A DNA stretch of 51,339 nucleotides from Actinomycetes bacterium (GTDB lineage Bacteria > Actinomycetota > Acidimicrobiia > Acidimicrobiales > Acidimicrobiaceae). A program made the translations under genes and the position numbers. Where the stretch lies: contig JAJYGT010000077.1 in NCBI GenBank assembly GCA_021785005.1, positions 1 to 51,339 of the forward strand, in the 5' to 3' direction. Positions 1 to 51,339 of the stretch are shown here, piece by piece. The notes below the pieces were generated by a model. It was given only the letters and a program-made list of their open reading frames with translations. It did not search any database and was not told the origin of the DNA. Each line of letters starts with the position of its first letter. The stretch's first letter is position 1.

Positions 1-41
1 TTTGCTTCGAGAATGCCCAGTCGTACTCAAGAGGCGCTGAA

Positions 42-482
42 ATGAGTAATAAACGTCATGACTTGATTCAAACGATCGATAAGATTGACCAAGAAATGGC
101 CTCCGCATTGGATATTGTTCAAATTAGCAAGGTCGAAGAACGTATTCAGGTGATTCGTGAAGATTCGAAGATGCGCACTGATCTGACTGAGCTAGAAAAG
201 CCGTCTACCGAGGCGGAAGAGGCCGCACGCTCAGTCGCAAAGGAACTCGCTAGTTGGTCATTTCCAATGCCGCGCATTGAACGCGGTGACGACAACTCCT
301 TCGTTTTCATGTGGCGCACACACAGATGGGCAATTGACCTAGAGGTATTCCCAGATGACTCTCCAATTGTTTGCATTTTTGACAAGGACAAGAAAGAACC
401 ATACACCTGCACCGATCTGACGTCTGCCAAGGACAGATTGCATAAACTTTTGTCGGTGAGGGCGACATCTTTCAACCACTAG
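42..482 (+). CDS. Uncharacterised 146-aa protein, first of a pair
   Basis: The ATG is preceded by GAGG at about 8 bases, a reasonable ribosome site. The first 60 residues are charged and helical and could form a coiled coil. The rest (about 75-146) looks like a small folded alpha/beta domain with a run of aromatic residues (FVFMWRTHRW). There is no signal peptide or membrane segment, and I do not recognise the family. The next gene starts 6 bases after the stop, so the two are probably co-transcribed and may act together. The opposite-strand reading frame here is a shadow. No function is assigned. Confidence 0.6.
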   Translation: MSNKRHDLIQTIDKIDQEMASALDIVQISKVEERIQVIREDSKMRTDLTELEKPSTEAEEAARSVAKELASWSFPMPRIERGDDNSFVFMWRTHRWAIDLEVFPDDSPIVCIFDKDKKEPYTCTDLTSAKDRLHKLLSVRATSFNH

Positions 483-488
483 GGTAAT

Positions 489-1013
489 TTGTTGTCTGAA
501 TTTCCAGAAGACCGCCTTCTTTATTTTTGGGTCCGCGGCACCAAAGAGGCGCTAGATCGTGAATATCCGCCTGTGAAACTCACCTCTCGCACTTTTTCAA
601 GCTACGACAACGGAGTATCGATGTTTGACGGCAAAATTCTTGCAAGGAAAAACGTTTCAATTGAAACGTTTGCTCAAGCAACACCTAGAAGCAAATTTCA
701 CGTTGCCGCATCTATCGAAAAAGACTTGATCCAGCAATCCGACCAGGGATTCATCATTTGTGCAGATCCTAACTACGGTCTCGCAAACATTGAGGTGGGT
801 TTAGCACATTGCCTGATTAGACCGCTCGCTGCCGGATGTCGGAATAATGGGACCGTATCAAAGACTGCTTTCAAGAACACTATCAAGGGTGCTCTCCTTA
901 ACTTTTCACAATCAGCGGAAGTCGTTTGGGGTGAAAGTCTAGCGATCCAACTTATAGACAGTCACTTCCAAACGTGGGAATTACTCCAAACCGCTCGCAG
1001 CAAAGAAAAATGA
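489..1013 (+). CDS. Uncharacterised 174-aa protein, second of a pair
   Basis: The reading frame begins with TTG TTG 6 bases after the upstream gene; either TTG could be the start. The protein is soluble, without a signal peptide or transmembrane segment. A region at about 88-105 with Cys-Ala-Asp-Pro followed by a hydrophobic helix hints at an alpha/beta fold, but no catalytic motif is recognisable. The spacing implies coupling to the 146-aa protein. After its stop at 1013 there is a long stretch with no convincing gene until the IS110 relic. It could be part of an accessory or defence cassette extending left of the window, but nothing here proves that. Confidence 0.55.
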   Translation: MLSEFPEDRLLYFWVRGTKEALDREYPPVKLTSRTFSSYDNGVSMFDGKILARKNVSIETFAQATPRSKFHVAASIEKDLIQQSDQGFIICADPNYGLANIEVGLAHCLIRPLAAGCRNNGTVSKTAFKNTIKGALLNFSQSAEVVWGESLAIQLIDSHFQTWELLQTARSKEK

Positions 1014-2007
1014 TCTTGCGAATTGATCCGGCGAATGCCATACACAAGAAAATGAGCAAATTTTCAACGACCCAGGACCTAGACTTAGCGTAACGGGTAA
1101 TCTCGACCGATTCTACAATCGCTAGATCGAACGATCCGATCGTTCTTCGGTAGTGGCTACCTCCTGTGTGTACGGTTTTGCAAATACGTCACACCTCGGC
1201 ACTGCGTGGTACGATGCCGAATCGTGCGCAAATTCAGACTCTTCTCATAAGCATTTTCAGGCCATTACAGCAGTGCGAAGAGCTTATATTGCACTTTCTA
1301 TTGGTTCTGTAATTTCCAGGCAACAGCGCATCTCTGCCACTATTCGTAAACTCCGGCTCAATCACCAATAATCAGCCTTTCCGAGTTGTTTATAAGAAGC
1401 GCGCAAAGTCCTTTGCACTAGTAGTCGATATAATTCCAAATTAAGTGCTGCTGGACAGCCGCCTTTGCCGATTTAGCCAGGCGGTCGACATTCACGAGCA
1501 GCCAACGTCTAATGGATCCAGAAAACAGTCGTTGGCTGCGATCCGCCTTACTATACGTGTTTCAATGTCTTGTAATGTAATAACCGGATCGATTGCTGTC
1601 ACAACGTCAAGAAGCGAAAATTCTTAGGCTCTTAAAAAAGATTTCCTTCGAAGTCTTTAACTTCTAAAAGCAGTGCTTGAGCAAAACCATCTCGATACTC
1701 GTGCGCGACAACTCGCATGACTCAATCTGGAAATTAAATGGCCGTGGTGCGTACTAGCACAATACGTCGATGCCTAAGGAAAGTAACGTAATCCGAGATC
1801 TCGCCATTAGAACAGCAATTTTCGAACATCTCGCGCGTCTCCTTGCAGCAAGCCCAAGTGGAATATTTGCCTCAGCTTAAATTAATTCTTTTGATTTTCA
1901 AGGCCAGACATTTCGGCTATTCGTCCAAACTGGGATACAAAAACCACAGGGTCAGACCGTGCCATTGACAATTAGAACCGCCTTTACTCCCGTTACCTTT
2001 TTAAGTA
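1014..2007. other. Non-coding or decayed stretch of about 1 kb
   Basis: Only short open frames of 60-72 codons occur. They lack ribosome sites and resemble no family I know. The region lies directly left of the degraded IS110-family element and probably consists of decayed accessory DNA. No tRNA-like cloverleaf, CRISPR array or clear terminator was found. Confidence 0.5.
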
Positions 2008-2223
2008 GGCCCCGAAGGTCGGGGCCAGGTCTCTGAATCTGGTATGACTTTCTTCCCCTGTCGTTAACAATCCGGCGGGGTGTTGTCGCCAGATTCAGAG
2101 ACGCTTGTTGACGGTCAATAGGGACATGGCTAGGCCTACTTTGGCCAGGTCGCGTCGTAACGTGGGTGACCGCATCGAGTGTCGCGGCGACTGTGACCAA
2201 CCAAGGAGAGGAGGATCTCTCTA
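2008..2223 (+). ncRNA. Structured upstream region of IS110 relic, candidate bridge RNA
   Basis: Directly upstream of the IS110 transposase relic are two strong inverted repeats. The first is a perfect 6-bp stem (2008-2013 with 2021-2026, 7-base loop). The second is a perfect 14-bp stem (2029-2042 with 2089-2102) enclosing 46 bases, which contain a further CCCC/GGGG pairing. IS110-group elements are known to encode a structured bridge RNA in the long left non-coding end, just before the recombinase gene, with large internal loops that pair with target and donor DNA. Position, strand and architecture fit; identity as a bridge RNA is inference. A start codon for the transposase follows at 2224 after an AGGAGAGGAGG-type ribosome site. 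RNA ends are not known. Confidence 0.4.
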
Positions 2224-2489
2224 ATGGAATATTCATATGACATCTATTGTGGCCTCGATGTTGGAAAATCTGCACACCATGCCACTGCGCCACTGCCCTT
2301 AAAACAAATGGCGAGAAAGTTTTCGACAAGGCGCTCGTCCAAGACGAGGCCAGGATCACCGGTCCGTTTCGTCATCTTTCGAGCTATGGACGCGTTCTGG
2401 TCGCAATTGACCAGCCCAACACCATCGGAGCGCTTCCGATCGTTGTAGCCCGCGATGTTGGCGTTGACGTGGCGTATTGCGATATCTAG
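2224..2489 (+). pseudogene. IS110-family transposase, frameshifted N-terminal relic
   Basis: The first frame begins with the IS110 RuvC-like motif (CGLDVGKSAHHATA, including the first acidic catalytic residue). The protein then continues in the next frame with the expected NGEKVFDKALVQDEARI and RVLVAIDQPNTIGALPI. The frame is broken by a tandem duplication of the 8 bases GCCACTGC (2281-2288 and 2289-2296); removing one copy restores a continuous frame. Homology ends near residue 80 (VDVAY), where IS110 proteins normally continue with the DEDD core, and a stop follows at about 2487. The middle and C-terminal Tnp_20 domain are absent, so the element cannot transpose by itself. Confidence 0.85.
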
Positions 2490-2863
2490 CGTAAATCCAC
2501 TTTCAAGGTCAAACGAAGCGATTAGTGCCTAATAAACTAGCCATGGCCACACGTATGTAGGTCACTAACACATACAGTACTTCTGTAATCTACGGAAATC
2601 GAGACAACTGAAACAGAAGGTTCTAGAATTCCACTCAAGGACAACGAGCCTGCTGACCGGCGATATCCAAATGCTCACAGACTTTGCGCAACTACTCCCC
2701 ACGAGGACGTTTGGGGGTGCAACTCTGTCGAATGACTCTTGATCGACTATGACGCCGAGATGCTTAGCAAGGCATTGCTTAATTGAATCCGAGCGCTGCT
2801 TTTATCTGATGCCAAGCCCATAGGCTACTTTAGCGACGACTTCACCACAACTCGCAAGAGCAA
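2490..2863. other. Decayed DNA between IS110 relic and sucD
   Basis: No open frame with coding character is present. The segment may contain further eroded IS110 sequence but I could not align any of it to the transposase core. It also includes the 3' flank of sucD, in which I see no clear intrinsic terminator. Confidence 0.4.
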
Positions 2864-3751
2864 TCACCTCAACTTCTTCACGATATCAACCATGATCTCA
2901 CCAGCTGCGGTCGGGTTCGCAGCGACGTAAACTCCCGCAGCAGCAAGCGCATCCATTTTCGCCTTCGCAGTTCCCGCAGATCCTGAAATAATCGCTCCAG
3001 CATGACCCATCTTTTTTCCGGGCGGCGCGGTTTGACCGGCGATATAGGCGACCACTGGCTTGGAAACGTGCTCCGAAATATACTCAGCCGCTTTTTCTTC
3101 GTCACTACCGCCAATTTCACCGATCATCAAAACCGCTTTTGTTTCAACATCGGCTTCAAATGCTGCCAGGCAATCAATGAATGTCGTACCAGGAACCGGA
3201 TCACCGCCGATCCCCACACATGTTGTTTGACCAATCCCTTGCTGAGACAGTTCATGAATCGCCTGATAAGTAAGGGTCCCAGAGCGAGAAACTATCCCAA
3301 CTGGACCACCAGCAAGAGCAATGGCACCTGAGGTTATACCAATATTGCATCTACCTGGCGAAATGATACCCGGACAATTTGGACCTAGCAAACGGGTACC
3401 TGGATATTCATCCCGAAGTAAATTGAAAAAATAGGCCTCATCTTTGGTCGGGATAAATTCCGTAATGCAAACTACAAAAGAAATCCCTGCCTTTGCAGCC
3501 TCAATAATTGCATTTGGCGCAAAACGCGGTGGCACTGATACAAAACTCGCGGTCGCACCCGTGAGAGCAACTGCTTCTTCAACTGTATCAAAAACTGGGA
3601 TACCGTCAACGTCTGTGCCACCTTTTCCCGGGGTGACACCTGCAACTATTTTCGTACCATACTCACGGTTGCGAAGTCCGTGAAACCGACCTTGACCCCC
3701 AGTAAGCCCCTGGACAATGACTTTGGTATTTTCGTCAACAAAAATGGCCAT
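2864..3751 (-). CDS. sucD: Succinyl-CoA synthetase alpha subunit
   Basis: This subunit forms succinate and NTP from succinyl-CoA with SucC, in the TCA cycle. The 295-aa length matches the family (about 290). The N-terminal CoA-binding Rossmann domain has [11 protein letters not shown] (residues 14-24), then the LGPNCPG loop. The active-site histidine lies in MGHAGAI ([10 protein letters not shown], about 248-257), the phosphohistidine signature. It starts immediately after the stop of sucC with no gap, indicating translational coupling. Together with the B12-binding mutase subunit upstream, it suggests channelling of methylmalonyl-CoA to succinyl-CoA and succinate. Annotation is secure. Confidence 0.97.
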
Positions 3752-4903
3752 TTAATTCCTCTGCTCGTTCGCCGCAGCTACAGCTCGCGAGGCCGCCAAA
3801 AGCATGGTTGTCTCTATCATCAGAGCGTCAGATGTAAGTGGTCTCAAAATTTCATATGCGCGGTCGGCATTAGTCCCATCCAATCGTATTACTAGCGGAG
3901 CCTTTAGCTTCACTCGTTGTAACGCATCACAAATCCCCTGGGCGACCAAGTCACATCGAACAATTCCACCAAAAATATTTACCAGTATCGATCGCACGTT
4001 ATCATCATCATTGATTACTTCTAGCGCCGCAACCATAGTATCAGCACTTGCAGAACCGCCTAAATCTAAAAAATTGGCGGCCTCGCCTCCGACCTGGTTT
4101 ACCACATCCAATGTTGCCATCGCTAGCCCGGCTCCGTTAGCGATGATACCAACTGACCCAGTGAGCCCTATATAAGTTAGACCAAGTTCCTTGGCTATCT
4201 TTTCGCGATGATCTAACTCCACGGTTAAAAAATACGATTCCCATTCTGGGTGTCGAAACGCAGCGTTGTCATCAAGAGTTACTTTTGCGTCTAAAACTTT
4301 GACTTTCCCAGCGGTGTCGAGCACCAAGGGATTGACTTCCACCAGATCTGCGTCTCCGTCTACAAAGGCCTTATAAAGCTTGGTCAAGCTTTCTACAACT
4401 TGTGATTGCGCCTTCTCGTCAATTCCGGCATCCACCACTGCCTGTGCAAGGATTTGCTCACTGACGCCGTGAATTGGGTCAATATGTCGTCGTATAATTG
4501 CTTTGGGATTTGTAAGAGCCACTTCTTCGATATCGATCCCACCACTGGCTGAAAGCATAAGAAGATACTTGCGCTCAGCACGATCAAGAGTAAAACTACA
4601 GTAATACTCTTTTGCAATTTGCGTAGCTTGTTCAATCCAAATTCGATCAACTACATGACCTTTAATCGTCATACCAAGAATTGCATCAGCAGCATTGCTT
4701 GCCTCGATTTGGTCGTTGACAATTTTAATGCCACCAGCCTTGCCCCGACCTCCCACATGAACTTGTGCTTTTAGCACACAGGGAAACCCGACCTCTTTGG
4801 CATAAAATTTGGCCTCTTCTACGGTCGCAGCAAGTCTGCCTTGGGTAGTTGGCACTCCATAGCGAGAGAAAAACTCTTTGCCCTGGTATTCGTATAAATC
4901 CAA
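3752..4903 (-). CDS. sucC: ADP/GDP-forming succinyl-CoA synthetase beta subunit
   Basis: The beta subunit carries the ATP-grasp nucleotide-binding domain (about 1-230) and the C-terminal CoA-ligase domain. Visible signatures are MDLYEYQGKEFF at the start, GGRGKAGG near residue 53, and VNIFGGIVRCD near 318. Length (383) is normal. The start is a TTG with an AAGGAG ribosome site 8 bases upstream. It is the middle gene of a three-gene minus-strand operon: B12-binding subunit (37 bases upstream), sucC, sucD. Function is secure; nucleotide specificity is not determined from sequence. Confidence 0.97.
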   Translation of the reverse strand: MDLYEYQGKEFFSRYGVPTTQGRLAATVEEAKFYAKEVGFPCVLKAQVHVGGRGKAGGIKIVNDQIEASNAADAILGMTIKGHVVDRIWIEQATQIAKEYYCSFTLDRAERKYLLMLSASGGIDIEEVALTNPKAIIRRHIDPIHGVSEQILAQAVVDAGIDEKAQSQVVESLTKLYKAFVDGDADLVEVNPLVLDTAGKVKVLDAKVTLDDNAAFRHPEWESYFLTVELDHREKIAKELGLTYIGLTGSVGIIANGAGLAMATLDVVNQVGGEAANFLDLGGSASADTMVAALEVINDDDNVRSILVNIFGGIVRCDLVAQGICDALQRVKLKAPLVIRLDGTNADRAYEILRPLTSDALMIETTMLLAASRAVAAANEQRN

Positions 4904-4940
4904 ATTAAATACTCCTTGGTAACCGACTTAGAGATTGCAG

Positions 4941-5354
4941 TCAGCCATTGGCGCGTTCACGAGCATCAAGAGCCTCTTCAAGCCAGGACGCAATCACCGG
5001 AAGAGATGCACCCGGGGTGAAGATCTTCGCGACACCCATAGCAACGAGTGGCTCAATGTCTTGATCTGGGATAATTCCACCCACCACAACTACCACATCC
5101 TCCAAAGAGGCATCTTCTAGTTCTTTTAGGATCTTTGGCACCAAGGTCATATGAGCACCCGAAAGCAAGGATAGGCCTAGTACATCCGCATCTTCTTGAA
5201 CCACAGCTTGTACGATTTGTTCTGGTGTTTGGTGTAGGCCAGTATATATGACCTCAAAACCAGCATCACGCAATGCCCGGGCAATAACCTTGGCGCCGCG
5301 GTCATGACCGTCAAGTCCAGGCTTTGCAACTACTACACGGTAATGACGTTCCAC
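4941..5354 (-). CDS. B12-binding subunit of a methylmalonyl-CoA-type mutase
   Basis: This is a stand-alone 137-aa cobalamin-binding domain with the classic DGHDRG motif (residues 15-20) that supplies the lower-ligand histidine to cobalt. The SLLSGAH and VVVGGIIP segments of the Rossmann-like fold follow. It starts at GTG. Such small subunits pair with a separately encoded catalytic subunit in two-subunit methylmalonyl-, ethylmalonyl- or isobutyryl-CoA mutases; the partner is not in this window. Linkage with sucCD favours methylmalonyl-CoA to succinyl-CoA conversion (propionate or odd-chain catabolism). No cobalamin riboswitch is seen upstream, so dependence on B12 levels is not evident from the leader. 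Confidence 0.9.
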   Translation of the reverse strand: MERHYRVVVAKPGLDGHDRGAKVIARALRDAGFEVIYTGLHQTPEQIVQAVVQEDADVLGLSLLSGAHMTLVPKILKELEDASLEDVVVVVGGIIPDQDIEPLVAMGVAKIFTPGASLPVIASWLEEALDARERANG

Positions 5355-5598
5355 GGGAACTTATATTAGGCACAATTCGATGGCTTTGCACCATCGAGAG
5401 AGCTCCAATGAAGATAAATCCAGGTTTTTCGTTATTTAGAAGGCTTTTGAGTCACCACTTTTAGCAAATTCTCACAATCTATCGCATCCAAGAGCCAAAC
5501 AAAGACCGCTTTACAACGAAATCAACGCGTCAACTCCTCGCACTTTATTCGCCCGACATCTCATGAAACTGGCCTCTTATATTCGTCTCGACAACAAA

Positions 5599-5647
5599 AT
5601 AATCGGGAGATCTCAAAGCGTTTCGCGCCTCGTCGTCTCCCGATTAT
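5599..5647 (-). terminator. Hairpin terminator after the 340-aa membrane protein
   Basis: A perfect 12-bp inverted repeat (5599-5610 with 5636-5647) has a 25-base loop. On the minus strand the stem is followed by a T-rich stretch (ATTATTTTGTTG). It lies 69 bases past the stop of the minus-strand gene ending at 5716, and separates that gene from the mutase-sucCD operon. The loop is longer than usual for an intrinsic terminator. Confidence 0.6.
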
Positions 5648-5715
5648 CTTTATGTGTCACGTGCTGATCGGCTTCTTTGCTAAAGTTGCCAAAAAACACG
5701 CAACTCGACCGTATA

Positions 5716-6738
5716 TTAGACCGAAGTCGTTTCTGACCTGGGACTAGTGGGCGATCCATGATCTTTGCCTGTATCTTTGGCTTCTTTGCTCGCTACGCCA
5801 GCCAATCCACCAAGGAGTCCGATTGCTCCAACTGTAACTAGCATCCACACCAAGAACGTCATACTTGGTATTTGCGATGCCTTTTGGTAGTTGGAGATAT
5901 TAGTAGCAAGCTTGCTATGCATTCCGTCAAACACCGCCATCGTGCTTGGCATACCGGTCAAAACAGTTCCAACAGCTGGGAACTGAGTTCCCATAAATGA
6001 ACTAAACGCTTGAGGCGTCATGTTCAGTTGCTTGGCCACATATGGAAACATCTGAGTCTCCATTTGACCAACCATAGCATTTACCACACCCAGGGCTTGA
6101 CCCATTCCAGCAACACTCTGCTCAGACATCACCGGACGTAATCCTGTCATCATATGATCAGCCGAAACTGCCTTATGCGGAAATGAAAACGCGAGACTCG
6201 AGACCAAAATTGCAGCTCCAAGAACTATTGCCGCAATTGCAGGACCGCGACCCTTGGTCATGAGCATTCCAACTCCAAAGGCCACCGCTAAAATACCGGC
6301 CAACAAGAACCCCCACGGCATAACCGTCATAGGAACGCCGCTCACCGGCATTGCTGCAGCAGCTTGATAATTGGCTAGCTGACCTTGAAGCAGAGTGCCG
6401 TAGTTATCAAAGTGTGCAAGAATTGTTGGAAGTTGGGTTAGTCCAGTTGCGACCGACTTGAAGTTGGTCGCCATAGCTTGTTGAAGCTGCGCTGGAGTCA
6501 TGTGCAATTGACCAGCTAGCGCCGGTATTGCCTGGGTAGTTAGTTGTTGATTAGCAGCTCCAAGCTGTTGTAGGTCAGTTTGAATCACTTGTAGTGATGC
6601 AGTAGTCATTACCGGCTTAAACGAGCTAATCATTGCTTTTGCGGGCGCAGAGCCCGTCCACACATTCTCGACGACCGGCACAATAATAAGAGCTAGTCCG
6701 CCAAGAATAATTAATATCGCAGATAATCGTCTTATCAT
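5716..6738 (-). CDS. Membrane protein with a duplicated extracellular helical domain
   Basis: The 340-aa protein has an N-terminal transmembrane helix (about 5-27), a soluble segment (about 35-138), two helices (about 140-190), a second soluble segment (about 195-298), and a last helix (about 300-322). The two soluble parts are clearly homologous: each has a 'FKPVM'/'LRPVM' opening, then LHMTP or LNMTP followed by a LTQLPTILAHFDNYG or LTGMPSTMAVFDGMH block. So the protein arose by internal duplication of a [TM + about 100 aa] unit. The C-terminus is charged and cytoplasmic or polar. I do not recognise a named family. Single-gene unit with its own terminator. A G-rich ribosome site precedes the ATG. 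Confidence 0.85.
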   Translation of the reverse strand: MIRRLSAILIILGGLALIIVPVVENVWTGSAPAKAMISSFKPVMTTASLQVIQTDLQQLGAANQQLTTQAIPALAGQLHMTPAQLQQAMATNFKSVATGLTQLPTILAHFDNYGTLLQGQLANYQAAAAMPVSGVPMTVMPWGFLLAGILAVAFGVGMLMTKGRGPAIAAIVLGAAILVSSLAFSFPHKAVSADHMMTGLRPVMSEQSVAGMGQALGVVNAMVGQMETQMFPYVAKQLNMTPQAFSSFMGTQFPAVGTVLTGMPSTMAVFDGMHSKLATNISNYQKASQIPSMTFLVWMLVTVGAIGLLGGLAGVASKEAKDTGKDHGSPTSPRSETTSV

Positions 6739-7119
6739 TAGGCCCCCCTATTGACTCGGGTCGCGAATAACCCGTAGTCAGACATTATTTTTCATTGCGC
6801 GGCCAGACTGATTCCCCCATTCCGACCGCACAATGATGTTAGCGCATTTCGAACTCCAATGTGCCGCTAAGTGGCAGTTTTGAGAAATACAAGTTGCTTT
6901 TGCACCAATAGTAGTGAAATTTCAGTCCATCAAGTCTTAAGTCAACTCAAAGAACGTTAAAATACCTATGCGGATGCCTCGATAATTACCAACAGCGACT
7001 TTTCGAACTCAAAATTATCGCCTAATATCCATTATGAGCAACTATCTAAAGCGTGTCTAAATCTATGAATTAGAGTAATGATTGACTACGCCTGCACTCG
7101 AAACTTCAAGGAACCCGCC
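6739..7119. other. Divergent intergenic region, 6739-7119
   Basis: This region separates the minus-strand membrane protein from the plus-strand DUF885 gene and must hold promoters for both. I see no confident -35/-10 pair, riboswitch or long inverted repeat. An ATG at 7078 opens the downstream frame early, but the ribosome site favours 7120. Confidence 0.4.
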
Positions 7120-8784
7120 GTGCCCAATGAAAATGTCCGAGAGATCGCCAACTCTTACCTCGCCGAAATTATAAAACTTGACCCAGTCTCCGCGACGTAT
7201 TTTGGTATTGGTGAACCAACCGATGGGTATGGCGACTATTCCCCTGAAGGGTCGAAAGCCTTTGCAGCGCTAAACCAAAAAACGCTAACAGACATTACTG
7301 GTGCAAAAGAGTCAGAGCCACTCGACCGAGTTGCAAAAGTTGCTATCGCTGAGCGTTTAAACGTTGACATCGACAGTTTCAACCAAGAAGAACACCTTCG
7401 CGACCTAAACGTCATTGCGAGTCCAATGCAGTCGATTCGACAGGTCTTTGACATGATGCCCCGTGCGACAGACGACGATTTTGCCCTTGTTTCGAATCGA
7501 TTATCGAAAGTCGAAAATGCACTAATGCAGTATAAAGTCACCCTTAAAATGGGTCTGCAGGAAAATAAAAGTGCCTCCGTTCGACAAGCTCTTGCCTGTG
7601 GAATGCAAGCTAGAGCGTATGCAAATGAGAAAAACGGCTATTTCGCAAACTTGGGACAAAGCTATAGGGGTTCAAACCAAAACCTGGCTAAAGAACTAGA
7701 ACAAAACGCCAAATCCGCAGCGGTCGCGTACCTTGAATTTGCCAACTTTCTTGAAAATGAATATGCCTCTTCTACCAAAGCGAGTGACTACATCGGGGCC
7801 GACCGATGGGCACTAAAGTGCCGAGCGTTCAACGGAACTCAAGTCGACCCCATCGATACGTACTCCTGGGGATGGGACGAACTAAATCGAATCGATCAAG
7901 AAATGGCTAAAACCGCCAAACAGATTCTTCCAAATGCTTCATTGGCACAGGTCATGGATCACCTTGAGACCAAGGCCGGGTATGTAATAAAAGGAGAAGA
8001 GAACTTCTTGAAGTGGAACCAAGAACTTCTGGATTCCACCATTACAGAGCTCAACTCCAAGCACTTTAACATTCCAGAACCAGTAAAAAAAGTTGAGGCA
8101 ATGATTGCTCCTTCGGGCGGGGCTGCAGCGATGTACTACACCCCGCCCAACGCAGACTTTTCAAGACCGGGCAGAACTTGGTACCCAACAATGGGTCGTG
8201 ATACCTTCCCGCTATGGACAGAAGTGTCCACCGCGTATCACGAAGGCGTTCCCGGACACCACCTTCAGTTCGGCTACATAACTTTCTTAGGCGAAAAGCT
8301 CAACGCATTTTCTCGTTTACTGGGAGCCATCTCTGGACATTTAGAGGGATGGGCGTTATATGCGGAGCGGCTTATGGACGAGCTCGGGTACTTAGAAGAT
8401 CCGGTCTATCGACTAGGGATGCTGAGCGCGCAAGCTTTTCGAGCGGCACGAATCGTAGTTGACATTGGTTTACACCATCAATTCCAAATTCCGCAAAACC
8501 ATAGTTTTCTACCTAGCAGGCCCTGGACACCGGATCTCGCGGTGGAACTTATCCATTCAGTGAGTGGTCGGGAGCGCGAATTTAGTGTAAGTGAAGTAGA
8601 TCGATATTTGGGTTGGCCAGCTCAAGCGACAAGTTACAAAATTGGTGAGCGAGTCTGGCTTGAAACCCGAGAGGCATCGCGGCGAGCGCGCGGATCCAAG
8701 TTTTCACTCTCAGATTTTCATCAGCGAGGATTTGAGTTGGGATTCGTTGGACTCAATCAGCTAAGAGACGAACTCGGGAACTAA
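7120..8784 (+). CDS. DUF885-family metallopeptidase-like protein
   Basis: The GTG start at 7120 has AAGGA 7 bases upstream and gives 554 aa; an in-frame ATG at 7078 would add 14 residues without a good ribosome site. The hallmark of the DUF885 family, HEGVPGHH, is present at about residues 374-381 and resembles an HExxH zinc site; the downstream GHLEGWALYAERLMDELG segment supplies the third ligand region typical of this family. No signal peptide, so probably cytoplasmic. Members are predicted peptidases of gluzincin type, often with unknown substrates. Transcribed alone; nothing nearby suggests a specific role. Confidence 0.9.
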   Translation: MPNENVREIANSYLAEIIKLDPVSATYFGIGEPTDGYGDYSPEGSKAFAALNQKTLTDITGAKESEPLDRVAKVAIAERLNVDIDSFNQEEHLRDLNVIASPMQSIRQVFDMMPRATDDDFALVSNRLSKVENALMQYKVTLKMGLQENKSASVRQALACGMQARAYANEKNGYFANLGQSYRGSNQNLAKELEQNAKSAAVAYLEFANFLENEYASSTKASDYIGADRWALKCRAFNGTQVDPIDTYSWGWDELNRIDQEMAKTAKQILPNASLAQVMDHLETKAGYVIKGEENFLKWNQELLDSTITELNSKHFNIPEPVKKVEAMIAPSGGAAAMYYTPPNADFSRPGRTWYPTMGRDTFPLWTEVSTAYHEGVPGHHLQFGYITFLGEKLNAFSRLLGAISGHLEGWALYAERLMDELGYLEDPVYRLGMLSAQAFRAARIVVDIGLHHQFQIPQNHSFLPSRPWTPDLAVELIHSVSGREREFSVSEVDRYLGWPAQATSYKIGERVWLETREASRRARGSKFSLSDFHQRGFELGFVGLNQLRDELGN

Positions 8785-9049
8785 CCGTTATAAACTTTTT
8801 TATTTCCTGTCCAAGTACAATTAAGGGTGGCAATTAGGCGTCTTTAATTAGAAATCAGTTGGCGCGAGCAGGCAACCAAAGACGCTCGAATCGCATTTCA
8901 ATTACAAACAATCCAAGATGGTTATCTTGCTTGCCAAAAGTCAGCAATACAAACCGTTCAAACAAGAAATATCCTGTGGCAAGCCAAGTTGTCGAGCAAA
9001 ATACAAATCTATTTAATGGCTAGCCACGCGTGGGTAGCAAGGAATGAAG

Positions 9050-10297
9050 ATGGCAGCTGCTTATCCAATTAGATACAAACATAACGCATGGGTATTCATT
9101 GGGGCACAGTCGCTTAGTTTTATAGCATCCGTTGCTATCCCAGTGATCATCTCATTTGCCTTACTCGATGCCCATTACTCGGGGTATGTAGTTGGAAAAG
9201 TCCTGGCAATCACTGACTTACCCTTCGTATTCCTTTTACTATTTGGAGGTGTTTTAGCCGATAAATTCAAACGGCGCAAAATAGCCATGACCACAGAGGC
9301 AGTGCGCGCAATCATTGCATTCGCCATTGCAGTTGTACTGCGTGAGCCGCATTTCACGCCATTAGATCTTGAAATCTTAGGTGCAGCGTCTGGAGTAGCT
9401 CGAGCTTTCTTTGCCCCCACACTCACCGGAATGACCTCTGAGATATTTGAAGTAAGCGCACTAAATTCGGCGAATAGTTTTAGGGAGGGCGCGAGATCAC
9501 TTGGGAATTTAGCCGGTCCCATCCTTGGTGGAGTGGGCGTCGCAGTAATCGGCGCAAGTGGTGCAATGTGGATAATCGCCGGATTTTATCTGGCTTCTTC
9601 AATTCTTTTGTTTAGTCTCAGTACACAAGACGTTTCAAATCAAAGCTCACCAGACCGCGACGAACATCAAAAGCCGGTATCTGTAATCCGGGACTTGTTA
9701 CATGGTTTCAACGAGGTCAAAAGCCAGGCCTGGTGTTGGGTGGTTATCGCGGTTTATACCGCTATGCACCTCTTTGTATTTGGACCGATGCTCGTACTTG
9801 GCCCCCTGATTGCAAAATTATATCTTGGGGGTCCGGCAATCTGGGGAATGATACTTGCCAGTGATGGCATAGGCGGCATAGTTGGCGCCGCGTTGGCGCT
9901 TAGAATCAGGTTTACACGACCTCTTTGGACATCAAGTATTATCGTCCTCGGAGGTGCTCCCGCGTTGTTTCTTTTGGCGAACCACTATGCGCCGTATTTA
10001 ATTGCAATATCGCTGGGGTTCTTTGGAGCCGGTTTATCCTTCATCGGGGTCAATTGGGAAACCGCGCTGCAGCATTACTTCCCGCCCGAATCGATTTCTC
10101 GTGTTTCAGCATTTGATCTATTTGGCTCAGTAGCGTTGTTTCCCTTGGGACAAGCACTCGGAGGTGTTTCAACCAAGTACATGTCCGTTGGCAACGCCAT
10201 CGTGATAAGCGGAATTATCCTGATCGCGTTGTCTTTGGTGTTGCTTTTTTCGCGTGCCGTTTTCAATTTGCAAATACCAAATCGGAGCCCAAGCTAA
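9050..10297 (+). CDS. Major facilitator superfamily exporter
   Basis: About 415 aa with 12 hydrophobic segments. The MFS signature loop between helices 2 and 3 (GGVLADKFKRRKI, about 66-78) and a repeat in the second half are visible. The start at 9050 is preferred because AAGGA lies 6 bases before it, whereas it abuts the ATG at 9044. It resembles the MFS_3/EntS-like drug or siderophore exporters rather than sugar importers. It converges on the helicase gene (4 bases apart). The 258-base upstream spacer contains no recognisable regulator site. Substrate unknown. Confidence 0.85.
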   Translation: MAAAYPIRYKHNAWVFIGAQSLSFIASVAIPVIISFALLDAHYSGYVVGKVLAITDLPFVFLLLFGGVLADKFKRRKIAMTTEAVRAIIAFAIAVVLREPHFTPLDLEILGAASGVARAFFAPTLTGMTSEIFEVSALNSANSFREGARSLGNLAGPILGGVGVAVIGASGAMWIIAGFYLASSILLFSLSTQDVSNQSSPDRDEHQKPVSVIRDLLHGFNEVKSQAWCWVVIAVYTAMHLFVFGPMLVLGPLIAKLYLGGPAIWGMILASDGIGGIVGAALALRIRFTRPLWTSSIIVLGGAPALFLLANHYAPYLIAISLGFFGAGLSFIGVNWETALQHYFPPESISRVSAFDLFGSVALFPLGQALGGVSTKYMSVGNAIVISGIILIALSLVLLFSRAVFNLQIPNRSPS

Positions 10298-10300
10298 AAT

Positions 10301-12544
10301 TCAAGCAAGCTTAAGCGGTGCATGCGCCAAGAGCAGTGTCTTTTGCCCAATTCCGGGGAACCTGACAGTAATCGTGGTGCGATCGCCGTTTCCATCAACA
10401 GCAAGGATAGGGCCTTCTCCCCATTTAGCGTGAACCACTCTTATGCCCGTGCGTACTTCATTTGGGCTAAGACTGGGCATACTATTATTACGCTCATCCA
10501 ACTGGGCATTATCTGATCGCAAACGGCGCATGGTGATACTCGTAAGGCCAGATTCAGACACGCTACCCGAACCATAAGAATTCACACGGCGCAAGTCCTC
10601 ATAGGAACGCTTGGGTGAAAGGTCCTCCATTAAATCTCGTGGAATCTCGTCTAAAAATCGAGAGGGCACGCTGGGGCTAAACTGCCCAAACTGATTTCTA
10701 CTGGTCGCCCTAGTTAGATAGAGCAATTCGCGCGCCCGCGTCACTCCGACGTAGCACAATCGGCGCTCTTCTTCTAAGTCCTTAGGCTCCCAAAGAGAAC
10801 GCGAATGCGGGAATATGCCATCCTCCAGCGCCGTCAAAAAAACAACCGGGTACTCAAGCCCTTTGGCAGTATGCACTGTCATCAAAGTAACGGTATCGTC
10901 ACTTTCGAGTTGATCAGCTTGCGATACGAGCGCGGTCGCGTCGAGAAAACTTTCTAGTGACTCATGATCGCTAGCGACCGAAACTAACTCCGAAACGTTG
11001 TCGAGTCGCGACATGCCTTCAATCGTTGGATCTATGCGCAGTTCTTCTCCAAGCCCACTTTCTTCAAGCAAAAATTCCAAAAGATCCGATGGACGCATTC
11101 CAGCTTCGGCTTGAGTTCTCGCTTTGTCGAGCACGATCAAGAAATCACTGATACCTTTTCTAGCCCGTCCCGCGGCTCCCACACGTTCATATTGAAATAG
11201 CGCACTTAAAAAGTCGATGTCACGCTGTTGGGCGATTTCCGCCACTTTAGCTAGTGTTTGCTCGCCCACCCCTCGTTTGGGTACATTGATAACCCGACGA
11301 ATTGCCACCTCGTCGGACGGATTCGCTACCAATCGTAAATATGACATCAAGTCTTTTATTTCTCGACGATCGTAAAACTTGGTCCCACCGATGACACGAT
11401 AGGGAATTGATCTCCGTATAAGAGCCTCTTCAATTGATCGGGAATGGGAGTTTACCCGATAAAAGACGGCGAAATCTTTGAATCTTCGGCCACTTAATTG
11501 TCGCTCAAGAGAAATCTGCGAGGCGACAAAAGTTGCTTCGTGACTTTCATCGTCACCGACAAATGTCCGGATTTTATGGCCTGTTCCCTGATCAGTCCAT
11601 AAATTCTTTGATTCACGAAATTGGTTATTTGAAATTACCGCATTTGCGGCATCAAGAATTGTCTGGGTGCTGCGATAGTTCTGTTCGAGTTTTATCACCG
11701 TTGCATTTTCAAACGATTTCTCAAAGTCCAGGATGTTTCGCATATCAGCGCCACGAAATCCATACACACTCTGATCGGAATCCCCCACCACAAATACGTT
11801 GCGGCTTCTTTTCCCAAGAGTAAGCACCAACGCATTTTGAGCCTGGTTCGTGTCCTGATACTCATCAACCAAGATGTGTTCGAAGCGACGTTGGTAGTGT
11901 TCCAAGATATCTGGACACTCCATAAACAACTGCACTACCCTAGTTATAAGATCATCAAAGTCCATCGCGTTCGCAGCGACAAGGCGATCTTGGTATGTTT
12001 TGTAGACTTCAGCTACTTTTCTCTCCAGAATATGCTTGGAGCGCGCCATCAACTCATCAGGTGAGACGAGTTCTGACTTTGCGTTCGAAATCGTAGCCGC
12101 AATTTTGCGAGGCGGAAATCTCTTTGAGTCAAGCCCGACGCTAGAAGTGATTAGTGAAATTAACTTTTCTGAATCACCTTGGTCATAGATGACAAAGTTT
12201 GACTTGTACCCAATCGCTTCCGCATTGGATCTAAGGATTCGTACACATGCAGAGTGGAATGTAGACACCCACATCGAAGCAGACGCTACACCGACGATAT
12301 CTTTTACTCGTGAACGCATCTCAGCTGCAGCTTTATTGGTGAAGGTAATAGCTAATATCGAACCAGGGGAAACACCGAAACGGTCAATCAGATAAGCAAT
12401 TCGCCTCGTTAGTACCCTTGTCTTGCCCGATCCAGCCCCAGCAATTACCAGCAACGGCCCACCTTGGTGCGACACCGCTTTTGCTTGGGACGGATTCAGG
12501 TCATCAATCAGCGGATCATTTTCAAAGTTAACTGACAAGTCCAC
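10301..12544 (-). CDS. UvrD/PcrA-type superfamily 1 DNA helicase
   Basis: This ATP-dependent 3'-5' helicase is involved in repair and replication restart. Seen: the NPSQAKAV Q-motif near residue 17, Walker A GAGSGKT (36-42), LAITFTNKAA (motif Ia), DEYQDTN (motif II), GDSDQSVYGFRGA (motif III), LEQNYRST (motif IV), VHTAKGLEYPVVF (motif V) and EERRLCYVGVTRA (motif VI). Length 747 matches PcrA/UvrD (700-780). Starts at GTG. It lies 23 bases after guaA and is probably co-transcribed. The C-terminal KWGEGPILAVDGNGD tract corresponds to the Tudor-like domain that binds RNA polymerase in PcrA/UvrD. Cytoplasmic. Confidence 0.96.
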   Translation of the reverse strand: MDLSVNFENDPLIDDLNPSQAKAVSHQGGPLLVIAGAGSGKTRVLTRRIAYLIDRFGVSPGSILAITFTNKAAAEMRSRVKDIVGVASASMWVSTFHSACVRILRSNAEAIGYKSNFVIYDQGDSEKLISLITSSVGLDSKRFPPRKIAATISNAKSELVSPDELMARSKHILERKVAEVYKTYQDRLVAANAMDFDDLITRVVQLFMECPDILEHYQRRFEHILVDEYQDTNQAQNALVLTLGKRSRNVFVVGDSDQSVYGFRGADMRNILDFEKSFENATVIKLEQNYRSTQTILDAANAVISNNQFRESKNLWTDQGTGHKIRTFVGDDESHEATFVASQISLERQLSGRRFKDFAVFYRVNSHSRSIEEALIRRSIPYRVIGGTKFYDRREIKDLMSYLRLVANPSDEVAIRRVINVPKRGVGEQTLAKVAEIAQQRDIDFLSALFQYERVGAAGRARKGISDFLIVLDKARTQAEAGMRPSDLLEFLLEESGLGEELRIDPTIEGMSRLDNVSELVSVASDHESLESFLDATALVSQADQLESDDTVTLMTVHTAKGLEYPVVFLTALEDGIFPHSRSLWEPKDLEEERRLCYVGVTRARELLYLTRATSRNQFGQFSPSVPSRFLDEIPRDLMEDLSPKRSYEDLRRVNSYGSGSVSESGLTSITMRRLRSDNAQLDERNNSMPSLSPNEVRTGIRVVHAKWGEGPILAVDGNGDRTTITVRFPGIGQKTLLLAHAPLKLA

Positions 12545-12567
12545 CCACTACTAAAACAACTTTCATG

Positions 12568-14115
12568 CTACTCCCATTCAATCGTCGCCGGTGGCTTGGA
12601 GGTAATATCGTAAACAACGCGATTCACACCAGGAACTTCCGATACAATGCGCGACGATATTCGCTCGAGTAGATCGTACGGCAAGCGAGCCCAATCGGCA
12701 GTCATCGCATCAGAAGACGCCACCGCACGCAAAATAATCGGGTAAGCGTAAGATCGCTCGTCTCCCATAACGCCCACCGAACGGATATCAGCAAGCACCG
12801 CAAAGCTTTGCCATAATGCACGTTTGTCCAAGTTCGCACGGGTTACTTCTTCCCCGACAATTCGGTCTGCAGCTCGAACGATTGCTACGCGTTCTCGGGT
12901 CACCTCTCCCACTACCCGAACTGCAAGCCCAGGACCTGGAAAAGGTTGGCGCCAGACGATTTCCTCCGGAAGTCCAAGCTCCTCACCAATAGCTCTTACT
13001 TCATCTTTAAATAACTCCCGCAAGGGTTCTACTAATTCAAAATCAATATCATCGGGCAGGCCACCAACGTTGTGGTGAGATTTTATGCGCGCCGCAGTTT
13101 TAGTCCCAGATTCAATTACGTCTGGATAGAGGGTGCCTTGTACGAGATACTTAGCGTCGCGAATTTCCAGTGCGGTCTCTTCAAAAATTCGAATAAAGCT
13201 TTCACCAATAATCTTTCTCTTGCGCTCAGGATCAATTACTCCTTCAAGCTGGGAAAAAAACCGATTTGACGCATCAACTGATATTAGATCTATCTCGAAC
13301 TGCTCCCGAAACGTATGCTCAACGGTTTTGGCCTCGCCTTCGCGCATCAACCCGGTGTCAACAAACACACAGTGAAGTTGTTTTCCCACCGCCCGATGCA
13401 CTAATGCCGCGGCGACACTTGAATCGACTCCCCCTGATAGAGCACAAATTACTTTTGATGAACCAACTTGGAGTTGAATCTTCTCGATTGCTTCTTCAAT
13501 AATGGAATAGTTTGTCCAGTTAGATTCCAATAGCGCAATTCGGTGCAAAAAGTTATCGAAAACTTTATTTCCCAAAACAGTGTGTTCTACTTCAGGATGA
13601 AACTGAACGGCAGTGATTTTTCGCGTCGCATCTTCAAAAACAGCACATGGGGCATCCGGGGTAGACGCAAGTAATTGAAAACCTTTGGGCAAGTCAGTGA
13701 CCGCATCAAAATGGCTCATCCACACATCTGTGGTTTCTGGCATGCCTTCCATAATCCCGATGGATTCGAAAACACTCATCTCTATTTTGCCGTATTCGCC
13801 AGCCTCTCGACGCGATACCACCCCACCCAACATTGAAGCGAGCAACTGGGCACCGTAGCAAATACCAAGAATCGGTATTCCTAGCTCCAAAATGGCAGGG
13901 TCTATTCGCGGCGCGTGTTCTAGGTTAACACTTTTTGGTCCGCCTGACAAAATAATTGCCTTTGGATCCATTTTGAGGATTTCGCTGGCTTTCAATTCAT
14001 GCGGAACGATTTCGGAAAATACATGGTGCTCACGAACACGCCTGGCAATTAGTTGGGCATATTGTGCACCGAAATCCATAACTAGGACTTTCGACGACCG
14101 GGGACCGTGCATCAT
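12568..14115 (-). CDS. guaA: GMP synthase (glutamine-hydrolysing)
   Basis: GuaA converts XMP to GMP using glutamine. The class I glutaminase domain shows the nucleophile in GICYGAQL and His-Pro-Glu in QFHPEVEHT. The ATP-pyrophosphatase domain shows the PP-loop [13 protein letters not shown], and the C-terminal dimerisation domain ends IEWE as is usual. I place the start at an ATG near 14115 (a second ATG follows at 14112 with GAGG 5 bases upstream); a TTG at 14148 would give an atypical N-terminus. Followed by the helicase gene. Together with guaB3 at 48.8 kb, both are purine genes of ordinary character. Confidence 0.97.
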
Positions 14116-14356
14116 TACCTCGCAAGGAAATATCGCTAAAACAGCCAATGAAAACTAGCTTGAGCGACGAAATCTAAACTCTTCAGGCTAGTTGGAATCG
14201 ACCCAGTTGAATCCATTTGTCAGGCTCAATCTAAAGCCGCCGAAATGTTTCTACTACTTTTCCACAACTACTTAAAACGAAATATAAATTGCTAAATTAA
14301 GCGAGTTTTTGGAGGTAATACCAGTTCACAATGTCTTCTAGGTGTTTTAACGGCAT

Positions 14357-14455
14357 TTAGATCTGGGAGTCGTGAACACCAACAATTCGCCATTCTAAAC
14401 CAGTTCGAACCCAGGTCAGGGACCGACGACCACAACTAGTTTCCCCCGGATAGGT
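14357..14455 (-). pseudogene. Relic: C-terminal end of an AtzH/HpxZ-like gene
   Basis: Reading the minus strand gives a 31-residue tail plus stop that matches the C-terminus of the intact AtzH/HpxZ-like protein encoded at 17070-17441: 20 of 31 residues are identical, including YPGE, the TWVR core, WRIV and the final SQI before the stop. Upstream of this segment the frame meets stops and the similarity ends. DNA identity is clear but divergent, so this is an old paralogue remnant, not a fresh duplication. It lies on the guaA side of the foreign two-gene module whose other side is the intact gene. Confidence 0.8.
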
Positions 14456-15117
14456 AGATCACAACTTTCTCGTTTGATCGCACAAAACTCTGCGATCAAA
14501 GCTCCCACCATATCAACGCCTTGTCTCGTTCGTGGTCGCAATGTTGTCCGAGCCATACTAAGAGCTGCCCTACAAGAGAACAGTTCGAATGCTTATCGAT
14601 ACTTAGGAAAAAGGTTGAAACAAGCGATAGAAGTAGGGATGCTTAATTTACTCAAATAGTTAAATTAATTTTTAAGATGGTCAGAGTTGGGGCAAGATCT
14701 GGTGCGTCAAAATTGGATACCCCTCGATCAGTTTGTTATGCCCTTACCTACGGCTCAGGAACAAGCCATCCAGTTCCTACACGATGCAAACTTTCGCTCA
14801 CTTCTACTTGGGATATAGCAATTACCTTCGCCGACATGAACGACATCATCGGGTCACAATTACCGCTATTCCAGCGCAATAGCGGTAATATAGTGCTAAA
14901 TTAGGCGTTACGACCATCGGTCAATGCGCATGCGTGCTATCCAGTTTTGCTCGCGTCTGGGTCAGCAAGCGATTCATGGAGCTGCGGTTTAAAGCGTCTG
15001 CGTTCTGATCCTGGTGCTGTGAGCGACCGTTTTGGGTTTTATCGGTGCCCAACAGGTGTTTCCGGTGTCTGGAAGTGTGCCAGAGAGAATTTGGTTAGCC
15101 AAAGAGAGCAAATCACT
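14456..15117. other. Decayed spacer with a possible protein fossil and a hairpin
   Basis: No intact gene is present. A frame at 14669-14819 (plus) without a proper start encodes a protein-like stretch (DLVRQNWIPLDQFVMPLP near its beginning) and ends in TAG; it looks like a gene fragment but I cannot name the family. A 10-bp inverted repeat (14473-14482 with 14491-14500) and a 12-bp one (14859-14870 with 14878-14889) occur. A long open frame from 14947 runs into the gene starting at 15118; its early part is probably untranslated. Confidence 0.45.
14859..14889. terminator. Perfect 12-bp hairpin upstream of the foreign module
   Basis: A perfect inverted repeat (attaccgctatt, 7-base loop, aatagcggtaat). 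There is only a weak T-tract afterwards, so a terminator is possible but not certain. It lies between the gene fragment at 14.7 kb and the two-gene module. Confidence 0.4.
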
Positions 15118-16212
15118 ATGGAGATAATTAAGGCATTTCATCTGCAGGCTTATGAGCTTCGTTATCCAGATCGTCGGATCTCTCTCGATGGTTTTGTAGC
15201 CCCCAACGGTAGAAAATTCTCTCTTGTTGACGCCTTGGCCGACCTAAACGGTCGGCTGGTGCAGGATCCGATATCACTCATGTACGAGGCTGTGGAAGAT
15301 AACGACACGTTGCCGGATCATGGTACCGTAATCGCAAATCCTGTCGTTGCTGACGGCATTGCCGAGCATGGGCTCCTACTAAGCGAGTTGAGCGTGGAGG
15401 GAGATCAGCGTTCGGCACGAGCGATGTTGGCAAATTTCAATTGGGGTGATCGTGCGTTGATCCATCAACGCACGTCTCGGAACCGTGTGATCACGAATCG
15501 AATCGAGCCATCTGACATCACCACCAGGGAAGCAGCAGCGGTCTTGGTCCTTGAGGCGGACGCGCTTCGGGGAGCGCTCGTCGTGCAGATTCGTCGAACC
15601 AGAATGATCCCGACCTCCCAGCTGCAATCCCTGTTGAATCGAGCGCTGAATTTGCGGATGACACCGAATGGCGCCACGATCAATGCATCACGGCGATACA
15701 GAGTAACGATCGTTCCGGTCATGCGTGAGATAGATCTGAGAGACGCGATAGCACAAGGAGGAATTCGCGAGGTCGAACTGCGGAGGATGTCTCCGACCTC
15801 CGACCCCTCCCGGAGAATTATTGATCGATTCGATGACCGGCTCCTTCAAGGCACACGTAAGAAGTTCTCGTTCAATGTCCTGCTCAAGAATCCCAATAGA
15901 GAGATTTTCCTTCGTCTCGTCGAAGGGCGCGACCGCCGATCTTTGCTGAATGATGTCGGCGCACTCCTGGGCATACAAACGGGAGACCAATCGACCGCTG
16001 GAGAGTTTGAATCAATCCGTATCACGGTCGTGGTCGAAGACAAGCCCCGCACGTTTGTGCTTACATCTGAAGGTCTACACGATGAATTTCCCTATCAGCG
16101 TGTAGCAGATTGGCCTGATGTAGGAGGTTCGCTTGAGGAGACGCCCGACGGCGTTTGGCAAAATCTCGAACGAGAGGCTCATTCCGTCTTGAGCATAGAC
16201 CGAATAGGATGA
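15118..16212 (+). CDS. Uncharacterised protein of foreign composition, module gene 1
   Basis: I choose the ATG at 15118 (364 aa; a GAGAG ribosome-like site 9-12 bases upstream). The frame opens at 14947, but its first 57 codons read as poor protein. The sequence is soluble and mixed alpha/beta, with a hydrophobic strand-rich middle (about 125-160) and a basic region (RRIIDRFDDRLLQGTRKK, about 235-252). No catalytic motif is recognisable. Base composition is visibly higher in GC than the neighbours, suggesting transfer. The stop is 6 bases before a small membrane protein gene. A soluble plus small membrane protein pair is a known layout of several phage-defence modules such as Kiwa, but I see no specific match. 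Confidence 0.8.
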   Translation: MEIIKAFHLQAYELRYPDRRISLDGFVAPNGRKFSLVDALADLNGRLVQDPISLMYEAVEDNDTLPDHGTVIANPVVADGIAEHGLLLSELSVEGDQRSARAMLANFNWGDRALIHQRTSRNRVITNRIEPSDITTREAAAVLVLEADALRGALVVQIRRTRMIPTSQLQSLLNRALNLRMTPNGATINASRRYRVTIVPVMREIDLRDAIAQGGIREVELRRMSPTSDPSRRIIDRFDDRLLQGTRKKFSFNVLLKNPNREIFLRLVEGRDRRSLLNDVGALLGIQTGDQSTAGEFESIRITVVVEDKPRTFVLTSEGLHDEFPYQRVADWPDVGGSLEETPDGVWQNLEREAHSVLSIDRIG

Positions 16213-16218
16213 GATATC

Positions 16219-16752
16219 ATGCGAGGATGGTCACCGTTCGCGCTCCGAGAAGTCTTTGTGGACTTTTGGCGATTTAGCTCGTCGAGCACGGTCGCGCGCG
16301 CGGTGTGGAGGTACCAGATCCGCAATGTCGCGCTCTTCGCCCTTCCGCCAACTGGCGGGGGTGCAATTTTGGTTTGCGCCGTGCCGGTCACTTCGCTGCA
16401 AACCGTCGGCCTTGTAATCATTGGCCTGCTCGCACTTTTCGCAACGCTCTTTTTCCAACAGAGCTTCAGCATCGGCGATCGGATTGAGAGAGCCCGCAGC
16501 GATACGAAACAAAATGCGGATTTCGTGAGCACCCTTGAGCGGCTGCTCGGCATTGCTAATTACGCTTCCATGGTCTGTGTGATAGGTGTCTCGATCGACA
16601 TCATTCCGATCTTTGCCATCGGAACGTTGGCGAAGATCGGGCTTTTCTTGGCTGGCTGGCTTGTTGTGCATATGGTGATGCTCGCGCTCATGCAGATCTC
16701 GTATATGCATCGGCTTTCGGTTGTTGCATTGCGCGGTGTTGCGAGAGAATAG
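16219..16752 (+). CDS. Four-helix membrane protein, module gene 2
   Basis: The 177-aa protein has an amphipathic, basic N-terminus and likely membrane helices at about 36-56, 58-79, 113-134 and 137-160, with a charged cytoplasmic loop (about 84-108) between the pairs. It starts 6 bases after the previous stop with the same high-GC codon use, so the two form one operon and probably one functional unit (soluble component plus membrane component). No family recognised. The tight pairing and foreign composition favour an accessory role such as defence or stress; this is inference. Confidence 0.8.
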   Translation: MRGWSPFALREVFVDFWRFSSSSTVARAVWRYQIRNVALFALPPTGGGAILVCAVPVTSLQTVGLVIIGLLALFATLFFQQSFSIGDRIERARSDTKQNADFVSTLERLLGIANYASMVCVIGVSIDIIPIFAIGTLAKIGLFLAGWLVVHMVMLALMQISYMHRLSVVALRGVARE

Positions 16753-17069
16753 ACGTCAACTGTCACGGTTCTCATCGCTGTGGGGTCTGGCAAATATCAA
16801 AGTTGTTGACGTATTTGGTGCTATTAGATTAATAGACTTTTCCCATCCTCTGGCAGGATTTCAGTCACATTACTTATGCATTCCCATCGGGTAATTTGAC
16901 ATAAAAATAGAGCTGAACGAACGGAGACTAAAGGACGCCTTCGTTAGGGGCGTCCTTTAGTCTCCGTTCGTTACTTCTTCGGGATATATTGAATAAAGAT
17001 TTTGGTTCTGTAAAGTGCCAATGTGCGCTTGTCAATGGCCATTGGCAATTAAATCCGCTATTACTGCAA
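16753..17069. other. Intergenic region between foreign module and AtzH-like gene
   Basis: The region lies between convergent genes. Apart from the long hairpin at 16916-16972 it holds nothing I can identify. It marks the right boundary of the higher-GC segment. Confidence 0.5.
16916..16972. terminator. Perfect 24-bp stem-loop, probable bidirectional terminator
   Basis: The arms 16916-16939 and 16949-16972 are perfectly complementary over 24 bp around a 9-base loop. It sits between converging transcripts (foreign module on plus, AtzH-like operon on minus). The T-tracts are modest (ttacttctt to the right; a tatttttat stretch to the left), so it could terminate both ways. Such a long perfect arm is unusual for a plain terminator and may be a remnant of the event that brought the module in. 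Confidence 0.6.
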
Positions 17070-17441
17070 CTAGATCTGAGAGACGTGAGCGCTTACAATT
17101 CGCCAGTCTCCACCAATTCGAACCCACGTCTGAGATTGGCGACCTCGACGAGCTTCCCCCGGATACGTAAATACTGTATTGACAACGGCAAACGCGTCCC
17201 CAAAAGTGACAATCTCAGTGTCTTGTAACGACCGACCCTCAGGTAGACCCGCCTGCGCCTCACGCCAAGCCGTAAGTTCTGTTATACCGTGTTGCTCGTC
17301 GGCAACTCCATAGCGAAGTGTGTACTTACTATCCCAAAACAACTCTCGCATGACGCTTAGGTCCCTATCAACAAGTGCTTTTTCATAGCGAGCAAATTTG
17401 TCAGAAACCTCAGTTAAAACCAATGGATTATTTATCTCCAT
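17070..17441 (-). CDS. AtzH/HpxZ-like NTF2-fold protein (DUF3225)
   Basis: The 123-aa protein has the features of the DUF3225 family that includes AtzH (acts on 1,3-dicarboxyurea in s-triazine catabolism) and HpxZ (oxalurate cluster): a start INxPxV, FxRYEKAL at about 16-23, LFWDSKYTLRYG near 33-44 and the C-terminal GRQSQTWVR plus WRIVSAHVS. These matches are from memory of the family. It is the last gene of the minus-strand operon, 7 bases after the amidase stop. In AtzE/AtzG/AtzH and HpxW-Z clusters a gene of this type follows an amidase of the same kind, which supports a role in ureide or dicarboxyurea processing. Cytoplasmic. A decayed paralogue lies at 14357-14455. Confidence 0.8.
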   Translation of the reverse strand: MEINNPLVLTEVSDKFARYEKALVDRDLSVMRELFWDSKYTLRYGVADEQHGITELTAWREAQAGLPEGRSLQDTEIVTFGDAFAVVNTVFTYPGEARRGRQSQTWVRIGGDWRIVSAHVSQI

Positions 17442-17448
17442 AATGCAC

Positions 17449-18969
17449 TCACTTTTTCATCGCTCGCTCCAAAGCAATGCCAACTTTTAGTAATTGCGCC
17501 TCATTTCCTGGTGCAGCCACTAATTGCAATCCGATTGGCATACCAAGCTTCGTAGCTCCAACTGGCATTGATACCGCGGGACATCCAAGCAAGCTCCAAA
17601 TTATTGCATTACGCGACAGATGAAGTAGGTGTTTTTCGTAATCTTGCCATAACGGTGTCTGGATTGGTACCGTTGGCATCACCAATACATCGCAAGTTTC
17701 GAAAATACTAAGTGTACGGGCCGCCAAAACTGCTCTGAATCGCTGAGCATCTAAATAGTCTGTTGCTTTTAATTTCAGCGCTTCACGCAACTGGTCACGA
17801 ACCTCAGGGATGCAAAGGTCGAGTTCAGTGTTCATCGCTCGGTGAACGGTAGCTGCCTCAGAACGCGAGATCAATAGACCCAAAGAGTTCGCAATTTCTA
17901 GATCCTGAGCAGATGGATTATCTACATCCAGCAGAATAGCGCCAAGTTCAGCCAGTATTGGGAAGGACGACTCTACTGCCTGAACGATTTCAGCATCTGC
18001 ACTACGGATTGTCGCTTGCAATACGCCAATTCTCGTGCCCACCAATTCGACAGATATCGCAGACGGGTTAAAGAGCTCTGTGTCTGCCAAAACATTTAGC
18101 ATAAGCCCAGCGTCTTGAACAGAACGAGTTATCGGGCCGATATGATCGATCGTCCAAGATAGCGGAACGATTCCATCGGTTGGGACCCGGCCGAAAGTAG
18201 GCTTGAAGCCAACCACCCCACATAGCGCAGACGGCACTCTAAGGCTAGCTCTGGTGTCAGTCCCAAGCGAAGCTACGCCAACGCCAGTCGCAACGGCAAT
18301 TGCTGACCCGCCGCTTGATCCACCTGAAATTCTGTTCGAATCAAATGGATTACGACATTGGGGCGTGGTTACGCCTAAGGCAAATTCGTGCGTGGCCACT
18401 TTCGCAAAGATGAGCGCGCCGGCATCTCTTAGGCGTTTCACGCTAGCCGCATCGTTACTGGGAAGATCGTAGTAGGCCTTAGATCCTGCTCGGGTGGGCA
18501 ACCCTGCCACATCGATCACATCTTTTACTGTAATTGGTAGACCGTGAAAAATTCCGGTAGCTAGACCTTTCGCGCGCTCTTGGTCAAACTTACGCGCTTG
18601 TGAGCGCACTGCGTCTTCGTCTATGGCAACCACAGTACCGAGATTTCTTGTCTTATCCATAATCGCTATGGCGTCTTCCACCAATTCCAATGAAGAAATA
18701 GCACCTGACTTTAGCAAATGGATTGCCTCTGTCAAGGTGGGAGAAACTGTCAGATCTTTTATATCCTGTAATGAATTTGAATTCTTTGCTGCCAATTCAA
18801 CAGAATGGACACCAAATATGACTTTGTCATCATATTGTCGCACATCAAGATTGAAGTTAGTTAACTCAAGTGGCGGATGACCCTTGGGGTCAACCAACTT
18901 GAGGGCGTGCAACGAATCTACAGCGGTCGCAAACGCGACTTCAGCAACGCTGAATTGTTCATTACTCAC
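17449..18969 (-). CDS. Amidase-signature hydrolase (AtzE/HpxY-like context)
   Basis: The 506-aa protein has the Ser-cisSer-Lys triad: Lys149 (TVKD), Ser219 in GGSSGGS (216-222), and nucleophile Ser242 in GTDTRASLRVPS. The oxyanion loop usually reads GTDTGGS or GTDTNGS; here Arg-Ala replaces it, which is unusual. An N-terminal extension of about 75 residues precedes the amidase fold. It could stand in for an AtzG-like partner, but I cannot align it to DUF4089, so this is unproven. The start overlaps the preceding gene by 4 bases (ATGA). Next to an AtzH-like gene and a biuret hydrolase-like gene, it probably hydrolyses a linear ureide such as carboxybiuret, allophanate or an oxamate-type intermediate; exact substrate unknown. 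Confidence 0.85.
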   Translation of the reverse strand: MSNEQFSVAEVAFATAVDSLHALKLVDPKGHPPLELTNFNLDVRQYDDKVIFGVHSVELAAKNSNSLQDIKDLTVSPTLTEAIHLLKSGAISSLELVEDAIAIMDKTRNLGTVVAIDEDAVRSQARKFDQERAKGLATGIFHGLPITVKDVIDVAGLPTRAGSKAYYDLPSNDAASVKRLRDAGALIFAKVATHEFALGVTTPQCRNPFDSNRISGGSSGGSAIAVATGVGVASLGTDTRASLRVPSALCGVVGFKPTFGRVPTDGIVPLSWTIDHIGPITRSVQDAGLMLNVLADTELFNPSAISVELVGTRIGVLQATIRSADAEIVQAVESSFPILAELGAILLDVDNPSAQDLEIANSLGLLISRSEAATVHRAMNTELDLCIPEVRDQLREALKLKATDYLDAQRFRAVLAARTLSIFETCDVLVMPTVPIQTPLWQDYEKHLLHLSRNAIIWSLLGCPAVSMPVGATKLGMPIGLQLVAAPGNEAQLLKVGIALERAMKK

Positions 18970-20369
18970 AGCTTGGCTCCGGCTGGAACTCCAACATTAA
19001 TTGCGGATAAAAATGCGTCCGAAGTTGCTACGGCGCCAAAAACCCCGCCTTGCATTTTGATCATCTTCAAAGCGGCTTCGTAGTTTCCAACATCCGTAGC
19101 TGCAGTACAGTCAGATAGCAAAAGACATTCGTACCCTCGGTCGTTGGCATCTCGAAGCGTCGTATGAACACACACGTCGGTTGTTATACCGGTAAATACA
19201 AGATGAGTAATCCCAGATGTTCTAAGTAAAAGGTCTAGATCTGTAGCGTAAAATGACCCTTTACCGGGCTTATCAATAATAAGTTCACCATCAATTGGCG
19301 CAACCTCTGGGACGATTTCCCATCCCGGCTCACCGCGAACTAGCACCCGACCACAAGGTCCCGGGTCACCGATTCCGGCCCCGATCCTGCGCGAACGCCA
19401 AAGTTTATTTTCAGGGCAATCCGACAAATCAGGTCGATGTCCTTCTCGGGTGTGAATTATCATACAGCCCCATTCACGTGCGGCGCTCAGCACTCGAGCG
19501 GTTGGCACTAGTGGTGCACGAGTAAGTGAAAGGTCGTATCCCATTCGATCTACATATCCGCCCGGACCACAGAAATCGACCTGCCAGTCTATAAATATCA
19601 AAGCGGTCGTTTTTGGATCCAGCACTTCATCAAAGGGCCAAAGATATGGCTCTGCCTCCACTTGCATTGGATTATCTCCTTTTATTAAACTCTCTTTATC
19701 TAACTTCACTGGATTTGCTCGCAAGCCAGCCTTGGCCGATACCACTTCCTTGCGAATATCTAAGATGCCAGGATCCATCGGCGCATCTCTGGTAACTTGC
19801 ACTTCGTCGAACGCAGTATCGAATGAGCTAGACGCGGCAATTGCCCCAAATATCCCACCGGAGAAAGTTACCATTGAAAACGCATGCGAGACAAGATCGT
19901 CATCCAAACCCACGGCTGCGTCGGTTAGCAAGAGGCATTCAAATCCACGGTCGTTAGCACTTCGCATGGTGGAATGTATTGGCCCCTCAACCCCCCAGCC
20001 TCCAAAAACAATGTCTTTTATTCCAGCAGCTCTTAATATGCCGTCTAGGTCAGTGTTGTAAAAGGCGTCCAAAGATGGCGTGAAAATCACTTCCCGCACA
20101 CCAAACAATGATTCAGCAAAATTTAGAAACAACGCTTGATCAGATTGCGACTTGAACTCGCGAGTTTGTGCGAAACCAATTATCAAGCCTCCCAAATATT
20201 GCAGGTTTAAAGATAAGTGACGAAGCTTTTCATCGGCAACATCACTTGCACTGCTTCTCGGGCGCCATGCATTATCCAGACCAATCAGGAGCGCCATCCT
20301 TTGTGAGGCGAGCGCTCCATGATATGGCCACGGATAAGGATCGGCTTGAATTACCAGGTTTTCAGCCAC
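18966..20369 (-). CDS. Fused double cysteine hydrolase, biuret-hydrolase-like with a dead first half
   Basis: Two isochorismatase-like domains are fused (467 aa). The second (about 240-460) closely follows the biuret hydrolase BiuH as I remember it: PYLWPFDEVL, FIDWQVDFCGPGGY, HTREGHRPDL, RRIGAGIGDPGPCG, IIDKPGKGSF, TGITTDVCVHTT and MQGGVFGAV. Catalytic Asp261, Lys370 and Cys400 are present. The first (about 8-190) keeps the fold and Asp32 but has Leu100 and Pro130 where Lys and Cys should be, so it cannot do the nucleophilic chemistry. BiuH and its relative TrtA (triuret hydrolase) release ammonia from biuret or triuret. GTG start. It overlaps the amidase and follows the binding protein gene by 15 bases. 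Substrate is inferred, not proven. Confidence 0.88.
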   Translation of the reverse strand: MAENLVIQADPYPWPYHGALASQRMALLIGLDNAWRPRSSASDVADEKLRHLSLNLQYLGGLIIGFAQTREFKSQSDQALFLNFAESLFGVREVIFTPSLDAFYNTDLDGILRAAGIKDIVFGGWGVEGPIHSTMRSANDRGFECLLLTDAAVGLDDDLVSHAFSMVTFSGGIFGAIAASSSFDTAFDEVQVTRDAPMDPGILDIRKEVVSAKAGLRANPVKLDKESLIKGDNPMQVEAEPYLWPFDEVLDPKTTALIFIDWQVDFCGPGGYVDRMGYDLSLTRAPLVPTARVLSAAREWGCMIIHTREGHRPDLSDCPENKLWRSRRIGAGIGDPGPCGRVLVRGEPGWEIVPEVAPIDGELIIDKPGKGSFYATDLDLLLRTSGITHLVFTGITTDVCVHTTLRDANDRGYECLLLSDCTAATDVGNYEAALKMIKMQGGVFGAVATSDAFLSAINVGVPAGAKL

Positions 20370-20384
20370 CTTGTCCGCCTTTTG

Positions 20385-21539
20385 TTAGGATTGTGGAAGG
20401 GTTCCGACTACGCCTTTGACCAAACACGAAAAGTTATTGATCTGGGCATAGGTTGGCGTTACGCCAGCTGGTACCAGAACAGAACCGTCTTGGCAATATA
20501 TTGGACCGGTAAACACGGACGATCCTGACTTTAATTTTGCTTCTTCGGCCAAAATCTTGGTAGACATGGTTGAAGTTACTGCGGGTCCAAATGGCGCCAA
20601 GGTAAGTGGATTGTTATTAGTAGCAAAAGTTCCCACCCAGTTCGTATTGTATATGCTGCCTGCAAAATGTCCACTTAGTACCGTCTTTATAATGTTGGTG
20701 TAGACGGGAGCCCAGTTCCAAACAGACCCAGTCAACCATCCACTTGGGTCCAATGAACTTGCGTCATAATGATACCCAACCACATAAGCGCCTGCAGCCT
20801 TGGCTGCTCCAATAACGGTTGCTTGGCAGTCTTGATGTTGAGTCAAGACGTCTACGCCTTGGGACAAAAGTGCAGTTGCTGCTTCTTTTTGCTTTAGCGG
20901 ATCACACCAGTTTGAGGTATTGACCACATAGGTTTTCGCATTTGGATTTACCGAAAGTGCTCCAAGTTCAAATGCATCGATGTTTTGAATTGTCTGTGGT
21001 ATCGGAAACGCATATACAAAGCCAAGTTTGTTGCTTTTTGTCACTGATCCCGCAGCCATTCCGCCTAGCGATACCGGCTCAAACGCCTCGCCCCAATAAG
21101 TGCCAAAGTTTGGCGGGAATTTACCAGCCAAATAACCGCCTTGATGCAATACGGTTATAGAAGGATGCGAGACAGCAAACTTCTCGGCATATGGGAAATA
21201 CCCATAGCTGGTCGCAAAAATGATTTTGGCGCCAGAATTCACCATCGCCTGCATCGTTTGAGTAACTGAATCATTTTCAGGAATGTTGTCGGCGGTAATT
21301 ACCTTGACGTTTGACATATCTTTGGCAACTGTTTGGCTGGCAACGTAAACTGCCTGGTTGTAACCGTAGTCGCTGCGAGACCCTACCATAATAAAACCGA
21401 CAGTTGTAGCTGGTGTAGCAGAAGCAGTAGTCGTACCCGAGGCCGAGCTCGAACTTCCACAACTCGCAAGTCCGATCATAGATATCGCACTTGCCCCGAC
21501 TAGTCCTACAATTTTACGGAGTTTTGACCCGATTCGCAT
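20385..21539 (-). CDS. BMP-type (PnrA-like) ABC transporter binding lipoprotein
   Basis: This 384-aa substrate-binding lipoprotein has a type II signal with the lipobox LASC at about 27-30, followed by a Ser-rich linker. The BMP/Med fold is seen in GFIMVGSRSDYGYNQAV, FATSYGYFPYAEKFA, GTYWGEAFEPVSLGG and TQHQDCQATVIGAAK. The ATG at 21539 has GGAG upstream; an in-frame start at 21593 would break the signal. BMP-family binding proteins usually take up nucleosides and purine-type compounds. Within this operon the ligand is probably a nitrogen-rich ring or ureide. It is separated from the permease gene by about 150 bases with a hairpin, which may raise its expression. Confidence 0.9.
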   Translation of the reverse strand: MRIGSKLRKIVGLVGASAISMIGLASCGSSSSASGTTTASATPATTVGFIMVGSRSDYGYNQAVYVASQTVAKDMSNVKVITADNIPENDSVTQTMQAMVNSGAKIIFATSYGYFPYAEKFAVSHPSITVLHQGGYLAGKFPPNFGTYWGEAFEPVSLGGMAAGSVTKSNKLGFVYAFPIPQTIQNIDAFELGALSVNPNAKTYVVNTSNWCDPLKQKEAATALLSQGVDVLTQHQDCQATVIGAAKAAGAYVVGYHYDASSLDPSGWLTGSVWNWAPVYTNIIKTVLSGHFAGSIYNTNWVGTFATNNNPLTLAPFGPAVTSTMSTKILAEEAKLKSGSSVFTGPIYCQDGSVLVPAGVTPTYAQINNFSCLVKGVVGTLPQS

Positions 21540-21636
21540 ATTTCTTTCTCCTCGTTTTTGGCCGTGAAAGGTCAGGGCTCTTAGATTTTTCATTGAAGTG
21601 TGGTCGTGTGACCGATAAGATGGTGGTGGTGGATTT

Positions 21637-21664
21637 GACCGATGTCCTTTTTTGGATGTCGGTC
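21637..21664 (-). terminator. Imperfect hairpin before the binding-protein gene
   Basis: An inverted repeat (gaccgatgtcc with ggatgtcggtc, two mismatches in the middle) around a six-base T loop lies between permease 2 and the binding protein gene in the same operon. It may act as an RNA-stability or attenuation element that allows the binding protein to be made at a different level. Weak evidence. Confidence 0.35.
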
Positions 21665-21686
21665 ATCTTCTTTTAGTTTCGGTGGT

Positions 21687-22598
21687 TTATGTTGTGTCTG
21701 TCAACGCCCGAGTAAGTGCTTCAGGCGCATTCGATCCCCCCTTCTTTGAAACTGCAATGAGAGCTATGAGAGTTGCCAGATAAGGCAAAGAATCTAACAA
21801 GTACTGATTCACAGCGATACCATGAGCCTGCAAAACTGAGGAGGCGGCTAAAACCACTCCAAAAAGATATGCGCCAACCATGACCCGAGCCGGTTTCCAT
21901 GAGGCAAATAAAACGACTGCTACTGCAATAAATCCGTATCCGCTGGTCATATCGTTAAACCAGTTTCCGACATAGCCCACAGACAACTGGGCACCTCCAA
22001 TGCCGGCAAGTCCAGCGCCAAGTGTCACTGCGATAAGTTGTACGAGTGCCGGGCGATTACCAGCAACTCCAACAACTTCAGGGCGCTCTCCAGTTGCTCG
22101 AAGTAAGAGGCCGAGTCGTGTTTTCTTCAAGATCACAACCAGCGCGACCACCAAAGCGTAACTGAGATAGACCAAAATATCGTGTTTGAATAAAATCGGG
22201 CCTATCCAAGGGATCTTGCTCAATCCCGGTATTGAAATTATCGTCAAAGGTGTGATTGAGTCATTTACATATCCAGTGCCAAACACCGAAGTGAGACCAA
22301 GTGCCAAAAACCAAACCACCAACCCACTGGCAAGCTGATCAGCTTTGCGATAAACCGACAAATAACTGTGTATTAGTCCAAAAAAAGCCCCAGCGGCAAT
22401 TCCACCCAAGATTCCAAGCAATGCAGAGCCCGTAGTAACGGCAACCGCATACGCCCCTAGCGCGCCGGCTAACATGCAACCCTCGGTGCCCAAGTTGATT
22501 ACACCCGAAAGTTCTCCAATCAACTCGCCGAGTGACGGCAATAATATCGCGGTACCGCCTTCTACTCCGCCAATAAGACTTTGTTCGATCCCGTTCAT
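21687..22598 (-). CDS. ABC transporter permease (nucleoside/BMP family), second subunit
   Basis: The 303-aa hydrophobic protein (about 8-10 helices) belongs to the BPD_transp_2 permease family (YufQ/RnsD type). Visible features: an N-terminal LPSLGELIGELSGVINLGTEG and a loop of type LRATGERPEVVGVAGNRPALVQ that contacts the ATPase. It overlaps the first permease gene by 4 bases. It forms a transport complex with the other permease, the two-domain ATPase and the BMP lipoprotein. Cargo inferred from neighbours as a ureide or nitrogen heterocycle. Confidence 0.9.
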   Translation of the reverse strand: MNGIEQSLIGGVEGGTAILLPSLGELIGELSGVINLGTEGCMLAGALGAYAVAVTTGSALLGILGGIAAGAFFGLIHSYLSVYRKADQLASGLVVWFLALGLTSVFGTGYVNDSITPLTIISIPGLSKIPWIGPILFKHDILVYLSYALVVALVVILKKTRLGLLLRATGERPEVVGVAGNRPALVQLIAVTLGAGLAGIGGAQLSVGYVGNWFNDMTSGYGFIAVAVVLFASWKPARVMVGAYLFGVVLAASSVLQAHGIAVNQYLLDSLPYLATLIALIAVSKKGGSNAPEALTRALTDTT

Positions 22599-23710
22599 TT
22601 GGCAGCTGCCTTTCTCGTTTTAGACAAGAACAGTGGGGCCATAACTATGAGCGCGAGCAGCACGTCAACAATTGACCCATCGAGTCCAAACCCCAACTGA
22701 ATACCATTGCCACTAAGCGCAATCGCAGAAAACACCAGCGACGCGACGACAACTTTGATCGGATCGTGTCTACCTAGCCAGCTTGCCAAAAACGCTACAT
22801 ATCCAAAGCTGGCGGTTATCCCTGGCACCAGCTGATATTCCAGACCGGCTAAATTAAGCATTCCCCCTAAACCTGCAAGAGAACCACCAACCAACATCGA
22901 TGAGATCAAAAGTTTGTTGATCGGAAGTCCAGCTCGCCTAGCGGCTTCTTGGTTTCCGCCTACTACCCGAAGCGCAAATCCCCAATGGCTCTTCCTAATT
23001 AAGTACCACGTAACAACAGCTAGTACCAGAGCAATGACAACACCCAAGTTGAGCTGACTCCCAAAGAGCGCCGGCAACTGCGCCGATTGAGCTAAGGGCT
23101 GACTTTGAGGTTGGCCAGAGCTGAATTTATCTCGCCAAGGCTGGTAAATAAGATAGAGCATGACATCGTTAGCAACAAAATTCATTAGTAAAGTCGTGAC
23201 CGCTTCGTTAGCGCCCATTTTGGTTCGTAGCACACCTGATATTCCGGCCCAAATAGCTCCAGCGATAGCCCCGGCTACAGCCATAGCAACCCATGCGATT
23301 GGCCCAGGCACACTAGCACCGATTGCGACTCCGATTCCAGTAGCGGCAACGGCTCCCATGATCAGTTGTCCCTCGCCTCCCACGTTTACAAGGCCAGCTC
23401 GTGCGGGAACAGCGACTGCCAATGCAGCAAGCGAGATAGGTACAGCGCGCAGAATTACCTGCTCTATCGAACCAACATTTAGAACCGAAGACTGAAGCAT
23501 CGCGCCAAAAACTCCGAATGGATTTGCACCGCGTGCGAGCGCAACCAGTCCAAACAGAAAAAATGAACCAATGTAAGTCAAGATCAACAAAAACGTCATA
23601 TTTGAAGACCGGTAAAGATTCGACCAGCTAAATTTCTTTTCGACCTCGTGGTTTACCAGGTCATCCAAAGGTGGATCTTGCTTGGGTGCTAGTGGCGAGA
23701 AAATACTCAC
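22595..23710 (-). CDS. ABC transporter permease (nucleoside/BMP family), first subunit
   Basis: The 371-aa integral membrane protein has about 8-10 helices after a polar N-terminal tail of roughly 35 residues. It carries the family signature PARAGLVNVGGEGQ, which is the YufP/RnsC type hallmark, and the coupling loop GNQEAARRAGLPINK. It overlaps both flanking genes by 4 bases (ATPase upstream, second permease downstream), the usual arrangement for a co-assembled transporter. Confidence 0.92.
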   Translation of the reverse strand: MSIFSPLAPKQDPPLDDLVNHEVEKKFSWSNLYRSSNMTFLLILTYIGSFFLFGLVALARGANPFGVFGAMLQSSVLNVGSIEQVILRAVPISLAALAVAVPARAGLVNVGGEGQLIMGAVAATGIGVAIGASVPGPIAWVAMAVAGAIAGAIWAGISGVLRTKMGANEAVTTLLMNFVANDVMLYLIYQPWRDKFSSGQPQSQPLAQSAQLPALFGSQLNLGVVIALVLAVVTWYLIRKSHWGFALRVVGGNQEAARRAGLPINKLLISSMLVGGSLAGLGGMLNLAGLEYQLVPGITASFGYVAFLASWLGRHDPIKVVVASLVFSAIALSGNGIQLGFGLDGSIVDVLLALIVMAPLFLSKTRKAAAK

Positions 23711-25272
23711 GAGGCCTCCTGTGTCATCAATCGGCCTATTTCAAGTCGATCGGTATTTTTCGCTTCGAGCAAGCCCGAAATACGACCATGAGAAATTACT
23801 GCTATTCGGTCAGATAATGACAAAAGTTCGTCGATGTCCTCGGAAATAAGGACAACCGCGGTCCCTTGTTTTCTCGCATCAATTAGTAATCCGTGTGTCA
23901 TCTCTGCGGTCCGAACATCTAAACCGCGCGTTGGATAAGACACCACCAAACCTTGGGAGGGATCAGCAAACGCCAGCGTCAGAATGACACGCTGAATATT
24001 TCCGCCAGATAATTGATCCAGCCGTTTTGAACTAGGAGCCAACGGAAGCCCGATTCGATCCGCTACCTGGTGTAACCACTTTGTCGCAGACCCAATATCA
24101 AAACGTAGCTTCTTAGAAGAAGTAGCGAGCCATAGCGCGGCGTGTTCAGCGACAGTGAGGCCTGGTACAACAAATTCTCGAATGGGGTCAGCTACGACAC
24201 CTAGCATTCCAGCCATGCGATAGTGCTTAGGTCCAGCAACAGTAAGTCGTTGACCTTTTAGTTCTATGTCTCCGCGGTCAGCCATTCGAGCACCTGTCAG
24301 CAGATCCGCCAACTCTCTTTGTCCGTTACCAGCTATACCCGCGATACCTAGAATCTCTCCTGACTTTACGTCAAAATCGACACCTTTTAAGCCAGTGCCC
24401 TCTCCGTGCGCTCTTAGCGTTAGATCAAGAGCTACCAGTGTTGATTGGCTGCTCGAACCCGAACCACGATCACTGTTTGTGATAGGGTTCACGAACTCGC
24501 CAACCATAGCTTTCACTAAATCGTCATTTGTAATATCTTGTGCTGGCAAATCACACAATATTTGTTTTCCACCTCGTAACACGCTCACTCGATCAGCGAT
24601 TGCCCGAACCTCTCGCAACTTATGCGTGATAATTACAATGCCCACTCCGTCATTCTTGAGACGTCGAATAATATCAAAAAGTGCGTCTACCTCTTGGGGT
24701 GCCAAAACGCTGGTTGGTTCGTCAAGTATTAGAACCTTTGCCCCGGCCAAAAGAACTTTGATAAGTTCTACCCTTTGCCATTCACCAATCGATAGATCTC
24801 CTACCTTCGCATTTGGATCAACTGCAAGGCCATAGCGTTGTGACGCTTGATCGATCAACTCGCAAATGTTGTTCTTACGCAGAATTTTGCCGCCCAATTT
24901 CGTATGAAGCGCGACATTCTCCCATACCGTCAGCGCAGGAATTAAGCGTAAGTCTTGAAACACCATGCCAAGACCAAGGTTTCTGGCAATGGCTGGTGAA
25001 TCTATATTGACCACTTTGCCCATGAAGGTTATCGACCCAGAATCTGCCTTTTGAATCCCGTAGAGAATCTTCATAAGCGTGCTTTTGCCCGCCCCGTTCT
25101 CACCTAAAAGCGCATGCACTTCTCCAGCTTTTAGCGTGAAACTCACATCGTGATTTGCTCGAAGGGTGCCAAAAGTTTTGCATATCTTAAAGACCTCCAA
25201 CAAATTCTTCGTCGAATCTAATTTTGCATCCTGTTCCAATCGCGTCAGATCTATTTCGGCGCTATCTACCAT
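23707..25272 (-). CDS. Two-domain ABC transporter ATPase (nucleoside/BMP family)
   Basis: The 521-aa protein has two nucleotide-binding domains in tandem, as in RbsA and YufO types. The first domain has Walker A GENGAGKST, the signature LSIGEWQRVELIK and Walker B LILDEPT. The second has the degenerate P-loop GIAGNGQRE typical of this family and LSGGNIQRV. It overlaps the regulator gene upstream by 7 bases and the permease downstream by 4. Energises import of the substrate recognised by the BMP lipoprotein. Confidence 0.93.
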   Translation of the reverse strand: MVDSAEIDLTRLEQDAKLDSTKNLLEVFKICKTFGTLRANHDVSFTLKAGEVHALLGENGAGKSTLMKILYGIQKADSGSITFMGKVVNIDSPAIARNLGLGMVFQDLRLIPALTVWENVALHTKLGGKILRKNNICELIDQASQRYGLAVDPNAKVGDLSIGEWQRVELIKVLLAGAKVLILDEPTSVLAPQEVDALFDIIRRLKNDGVGIVIITHKLREVRAIADRVSVLRGGKQILCDLPAQDITNDDLVKAMVGEFVNPITNSDRGSGSSSQSTLVALDLTLRAHGEGTGLKGVDFDVKSGEILGIAGIAGNGQRELADLLTGARMADRGDIELKGQRLTVAGPKHYRMAGMLGVVADPIREFVVPGLTVAEHAALWLATSSKKLRFDIGSATKWLHQVADRIGLPLAPSSKRLDQLSGGNIQRVILTLAFADPSQGLVVSYPTRGLDVRTAEMTHGLLIDARKQGTAVVLISEDIDELLSLSDRIAVISHGRISGLLEAKNTDRLEIGRLMTQEAS

Positions 25273-25979
25273 ATTGATTCCCCCTCAACATATCCAGCAT
25301 TTAGCATTCGTTCAAACGACTTGAATGACGATGCTTCAACTACAGCTTGAGATTGAAGAATGTGACGCTCCAAAAGTGTTTCCGCTTGCTCGATCTCAGC
25401 GGCGATAACTGCACTAACAATTGCCAGGTGTTGGTCTATTGTTGCGCTCACGCGCCCACTAGCAACAAAATCATGTGTTCTCACTGGTCGAATCCGCTCA
25501 TTTATTCGTCTAAGTTCCTCGGCTAGTTGTTTATTGCCTGCTGATTCAGCTAGGCGCCCGTGAAAGTCTTCATCAAGCAAAACAAACTCTGGATCTGTCG
25601 GAAAATAATCTTCTTGCAAACCCAGCCATTCGTCTTTGAGGGTGTTGAGCATTTTCAGGTCTCTATCCCCGGCCATCGAGATTGTACGACGCAAAGCAAA
25701 TAATTCAAGGGCGCGCCGTACCTCATATAATTCCCGAATCAATGTGGAACTTGGGATGGCTACTCGGTAGCCTCCTTCGATGTGTCGGTCAAGGAAACGT
25801 TCGGCGTGTAAACGTAGCAAGGCTTCTCGCACTGGAGTTCTTGAAACCCCGATTCGTTCAGCGATCTTTTCCTCACGAAGGCGAACCCCCGCGGGAACTT
25901 CACCCATTAAAATCCACGATTTCAATTGTTGATAGGCTAGTGAGCTGGCTGTATACGCTCTTGTATCCATAGAGTCCAT
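25266..25979 (-). CDS. FCD-domain GntR regulator of the first N-acquisition operon
   Basis: The 237-aa protein has a winged helix-turn-helix at about 10-75 (LREEKIAERIGVSRTPVREALLRL) and a helical FCD ligand-binding domain at about 85-225 with Asp/His residues of the metal site (DEDFHGRLAE; H189 in DQHLAIVSAV; H207 in LLERHI). It is the first gene of the operon and overlaps the ATPase, so autoregulation and control of the whole operon are likely. FCD regulators of FadR type usually respond to the pathway's small acid or its product. A 6-bp perfect inverted repeat with a 3-base centre (26119-26133), about 150 bases upstream, could be part of an operator. Confidence 0.88.
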   Translation of the reverse strand: MDSMDTRAYTASSLAYQQLKSWILMGEVPAGVRLREEKIAERIGVSRTPVREALLRLHAERFLDRHIEGGYRVAIPSSTLIRELYEVRRALELFALRRTISMAGDRDLKMLNTLKDEWLGLQEDYFPTDPEFVLLDEDFHGRLAESAGNKQLAEELRRINERIRPVRTHDFVASGRVSATIDQHLAIVSAVIAAEIEQAETLLERHILQSQAVVEASSFKSFERMLNAGYVEGESIW

Positions 25980-26312
25980 GTTGAACGAAGTTACTCAACC
26001 GACATTTCCGCAGTATTGCAAGAATGTAAACGCAGTGTGAACCCACCAGGCGCGCAGGTGAACGACTGGGGAAAATTAGGTTTTGTTGAAAAACAAATGA
26101 AGTCGCGCAACTTTTGATCCAGCATCGTGCTGGGTTGATCATATACAAAAAGTCAGGTTTTTACCTTGACAAACGCTCTCGAAGTTTATTTCAAAAACTT
26201 AATTTGCAAAAGATTTGACCGATCCAAAGTCAAAGGTTGCCCGTAAATAGCGGGCCACAGTTTGGCAATATTTGATACACCACGATTTTGCGAAAGCGAA
26301 TAACTGCGACTA
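25980..26312. other. Upstream region of the first N-acquisition operon
   Basis: This 330-base region must carry the operon promoter on the minus strand and the 3' flank of the EAL/HDOD gene. A short palindrome (ccagca-tcg-tgctgg, 26119-26133), flanked by gatc motifs, is the only candidate operator. I find no convincing GlnR-type box here (a single GTAAC with poor partners). Confidence 0.35.
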
Positions 26313-27554
26313 TTAATCGGTATTAACTAGAGAGTCTGCCATTGCGTCGCCCCACTCAAGAGCCTCCAAATATGCAGTTTGTAAAGTTTTTGGATCCAAA
26401 AGACTTGGACCAGATGGATCGTCTAACCCGTGATCGAATTCCACAATGCCAAGTTGTAAAAACTCGGCTTCAACTAAAATCCTGCCTAGAATTCCTTCCA
26501 TGTGCAAGGTCGCTGCCAATACCTCGGGGTCGATTGGCAAGTCTCGCAAAGCATCCTCAATCGGGATGCCCAGCAAAACATCGAGGCAAGACAAAAGCCC
26601 AGTGGTATATGCAGCGTTGCCCAACGCAGGATCTATATGACTTGCAATTAGTTCGCACAATCGCGCTCTAACTAAGACTGAAGAAACTCGCTCAGTTGGC
26701 AACGATTCTGGTTCCACCAAGAGCATCAAGGTGACCCATGCTTGGAGTCGACGCCAACCTAGGATTACCAACGCTTCGTTCAAAGAGCGTACGGTTCGTA
26801 ACGTTCCGTAATAAGTACCTTCGCTTGCTGCTTGTAACACACGATAGCTCAAGGCCGGGTCGGTCCTTACGATATCGCCAATTGCATCTAATGAGGCATC
26901 GGAGCTGCTCAACTTTGACGCAAGCCTCACATTTGTCATATGCGACGGAGTGAGCGTTTTGCCTTCGATGATTTGGGGCCTGGACAAAACGTACCCTTGA
27001 AAAAAATCGAACCCAAGTTGCGTGCATACCTCAAGTTCATCCCAACTCTCGACCTTTAGTGCGACAGTTTTAACCCCAAATTTCTTTGCAAGTCCAAGTA
27101 GCGTTCTAGCTTCTTTTTGCGATGTCGCCTTGATGTCTATCTTGACATAGTTAGCAAGCCGTAAGAGAATTTCAGTATCAGGATTCCATGAAAAATTATC
27201 TATCGCCAAACTGTATCCACGTTCGCGAAGCGTTCTGCAACCCGCAATTATTTCGCTGTCAATATTTACACTCTTGAGGACTTCAATTACTGTTTTATTA
27301 GGTGGAAATACAATTGGCACCTCTCCGACCAGCACTTTTCTATCTGCGTTAATAAATAGATTGCGATCCCCGGTCAAGCGTTCGATTCCAAGGATAAAAG
27401 CGTCAATCATCAGTTGTGCGGTCATCAGATCGCCTTGACTAGTGGTGTGACTAGCGTCATTAGTCAGATAGCCACGAAATAGCAGTTCGTAGCCCATGAC
27501 ATTCAAGAGCCGATCAAAAATTGGTTGCCGTGCCAAAAGTGGCGCAGAACTCAT
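26313..27554 (-). CDS. EAL/HDOD signal-transduction protein, degenerate phosphodiesterase
   Basis: The 413-aa protein has an N-terminal EAL-like domain (about 1-195) and a C-terminal HDOD domain (about 200-395), the YuxH/CdgJ architecture. The EAL motif reads ELL (23-25), and the metal-binding DDFGTG motif reads DNFSWN (119-124), where the second Asp has become Asn. With that change it is unlikely to hydrolyse c-di-GMP and may instead bind it or act by protein contacts. It has its own transcription unit on the minus strand with a 289-base upstream gap. No signal peptide. Confidence 0.88.
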   Translation of the reverse strand: MSSAPLLARQPIFDRLLNVMGYELLFRGYLTNDASHTTSQGDLMTAQLMIDAFILGIERLTGDRNLFINADRKVLVGEVPIVFPPNKTVIEVLKSVNIDSEIIAGCRTLRERGYSLAIDNFSWNPDTEILLRLANYVKIDIKATSQKEARTLLGLAKKFGVKTVALKVESWDELEVCTQLGFDFFQGYVLSRPQIIEGKTLTPSHMTNVRLASKLSSSDASLDAIGDIVRTDPALSYRVLQAASEGTYYGTLRTVRSLNEALVILGWRRLQAWVTLMLLVEPESLPTERVSSVLVRARLCELIASHIDPALGNAAYTTGLLSCLDVLLGIPIEDALRDLPIDPEVLAATLHMEGILGRILVEAEFLQLGIVEFDHGLDDPSGPSLLDPKTLQTAYLEALEWGDAMADSLVNTD

Positions 27555-27843
27555 CGAAAACTTCCTCCGTGCACGGTCAGAATAACAGCAAGCAGTTGCA
27601 ATAACCTACTTACTGAATCGTCCCACCATTGCCAAACCTTGAGACCAACTCATGCACATTATGAGTGTTTTTCATGCGTGATTTGCATCTGAACGAAACA
27701 GCAGAAATACTTTGAGGCGACGAGCGACAAGGCTCGCCCACTACGCGGCAGTCGCATAGAAAAGCAAACTGCACCCCAAACTACCTATATCCAACTCTGA
27801 TCCTATAGCACAATATTTATACCAATCATCCCATCAGGTACGT

Positions 27844-29028
27844 TTATAAACTTGCTGGAAAACTAAAACTTATCGAAGCGTTAACGATCCCATATTGTGG
27901 CCAAGACGCATTTAGCGTTATTAGTCCTGCTGGGGGTATTGGCAGAACAATAAGCCATACTTCAAGCGGGCTATTCGGGTGTCTCCGAAAGCGATTAGCA
28001 GTAACTTCCCGACTCCCTTTTGTAAACCTTGGCGCCACGAGCGTGCCGGTACTTCGTCCATCTGGAAAAACAATCTCTAATTCAAGACCATCGTAAACGT
28101 CAGGGGTTCTGGCAGTTAAAGACCCTGATATGGTGGGGCGAGAACTTGCCATCAAATTTCGAATTTCGCGTGGGACAGTCTCGCCAACTATTCCAAGACG
28201 AAGTTCCAAACAATCAACCTTATGGCATTGAACGGTTTTTAGCACCAGCTTCGCGGGTCCAACTGCGCCGATATCAAGTGGAGTCTCTTTAGATATCCAT
28301 TTCGGCATTAACCCAGGCGGGTCAAAAGGACTAAACAAGCTTAAAGGGAACCCTCCTGAATTGTTGATTCCAATCCTAAATAGTTCTTCTAGTGCCGGTC
28401 GAATCAAAAGATCATTCATCAAAAAATTCTTCGAGGCGATCAACAGTCCGCTATCGTAATATTTCGCCCAAGTACCTTCAACGTCAAGTTGAAATATTCC
28501 TACGGCAACTGTATTGCCTTGTTGACCGTAAGTTCGTAGCGCTTCGGTGGCAATTTCCGAGACAAGTGGTCCATCGATCCCGGGCAAGTTTTGTCGCATC
28601 ACTTCTGTAGCGTGATCGGTACCATAAAACCAATTAGATGCCTCGGCCATGAGCGTCTTTAGTCGTTGGTACGCGTCACCTGCGTCTGTGTCGCGGGCAT
28701 CTGCAATAACGGCATCCATAAACCACTGTCTTGTGGTGGCAATTGCACGAAAAGCATCTTTGCTTTCACCCTGCTGAAGAGAAAGTGCAACCACGGTAGA
28801 AGCTTCGAGTGTTTCTTCCCACCAACGCGCCCAATGAAAAGTAGCCCCAGCAAGCATCGACTTGTCAAACAACCCACTTAAATCCGGGATTTCGCCCATT
28901 AATCTCGGAGGATAATCCGGTTCGCGAGATACTCGAAGGTTTAGCGCGTCGCGAACAAAAAGTGCGAAATGCAACGAAATTGGCCTATCAGAACTAAGAC
29001 GCCATGGCGGCGGGTTTTCACTAGACAT
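27844..29028 (-). CDS. Uncharacterised 394-aa protein
   Basis: A long single open frame with no signal or membrane segment. The N-terminal half is largely helical (about 40-190), and the C-terminal half looks beta-rich with a strand block near 330-385. No family or motif is recognised. Flanked by an EAL/HDOD gene and the HipAB pair without obvious operon links. The very Pro-rich N-terminus (SSENPPPWRL) suggests the start is real or nearly so. Confidence 0.7.
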   Translation of the reverse strand: MSSENPPPWRLSSDRPISLHFALFVRDALNLRVSREPDYPPRLMGEIPDLSGLFDKSMLAGATFHWARWWEETLEASTVVALSLQQGESKDAFRAIATTRQWFMDAVIADARDTDAGDAYQRLKTLMAEASNWFYGTDHATEVMRQNLPGIDGPLVSEIATEALRTYGQQGNTVAVGIFQLDVEGTWAKYYDSGLLIASKNFLMNDLLIRPALEELFRIGINNSGGFPLSLFSPFDPPGLMPKWISKETPLDIGAVGPAKLVLKTVQCHKVDCLELRLGIVGETVPREIRNLMASSRPTISGSLTARTPDVYDGLELEIVFPDGRSTGTLVAPRFTKGSREVTANRFRRHPNSPLEVWLIVLPIPPAGLITLNASWPQYGIVNASISFSFPASL

Positions 29029-29459
29029 ATCTCAACCTTACCCTAGTAAAAATGAGTCCCTATGCAAAATCTTGATCTGTCGACAGCGCTTCGTCACACA
29101 TATTAGTTGCAAATAATTACGAGATTTTTGAAAGTACGAACCGGGTTATGGAATTAATTGAAAAAATCACCTTGGAAACAAAAAATAACGACCGTCACAA
29201 TCCAAACCAAATAGTGAAATGAATAGATATATCCAAAAATAACAACTGCCAAAAAGATCGATAACGAATCCCTTACAGACCCATGATCAACACATTGCCA
29301 AAATTGCTGACCGCTTGGAAAATTTGCTCAGTAGTTATTCGCGATTTCAAAATTAGAAAGAATTGCTTCAAACTGAACTTTTCTCGAAGATAAACATCTG
29401 GCATGTAATTCTGATGGATGACTATACCTAGCTAAAGCAAGTTCTGTAATCTTAGGTCA
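29029..29459. other. Empty spacer between unknown gene and hipA
   Basis: About 430 bases with no credible gene, hairpin or repeat beyond A/T-rich word repetition. It contains the hipA 3' flank and the upstream region of the minus-strand 394-aa gene. Confidence 0.4.
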
Positions 29460-30725
29460 TCAATAATCAACCATCATCAGCTTTTGGCACCATTCGGCGC
29501 GCTCAGCGATTTTGTCAACCATTTTGGAAACAAACCCAAGGTCAATTGCACGCACGTCTTCAGATCGTGAAACGTCTAAAAATATATCGGCGACTCGATC
29601 TGTGACAGATATGACTCTTTCTCGTATGTATTCAACCTCTAACCCAAGGTCCTGTGCAACTTTAGCCCACGGACTAAACGTGGGAAATATTTTATCCTGT
29701 CCTCCCAAAGCCATGTCAAAGCGCATACGCTTTGAACGCTTGACATGCATCGTCGAGCTACTCATGCTATCGTTTGGAGCTAAACGCACTTGATTGCCGG
29801 ATAACAAAAATGACAATTGGCTACTCGAATTGCTAGTGTTCGCAATGACCCAATCCCAAATCAACCGATCCGCGTAGCGATGTAAATCCTCGGTCGCATC
29901 GCGGTAGCCCATGGAACGAACCATCAGTGAAGATAAGGCCTTGGGACAAATCAGTGCAAAGGCTTGCGTCGTTGAATGATCACCGGCCCCAAAGGCCTGC
30001 TTTACCGTTTCTTGGTGGATTTTCACGACGGAATTCGACATCAAAGCGCGATCAAAACGTTGAGCAATAAAATACCATTCTTCGCCAAATTTAATCGCAC
30101 GCTGAGCAACGGTTGCAAGCCCGAATGATCGTGCGGCCAGAAGGCACATATGTTCATTCAAATTAGGCTCGCCGTATTCGTCTAACAAATTCTTTAAAAC
30201 ATGGGTACTTCGACCAATCGTCATTGGAACCGACCGGGGTACCATTTCATGGACGCTTGAATTTAGTCGATATTGCTTTGGCAAGACAAGTAACTGATCC
30301 AATCTATCCTCGCCAAAATACTGCCGAGACCCGTCATTTACGAGAGCTTCAAGCCAGCGGTATGTCTCTAAGTCAAAAGAACTATCGCCTGGTTCGCTGG
30401 CTTGAGATTCTTGGCCAAACTCAACACTGCCTTTGATGTCGCGATTACCCAAAAGGCCAGATAATTCCTGCGTAAAATCACCAACCTTGTTGCTTGATGT
30501 CTCAAGTGACAGCGGTCCAAGACTTTTAAGAAGGTCGCGGATCCAAGGACCAATCACACCATCGGAGTGTGTCGCTATTTGAGGGGGCATCGACAACGAC
30601 AAGGGAGTGGGACAAGGCAAATTGCGGTATTGCTCATCGTACGAGAAATAACATTTGCCTTTCGCGTTAACTTCTAGGGTTCCTACAACGTGACCGTCAA
30701 GAGAAACGGTTATCGGGCGCTTCAA
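29460..30725 (-). CDS. HipA-family protein, degenerate kinase
   Basis: The fold and context are those of HipA toxin kinases: an N-terminal HipA_N region (GHVVGTLEVN, YDEQYRNLPCPTPLSLSMP), a lysine in VLK (178), ENEH-like LNEHMCLLAA (189-198), and RFDRALMS (223-230). The catalytic elements are lost. The loop normally reading N-x-D-x-H-x-x-K-N here reads NTSNSSSQ (296-303), so Asp, His, Lys and the second Asn are all replaced. No phosphate-binding SLAGAQ-type loop is visible before Lys178. Asp319 in APND survives. So it is probably a pseudokinase. It overlaps hipB by 4 bases. Alternative: a HipA-like fold with another function. Confidence 0.82.
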   Translation of the reverse strand: MKRPITVSLDGHVVGTLEVNAKGKCYFSYDEQYRNLPCPTPLSLSMPPQIATHSDGVIGPWIRDLLKSLGPLSLETSSNKVGDFTQELSGLLGNRDIKGSVEFGQESQASEPGDSSFDLETYRWLEALVNDGSRQYFGEDRLDQLLVLPKQYRLNSSVHEMVPRSVPMTIGRSTHVLKNLLDEYGEPNLNEHMCLLAARSFGLATVAQRAIKFGEEWYFIAQRFDRALMSNSVVKIHQETVKQAFGAGDHSTTQAFALICPKALSSLMVRSMGYRDATEDLHRYADRLIWDWVIANTSNSSSQLSFLLSGNQVRLAPNDSMSSSTMHVKRSKRMRFDMALGGQDKIFPTFSPWAKVAQDLGLEVEYIRERVISVTDRVADIFLDVSRSEDVRAIDLGFVSKMVDKIAERAEWCQKLMMVDY

Positions 30726-30994
30726 GACACAAACCTTGTCAAAAACACGTTCAAATCCAACGAATCTTGTTCTGTCCCACTTCGGATATCAGTCGACAGA
30801 TTCACCAATATCCCAAGAACCTCAAGAACCCGTAGAACCAAGGCGAACTCAACAGTTGACTTTCCCGTCTCGAGTGCATTTATCCACTCGCGCGACACAC
30901 CAGCCATTTGGGCCAAATCGGCCTGAGTTAGTTTAAGATCTATTCGTCTTCCCCGAATCCAGGCTGCAACTTCACCAAATGACCTTATGTACAA
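30722..30994 (-). CDS. hipB: HipB-like antitoxin, helix-turn-helix regulator
   Basis: This 90-aa protein has an XRE/Cro-type helix-turn-helix (LTQADLAQMAGVSREWINALETGKS at about 20-43). It overlaps the HipA-like gene by 4 bases and comes first, as is usual for HipBA pairs, where the antitoxin represses its own promoter and binds the toxin. Because the HipA partner looks catalytically dead, the pair may now act as a regulator, not a toxin-antitoxin system. Confidence 0.82.
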   Translation of the reverse strand: MYIRSFGEVAAWIRGRRIDLKLTQADLAQMAGVSREWINALETGKSTVEFALVLRVLEVLGILVNLSTDIRSGTEQDSLDLNVFLTRFVS

Positions 30995-31949
30995 AACGAC
31001 TCCTAGTACAAAATACGATCGAACTCAGGGATATCATTTCCAAGCGTGCCCATAAGCACAGTATCCAATATGGACGTTAGTACACATGCCTACCAAAATC
31101 AGCTGCCAAAAGGGTCGAAATCGTTGCATCAAATTTTCAAAGCGACAAGCGTTAGCCGCGCGCGAAACGCACAACTCTATCAAGTGTTGCCAATAAGGCA
31201 CCATACACCAGTTTCAAAAACAAGGTCAAAATGCAAAACAACAGCGTGATATCGATTACGTACAGCTGTTGGTATGCAACCATTTTTTGATCAATCACGT
31301 GTTGGACTCTGGCACTCTAACGACAAAGCATATTGCCAGCCATTTCCCACAAATGGCACCGTGTTTCACCTACAAGTCCAAACGACATGTTGCGTTTCGG
31401 TCAAAAATGCACACTGGTCCATAATGCAAAAAACAAATTTTGAAATATTTGCAACTGCAGTCAAATAAAAGTTTTTGCCACTATGGTCGATAGCTCAAAA
31501 GTCAATCGTGGCCACAAAATCGATCCCAATACAAAATAATGCCGCACTATCGATTTATCCAATTACATAAACTAAGAATCGCAGAAGCACAAACGGACTA
31601 AGTCAGCCGACCAGAGCTTTACGTAAACTGTCGACCTTGGCAAATAGACCTTTATATTGTGCAATTCTTCAACAAACTAGGCGCCGCCTTTGCTCTTTTA
31701 CTCGCCCATGAATTTCAAGAAATCCCAAGTTTCACCGATCTCAGTACTCGATGACTCTAAGAATCGATGTGTGTACCTATCTTTGAGCTCGCAAAGCTAT
31801 GAGCAATCATTGCATCAAAATTATCAGGTATTTATAGCTGCATCGACTGCGACGACGAGTATCAAAGTTGGATTAACAATTTATAGACAATCATTGACTT
31901 GTCAGCAATCTCTTGCCTAAGAAGTCATTCAAATCGTCGAACGACAGTG
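30995..31949. other. Long gene-free stretch after the hipBA promoter side
   Basis: Roughly 950 bases with no credible coding frame; the candidate frames are short, lack ribosome sites and read as random. The segment holds the hipB promoter (operators not identified) and is rich in CAAAA and TGCA words. I see no tRNA, terminator, or repeat array. It may be decayed DNA. Confidence 0.45.
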
Positions 31950-32321
31950 CTATAGAGCCTCGAGCGCACCTGCTAAAAGACCTGTAGCCTCTTCTGCCAA
32001 CACTTTCATCTCGGGAGAGTCCATCATCACTGAAGGATCCATCGCGGAGACTTTAACTGAGCCATTAACATCTTCTAAGACGACATTGCACGGCATAATC
32101 AATGCCACAGAAGGATCAACCTCCAAGGCTCGATTTGCAAAGGAGGGATTGCACGCACCAAGAATTTTGAGCGCGGAACGCTCGACACCGAGCTTTACCC
32201 GCAGCGTTTCCGCGACATCAATCTCAGTCAAAATACCAAAACCACGTGCACTAAGCTCGCTACGTACAGCTGCTTCAACGGTCGCCATATCTCCTTGAAC
32301 AATTTTGGTTAAACCCTGCAT
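31950..32321 (-). CDS. DUF302-family protein
   Basis: The 123-aa protein shows the DUF302 pattern: an N-terminal GFGILTEID, then ILGACNPSFANRAL (about 59-72) with its conserved Cys, and IMPCNVVLEDVNG (about 79-91) with a second Cys. The family has a compact alpha/beta fold and an unknown role, often linked to redox or metal stress. A good AGGAGAC-like ribosome site precedes the ATG. Transcribed alone, between a gene-free stretch and the amt terminator. Cytoplasmic. Confidence 0.9.
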   Translation of the reverse strand: MQGLTKIVQGDMATVEAAVRSELSARGFGILTEIDVAETLRVKLGVERSALKILGACNPSFANRALEVDPSVALIMPCNVVLEDVNGSVKVSAMDPSVMMDSPEMKVLAEEATGLLAGALEAL

Positions 32322-32725
32322 ATCGTCTCCTTGAATAGTGTGCGAAAACTAACTTTAACGCGATCCTAAATACCCTAGCAGGTATCTGATACCTGACATT
32401 CTGTCCAACATGCCACGAATTAACAATGAAATACAGGGCGACAAGCCAAATGCTTGACACTAGGTCGATGAACTCACACTAACACGGACGCAAAAGTAAT
32501 GCAATCCGCGATCTTGGTCGTAACCTATTCCTCAGAAGCTACGCACCGCGTCATCAAAACACTTCCTTACCGTGCTGCACATTTAACCGCTTGAATCGCA
32601 CGCGGTTAAATGGCAAATGGGCCAAAGGGATTACTCCCTTTGGCCCATTTCTTGCCAGATCACTACCGAATGCATCCTGCATTTTGTGGAATCAGAATAA
32701 CAACGCGTTACTTTGATCTTTTAGG
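32322..32725. other. Intergenic region, DUF302 upstream and amt downstream
   Basis: This holds the DUF302 promoter and two hairpins downstream of the amt gene: 32583-32590 with 32602-32609 (8 bp), and the stronger 32615-32650 terminator. No gene is seen. Confidence 0.5.
32615..32650 (-). terminator. Perfect 16-bp hairpin terminator of amt
   Basis: Arms 32615-32630 and 32635-32650 are perfectly complementary around a 4-base loop. On the minus strand the stem is followed by gccattt, a short T-tract. It lies about 75 bases beyond the amt stop. A second, weaker hairpin lies just past it. Confidence 0.75.
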
Positions 32726-34081
32726 TCAAGAAAGTACGCGAGATGCAGTATCTGTAGGTTCGACTTGCTCACCGTGGATCGCAAGATCACCAATCTCAAG
32801 AATGTCATCGCTAAAGCGTAGAGGCGTAATCAGCTTGACGATATGCAACAAGATGTACGTTCCTATTGCGCTATAGCCAATAATCCAGAGTCCTCCGAAC
32901 AACTGCAACACCACCTGCCATGGATGTCCGTAAAAGAGACCTTTGACAGAAACGTCTGATGCTTTACCGATTCCAAGATAGACAATCATCTTAGGATCAG
33001 CAAACAGACCAGTCATAATACCACCCAAAAGTCCTGCAACACCGTGGGTGTGGATAACTCCTAGTGCATCGTCGACCTTCGCAAAGATCCATTTTTGCGA
33101 GAGCTTATTGAAGGAGAACCATACAACGAACGAACCGATGGCACCGATCGCGATAGCACCCCATCCATTGACATAACCTGCAGCAGGAGTAATTCCTACG
33201 AGTCCAACGATCATACCGTTGACGGCGCCAAGGAACGTGGATTTCTTATGCTTAGACAGAAGGTCCATGATAACCCAAGTCATCAAAGCTACCGCAGTTG
33301 CAACGTTGGTGTTGAGCACAGCTGACGCTGCGTCCGCACCGGCAAAGTAGGGGTCACCACCATTGAAACCATTCCAACCGAGCCACAGGATGCCAGCTCC
33401 GACAGCCACTAACAACAGGTTCGTTGGAGCAGCTTGTTCCCTGTCTTTCTTTAGTCGTGGTCCAATGACGGCCGCAGCTACGAAGCCCGTGACGCCTGCC
33501 GACAAGTGGATGACATAGCCTCCCGAGTAGTCAACAACGCCTTTAGCAGAGAAGTAGCCTCCACCCCAAAGCAAGAAGGCGTTGATAGAATAAACAAACG
33601 TTGTCCACAATGGCACGAACAAGAGCCATGCCTTTATGCTCATACGTCCAAGAACGCTGCCCAGGAAAAGTAGCGGCGTAATTGCAGCAAACACAAACTG
33701 AAAATAAATAAGAGCCGAGTTAGGAAAGCGAAACTTAGGCATGAACCCGGCGCCGCTTACCAACGGAATGTTTGCCTGCAACTGCTCACCAAAGTGATCA
33801 AGTACAGGTCCGGGATGACCGACAAACTGTCCTAATATGCCAGGTCCAAAATTGACCGGCGTTCCAAATCCCATTTTGAAAGCCCAAAGGACCCACACTA
33901 TCAAAACAGAGGCGAATGCCGTAAAAGCCATGGTCATGGTGTTCACGACCCACTTTTTATGGACAAGTCCTCCGTAGAATACTGCGATCCCTGGAATACT
34001 CATGAGCCCAACTAGTGTCGCAGCTACGAGCTGCCAGGTGTTATCCCCTGGACTAAGCCACGACGGGTAGGGTATTAGCAT
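32726..34081 (-). CDS. amt: Ammonium transporter (Amt family)
   Basis: Imports ammonium across the membrane as a trimer. I place the start at ATG 34081 because AGGAGG (34092-34097) lies 10 bases before it; the frame opens at 34216 but the extra N-terminus is unlikely. Eleven helices are expected, and the family motifs are seen: FYGGLVHKK, STALIYFQFVFAAITPLLF-type helix, GGYVIHLSAGVTGF with the pore histidine, GWNGFNGGDPYFAG and THGVAGLLGGIMTGLFAD with the second pore histidine. A GlnR-like motif lies upstream at 34136-34162. The PII gene is divergent, 950 bases away. Confidence 0.96.
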   Translation of the reverse strand: MLIPYPSWLSPGDNTWQLVAATLVGLMSIPGIAVFYGGLVHKKWVVNTMTMAFTAFASVLIVWVLWAFKMGFGTPVNFGPGILGQFVGHPGPVLDHFGEQLQANIPLVSGAGFMPKFRFPNSALIYFQFVFAAITPLLFLGSVLGRMSIKAWLLFVPLWTTFVYSINAFLLWGGGYFSAKGVVDYSGGYVIHLSAGVTGFVAAAVIGPRLKKDREQAAPTNLLLVAVGAGILWLGWNGFNGGDPYFAGADAASAVLNTNVATAVALMTWVIMDLLSKHKKSTFLGAVNGMIVGLVGITPAAGYVNGWGAIAIGAIGSFVVWFSFNKLSQKWIFAKVDDALGVIHTHGVAGLLGGIMTGLFADPKMIVYLGIGKASDVSVKGLFYGHPWQVVLQLFGGLWIIGYSAIGTYILLHIVKLITPLRFSDDILEIGDLAIHGEQVEPTDTASRVLS

Positions 34082-34135
34082 TAAACTGAAACCTCCTGGT
34101 AGATCAATCTCGAGGTCCAACGTTATAAACCGAGT

Positions 34136-34162
34136 GTTTCGAACCTGTGTCGGCTTTGTTAC
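34136..34162 (-). promoter_or_regulatory. GlnR-like operator near amt
   Basis: On the minus strand the sequence reads GTAAC, 6 bases, GACAC, 6 bases, GAAAC. Actinobacterial GlnR binds GTnAC-n6-GAAAC arrays with 11-base periodicity, so three half-sites are in register. It lies about 55-80 bases upstream of the amt start. Match by eye only. Confidence 0.45.
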
Positions 34163-34780
34163 AGCGATGTTAATCCGATAAGACGATGCTGAGAACCCCG
34201 AGCGATCAAAGCTCAACTACCTGGGATAACGGCGTCCAAGATGATTTATAGACCCGTTATTTAATTTTCGAGGGTCGCTACAAACAACACGGGACAACCA
34301 CAGTTTGACCAACGTCGATGCGACTTCAGTATCGAAACCTTGAAAGCGTGCCAACAAAAATGGACATCCCTCCAATTTAATAAAAACAGCGGCGCGGTGC
34401 AAGAATCGCGCGATTGTTTACTCCACGGTCTAAGGAGATGCTAAAACAGAGAAATGGCTCGATTTGCAAACGCCCAGCCACGTAAAAACAGCAGCTTTCA
34501 ATCAGAGGCAACTTCAATGATTGTTTCACTTTTGTTTGCAATTCTCGTCGCGCCTGGTAAAAACGAACTTATAACGTATTGGAGATCGATCAATGCGCTA
34601 GACGCACCCAACGCTTTTAAATTTATAAATATCGGGGTCGAAACCGGGATTTGACATTTTTATCGATATGTCAAGACATTTTATTGGGTGCTACCTAGCC
34701 TGTGACTAGGGTGATTGTGTTACCCAACTCGTCGCGACCCAATCACGATCCAGAGGGTGAATTTGCTCGTGCCAGACCGC

Positions 34781-34818
34781 GTAACACAAACGTAACAGTT
34801 TTGAATTACTCCCGAAAC
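34781..34818 (+). promoter_or_regulatory. Four-box GlnR-like operator upstream of the PII gene
   Basis: Reads GTAAC-n6-GTAAC-n6-GAATT-n6-GAAAC, four boxes at exact 11-base spacing as in the GlnR consensus (GTnAC-n6-GAAAC repeated). It lies 14 bases upstream of a putative -35 (TTGACC at 34833), consistent with activation by GlnR under nitrogen limitation. It is about 210 bases before the PII start. Confidence 0.6.
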
Positions 34819-34992
34819 ATCGTCAAAATAATTTGACCTCGTCAACTTCTGCATAGAATCGCCGGAAAACCAGTGTGACTTGCAGCAGCTGTAGTAAGTT
34901 ATTGTTTAATTAGCTAACGATAGAGCGAACCGTATGGGGAGCAATGTCAAAGCGGTTTAAATGCGATTCAGTTCTCGGGTGTTAAAATCTAG

Positions 34993-35367
<375 letters not shown>

Positions 35368-35502
35368 CTCCAAAGTATTGCGATAGTCTCATAAAAAATA
35401 GATGTCGTGCGCACAATGCGTTCTGCATTTTCTGTGCCGAATATTAGCATAGCTTTGGTTTAAAGCGATCACAATAGAGCTCGATTAGGTATACGTTTTA
35501 GA

Positions 35503-35537
35503 AAGAACCGACAAGGCTAACAGTCTTGTCGGTTCTT
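35503..35537. terminator. Hairpin terminator between PII and GntR genes
   Basis: Perfect 13-bp inverted repeat (aagaaccgacaag, 35503-35515, with cttgtcggttctt, 35525-35537) and a 9-base loop. T-tracts lie on both sides (ggttttc to the right; tctaaaacg read on the other strand), so it could terminate both the PII gene and the convergent regulator gene. Confidence 0.75.
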
Positions 35538-35566
35538 GGTTTTCAACCATATTTACAGACACAGAT

Positions 35567-36205
35567 TTACGAAAGAGATTGGCGCTCGCCATGATCGCGC
35601 AGAGCGTCAAGCACTAGGGCTACATCACCTTTTTCAATGCTTTCGAGCAGCACCCGATGGCGTTTTACCCCATTCTCATAATCACCAGCAACTTCGGTTT
35701 CGGTCCGCAGATTGTCAGACATACAAAGCTGCATCTTATCCATGAGACCAATATAAGTCTCAACTAAAAGTGCGTGGTTTGCCATGCTGATAAGCGCAAC
35801 ATGGAAGTCGCGATTCGATCGCACAATTTCAGCGTGATCCGAGCGCTTGGCCGCATCTGCCATGTCACCAAGTGCTTTACGCATCATCTCGATGCTCTCT
35901 GGATTCGGTCGTGGGAACGCTTTTATGGCCGCGAAATTTTCGAGTGCTTCACGGAGCGAATAAATCTCATTTACCTCTTTTGCGCTGAGACTTACCACCC
36001 GGGAACCTTTCCTCGGTGCTTGCTCCACGATTCCTCGCTGCGCCAATTCCCTTAGCGCTTCACGCAGTGGTGGACGACTAACACCCAACGCAGCACTCAA
36101 TTCATTTTCCCTGAGCTTTTCGCCAGGTTTATAAACACCGGTATGGATCAAGCGTTGAATCTCAGCGACGGCCAAATCAACTAGGCTTCGTTGTTCTATT
36201 CGCAC
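35567..36205 (-). CDS. FCD-domain GntR regulator at the end of the second N cluster
   Basis: The 212-aa protein has a winged helix-turn-helix (LRENELSAALGVSRPPLREALRELA, about 33-57) and an FCD domain with metal-site residues (DFHVALISMAN, KRHRVLLESIEKGD, RDHGERQS). It lies 170 bases downstream of the uricase-like gene. A G/C-rich 6-bp hairpin (36228-36245) occurs just upstream of its start. It probably regulates the uricase-like/amidohydrolase/transporter genes, responding to an acid intermediate. It is not closely identical to the other GntR protein in this window. Confidence 0.85.
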   Translation of the reverse strand: MRIEQRSLVDLAVAEIQRLIHTGVYKPGEKLRENELSAALGVSRPPLREALRELAQRGIVEQAPRKGSRVVSLSAKEVNEIYSLREALENFAAIKAFPRPNPESIEMMRKALGDMADAAKRSDHAEIVRSNRDFHVALISMANHALLVETYIGLMDKMQLCMSDNLRTETEVAGDYENGVKRHRVLLESIEKGDVALVLDALRDHGERQSLS

Positions 36206-36374
36206 GCCTTTATTCCTCCAGCTCGTCGGGGAGATAAAACTCCCCTTCAGTTGACGTTAATCGAATACAATATACCTTTCGAGCATACATCCGTCGTAGT
36301 TATCGCTAGTTTCCAACTAAGCGCCCAAAATTAAATCCAGTACAACCGTTACGATAGTGCCCTCGTGACTCTCT

Positions 36375-37238
36375 TTATACGATCCGCTTGAGGCTTACTT
36401 CGCTAATTCCAATCGGTGAGACTATAATTGAGTACATTGAGCGATCATCACTCTCCTCGCCTCGAGCGCTCTCTACTACACCAACTGGCGTTGAATGAAA
36501 AGTCAGCGAAATCTCTCGCAGTTCCTGCTTTTCTGAAAGCAATTGGCTTGCTACGTGATATAGATTCTCTTGTGCTGAACGCGAGTTTACGGTTGAAAAT
36601 AACTCAATTAGGTCGCGTCGCACTGCTTTGTGTAAATAATTACTGTCGGTTGGTTGTGACACGTAGTCCCATGCAGCTTCGAGCCGCCCAGCAAGGATAC
36701 GATCGGGGCTGTCGGATTGTCTGGTCAATCCGTCACGCAAGAAGCCAGAAAAACTAGATCCTGACGATCTCATTATATTTATCTCGCAACCGGCACCAAA
36801 ATTCCTTATGCCGTTTACGTCACACCTGACATGAGTTTCAAATGGACTTTTTCGTCTTATTAGCGAACCCGATACAGACCCTTTTTCACGGGTCCAAAAC
36901 TGTTCACGCGTGACAGCGTTCCCCAGTTTGGCCGCTGGCATCGCATGTAAAATTTGTTCAATCAACACCAAAGCAAATTCACTTGGGTCTCTATAACCCT
37001 GAGTTTGTATCAGCACGTACGCATGTTGTCGCATAGTATCAGTCGGTAATATCAAAGAATTATCTCCATGGAGATATACGTCTTCGAAATCACCTTCAAA
37101 ATAGAGATCGACTTCAAGCTCAACAAATTCATGGCCTTCTCGTTTTATCAGCACCTTGAAATCTGTTTTTCCATAGCCGTTTGAGATAACTTGCAAGTTT
37201 TTATTTTCCAACGCTTTGCCTCTCGCGACGTCAACCAA
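36375..37238 (-). CDS. Uricase-superfamily protein with altered oxygen site
   Basis: 287 aa, starting at TTG. T-fold uricase features are clear: GYGKTDFKVL with Lys24, GDN...PTDT with Thr66-Asp67, SGSSFSGFLRDG with Phe163, PDRIL with Arg180, and the AQENLYH region with Gln223. These correspond to the urate-stacking Phe, the Arg and Gln that grip the 2,4-dioxo ring edge, and the Lys-Thr catalytic dyad. The C-terminal PNKHH motif, which holds the Asn and His of the dioxygen and proton-relay site, is replaced by residues near 248-252 (HSTPV). So urate-like binding is likely but normal urate oxidation is doubtful. It lies between the ring-opening amidohydrolase and the GntR regulator, suggesting action on a related cyclic ureide. 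Confidence 0.85.
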   Translation of the reverse strand: MVDVARGKALENKNLQVISNGYGKTDFKVLIKREGHEFVELEVDLYFEGDFEDVYLHGDNSLILPTDTMRQHAYVLIQTQGYRDPSEFALVLIEQILHAMPAAKLGNAVTREQFWTREKGSVSGSLIRRKSPFETHVRCDVNGIRNFGAGCEINIMRSSGSSFSGFLRDGLTRQSDSPDRILAGRLEAAWDYVSQPTDSNYLHKAVRRDLIELFSTVNSRSAQENLYHVASQLLSEKQELREISLTFHSTPVGVVESARGEESDDRSMYSIIVSPIGISEVSLKRIV

Positions 37239-37381
37239 ACGTTATGATGCCATCCAAAGCATCTATGTGTAGCCTTATTGAACAATAACTAGGAACCCTT
37301 GGCGCGACCGGACAACCTTTGTGCTCGGTCAATGTCTCGTCGTTTAGCTCATAGTCTCAGTTGCTAGGATAACCTAAAAAC

Positions 37382-38539
37382 TTATTTGTGCACAATCGCG
37401 CAAATCGGATTTCCATTGGGTGGTCCCATATGTGAATTCGCTTCGCCACCAGATATAAACGCCATCGTCAATCCGGTCACCGACGTGACGACTGCCCCGC
37501 CAACTGCCTTGGCAACGTGATGAGCTTCATGATCATCTAACAACGTGACTCTTGCTCCGCCTAGTTCAGGAGATCCAGGTAGCGTAAACTTTCCGAACAC
37601 TTGGGCTATCCGTGATTTTTGCTCATCGCTCGGACAACAGTCAAACTCCAGCCCCGCCGAGCGCAACGCATTCTTGATGCCATCCGATTGACCTAGCGCG
37701 GTTGTAATTCCGTGTCCCGCCCGGAGTTGACTAAGTGAATCCGGCCTGTTGGCCAGGACTAATACTTCGCCTTTTTGTTTCTCTCCTCCTGAACTTGTAG
37801 CTGCAACATTGCTGTAGAGATTCCAGTCGTGGCGAATCACCTGGTCTGAGATTGCTCCTCGATCAATCTCACCCATCGCGACCCCAACACCTAGTGCCAT
37901 GGCATCATTAGAATAACACATCGAACCCATAGGTCCAATCCCAGGATCTTTCGTGACTGGTTCAATTCCACTTTTTATCAAATTCGTAATTGATTCTGCA
38001 CTAAGTGCAGGTCCTTTTACGATCACCATATGAACCTGGGAAAGTTCCGTCACCCCGGCATCATCTAAAGCCCGTCTTACCGCATCTACCGTTGCGTCTA
38101 CTTGCGCTACACGTCCCACATGTTGGGGCAAAATATTGGTTGTATGGCTTCTCCCTAATACCAATCCGGGTCCAAAATTGGATAGCCCTTCGTGAGTTCG
38201 TGCATCAACCCACCTTTGCGTCAGTACCGTGGCATGCGGTGCGACAGTCCCAGGAGCTCCTCCCGACATTGCCATGGTAACCTCTTCAGCCACAGCTTCT
38301 GGAGTTTGACCCCTTAGTTTAGCCAACAGGCGCCGAATCTCTAAATCTGCCAGTAGACGTCCATAATCGTTTGGCAGTCCGCTTCCTTCAGACTTCCCGA
38401 CGACCGCAACAACTGTGTGTGGGTCCACTTTCTTTTCGGTAAATAGACGCTCGATTTCACTCGTATCTGCTGGAGTCCTCATGGGACACACGAACAATTC
38501 AGCCAAGGGAACAAGCCTCTCACGGTTACTTTTACTCAA
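37382..38539 (-). CDS. Ring-opening amidohydrolase (cyanuric acid hydrolase/barbiturase family)
   Basis: With the TTG start at 38539 (AAGGAG 5 bases upstream) the product is 385 aa; an ATG at 38599 would add 20 residues without a good ribosome site. Three repeated Ser-Lys sites typical of AtzD/barbiturase are visible: Lys49 (VVGKSEGSG) with Ser92 (MSGGAPG), Lys175 (IVKGPAL) with Ser250 (ATSSGGE), and probably Lys317 with Ser363 (ISGGEANSHMGPPNG). Their spacing closely follows AtzD. Such enzymes hydrolyse cyanuric acid to carboxybiuret or barbiturate to ureidomalonate; sequence alone does not tell me which. It follows the amidase gene by about 95 bases from this start. The pathway use of the neighbouring uricase-like protein is unknown. 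Confidence 0.88.
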   Translation of the reverse strand: MSKSNRERLVPLAELFVCPMRTPADTSEIERLFTEKKVDPHTVVAVVGKSEGSGLPNDYGRLLADLEIRRLLAKLRGQTPEAVAEEVTMAMSGGAPGTVAPHATVLTQRWVDARTHEGLSNFGPGLVLGRSHTTNILPQHVGRVAQVDATVDAVRRALDDAGVTELSQVHMVIVKGPALSAESITNLIKSGIEPVTKDPGIGPMGSMCYSNDAMALGVGVAMGEIDRGAISDQVIRHDWNLYSNVAATSSGGEKQKGEVLVLANRPDSLSQLRAGHGITTALGQSDGIKNALRSAGLEFDCCPSDEQKSRIAQVFGKFTLPGSPELGGARVTLLDDHEAHHVAKAVGGAVVTSVTGLTMAFISGGEANSHMGPPNGNPICAIVHK

Positions 38540-38634
38540 ATTATCTCCTTGTTGAACTTGCGAGCAGAAGGTATAGCCCGTCTGACTTGCGAATAACATT
38601 TACTATTTTGGTCGCACCATAAGTCACTGTGTGT

Positions 38635-40080
38635 TCAAAGTCCGCTTATCGGCTGCCATCCTCCCGATAAACTTTCTATCCGTCGTGCGAGCGCTAACGC
38701 CAAATCTTCACGAAACGGCGGGGCCACGATTTGGACCGAAAGCGGCAGACCATTGGCTGTTTTTGCTACCGGGATAGAGACAACTGGAACTCCTAATAGC
38801 GAAATTGCCCGGCAATGAGCCATCAACTCAAAACCCGCAACAGTTATCCCGTTGATGCACGCGGTTTCATCATGGCCAATCGCACCACAACCAGCGACGG
38901 GCAAAAGGAAAAGCGGAGTAACCCTCAGTTGTTCACGACCGACTTCACGTTGATGGAGATAGGTTTCTTTTGCTAGCACATAACCATCTCTGGAACGTGG
39001 AGGTTTTGTCAACAATGCGTAAGATGCTCTTGATAGTTCGGACTCACGTCCATGTGCTAATTCACGCAAATCATACAATTGCTCATAGCCACGCAAATCA
39101 TCAAACGCCTCACGTGCTCCCGCGAATGCATCGCCGAAGTACTTGAGGTTCAAGCCATCGTCAGTCAAAGTTTTTGAAAGCTCCAGCATCATAGCTTTTA
39201 CGTCGTCACCAACCACACCGATATTCGACCCGTCGCTCCAACCGATTGTCACCGCAGACAAATCAGTGTCCAAGGTGTCAGTTGAGGTTTTAGATAGCGA
39301 CCGCGTACCGGCCGTAGCTTGTCTTGCTGCTGATACCACGTTCTCTAAATCGTTTACACTTCGGGCGAGAAATCCAGGCACCTGGATGGCCGCTTGAAAC
39401 GAATCTGCTGCAAGCTGCGACGCTCCGTCAATTCCTTGACGAGCAGTACCCACTAATTGACCAACACCCGAAATGAGCCCCGGTGTCGGTCGCAGCCCAA
39501 GTATTCCAGTACATTGTGCCGGCCAGCGTATTGAACCACCAAAGTCGGTACCAACCCCGACCAAACTTATGCCCACCGCAACGCTAACGGCATCGCCACC
39601 ACTTGAACCCCCTGGAGACAAGTTCTGTCCCCACGGACTCAGAGTGGTTCCGTACAAGTCATTGGAAGTAGAAATTCCGAAAGCAAACTCAGGACAATTT
39701 GTCTTACCTACAAACATAACGCCCGCTTCGCGCAACTTCAAAACAACGCCCGCATCAATTGCAGACCGATTGTCTTTCAATAGACGACTTCCAGCACTTA
39801 AGCCCATTCCTGCAACAGCGATAACATCTTTTACCGTTGTTGGTACCCCAAGCAAACGAGACGTGTCACCAGCGTCAAGTCGACGCTGAACCTCGCTTGA
39901 GACCGCAGACAATTCGTTTTGAGTTGGTTGTGCGACTAAAGCATTTAGGTGCTGGAATTGTTCAGCCCGCTTAGTGGAATGCTCGAGTACTTCATCAACA
40001 CTAATAATTCGATCTCGCAGAGCACTATTAGTCGTAGATGCGTCCCAATATTCGATTGACTTTTCATATGTTAATTTCAT
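38635..40080 (-). CDS. Amidase-signature hydrolase in the amidohydrolase operon
   Basis: 481 aa with the Ser-cisSer-Lys triad: Lys84 (TVKD), Ser160 in GGSSGGD (158-163), and Ser183 in GTDFGGSIRWPA (178-189), all intact. No C-terminal allophanate hydrolase domain follows. It overlaps the TauE/SafE gene by 4 bases and precedes the ring-opening amidohydrolase. It probably acts on the linear product of ring opening (ureidomalonate-, carboxybiuret- or allophanate-like). Unlike the amidase of the first cluster, its oxyanion loop is canonical. Cytoplasmic. Confidence 0.88.
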   Translation of the reverse strand: MKLTYEKSIEYWDASTTNSALRDRIISVDEVLEHSTKRAEQFQHLNALVAQPTQNELSAVSSEVQRRLDAGDTSRLLGVPTTVKDVIAVAGMGLSAGSRLLKDNRSAIDAGVVLKLREAGVMFVGKTNCPEFAFGISTSNDLYGTTLSPWGQNLSPGGSSGGDAVSVAVGISLVGVGTDFGGSIRWPAQCTGILGLRPTPGLISGVGQLVGTARQGIDGASQLAADSFQAAIQVPGFLARSVNDLENVVSAARQATAGTRSLSKTSTDTLDTDLSAVTIGWSDGSNIGVVGDDVKAMMLELSKTLTDDGLNLKYFGDAFAGAREAFDDLRGYEQLYDLRELAHGRESELSRASYALLTKPPRSRDGYVLAKETYLHQREVGREQLRVTPLFLLPVAGCGAIGHDETACINGITVAGFELMAHCRAISLLGVPVVSIPVAKTANGLPLSVQIVAPPFREDLALALARRIESLSGGWQPISGL

Positions 40081-40985
40081 CGTAGGAAAAAACTCAATTC
40101 AGAAACACCGTAAATAAGTGCCACTATGGACAAGACTGTGGCTGCACTTAATCTAAAAAGCTTGTCGGTTACTTTCATTGCCAGCCGCGCACCGAAATAC
40201 GCACCCGGAATCGTACCGATAGTAAGTAGCGTTGACACCGTCCAATTTATATCACCGATAAACGAATGCGCGATAATACTTGGAACTGCCAATATCCCAA
40301 CGCAAACTAAAGAGGTTGCTGTAGATTCCCTAACCGTTAGACCAAGGCGATGTACAAAAAGCGGAACTAAAACAATTCCACCTCCAAGGCCAAGCATTCC
40401 AGAAATCAAACCCGCTAAAATTCCAATTGACCCCGTACGAATCATCTCGCGTAGCTCTAGGCGCTTCCCTACGCCAACGACCACCTCTCGTCGCGCCATG
40501 AAATCTTTTGGCGGCTCCTCCACGTACCTGTAAGCGTCAGGCAAGTCGCCTACTGTCTCACCCTCCTCGGTAATCATTGGAAGATCCCAGTTCTTAGGAT
40601 CTCTATGTACGGCAGTCTTTGGAGCCCTGCCGAGGCGTACGGCATTTATCATTAAGATTGTCGCGGTTATAAGCATGATCAGATGGCCATTCCCGGGCAA
40701 ACTATGGGAAAAGAAACTCCCTAGTACAGCGGCAACCACTCCGGGAATTGTTACAACCCATACGAGGTGGTACCTTATTAGTTTCTGCCCCCGGTAATGG
40801 AACATTCCTGTGATTACTCCTGGAAGCACCGATGGCAAAGTTGTGCCTATCGCTGACAACGCTGAAATACCGAGTGCGCGAATCGCCGGAGTAGAAAGAG
40901 CACCCCCGCCGATGCCAAACGAAGTCGACAACGCACCAGCTGCTACACCGACGATCACAAAAAGGATCGTCATGGTAATACTCAT
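40077..40985 (-). CDS. TauE/SafE family membrane exporter
   Basis: 302 aa with about 8 helices arranged as two repeats (GxGGGALSTPA near 25-35 and GLGGGIVLVPLFVHR near 197-211 are the family glycine signatures), and a polar central loop (about 120-175). The family exports sulfite, organosulfonates or small anions. It overlaps both neighbours by 4 bases. Its place between an ABC importer and hydrolases suggests efflux or uptake of an acidic substrate or product (for example a dicarboxylate). No direct evidence for sulfur chemistry here. Confidence 0.88.
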   Translation of the reverse strand: MSITMTILFVIVGVAAGALSTSFGIGGGALSTPAIRALGISALSAIGTTLPSVLPGVITGMFHYRGQKLIRYHLVWVVTIPGVVAAVLGSFFSHSLPGNGHLIMLITATILMINAVRLGRAPKTAVHRDPKNWDLPMITEEGETVGDLPDAYRYVEEPPKDFMARREVVVGVGKRLELREMIRTGSIGILAGLISGMLGLGGGIVLVPLFVHRLGLTVRESTATSLVCVGILAVPSIIAHSFIGDINWTVSTLLTIGTIPGAYFGARLAMKVTDKLFRLSAATVLSIVALIYGVSELSFFLR

Positions 40986-42598
40986 GAAATTGCCAATTTT
41001 CTTCGAAGCGTTCTCTCAAGTGTGTTCACACCAAAGTAAAATGTCAAAGACACCGCCACAACGACTGCAATCGAAGCCCAAAGATTTCCGAAATTGCTTC
41101 CAATTACGTCATAAGCCATCGCATGACCTATACCTGAGTCACTTACCAGCCATTCGGCAAGCACCGCTCCAAGTATTGCACCAGGCATTGAGATTTTGGC
41201 GGCGGTAAAAATTGCTGGCATTCCGTACATTGATTGCACTCGCACCAGCGTTTGGAGCTTTGTCCCACCGATTGAAGCTATCAAATCCAATGCAGTTTTA
41301 GGTGCCGATTTCAACCCATCAGAAATTGTAACCAGGGACGGGACGACCGTCACTAGAGCTGCGATAATTGTAATGCCAAGTAGTCCCCGACCAAAAAGTA
41401 GCGCGATCAATGGAGTCATCGCTACCAATGGCACCGAACGCACCACCAGAACCAAAGGCATAATCGCACGGTTTGCGCGAGGAAACAACAAAAGCAATAC
41501 TGCCCCAATTGCGGCGAAAATTGTGCCAACAATCCAACCGGTACCTGCGTGAAAAAGCGTGGTCAAAATCGTCGAAATGACAGCACTTCTATTTGACGAC
41601 GCGGTCGGAGAACTAAATAGGTACTGCCACACCGCCAACGGAGTTTTGAGAAAATACCCACCCAGCCCGCTCGCGTGGACAAGTAAATCCCAAATAACCA
41701 TAGAAAGTCCGATACCTACAACAACCCTAAACTTGTTTATAAGTCCTTGACGTAAACTTTGTTTGGCATTTGAAGTGGTCGCAGATGGGAAATCTGTTCC
41801 AGTCGAAGGTCCGGCTCCAAAAATTTTAGTGAGCCACAAAGTTATCGCATATGCAGCGCTCGAGACAACCGTTGTAACAAGTGCGATAGCCCAAGTACGA
41901 CTAACAGAGAGTTGTTGCTGAGCTTGTAGCATTACAACGCCGAGGCCGCTTTGCCCACCAAAATAGTCCCCAATCACGGCACCAAGTATGGAAGCTGGCG
42001 CAGAGATACAAAGCCCACTTGCGATACTCGGTACGCTCGCACGAAGCCTAACTCGTCGTAGTATCTGCATTTTCCCGGCCCCAAAGGCCTGAGCCATTTC
42101 CAGACTCGTACGTGACGCGGCTCGTAAGCCAGCAACGCCAGCTATCAGAGTTACAAAAAACACTGAAAGGGCCGACATGGTTACTTTGGCATCATAAGGG
42201 GACTGCATAATAAAAAGAATCGGACCAATTGCAACGGTTGGAACCGCGTAGGTCATTACACCAAACGAAAGCAATGAACTTTCAAGTCTTGGACTAAATA
42301 ACACCAGCATCGCAAGCGTGATAGCGAGAACGTTGCCGATAAGCCATCCTGGCGCTGCTTCTCCCAAGGTGCTCAGCAGATCAGAACCATAAAAATGATC
42401 ATTCCACGCAGTCGACAGGATACTAGTTGGAGTGGGTAGCACAAATCGATGTCGAAATATAGTCACTGCCAGTAGCTCCCAAACCACAAGCAATGCAATG
42501 ATCAACGCAATTTGAACAGACCAGTCTCGCAGCCTAAAACGTTGAAACAATCTCTTACGATCTAACAGATTTGTTTTCATATCTTGCACGACAGTCAA
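40982..42598 (-). CDS. Fused double ABC permease (SsuC/ThiX type)
   Basis: 538 aa containing two BPD_transp_1 permease domains in one chain, about 1-265 and 280-538. Each has the coupling EAA-type loop: [22 protein letters not shown] near 168-188, and [22 protein letters not shown] near 445-466. Normally two separate or identical subunits form the channel; here they are fused. It overlaps the ATPase gene by 4 bases. The partner binding protein is NMT1-like, a family that takes up pyrimidines, thiamine precursors, sulfonates or nitrate. Substrate inferred to be a small nitrogen ring. Confidence 0.9.
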
Positions 42599-43437
42599 AT
42601 TTCTTCTTCTGCGTCTTCGTTGGCAAACAACACGCTACTCAACTTGTCGCAAATATCGTGAAACTCGGGTGAGCGAAGGAGCTCTGCACTTCTTGGTCGT
42701 TCAAACGGAACCTTGAGGTGAGTCACTACTTTTCCGGGTCGTGGGCTTAGAACATAGATGTCATCGGCGAGAAATACTGCCTCTCCAATCGAGTGTGTGA
42801 CCAGCAATGTCGTGGCGCTACGTTCGGTCCAAATTCGCTGCAATTCAATGTTCATCTTTCGACGCGTCATTTCGTCTAATGCGCCAAAAGGCTCGTCTAA
42901 CAACAAAACGTGCGGCTCAATAGCAAGGGCACGCGCTATCGCTACTCTCTGACGCATACCCCCGGAGAGTTCCGCCGGTAGAGCTTTTGAAAAGTTCTTA
43001 AGACCTACCAAATTGATCAACTCTTGCACGACAGATTTTTCAACGCGCCTGCCAGCAATTTCAATCGGTAAACATATGTTTGCCTCGACCGTTTTCCAAG
43101 GTAGAAGAGCAGCCTCTTGAAAGGCTACTCCCAGGTGGTGAGCCAACCTTGCCTCCCGAGGATGTTCGCCATGAATCAATATCTCGCCCGAAGTTGGCGT
43201 ATCAAGATCAGCCATCATACGCAAAACCGTAGATTTGCCACACCCCGACGGGCCTAACAATGCGGTAAAGCTTCCACGGGCAGATGCAATATTTACGTCA
43301 CTTAAGGCCTCCACTGTCTTATTCCGACTCTTGTAGAGTTTGGAGACACTTTGGAGAAATAGACCGTCGTTTCGGCGTTTAGCTTGCGCATCAACTTCGG
43401 GGTCCTTGAACATCGTCGAGATGGCCTCTACGTTCAT
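42595..43437 (-). CDS. ABC transporter ATPase (SsuB/TauB type)
   Basis: 280 aa. Walker [11 protein letters not shown]-loop region [15 protein letters not shown], signature [15 protein letters not shown], Walker [16 protein letters not shown] and the switch His in THSIGEAV are intact. An N-terminal extension of about 25 residues precedes the domain. Typical of nitrate/sulfonate/taurine/pyrimidine-precursor importers. Overlaps the binding-protein gene and permease gene by 4 bases each. Confidence 0.94.
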
Positions 43438-44603
43438 GCCTTGTTCCCACCCTTATAAATGTCAGCAAGAATTTCGTTCGTAAACATTGATGGAGTCGCC
43501 ACCACGTTTCCAATCGCGAGAGACTTGATGGTGCCTGCCACCAACTCAGGTGTCATCCAGAACAGTCCGTGTTTTTGGGTATCTGCATCACTTACAAATT
43601 GATTTTGCTCTTGTGCATCGAGTTTTTGTTGCTCGGGATCCAGCTTTAGGTTCTTTCCATATTTGGTGACCGCAAGAGTAGCTGCCTCATCAGGATTTAC
43701 CAGCACATCACTCCAACCTAAGGATTCACCAGTCATAACTCCTATAATCTGCTTGCGCTTGACCGGGTCATTGAGATCTGAACCCTTGGCGATATAGATA
43801 TCTTCCATCATTGGATAGTTGAAGTCGTTCAGCAAAAATGCATAGGTATCCACACCTTTTAGTTTCAACACGATAGGCTCGTTGGTATAAAATGCCATAA
43901 GTCCATCGATCTCACCGGTAGCCAACGGCGTTGGATCAAAACCGACCGTTACTACATCCATCTGGCTAGCAGTCATGTTGTTGGCCTTTAGGAACGATTG
44001 CCAGATCGGTTCATTAGATGCGCTGATCCCAATTTTTTTACCGATCATATCTTGAGGTGTTTTGATTGGAGCACTGGCGCGCGACGCAATGCAGGTTGGG
44101 CTCTTTTGGAAACCAGCGCCGATGATCTTCAGGTCGGCACCATTAATGATCGCTTGAATAGCTTCAGCCGTATGGGTAATTCCCACAATTGCCCCGCCCG
44201 AAACAACGATAGGCTCAGGAGCAAGATTGGGACCACCTGGCAACAAAGTCACGTTAAGACCTTGCTGGCGATAATAACCCTTGGACTCTGCAAAGAAACT
44301 ACCAGCAAATTGAACGTTCTCGAGATAAACCAATTGAAGGTTGACATCGGTTAGCGCTGCGGCGGTGGTCGCAGTACTGACCGACGAGCCCGATCCGCAA
44401 GCTGCCAGTATTTCGGGAACTGCGCCGACCAACGCCGCGGCTCCAACGAACTTGGCGCCTTTACGAAAGAGCGACCGACGGGAAAACGGCTTGGACAGTT
44501 CCCCAAGCAGCCTATCATTAGTGTTCTCAACAGCATTGGCTTGCATTGCTCCCTGAGAATCATTTTGTGCCAGAGTCGAAATTTCCGTGATTTTCCCGGA
44601 CAA
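43434..44603 (-). CDS. NMT1/SsuA-like substrate-binding lipoprotein with Tat-type signal
   Basis: 389 aa. A long polar N-region is followed by SRRSLFR (41-47), a twin-arginine type motif, a hydrophobic core and the lipobox LAAC (66-69). The mature part has the NMT1/THI5-like pattern ([22 protein letters not shown] and GVTLLPGG-like loop, [15 protein letters not shown]). The family binds thiamine pyrimidine, riboflavin, sulfonates or nitrate. First gene of the operon; TTG start with AAAGGAG upstream. It captures the substrate for the fused permease and ATPase. Tat export with lipidation suggests cofactor-like folding or high demand; the ligand is unproven. Confidence 0.92.
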
Positions 44604-44655
44604 AGAAAGCTCCTTTGAGTTAAGTATTTTGTAGACAATACGTTATCAGCGTAAA

Positions 44656-44692
44656 ATTTCGAGCATGTTTCTTAAAGTTACGATGATGTTAA
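44656..44692 (-). promoter_or_regulatory. GlnR-like boxes upstream of the second N operon
   Basis: On the minus strand the sequence reads TTAAC-n6-GTAAC-n5-GAAAC-n6-GAAAT, close to the GlnR array pattern, with one gap of 5 rather than 6. It lies 53-89 bases upstream of the binding-protein start, a sensible position for activation. Match by eye. Confidence 0.45.
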
Positions 44693-44844
44693 CGCACAAT
44701 CAATTTGCAAAATCCATCTCCAACCAATCATCCGTAAAGCATTGGAAAGCGATTAATTATTTAGAGCTGGTCACCGTCGTCAAATCGCTCCAGTAGGAAC
44801 GTCAAAAATATAGCACTGGCCTTACCAAAAACGAATTGGCACTA

Positions 44845-44880
44845 GCTCTTGTGGCGTTAATTGCGAAGTGACACAAGAGC
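44845..44880 (-). terminator. Possible terminator after the aspartyl-tRNA synthetase gene
   Basis: A perfect 9-bp inverted repeat (gctcttgtg with cacaagagc, 18-base loop) lies 19 bases past the aspS stop on the minus strand. The T-tract is poor, so this is a weak call; it would separate aspS from the second nitrogen operon. Confidence 0.35.
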
Positions 44881-44898
44881 AATTAGAGACAGTCGCAA

Positions 44899-46212
44899 CT
44901 ACGGCGTAAGTCGATTCGGACCTCGGTATAAGTAAGTCACTTCTCTAACGTTGGACTCGCCTAGCAAAAGCATTAAAACCCTCGTAAGACCAAGACCAAA
45001 TCCACCGTGCGGAGGACATCCGAATCGAAAGAAATCCAAATAAGACGCTAATCCCTCAGGATCTAACCCTTTCTCAATAATTTGATTCCTAAGCACGTCA
45101 TAACGATGTTCTCTTTGAGCACCCGTGGTAATTTCAATGCCCTTCCAAAGTAGATCGAAACTTCGAGTTAGCTCACTATTTTGCGGATCCCTCATATGGT
45201 AAAAAGGTCGCACTCCGCTTGGATAATCAGTGACAAAGACAAATTCGTGGCCTGTTTGTTCCTTAATAATTCTTGCCAAGCGACGCTCAGCCTCTGGGTC
45301 AAGATCGCCATCGGATCTGGGAATTTCGTACCCGTCCGCTAAAACCATTTTCATAGCCTCGGCGTGGGTTACCCGAGGAAACGGCAACTCTGGTACCACT
45401 ACCGGAACTTGGTACTGATTCATAATCTGCTCGCCGAAACGCTCCTGGACACGGTTCAAAATGAGATGAAGTAACCGCTCTTCAAAATTCATCACAGTTT
45501 CATGGGACGATACCCAGGGAATTTCTATGTCGACGCTTGTGAACTCAGTATCATGTCGTGACGTAAACGAAGGATTTGCTCGAAATACCGGACCTGTTTC
45601 AAAGACACCCGGCAATCCAGCCGCGATCCCCATTTGCTTGTAAAATTGCGGAGATTGCGCTAAATATGCCTTTCGATCAAAGTATTTGACCTCAAATAAC
45701 TCAGAGCGCGACTCGCTTGGCGAAGGCATAAGCTTGGGGCTGTTTATCTCAACCATGCCATGATCAATACAATAGTCACGAAATCCCTGCTCAACCAATG
45801 TCTGAACCCTCATAAGCAGCTGATTCTTTGGAGATCGCAAATCCAAAAAGCGCCAGTCCAGACGCACGTCAAGGCCAGCGTCTTTACCGATTGGTATATC
45901 TTCTGCAACACTTAAAATTTCGAGTTCGGAAATTCGAATCTCCATGCCGTTTAGTTTGATTCGAGGATCAGCTTCCACGACGCCTTTAATCGCAATCACA
46001 GATTCAAGATGCAGGTCATCGATCAATTGCGCTAGCAATGGATCTTTATCTCGCTCATTTACAAGTTGTACCAAATCTGAGCCTTCGCGCAAAACAATAA
46101 ACTGCACCGCTTTTTGCTTACGCGCAACCGCAACCCATCCAGTAAGTACCACTTCCTCACCGACGTGGTCAGAAAGTTCAGAAATTGGATACCGTGTCGA
46201 AATGTCAATCAT
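44899..46212 (-). CDS. aspS: Aspartyl-tRNA synthetase, archaeal/non-discriminating type
   Basis: 437 aa, the size of archaeal-type AspRS (about 430), not bacterial AspS (about 590, with GAD insertion). An OB-fold anticodon domain (about 1-105) has EVVLTGWVAVARKQ. The class II core has motif 2 FETGPVFRANPS, the ISYQ-like HxEFT of SRHDTEFTSVDIEI, and motif 3 GGFGLGLTRVLML. Such enzymes often also charge tRNA(Asn), needing the GatCAB amidotransferase. It is a single gene; no second AspRS or AsnRS appears in the window. The archaeal form in an actinobacterium is notable but known. Confidence 0.95.
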   Translation of the reverse strand: MIDISTRYPISELSDHVGEEVVLTGWVAVARKQKAVQFIVLREGSDLVQLVNERDKDPLLAQLIDDLHLESVIAIKGVVEADPRIKLNGMEIRISELEILSVAEDIPIGKDAGLDVRLDWRFLDLRSPKNQLLMRVQTLVEQGFRDYCIDHGMVEINSPKLMPSPSESRSELFEVKYFDRKAYLAQSPQFYKQMGIAAGLPGVFETGPVFRANPSFTSRHDTEFTSVDIEIPWVSSHETVMNFEERLLHLILNRVQERFGEQIMNQYQVPVVVPELPFPRVTHAEAMKMVLADGYEIPRSDGDLDPEAERRLARIIKEQTGHEFVFVTDYPSGVRPFYHMRDPQNSELTRSFDLLWKGIEITTGAQREHRYDVLRNQIIEKGLDPEGLASYLDFFRFGCPPHGGFGLGLTRVLMLLLGESNVREVTYLYRGPNRLTP

Positions 46213-46732
46213 TTAGTCGTCTTACCTGGTTTTTCACTCGTTGTACACCATAAAACTATACACGGCCACTCTGTGCAAAAGATACCTAAAGCACAGGCTC
46301 CGATTTAGACCAAGATGTTAACTCTGGTGTCGACGTAACATAAGAAGAAAGCTTAAAAATTCTTAACCTAGTGTTCAGAGGCACCAATCCACCCGTTGTT
46401 GTCGTTAGCATTCGTTAGTCTCTACGCGACGCGACAAGTAAAACTACTTGTTCAAAAAGAACTCATACAACGCTTTGACGATCATCTGATCACATTCACG
46501 CAGGCTCAAACTGACAGGTATTTCGAGTTCAAAACACGCCAATAGCCGATTAACTTATTCACGCTGACAGCAATGAGACTGCTCCAAAACCGCGAATTGC
46601 AATTGATTACCACGAGAATATCCAAACTCTTCGCCTGATCGTAAATCTTTATTTGCAATCCCTCAACTGGAGTTCTCATTAACGGCTCCAAATTACGGAA
46701 TTTCAAAAACGGATTTTAAATGAATTGATAAA
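46213..46732. other. Gene-free spacer upstream of aspS
   Basis: About 520 bases with no credible gene. It carries the aspS promoter on the minus strand. No T-box or other leader structure was recognised, and no tRNA-like element. Confidence 0.4.
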
Positions 46733-47179
46733 ATGAGTCGGGCGAATCCCCAAGATCCTCATAAAGGTTCTAACCGACTATGCGTCAACTCAAATCTATC
46801 AACTGGAACTCTAATGTTGAAAAACGCCAACGAACTCCAGGCCCTACTCATCGATACTGTTGCCAAGGTTGACATTTGGACTGGTACGGATGCCTGGAAA
46901 TATGAACCCGACTCCCAGCCGCCCTCGAAGAGGGTATTACCGCCCGGCAACGAGTGAGTCGAATGCAACTACTAAGAATAAAAGGTGCACGCGAGGCAAG
47001 AAGGAGTGTATCAGAAACAGGGACCACACCATCTGATGGTTACGCCGAGAGCGACATCCAAATCGAACAATATAGCGAGGTGCTTGGACTACTGGCCTTT
47101 TAAGGCGGCGGTCATAAATCTTGAAGGCGAAAACCTTCCCGGCTTTACAGAGCGCGTCAAACAAATGCTAAACAACTGA
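46733..47179 (+). pseudogene. Probable frameshifted small gene
   Basis: Three successive plus-strand frames each carry protein-like stretches that hand over to each other: frame A (ANELQALLIDTVAKVDIWTG, near 46830-46890), frame B (LPAALEEGITARQRVSRMQ, near 46912-46970, continuing to SEVLGLLAF and a stop at about 47103), and frame C (KAAVINLEGENLPGFTERV, to a stop near 47179). Joined, they would give one protein of about 120-145 residues broken by two frame changes. I do not recognise the family. Sequence errors could also cause this. Confidence 0.4.
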
Positions 47180-47212
47180 GGATTCAAAGGACAATACAAT
47201 ATTTATTCGTCG

Positions 47213-47461
47213 GTGGCTCACGCTGAGCTTCCCGGGATGTGGAGGATGTTTAAGCACACTGAATCTTCAGTTCCAGACCGCGTTCCTATATATAAACCCA
47301 GTCCAAATTCCACGTTGACAAACCACGCAGTGCGCGCTATTGTGCTCGCAATGGTCGCGCCGATGGAACGCGTCGTCATCCACTTTGGCTGGAAAGCGCC
47401 AGGATCCAGTGAGAACTTCGAGAAGAAGCTTGACAAATTGAATAACGAACTATTCCACTGA
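47213..47461 (+). CDS. Possible small protein, 82 aa
   Basis: An open frame starting GTG, following the putative pseudogene after 33 bases, with an AAAGGA upstream but at awkward spacing. The C-terminal half has a coherent hydrophobic/charged pattern (RVVIHFGWKAPG and EKKLDKLNNELF). No family recognised; an alternative is a fragment of the same decayed locus. Confidence 0.35.
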   Translation: MAHAELPGMWRMFKHTESSVPDRVPIYKPSPNSTLTNHAVRAIVLAMVAPMERVVIHFGWKAPGSSENFEKKLDKLNNELFH

Positions 47462-47900
47462 CTTCTATACCAAACTTCGCGCACAGCCGGCGTTTTCGTG
47501 GCATCTATTGGACACAAAACGGCAATTTTGGCAGTGTTAACAGATTTCAATATTCTTTATTGCATTTTGAAAATTTTGCACCACCCCAATTGTGATCCTG
47601 TGTTTCGGGTTGCCAATCTTCTCGCACAGCACACCATCAGTCAGTAACTGTGTAGGGCTATCGTCAAGCGCTTTGATTCCAAACGGTCATGGTTAACAGC
47701 TAAAGTAACTTTTGCACTGAATTCCAAAACCTTCGAGCAATAACGTGTTTACCAAGGATTCTGGCGACCTAGCTGTCATGCGATCTAAATACATGCATTG
47801 CGAGATTTGGGCATTACTTAGTCAATCCCATTCCTTTACTTTTCCATAACTTCGAAGACGTAACTTGTAATTGTAAGCAAAACAAGCGAAAGGAACACAA
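47462..47900. other. Gene-free spacer before two small membrane proteins
   Basis: About 440 bases with no credible gene. The right end is the leader of the 60-aa protein with its clear ribosome site. No other structure recognised. Confidence 0.4.
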
Positions 47901-48083
47901 ATGCACGCACTACTTCTAAACCTCCCATTCATGATCTTTGCAACGGCTTTGATTCTTGGAATACTCTCAGCGGGGATGTACTTCGAGTACAGAAAAGTTG
48001 AAGACACCAAAATAGCTAAGCAACAGCATCCCTCGACTGTCGCCAAGACCACAGACAAAACTGACCACAGCGTTGGAGTATAA
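47901..48083 (+). CDS. Small single-span membrane protein, 60 aa
   Basis: The ATG is preceded by AAAGGA 6 bases upstream, and a strong intrinsic terminator follows the stop, so a gene is likely despite its length. Residues about 8-28 form one membrane helix; the charged tail (RKVEDTKIAKQQ) is probably cytoplasmic. No family recognised. It lies next to a second small membrane protein of DUF2892 type. Confidence 0.7.
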   Translation: MHALLLNLPFMIFATALILGILSAGMYFEYRKVEDTKIAKQQHPSTVAKTTDKTDHSVGV

Positions 48084-48116
48084 GCCGTCAAATATGGGCA
48101 ATAAATACAATTAGAT

Positions 48117-48161
48117 AAAACCCCCTCGCCAAGATAATTCAGGCGAGGGGGTTTTGTTTTT
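48117..48161 (+). terminator. Strong intrinsic terminator
   Basis: A GC-rich 14-bp stem (aaaaccccctcgcc with ggcgagggggtttt) with an 11-base loop and a T-rich tail. It follows the 60-aa protein gene by 34 bases. Confidence 0.92.
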
Positions 48162-48342
48162 AAAGGATCCGCACATTTACAAACTTATTTTGGCGATCTT
48201 TGGTCGAGTGCCTCACGTGATTTCATCAAAGTGAAATCCCCTAAAGCTCTAATACAAAGATTTATAAAATACATTGTTTACCTGATCAACACGTGATAAC
48301 ATGCAGCCAATAGAGCAATGGATCGCTTTAAAGGAGAATTTT

Positions 48343-48579
48343 GTGAAAAAAAATGAAGGTTCAGTAGATAGAACAATGCGAGGTCTCGGCGGAGTCATTT
48401 TGGGCGTCGTCGGTATATCTCTAGGCATTACAACCCTTGTCGGTGCAATCATTGGTATTGCCGCGGTGATCCTCTTGGTTACAGCACTAACAGGTAACTG
48501 TCCGATGTACAAATTGTTCGGTATAAATACTTGCAAATTGTCAAATTCAAAGAGCCCAAAGGAAAAAGCTAAAAAATAA
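48343..48579 (+). CDS. DUF2892 small membrane protein
   Basis: The GTG at 48343 has AAGGAG 6 bases upstream, so I prefer it to the ATG at 48301 (92 aa); it gives 78 aa. The family pattern is clear: N-terminal NEGSVDRTMRGLGG, a glycine-rich two-helix hairpin, and the Cys-Pro loop TGNCPMYKLFGINT with a lysine-rich tail. The family (also the C-terminal part of YgaP) is an inner-membrane domain often next to rhodanese or thiol genes. No rhodanese is seen here. A Lys-rich C-terminus is likely cytoplasmic. Confidence 0.9.
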   Translation: MKKNEGSVDRTMRGLGGVILGVVGISLGITTLVGAIIGIAAVILLVTALTGNCPMYKLFGINTCKLSNSKSPKEKAKK

Positions 48580-48755
48580 CACCCAGCACTTCGGTTGGAT
48601 AAAATTGGATACCGTTGTTATTTAATGCCTTGTTGACACCCAAGTCCTAGCACGCGAAATACCCAATAGAGCAAGTACGACAAGTCCTCCATCTTCTTCT
48701 ATTGAGTTAAATGAATTTTACTATTCGCGTGAATTAGTGCAATAAGCTCGACGAG

Positions 48756-49919
48756 TTAATGCCCCATGCCGACACGCTGAGCTTGTTGCATCGCTTTGCC
48801 CTCGGTCTGTAGCGACGGAGCGACCATAACTTCAGCCTTCTGAAACTCTTTAATGGTCTCATACCCACAAGTTGCCATCGAAGTTTTCAGGGCTCCAAAT
48901 AGGTTCAAACGACCGTCGTTTTCTTTGGCTGGACCAACAAGAATCTCTTTTAGAGAACCGCGCTGAGAAACCTTAACTCTTGCTCCGCGCGGAAGCGTCG
49001 GATGGAAAGTTGCCATACCCCAGTGATATCCTTTACCAGGAGCTTCGTACGCGGACGCTAGAGGAGATCCGACCATAACCGCGTCAGCTCCGCAAGCAAT
49101 CGCCTTAGCGACGTCCCCGCCTTTACTCATTCCACCGTCAGCAATAACATGTACATAAACACCGGTTTCGTCCAGATGACGTATACGTGCTCCAGCAGCA
49201 TCAGCAATTGCCGTCGCCTGTGGAACACCTAGACCTAAAACACCTCGGGTAGTACATGCATTGCCTGGACCAACGCCAACTAAAACCCCGACAGCGCCCG
49301 TGCGCATAAGGTGAAGAGCCGCCTGATACGACGCACAGCCTCCAACAATTACCGGAAGCTCAAATTCCCGAATGAATTTTTTAAGGTTGAGAGGCTCGTT
49401 CAGCTTCGACACGTGTTCTGCGGATACCACAGTTCCCTGTATGACCAGCAAATCGAGTTCCCCATCGAGTGCTGCTTGGGCGAGTTGGGGGGTTCGCTGG
49501 GGCGTCAAAGAGGCAGCAGCCACGACTCCGGCGCGCTTAATCTCTCTGATGCGCTCAGTTACCAGCGTTGCCTTAATCGGCTCCGCATAAATCTCTTGCA
49601 TACGCTCTGTTGATTTTTCAGCCGGAAGCGTAGAAATCTCCGTTAAGAAAGGTTCAGGGTCTTCATACCTAGTCCAAAGGCCCTCGAGATTTAAAACTCC
49701 GACACCACCTAATCGTCCAACTTCTATTGCTGTCTGGGGAGAGACAACGCCGTCCATAGCCGAAGCCATGAGTGGAAGCTCAAATCGAAATGCGTCGATC
49801 TCCCACGAGATATCTACATCCTCAGGGTCTCTAGTTCTCCTCGACGGTACAATTGCAATATCATCAAAGCCGTAGGCTCGTCGACCCGTTTTGCCTCTAC
49901 CAATTTCAACTTCAGCCAT
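48756..49919 (-). CDS. guaB3: GuaB3-family IMP dehydrogenase-related protein
   Basis: The start at ATG 49919 has GGAGG 7 bases upstream; the frame opens earlier at 49937. The 387-aa TIM-barrel protein has the (beta/alpha)8 IMPDH core with [22 protein letters not shown], a Cys in [14 protein letters not shown] (the IMPDH catalytic cysteine equivalent) and [27 protein letters not shown]. There is no CBS insert, typical of GuaB3. In Actinomycetota, GuaB3 accompanies a true GuaB2; its exact role is unclear. Converges on the DUF2892 gene. Confidence 0.93.
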
Positions 49920-49937
49920 TCCGAGCCTCCAAGTCAC

Positions 49938-50632
49938 CGGTGATTACGTCTTCAAGAAACTATAAAACACTCAAAATATTTAAATTTAAAGTGTAATCGC
50001 TACCCCAGCTAATACCTTGAAACAAACATGGGCTTCGCGAATTCGACCTGTGTTGGCATCCACGCAAACCTGAATTTTGCATAAAATAAAATGCTGCCGA
50101 GCCAAGTTTGTCTTAGCTAAACGCAATGTGACTGAAAGGTGCCTTAGAAAAGTTACTTTAAAAATTGGTTTTTGGTCTAGGGGTTACCAAACGTTGGGAA
50201 GACTTCCAAGTCATTGATATGAGTGATGCACATTTGCTGCTATACGACCAAGCCATAGAGGTGCGCTCGCGGCTACACAAGATAGGTTACCTCGATAATG
50301 ATATTTGAAGCAAACCTGCTTAGCGTCAAGGAGTTACAGGGATACGTTGAGCGACCGACATCAAAGCCACAGTAACAAGTTTTGCGTGAAGCGCACGGAA
50401 TTTAGTGTCCAACCAGCTCGGATGTTTTGTTGTATCGTCAAATCCACCTATGGATGCGCGCGCAAATGCGCTTTATAAAACATACACCCCCAGGGAACCA
50501 TGATTTTATTGGGGCACCAAACGTTAGGGGCCACCATACGACATCGTTTAGACCCCACGGACAGCCCCAATCAGGGTGGCTACAAACAATGTTGCAACAA
50601 TAGCCAGGGATCGGATACGTTGTTGGGCGAAT
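49938..50632. other. Long spacer upstream of guaB3
   Basis: About 690 bases with no credible gene on either strand. It holds the guaB3 promoter and the 3' flank of the repeat protein. G/C-rich words such as ccccca and gggggc pair weakly near 50.49-50.58 kb, but I see no convincing terminator, riboswitch or ncRNA. Confidence 0.4.
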
Positions 50633-51339
50633 TTAGCTAGAAACTACAATGCCTCCTATTAAATCTTTTCCAGCACCCGCTGAATAACATACCGATGTAG
50701 TCGGACATGATATCGATGTTAAATACTTAACACCATTTGGAGTCGTGTCCGTTGTCCAAGTTGAGCCAGAGTTGGCGGTGGAGATAACTGCACCTGTGTT
50801 TTTAATTTCACCTTGCCCACCTGCGAAACACACTGACGTACTGGGGCATGATATGGCAATCAGCTTCCCCGCATCACTTGGAATGTAGTCGTTTGTCCAC
50901 GTTGAGCCGGCGTTGGTGGTTGAAATGATAGTGCCTGATGCATTTGCGTTTTTTCCACCTGCGAAACACACTGACGTACTGGGGCATGATATCGCGTCCA
51001 AGCCGCCTTGGGCACTTGGGATATTATCAGTTGTCCACGTTGAGCCGGCGTTGGTGGTTGAAATGATAGTGCCGACGTTATTCGAATTTCTTCCGGATGC
51101 AAAACAAACTGACGTGCTGGGACATGATATCGCATGTAGTTCGCTTATGCCACTTGGGATATTATCCGTTGTCCACGTTGAGCCGGCGTTAATAGTACTA
51201 AAGAGTTTGCCACCACTACTGGACTGGTAACCTGCCGAAAATCAAACTGACGTACTGGGGCATGATATCGCGTCTAGAAGTGAAATTGGGTCTGGAAACG
51301 AACCACTGATTTTCCATATATTTGCGCCAGATCCTACGG
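50633..51339 (-). CDS. 3' part of a secreted-type repeat protein (WD/Ycf48-like propeller), with an in-frame TGA
   Basis: The C-terminal part of a protein made of about 46-residue repeats, each with a core DAISCPSTSVCFAGG and a STTNAGSTWTTD strand, matching Ycf48/BNR-like propeller repeats frequent in Acidimicrobiia. The gene continues beyond 51339, so the N-terminus is missing. At 51242-51244 (minus TGA) the frame is interrupted exactly where every other repeat has Cys in the SVCF motif. Either a nonsense mutation, a recoded codon or a sequencing error is possible. Downstream repeats remain in frame to the stop at 50633 after GGIVVSS. Secretion and function are inferred from the family only. 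Confidence 0.75.
50706..51280 (-). repeat. Tandem DNA repeats of 138-141 bases
   Basis: The word catgatat(c) recurs at 50706, 50847, 50985, 51123 and 51261, i.e. spacing 141, 138, 138 and 138 bases, coding for one 46-47-residue propeller unit each. Central units are nearly identical at DNA level, which suggests recent duplication or gene conversion. The array continues past the window edge. Confidence 0.85.

Follow-up and report, generated by a model that had tools for sequence, protein, structure and literature searches.

A candidate cyclic-ureide scavenging operon joins a class V cyclic amide hydrolase to an amidase and a diverged uricase-family protein in actinobacteria

Introduction

Oxidative pyrimidine catabolism (uracil dehydrogenase, barbiturase and ureidomalonase) combines a Toblerone-fold ring opener with a subsequent amide hydrolase, and in this barbiturase–ureidomalonase logic it is the amide hydrolase that releases urea. 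The cyanuric acid pathway (AtzD, AtzE/BiuH and AtzF) also pairs a ring opener with an amidase-signature hydrolase. Related to both openers is class V (group V) of the cyclic amide hydrolases, represented by the Frankia structures 5HY0, 5HY2 and 5HY4; the Frankia enzyme reportedly showed no activity on cyanurate or barbiturate. The same lack of activity on both compounds has been described for AZC_3203, a group V enzyme from Azorhizobium (PMC3758960). Cofactor-independent urate oxidases (PF01014, TIGR03383) act on a different ring, above which Asn254 and Thr57 hold O2 or water, while His256 bonds Lys10 (PMC7792999). Our literature search found no publication naming barbiturase or cyanuric acid hydrolase together with uricase.

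Here we describe an operon from an Acidimicrobiaceae assembly (GCA_021785005.1, contig JAJYGT010000077.1), of which a stretch of 51,339 nucleotides, hereafter the window, was analysed. We give roughly even odds to the proposal that this is a nitrogen-scavenging operon controlled by a GntR/FCD protein, in which a class V ring opener works with an amidase and urease, and with a uricase-like protein as an accessory.

Results

Operon organization

ORF calls and domain profiles place eight genes on the minus strand in the order solute-binding protein, ATPase, fused permease, TauE, amidase, ring-opening hydrolase, uricase-like protein and GntR (Table 1), with the respective families NMT1, ABC_tran, two BPD_transp_1 domains, TauE, Amidase, Amido_AtzD_TrzD, Uricase and GntR/FCD. 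Both this order and the overlap or near-overlap of the first five genes had been put forward in the original prediction, and both were confirmed, the latter as 4-bp overlaps at the four junctions from solute-binding protein/ATPase to TauE/amidase. The hydrolase probably starts at a TTG codon at 38539, behind AAGGAG, rather than at 38599, which leaves a gap of ~95 bp after the amidase; the residue numbers given below for this enzyme follow the longer ORF starting at 38599. Gaps of 143 bp and ~170 bp separate the hydrolase from the uricase-like gene and the latter from the GntR gene. Promoter and terminator scans gave results no better than shuffles.

Table 1 Genes of the operon and its candidate operator, in window coordinates
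Feature	Position	Strand	Evidence
NMT1/THI5-like solute-binding lipoprotein, importer	43434..44603	-	PF09084 132.7 bits
ABC transporter ATPase	42595..43437	-	PF00005 114.8 bits
Fused two-domain ABC permease	40982..42598	-	PF00528, two stretches
TauE/SafE exporter, proposed export of leftover carboxylic acid	40077..40985	-	PF01925 141 bits
Amidase-signature hydrolase, proposed ureido-acid hydrolase releasing urea	38635..40080	-	PF01425 230.8 bits; triad K84-S160-S183
Class V cyclic amide (ring-opening) hydrolase	37382..38539	-	PF09663 360 bits; 5hy0 452 bits; tree and site table
Diverged uricase-family protein	36375..37238	-	PF01014 73 bits; TIGR03383 129 bits; motif table and tree
GntR/FCD regulator, probable regulator of operon	35567..36205	-	PF00392 and PF07729
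Palindrome TTGTCTACAA, candidate GntR operator	44629..44638	-	25-35 bp upstream of importer gene; conserved

Conservation of the gene order

The hydrolase and the uricase-like gene have the same distribution in a set of 41 related genomes: six carry both, none carries only one, and the two are adjacent in five. In the remaining carrier, G009, they are on two contigs, each ~290-310 bp from a contig end, as would be expected from a contig break between them. A scan of 84,980 species yielded ten loci and, once duplicates were merged, the window and the other loci amounted to 11 distinct ones. Carriers are mainly metagenome-assembled actinobacteria, but also include Frankia sp. AgB1.9 and Lacisediminihabitans profunda. 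Since the identical order recurs in other assemblies, it is not a product of chance, and the adjacency that the prediction had proposed to check does extend beyond this strain.

Wherever a locus extends far enough to show the order, the importer stands ahead of the hydrolase, which bears out the idea of a dedicated importer. The amidase accompanies the hydrolase, directly or at a short distance, in 10 of the 11 class V loci, and it also adjoins the hydrolase in three more distant loci. The uricase-like gene is found in eight of the 11, one of them with a contig break between it and the hydrolase; in the L027 locus it is rearranged, standing divergently upstream of the importer beside a urease cluster. 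TauE, the amidase and the uricase-like gene are each absent from some loci, and in those of Frankia and Lacisediminihabitans an SBF-like transporter replaces TauE. A plasmid collection queried with the hydrolase and the uricase-like protein held no close relatives of either, only ~35%-identical hydrolases and canonical-looking uricases.

The ring opener belongs to class V

The ring opener is 56% identical to Frankia 5HY0 (452 bits), with far lower scores against barbiturase 5hwe (178 bits) and cyanurate hydrolases (133-219 bits). In our phylogenetic analysis it falls in a clade with 5HY0 (98/99), apart from cyanuric acid hydrolases (CAH) and barbiturase. Its three Ser-Lys dyads are intact (K69/S112, K195/S269 and K337/S383), and the equivalents of Arg54 and Glu237 are R81 and E273. 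The specificity sites, taken for AtzD and barbiturase from PMC3758960, carry a mixed signature, barbiturase-like at Asn231/Lys364 and CAH-like at Gly384-Gly385. Of the CAH signature (Arg195/Thr321/Arg325/Gly345/Gly346) only the Gly-Gly pair is shared, N231 and K364 standing in place of Arg, and the NF052395 score of 284 bits is below the cut-off of 360. The barbiturase (class VI) signature (Asn195/His321/Lys325/Val345) is shared at Asn and Lys, whereas Val345 is replaced by Gly and two residues are deleted in the 321 region. Judged by the tree and the active-site signature, the ring opener is thus not a cyanurate hydrolase or barbiturase, as which the gene had originally been read; instead, by sequence, the enzyme is a member of class V, the orphan class of 5HY0, with which it shares its active-site signature.

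In barbiturase, Val is reported to encroach on the space of the active site (PMC3758960); Gly in its place would leave room, which suggests that the class V site has space for a C5 substituent. As the Asn231/Lys364/Gly384-Gly385 signature is identical in all core members, including those from loci without the uricase-like gene, a single substrate for the whole class is also suggested. The Frankia AgB1.9 enzyme is nearly identical to 5HY0, and its locus shares the importer, hydrolase and GntR genes with the window; unlike the window, it has no uricase-like gene, and no amidase could be located on the Frankia contig. On another contig of the window's genome, a paralogous operon (L014, G000:C128, 2427-13517) contains an NMT1-type importer, a very diverged class V-like opener (32%), an isochorismatase, an MBL hydrolase, an allantoinase-like enzyme just below cut-off and an FmdA-like amidase.

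Genomic setting and the cyanurate or barbiturate alternative

A second ureide operon lies 10 kb away (17070-25979, minus strand), comprising GntR, a BMP-type ABC importer, a biuret amidohydrolase (NF050097 506 bits, cut-off 370, with a ~236-aa N-terminal extension), an AtzE-type amidase and an HpxZ/AtzH-like protein. Between the two operons are an ammonium transporter (32726-34216, minus strand) and a PII regulator (35029-35367, plus strand). This neighbourhood fits nitrogen scavenging.

The biuret hydrolase operon could also speak for known-type catabolism of cyanurate or barbiturate, in which the uricase-like gene would be irrelevant. The ring opener comes from the same enzyme family, and a route from barbiturate through ureidomalonate to urea would agree with the urease genes described below. 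We nonetheless regard this explanation as quite unlikely. The active site resembles neither that of CAH (Arg195 to Asn, Arg325 to Lys) nor that of barbiturase (Gly-Gly against Val-Ser/Ala/Gly), and AZC_3203 showed no activity on either substrate. The operon differs from the cyanuric acid pathway in its urease linkage and in having no allophanate hydrolase. A cyanurate route feeding the window's biuret hydrolase is further weakened by three carriers (G001, G007 and G009) in which a close biuret hydrolase (BiuH) is absent.

Amidase and urease point to urea

The amidase belongs to the amidase signature family, and its Lys-cisSer-Ser triad (K84, S160 and S183) is invariant in the window and ten relatives. 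In three loci the operon borders directly on urease genes, accessory or structural: ureF-G-D in L025, closely followed by ureC and ureB within the same G001 run; a ureC to ureD cluster in L027; and ureB and ureC following the amidase in L029. In the window's genome, urease is encoded on a different contig (C78) and does not adjoin the operon. All six carriers among the related genomes have urease alpha, compared with 10 of the 25 family genomes, a pattern with a probability of ~0.001 by chance, uncorrected for relatedness. We infer that the amidase product is urea. The predicted ring opening and amide hydrolysis on the way to ammonia gain support through the urease linkage. Nitrogen most likely leaves as urea and not directly as ammonia.

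By analogy, the core is best read as a route from ring to ureido acid to urea to ammonia, which would resemble oxidative pyrimidine catabolism, where urea is likewise expected. The operon differs from that pathway in having a class V rather than a class VI opener and no molybdenum hydroxylase, and in its additional NMT1-type importer, TauE/SBF exporter and uricase-like accessory. An arylmalonate-decarboxylase match beside the Frankia locus, weak and just below the cut-off, would fit a substituted malonate product. In a more distant locus (L093, 5048-11063), a class V-type hydrolase and an amidase stand next to a molybdenum hydroxylase, as in oxidative pyrimidine catabolism; molybdenum hydroxylases are common among carriers and uninformative. 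Class VI barbiturase genes in L098, L099 and L103 adjoin an amino-acid-kinase family gene resembling carbamate kinase.

Importer and regulation

The nearest solved structures to the solute-binding protein are 3ix1, a pyrimidine (formylaminopyrimidine) binding protein, and 4nmy, both weak matches at 45 bits. The palindrome TTGTCTACAA stands upstream of the importer gene in nearly all loci: the window, L011/L024, L012/L025, L013/L030, L026, L027 and L028 (twice). L022 has TTGTATACAA at this place and L029 only an imperfect form. In the Frankia locus, where the palindrome is present twice, it lies in the interval that separates the SBF-like gene from the importer. Within the window it occurs once, against 0.10 expected. 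In L013 and L026 it falls a little way into the ORF as called mechanically, and the true start of the importer there is probably further downstream. GntR/FCD proteins have operators that such a palindrome fits, which makes TTGTCTACAA a candidate operator of the operon and the GntR/FCD protein its probable regulator. A search of the genomes with TTGTCTACAA for further regulon members left only matches at background level.

A uricase-fold protein with a lost oxygen site

The structure model of the uricase-like protein (pLDDT 81.6) finds its best PDB match in urate oxidase 7f2v (TM 0.80). The ligand site of urate oxidase (Lys10-Thr57, Phe159, Arg176 and Gln228) is present as K24, T66, F163, R180 and Q223, with D67 also kept; the equivalents of Lys10, Asp58, Phe159, Arg176 and Gln228 do not vary among the operon copies, and that of Thr57 is either Thr or Ser. 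In contrast to urate oxidase, Asn254 is replaced by Ser or Ala and His256 by Pro or Gly in all seven operon copies of the alignment as well as in that of G009, whereas Asn-x-His is retained in all 14 other homologues spanning the site. The operon copies also form one separate clade (99/99), and the window protein scores below the TIGR03383 equivalog cut-off of 168.4 bits. The loss of Asn254 and His256 makes urate oxidation unlikely. These proteins are probably not urate oxidases, and from the retained residues they are likely to bind a urate-like or uracil-like ring. The proposed uricase relative thus stands as a homologue, but hardly as a urate-oxidizing step, and its gene is missing from three of the 11 loci, which marks it as an add-on rather than an integral part of the core.

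An alternative would have the uricase-like enzyme convert imported urate to 5-hydroxyisourate or a closely related compound, the class V hydrolase open the six-membered ring in place of HIU hydrolase, and the amidase and urease follow. It draws on the adjacency of the two genes in most loci, on the conserved ligand clamp and on a gap that the class V enzyme could fill, as neither HIU hydrolase nor OHCU decarboxylase was found in any of the eight metagenome-assembled (MAG) carriers tested. These are 65-96% complete where stated, which makes single absences weak evidence, but not the eight combined. We still consider the urate route unlikely, because both Asn254 and His256 are lost in every operon copy read, and because Frankia and Lacisediminihabitans have the operon without the uricase-like gene and encode a uricase of the canonical type, together with HIU hydrolase and OHCU decarboxylase, at other places in the genome. 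The L022 MAG, which is small and may be incomplete, has the operon and no uricase homologue that we could find. This distribution argues that the operon lies outside the known urate route, and that the uricase-like gene is dispensable for the core.

With the core pathway unchanged, the uricase-like protein could instead be a non-catalytic ligand binder or the product of a passenger gene that contributes no step. Its dN/dS of ~0.2, compared with ~0.04-0.1 for the hydrolase, together with the loss of two catalytic-site residues and the absence from three loci, would agree with this. The same dN/dS is well below 1, so the gene is under purifying selection, looser than that on the hydrolase; moreover, besides the ligand clamp the protein retains counterparts of Lys10, Thr/Ser57 and Asp58, and the gene stays beside the operon after the L027 rearrangement. 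We rate this reading, too, as unlikely.

Discussion

Taken as a whole, the original prediction is partly supported. In the pathway that we propose, the ABC importer would take up a barbiturate-like cyclic ureide with a C5 group larger than that of barbiturate. Based on homology and intact residues, the class V hydrolase would form a Ser-Lys acyl-enzyme (S269/K195) and so open the imide ring, giving a ureido-carboxylic acid, which the amidase-signature enzyme would convert to urea and a malonate-type acid. Going by their linkage, urease would then turn urea into ammonia, and the TauE or SBF-like transporter would export the carbon skeleton. The uricase-family accessory may bind a related ring, either urate-like or a 5,6-substituted uracil, and convert it, without O2-dependent urate oxidation (for example by hydration, hydrolysis or tautomerisation), into a compound that the core can use. 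This role is the weakest step of the proposal, and catalysis by the protein is only putative. A new catabolic route for a natural cyclic ureide, in which a uricase-fold enzyme without its oxygen site performs a non-oxidative step ahead of the class V opener, the amidase and urease, is a tentative reading.

Class V ring openers, with crystal structures and no known substrate, are now placed in a conserved gene context. The importer, amidase, urease, exporter and operator narrow the class V reaction to that of a urea-yielding ureide, and show which enzymes to pair. In the uricase-fold clade, where the ligand site is kept and the oxygen site lost, it would become directly testable how this fold evolves a new reaction.
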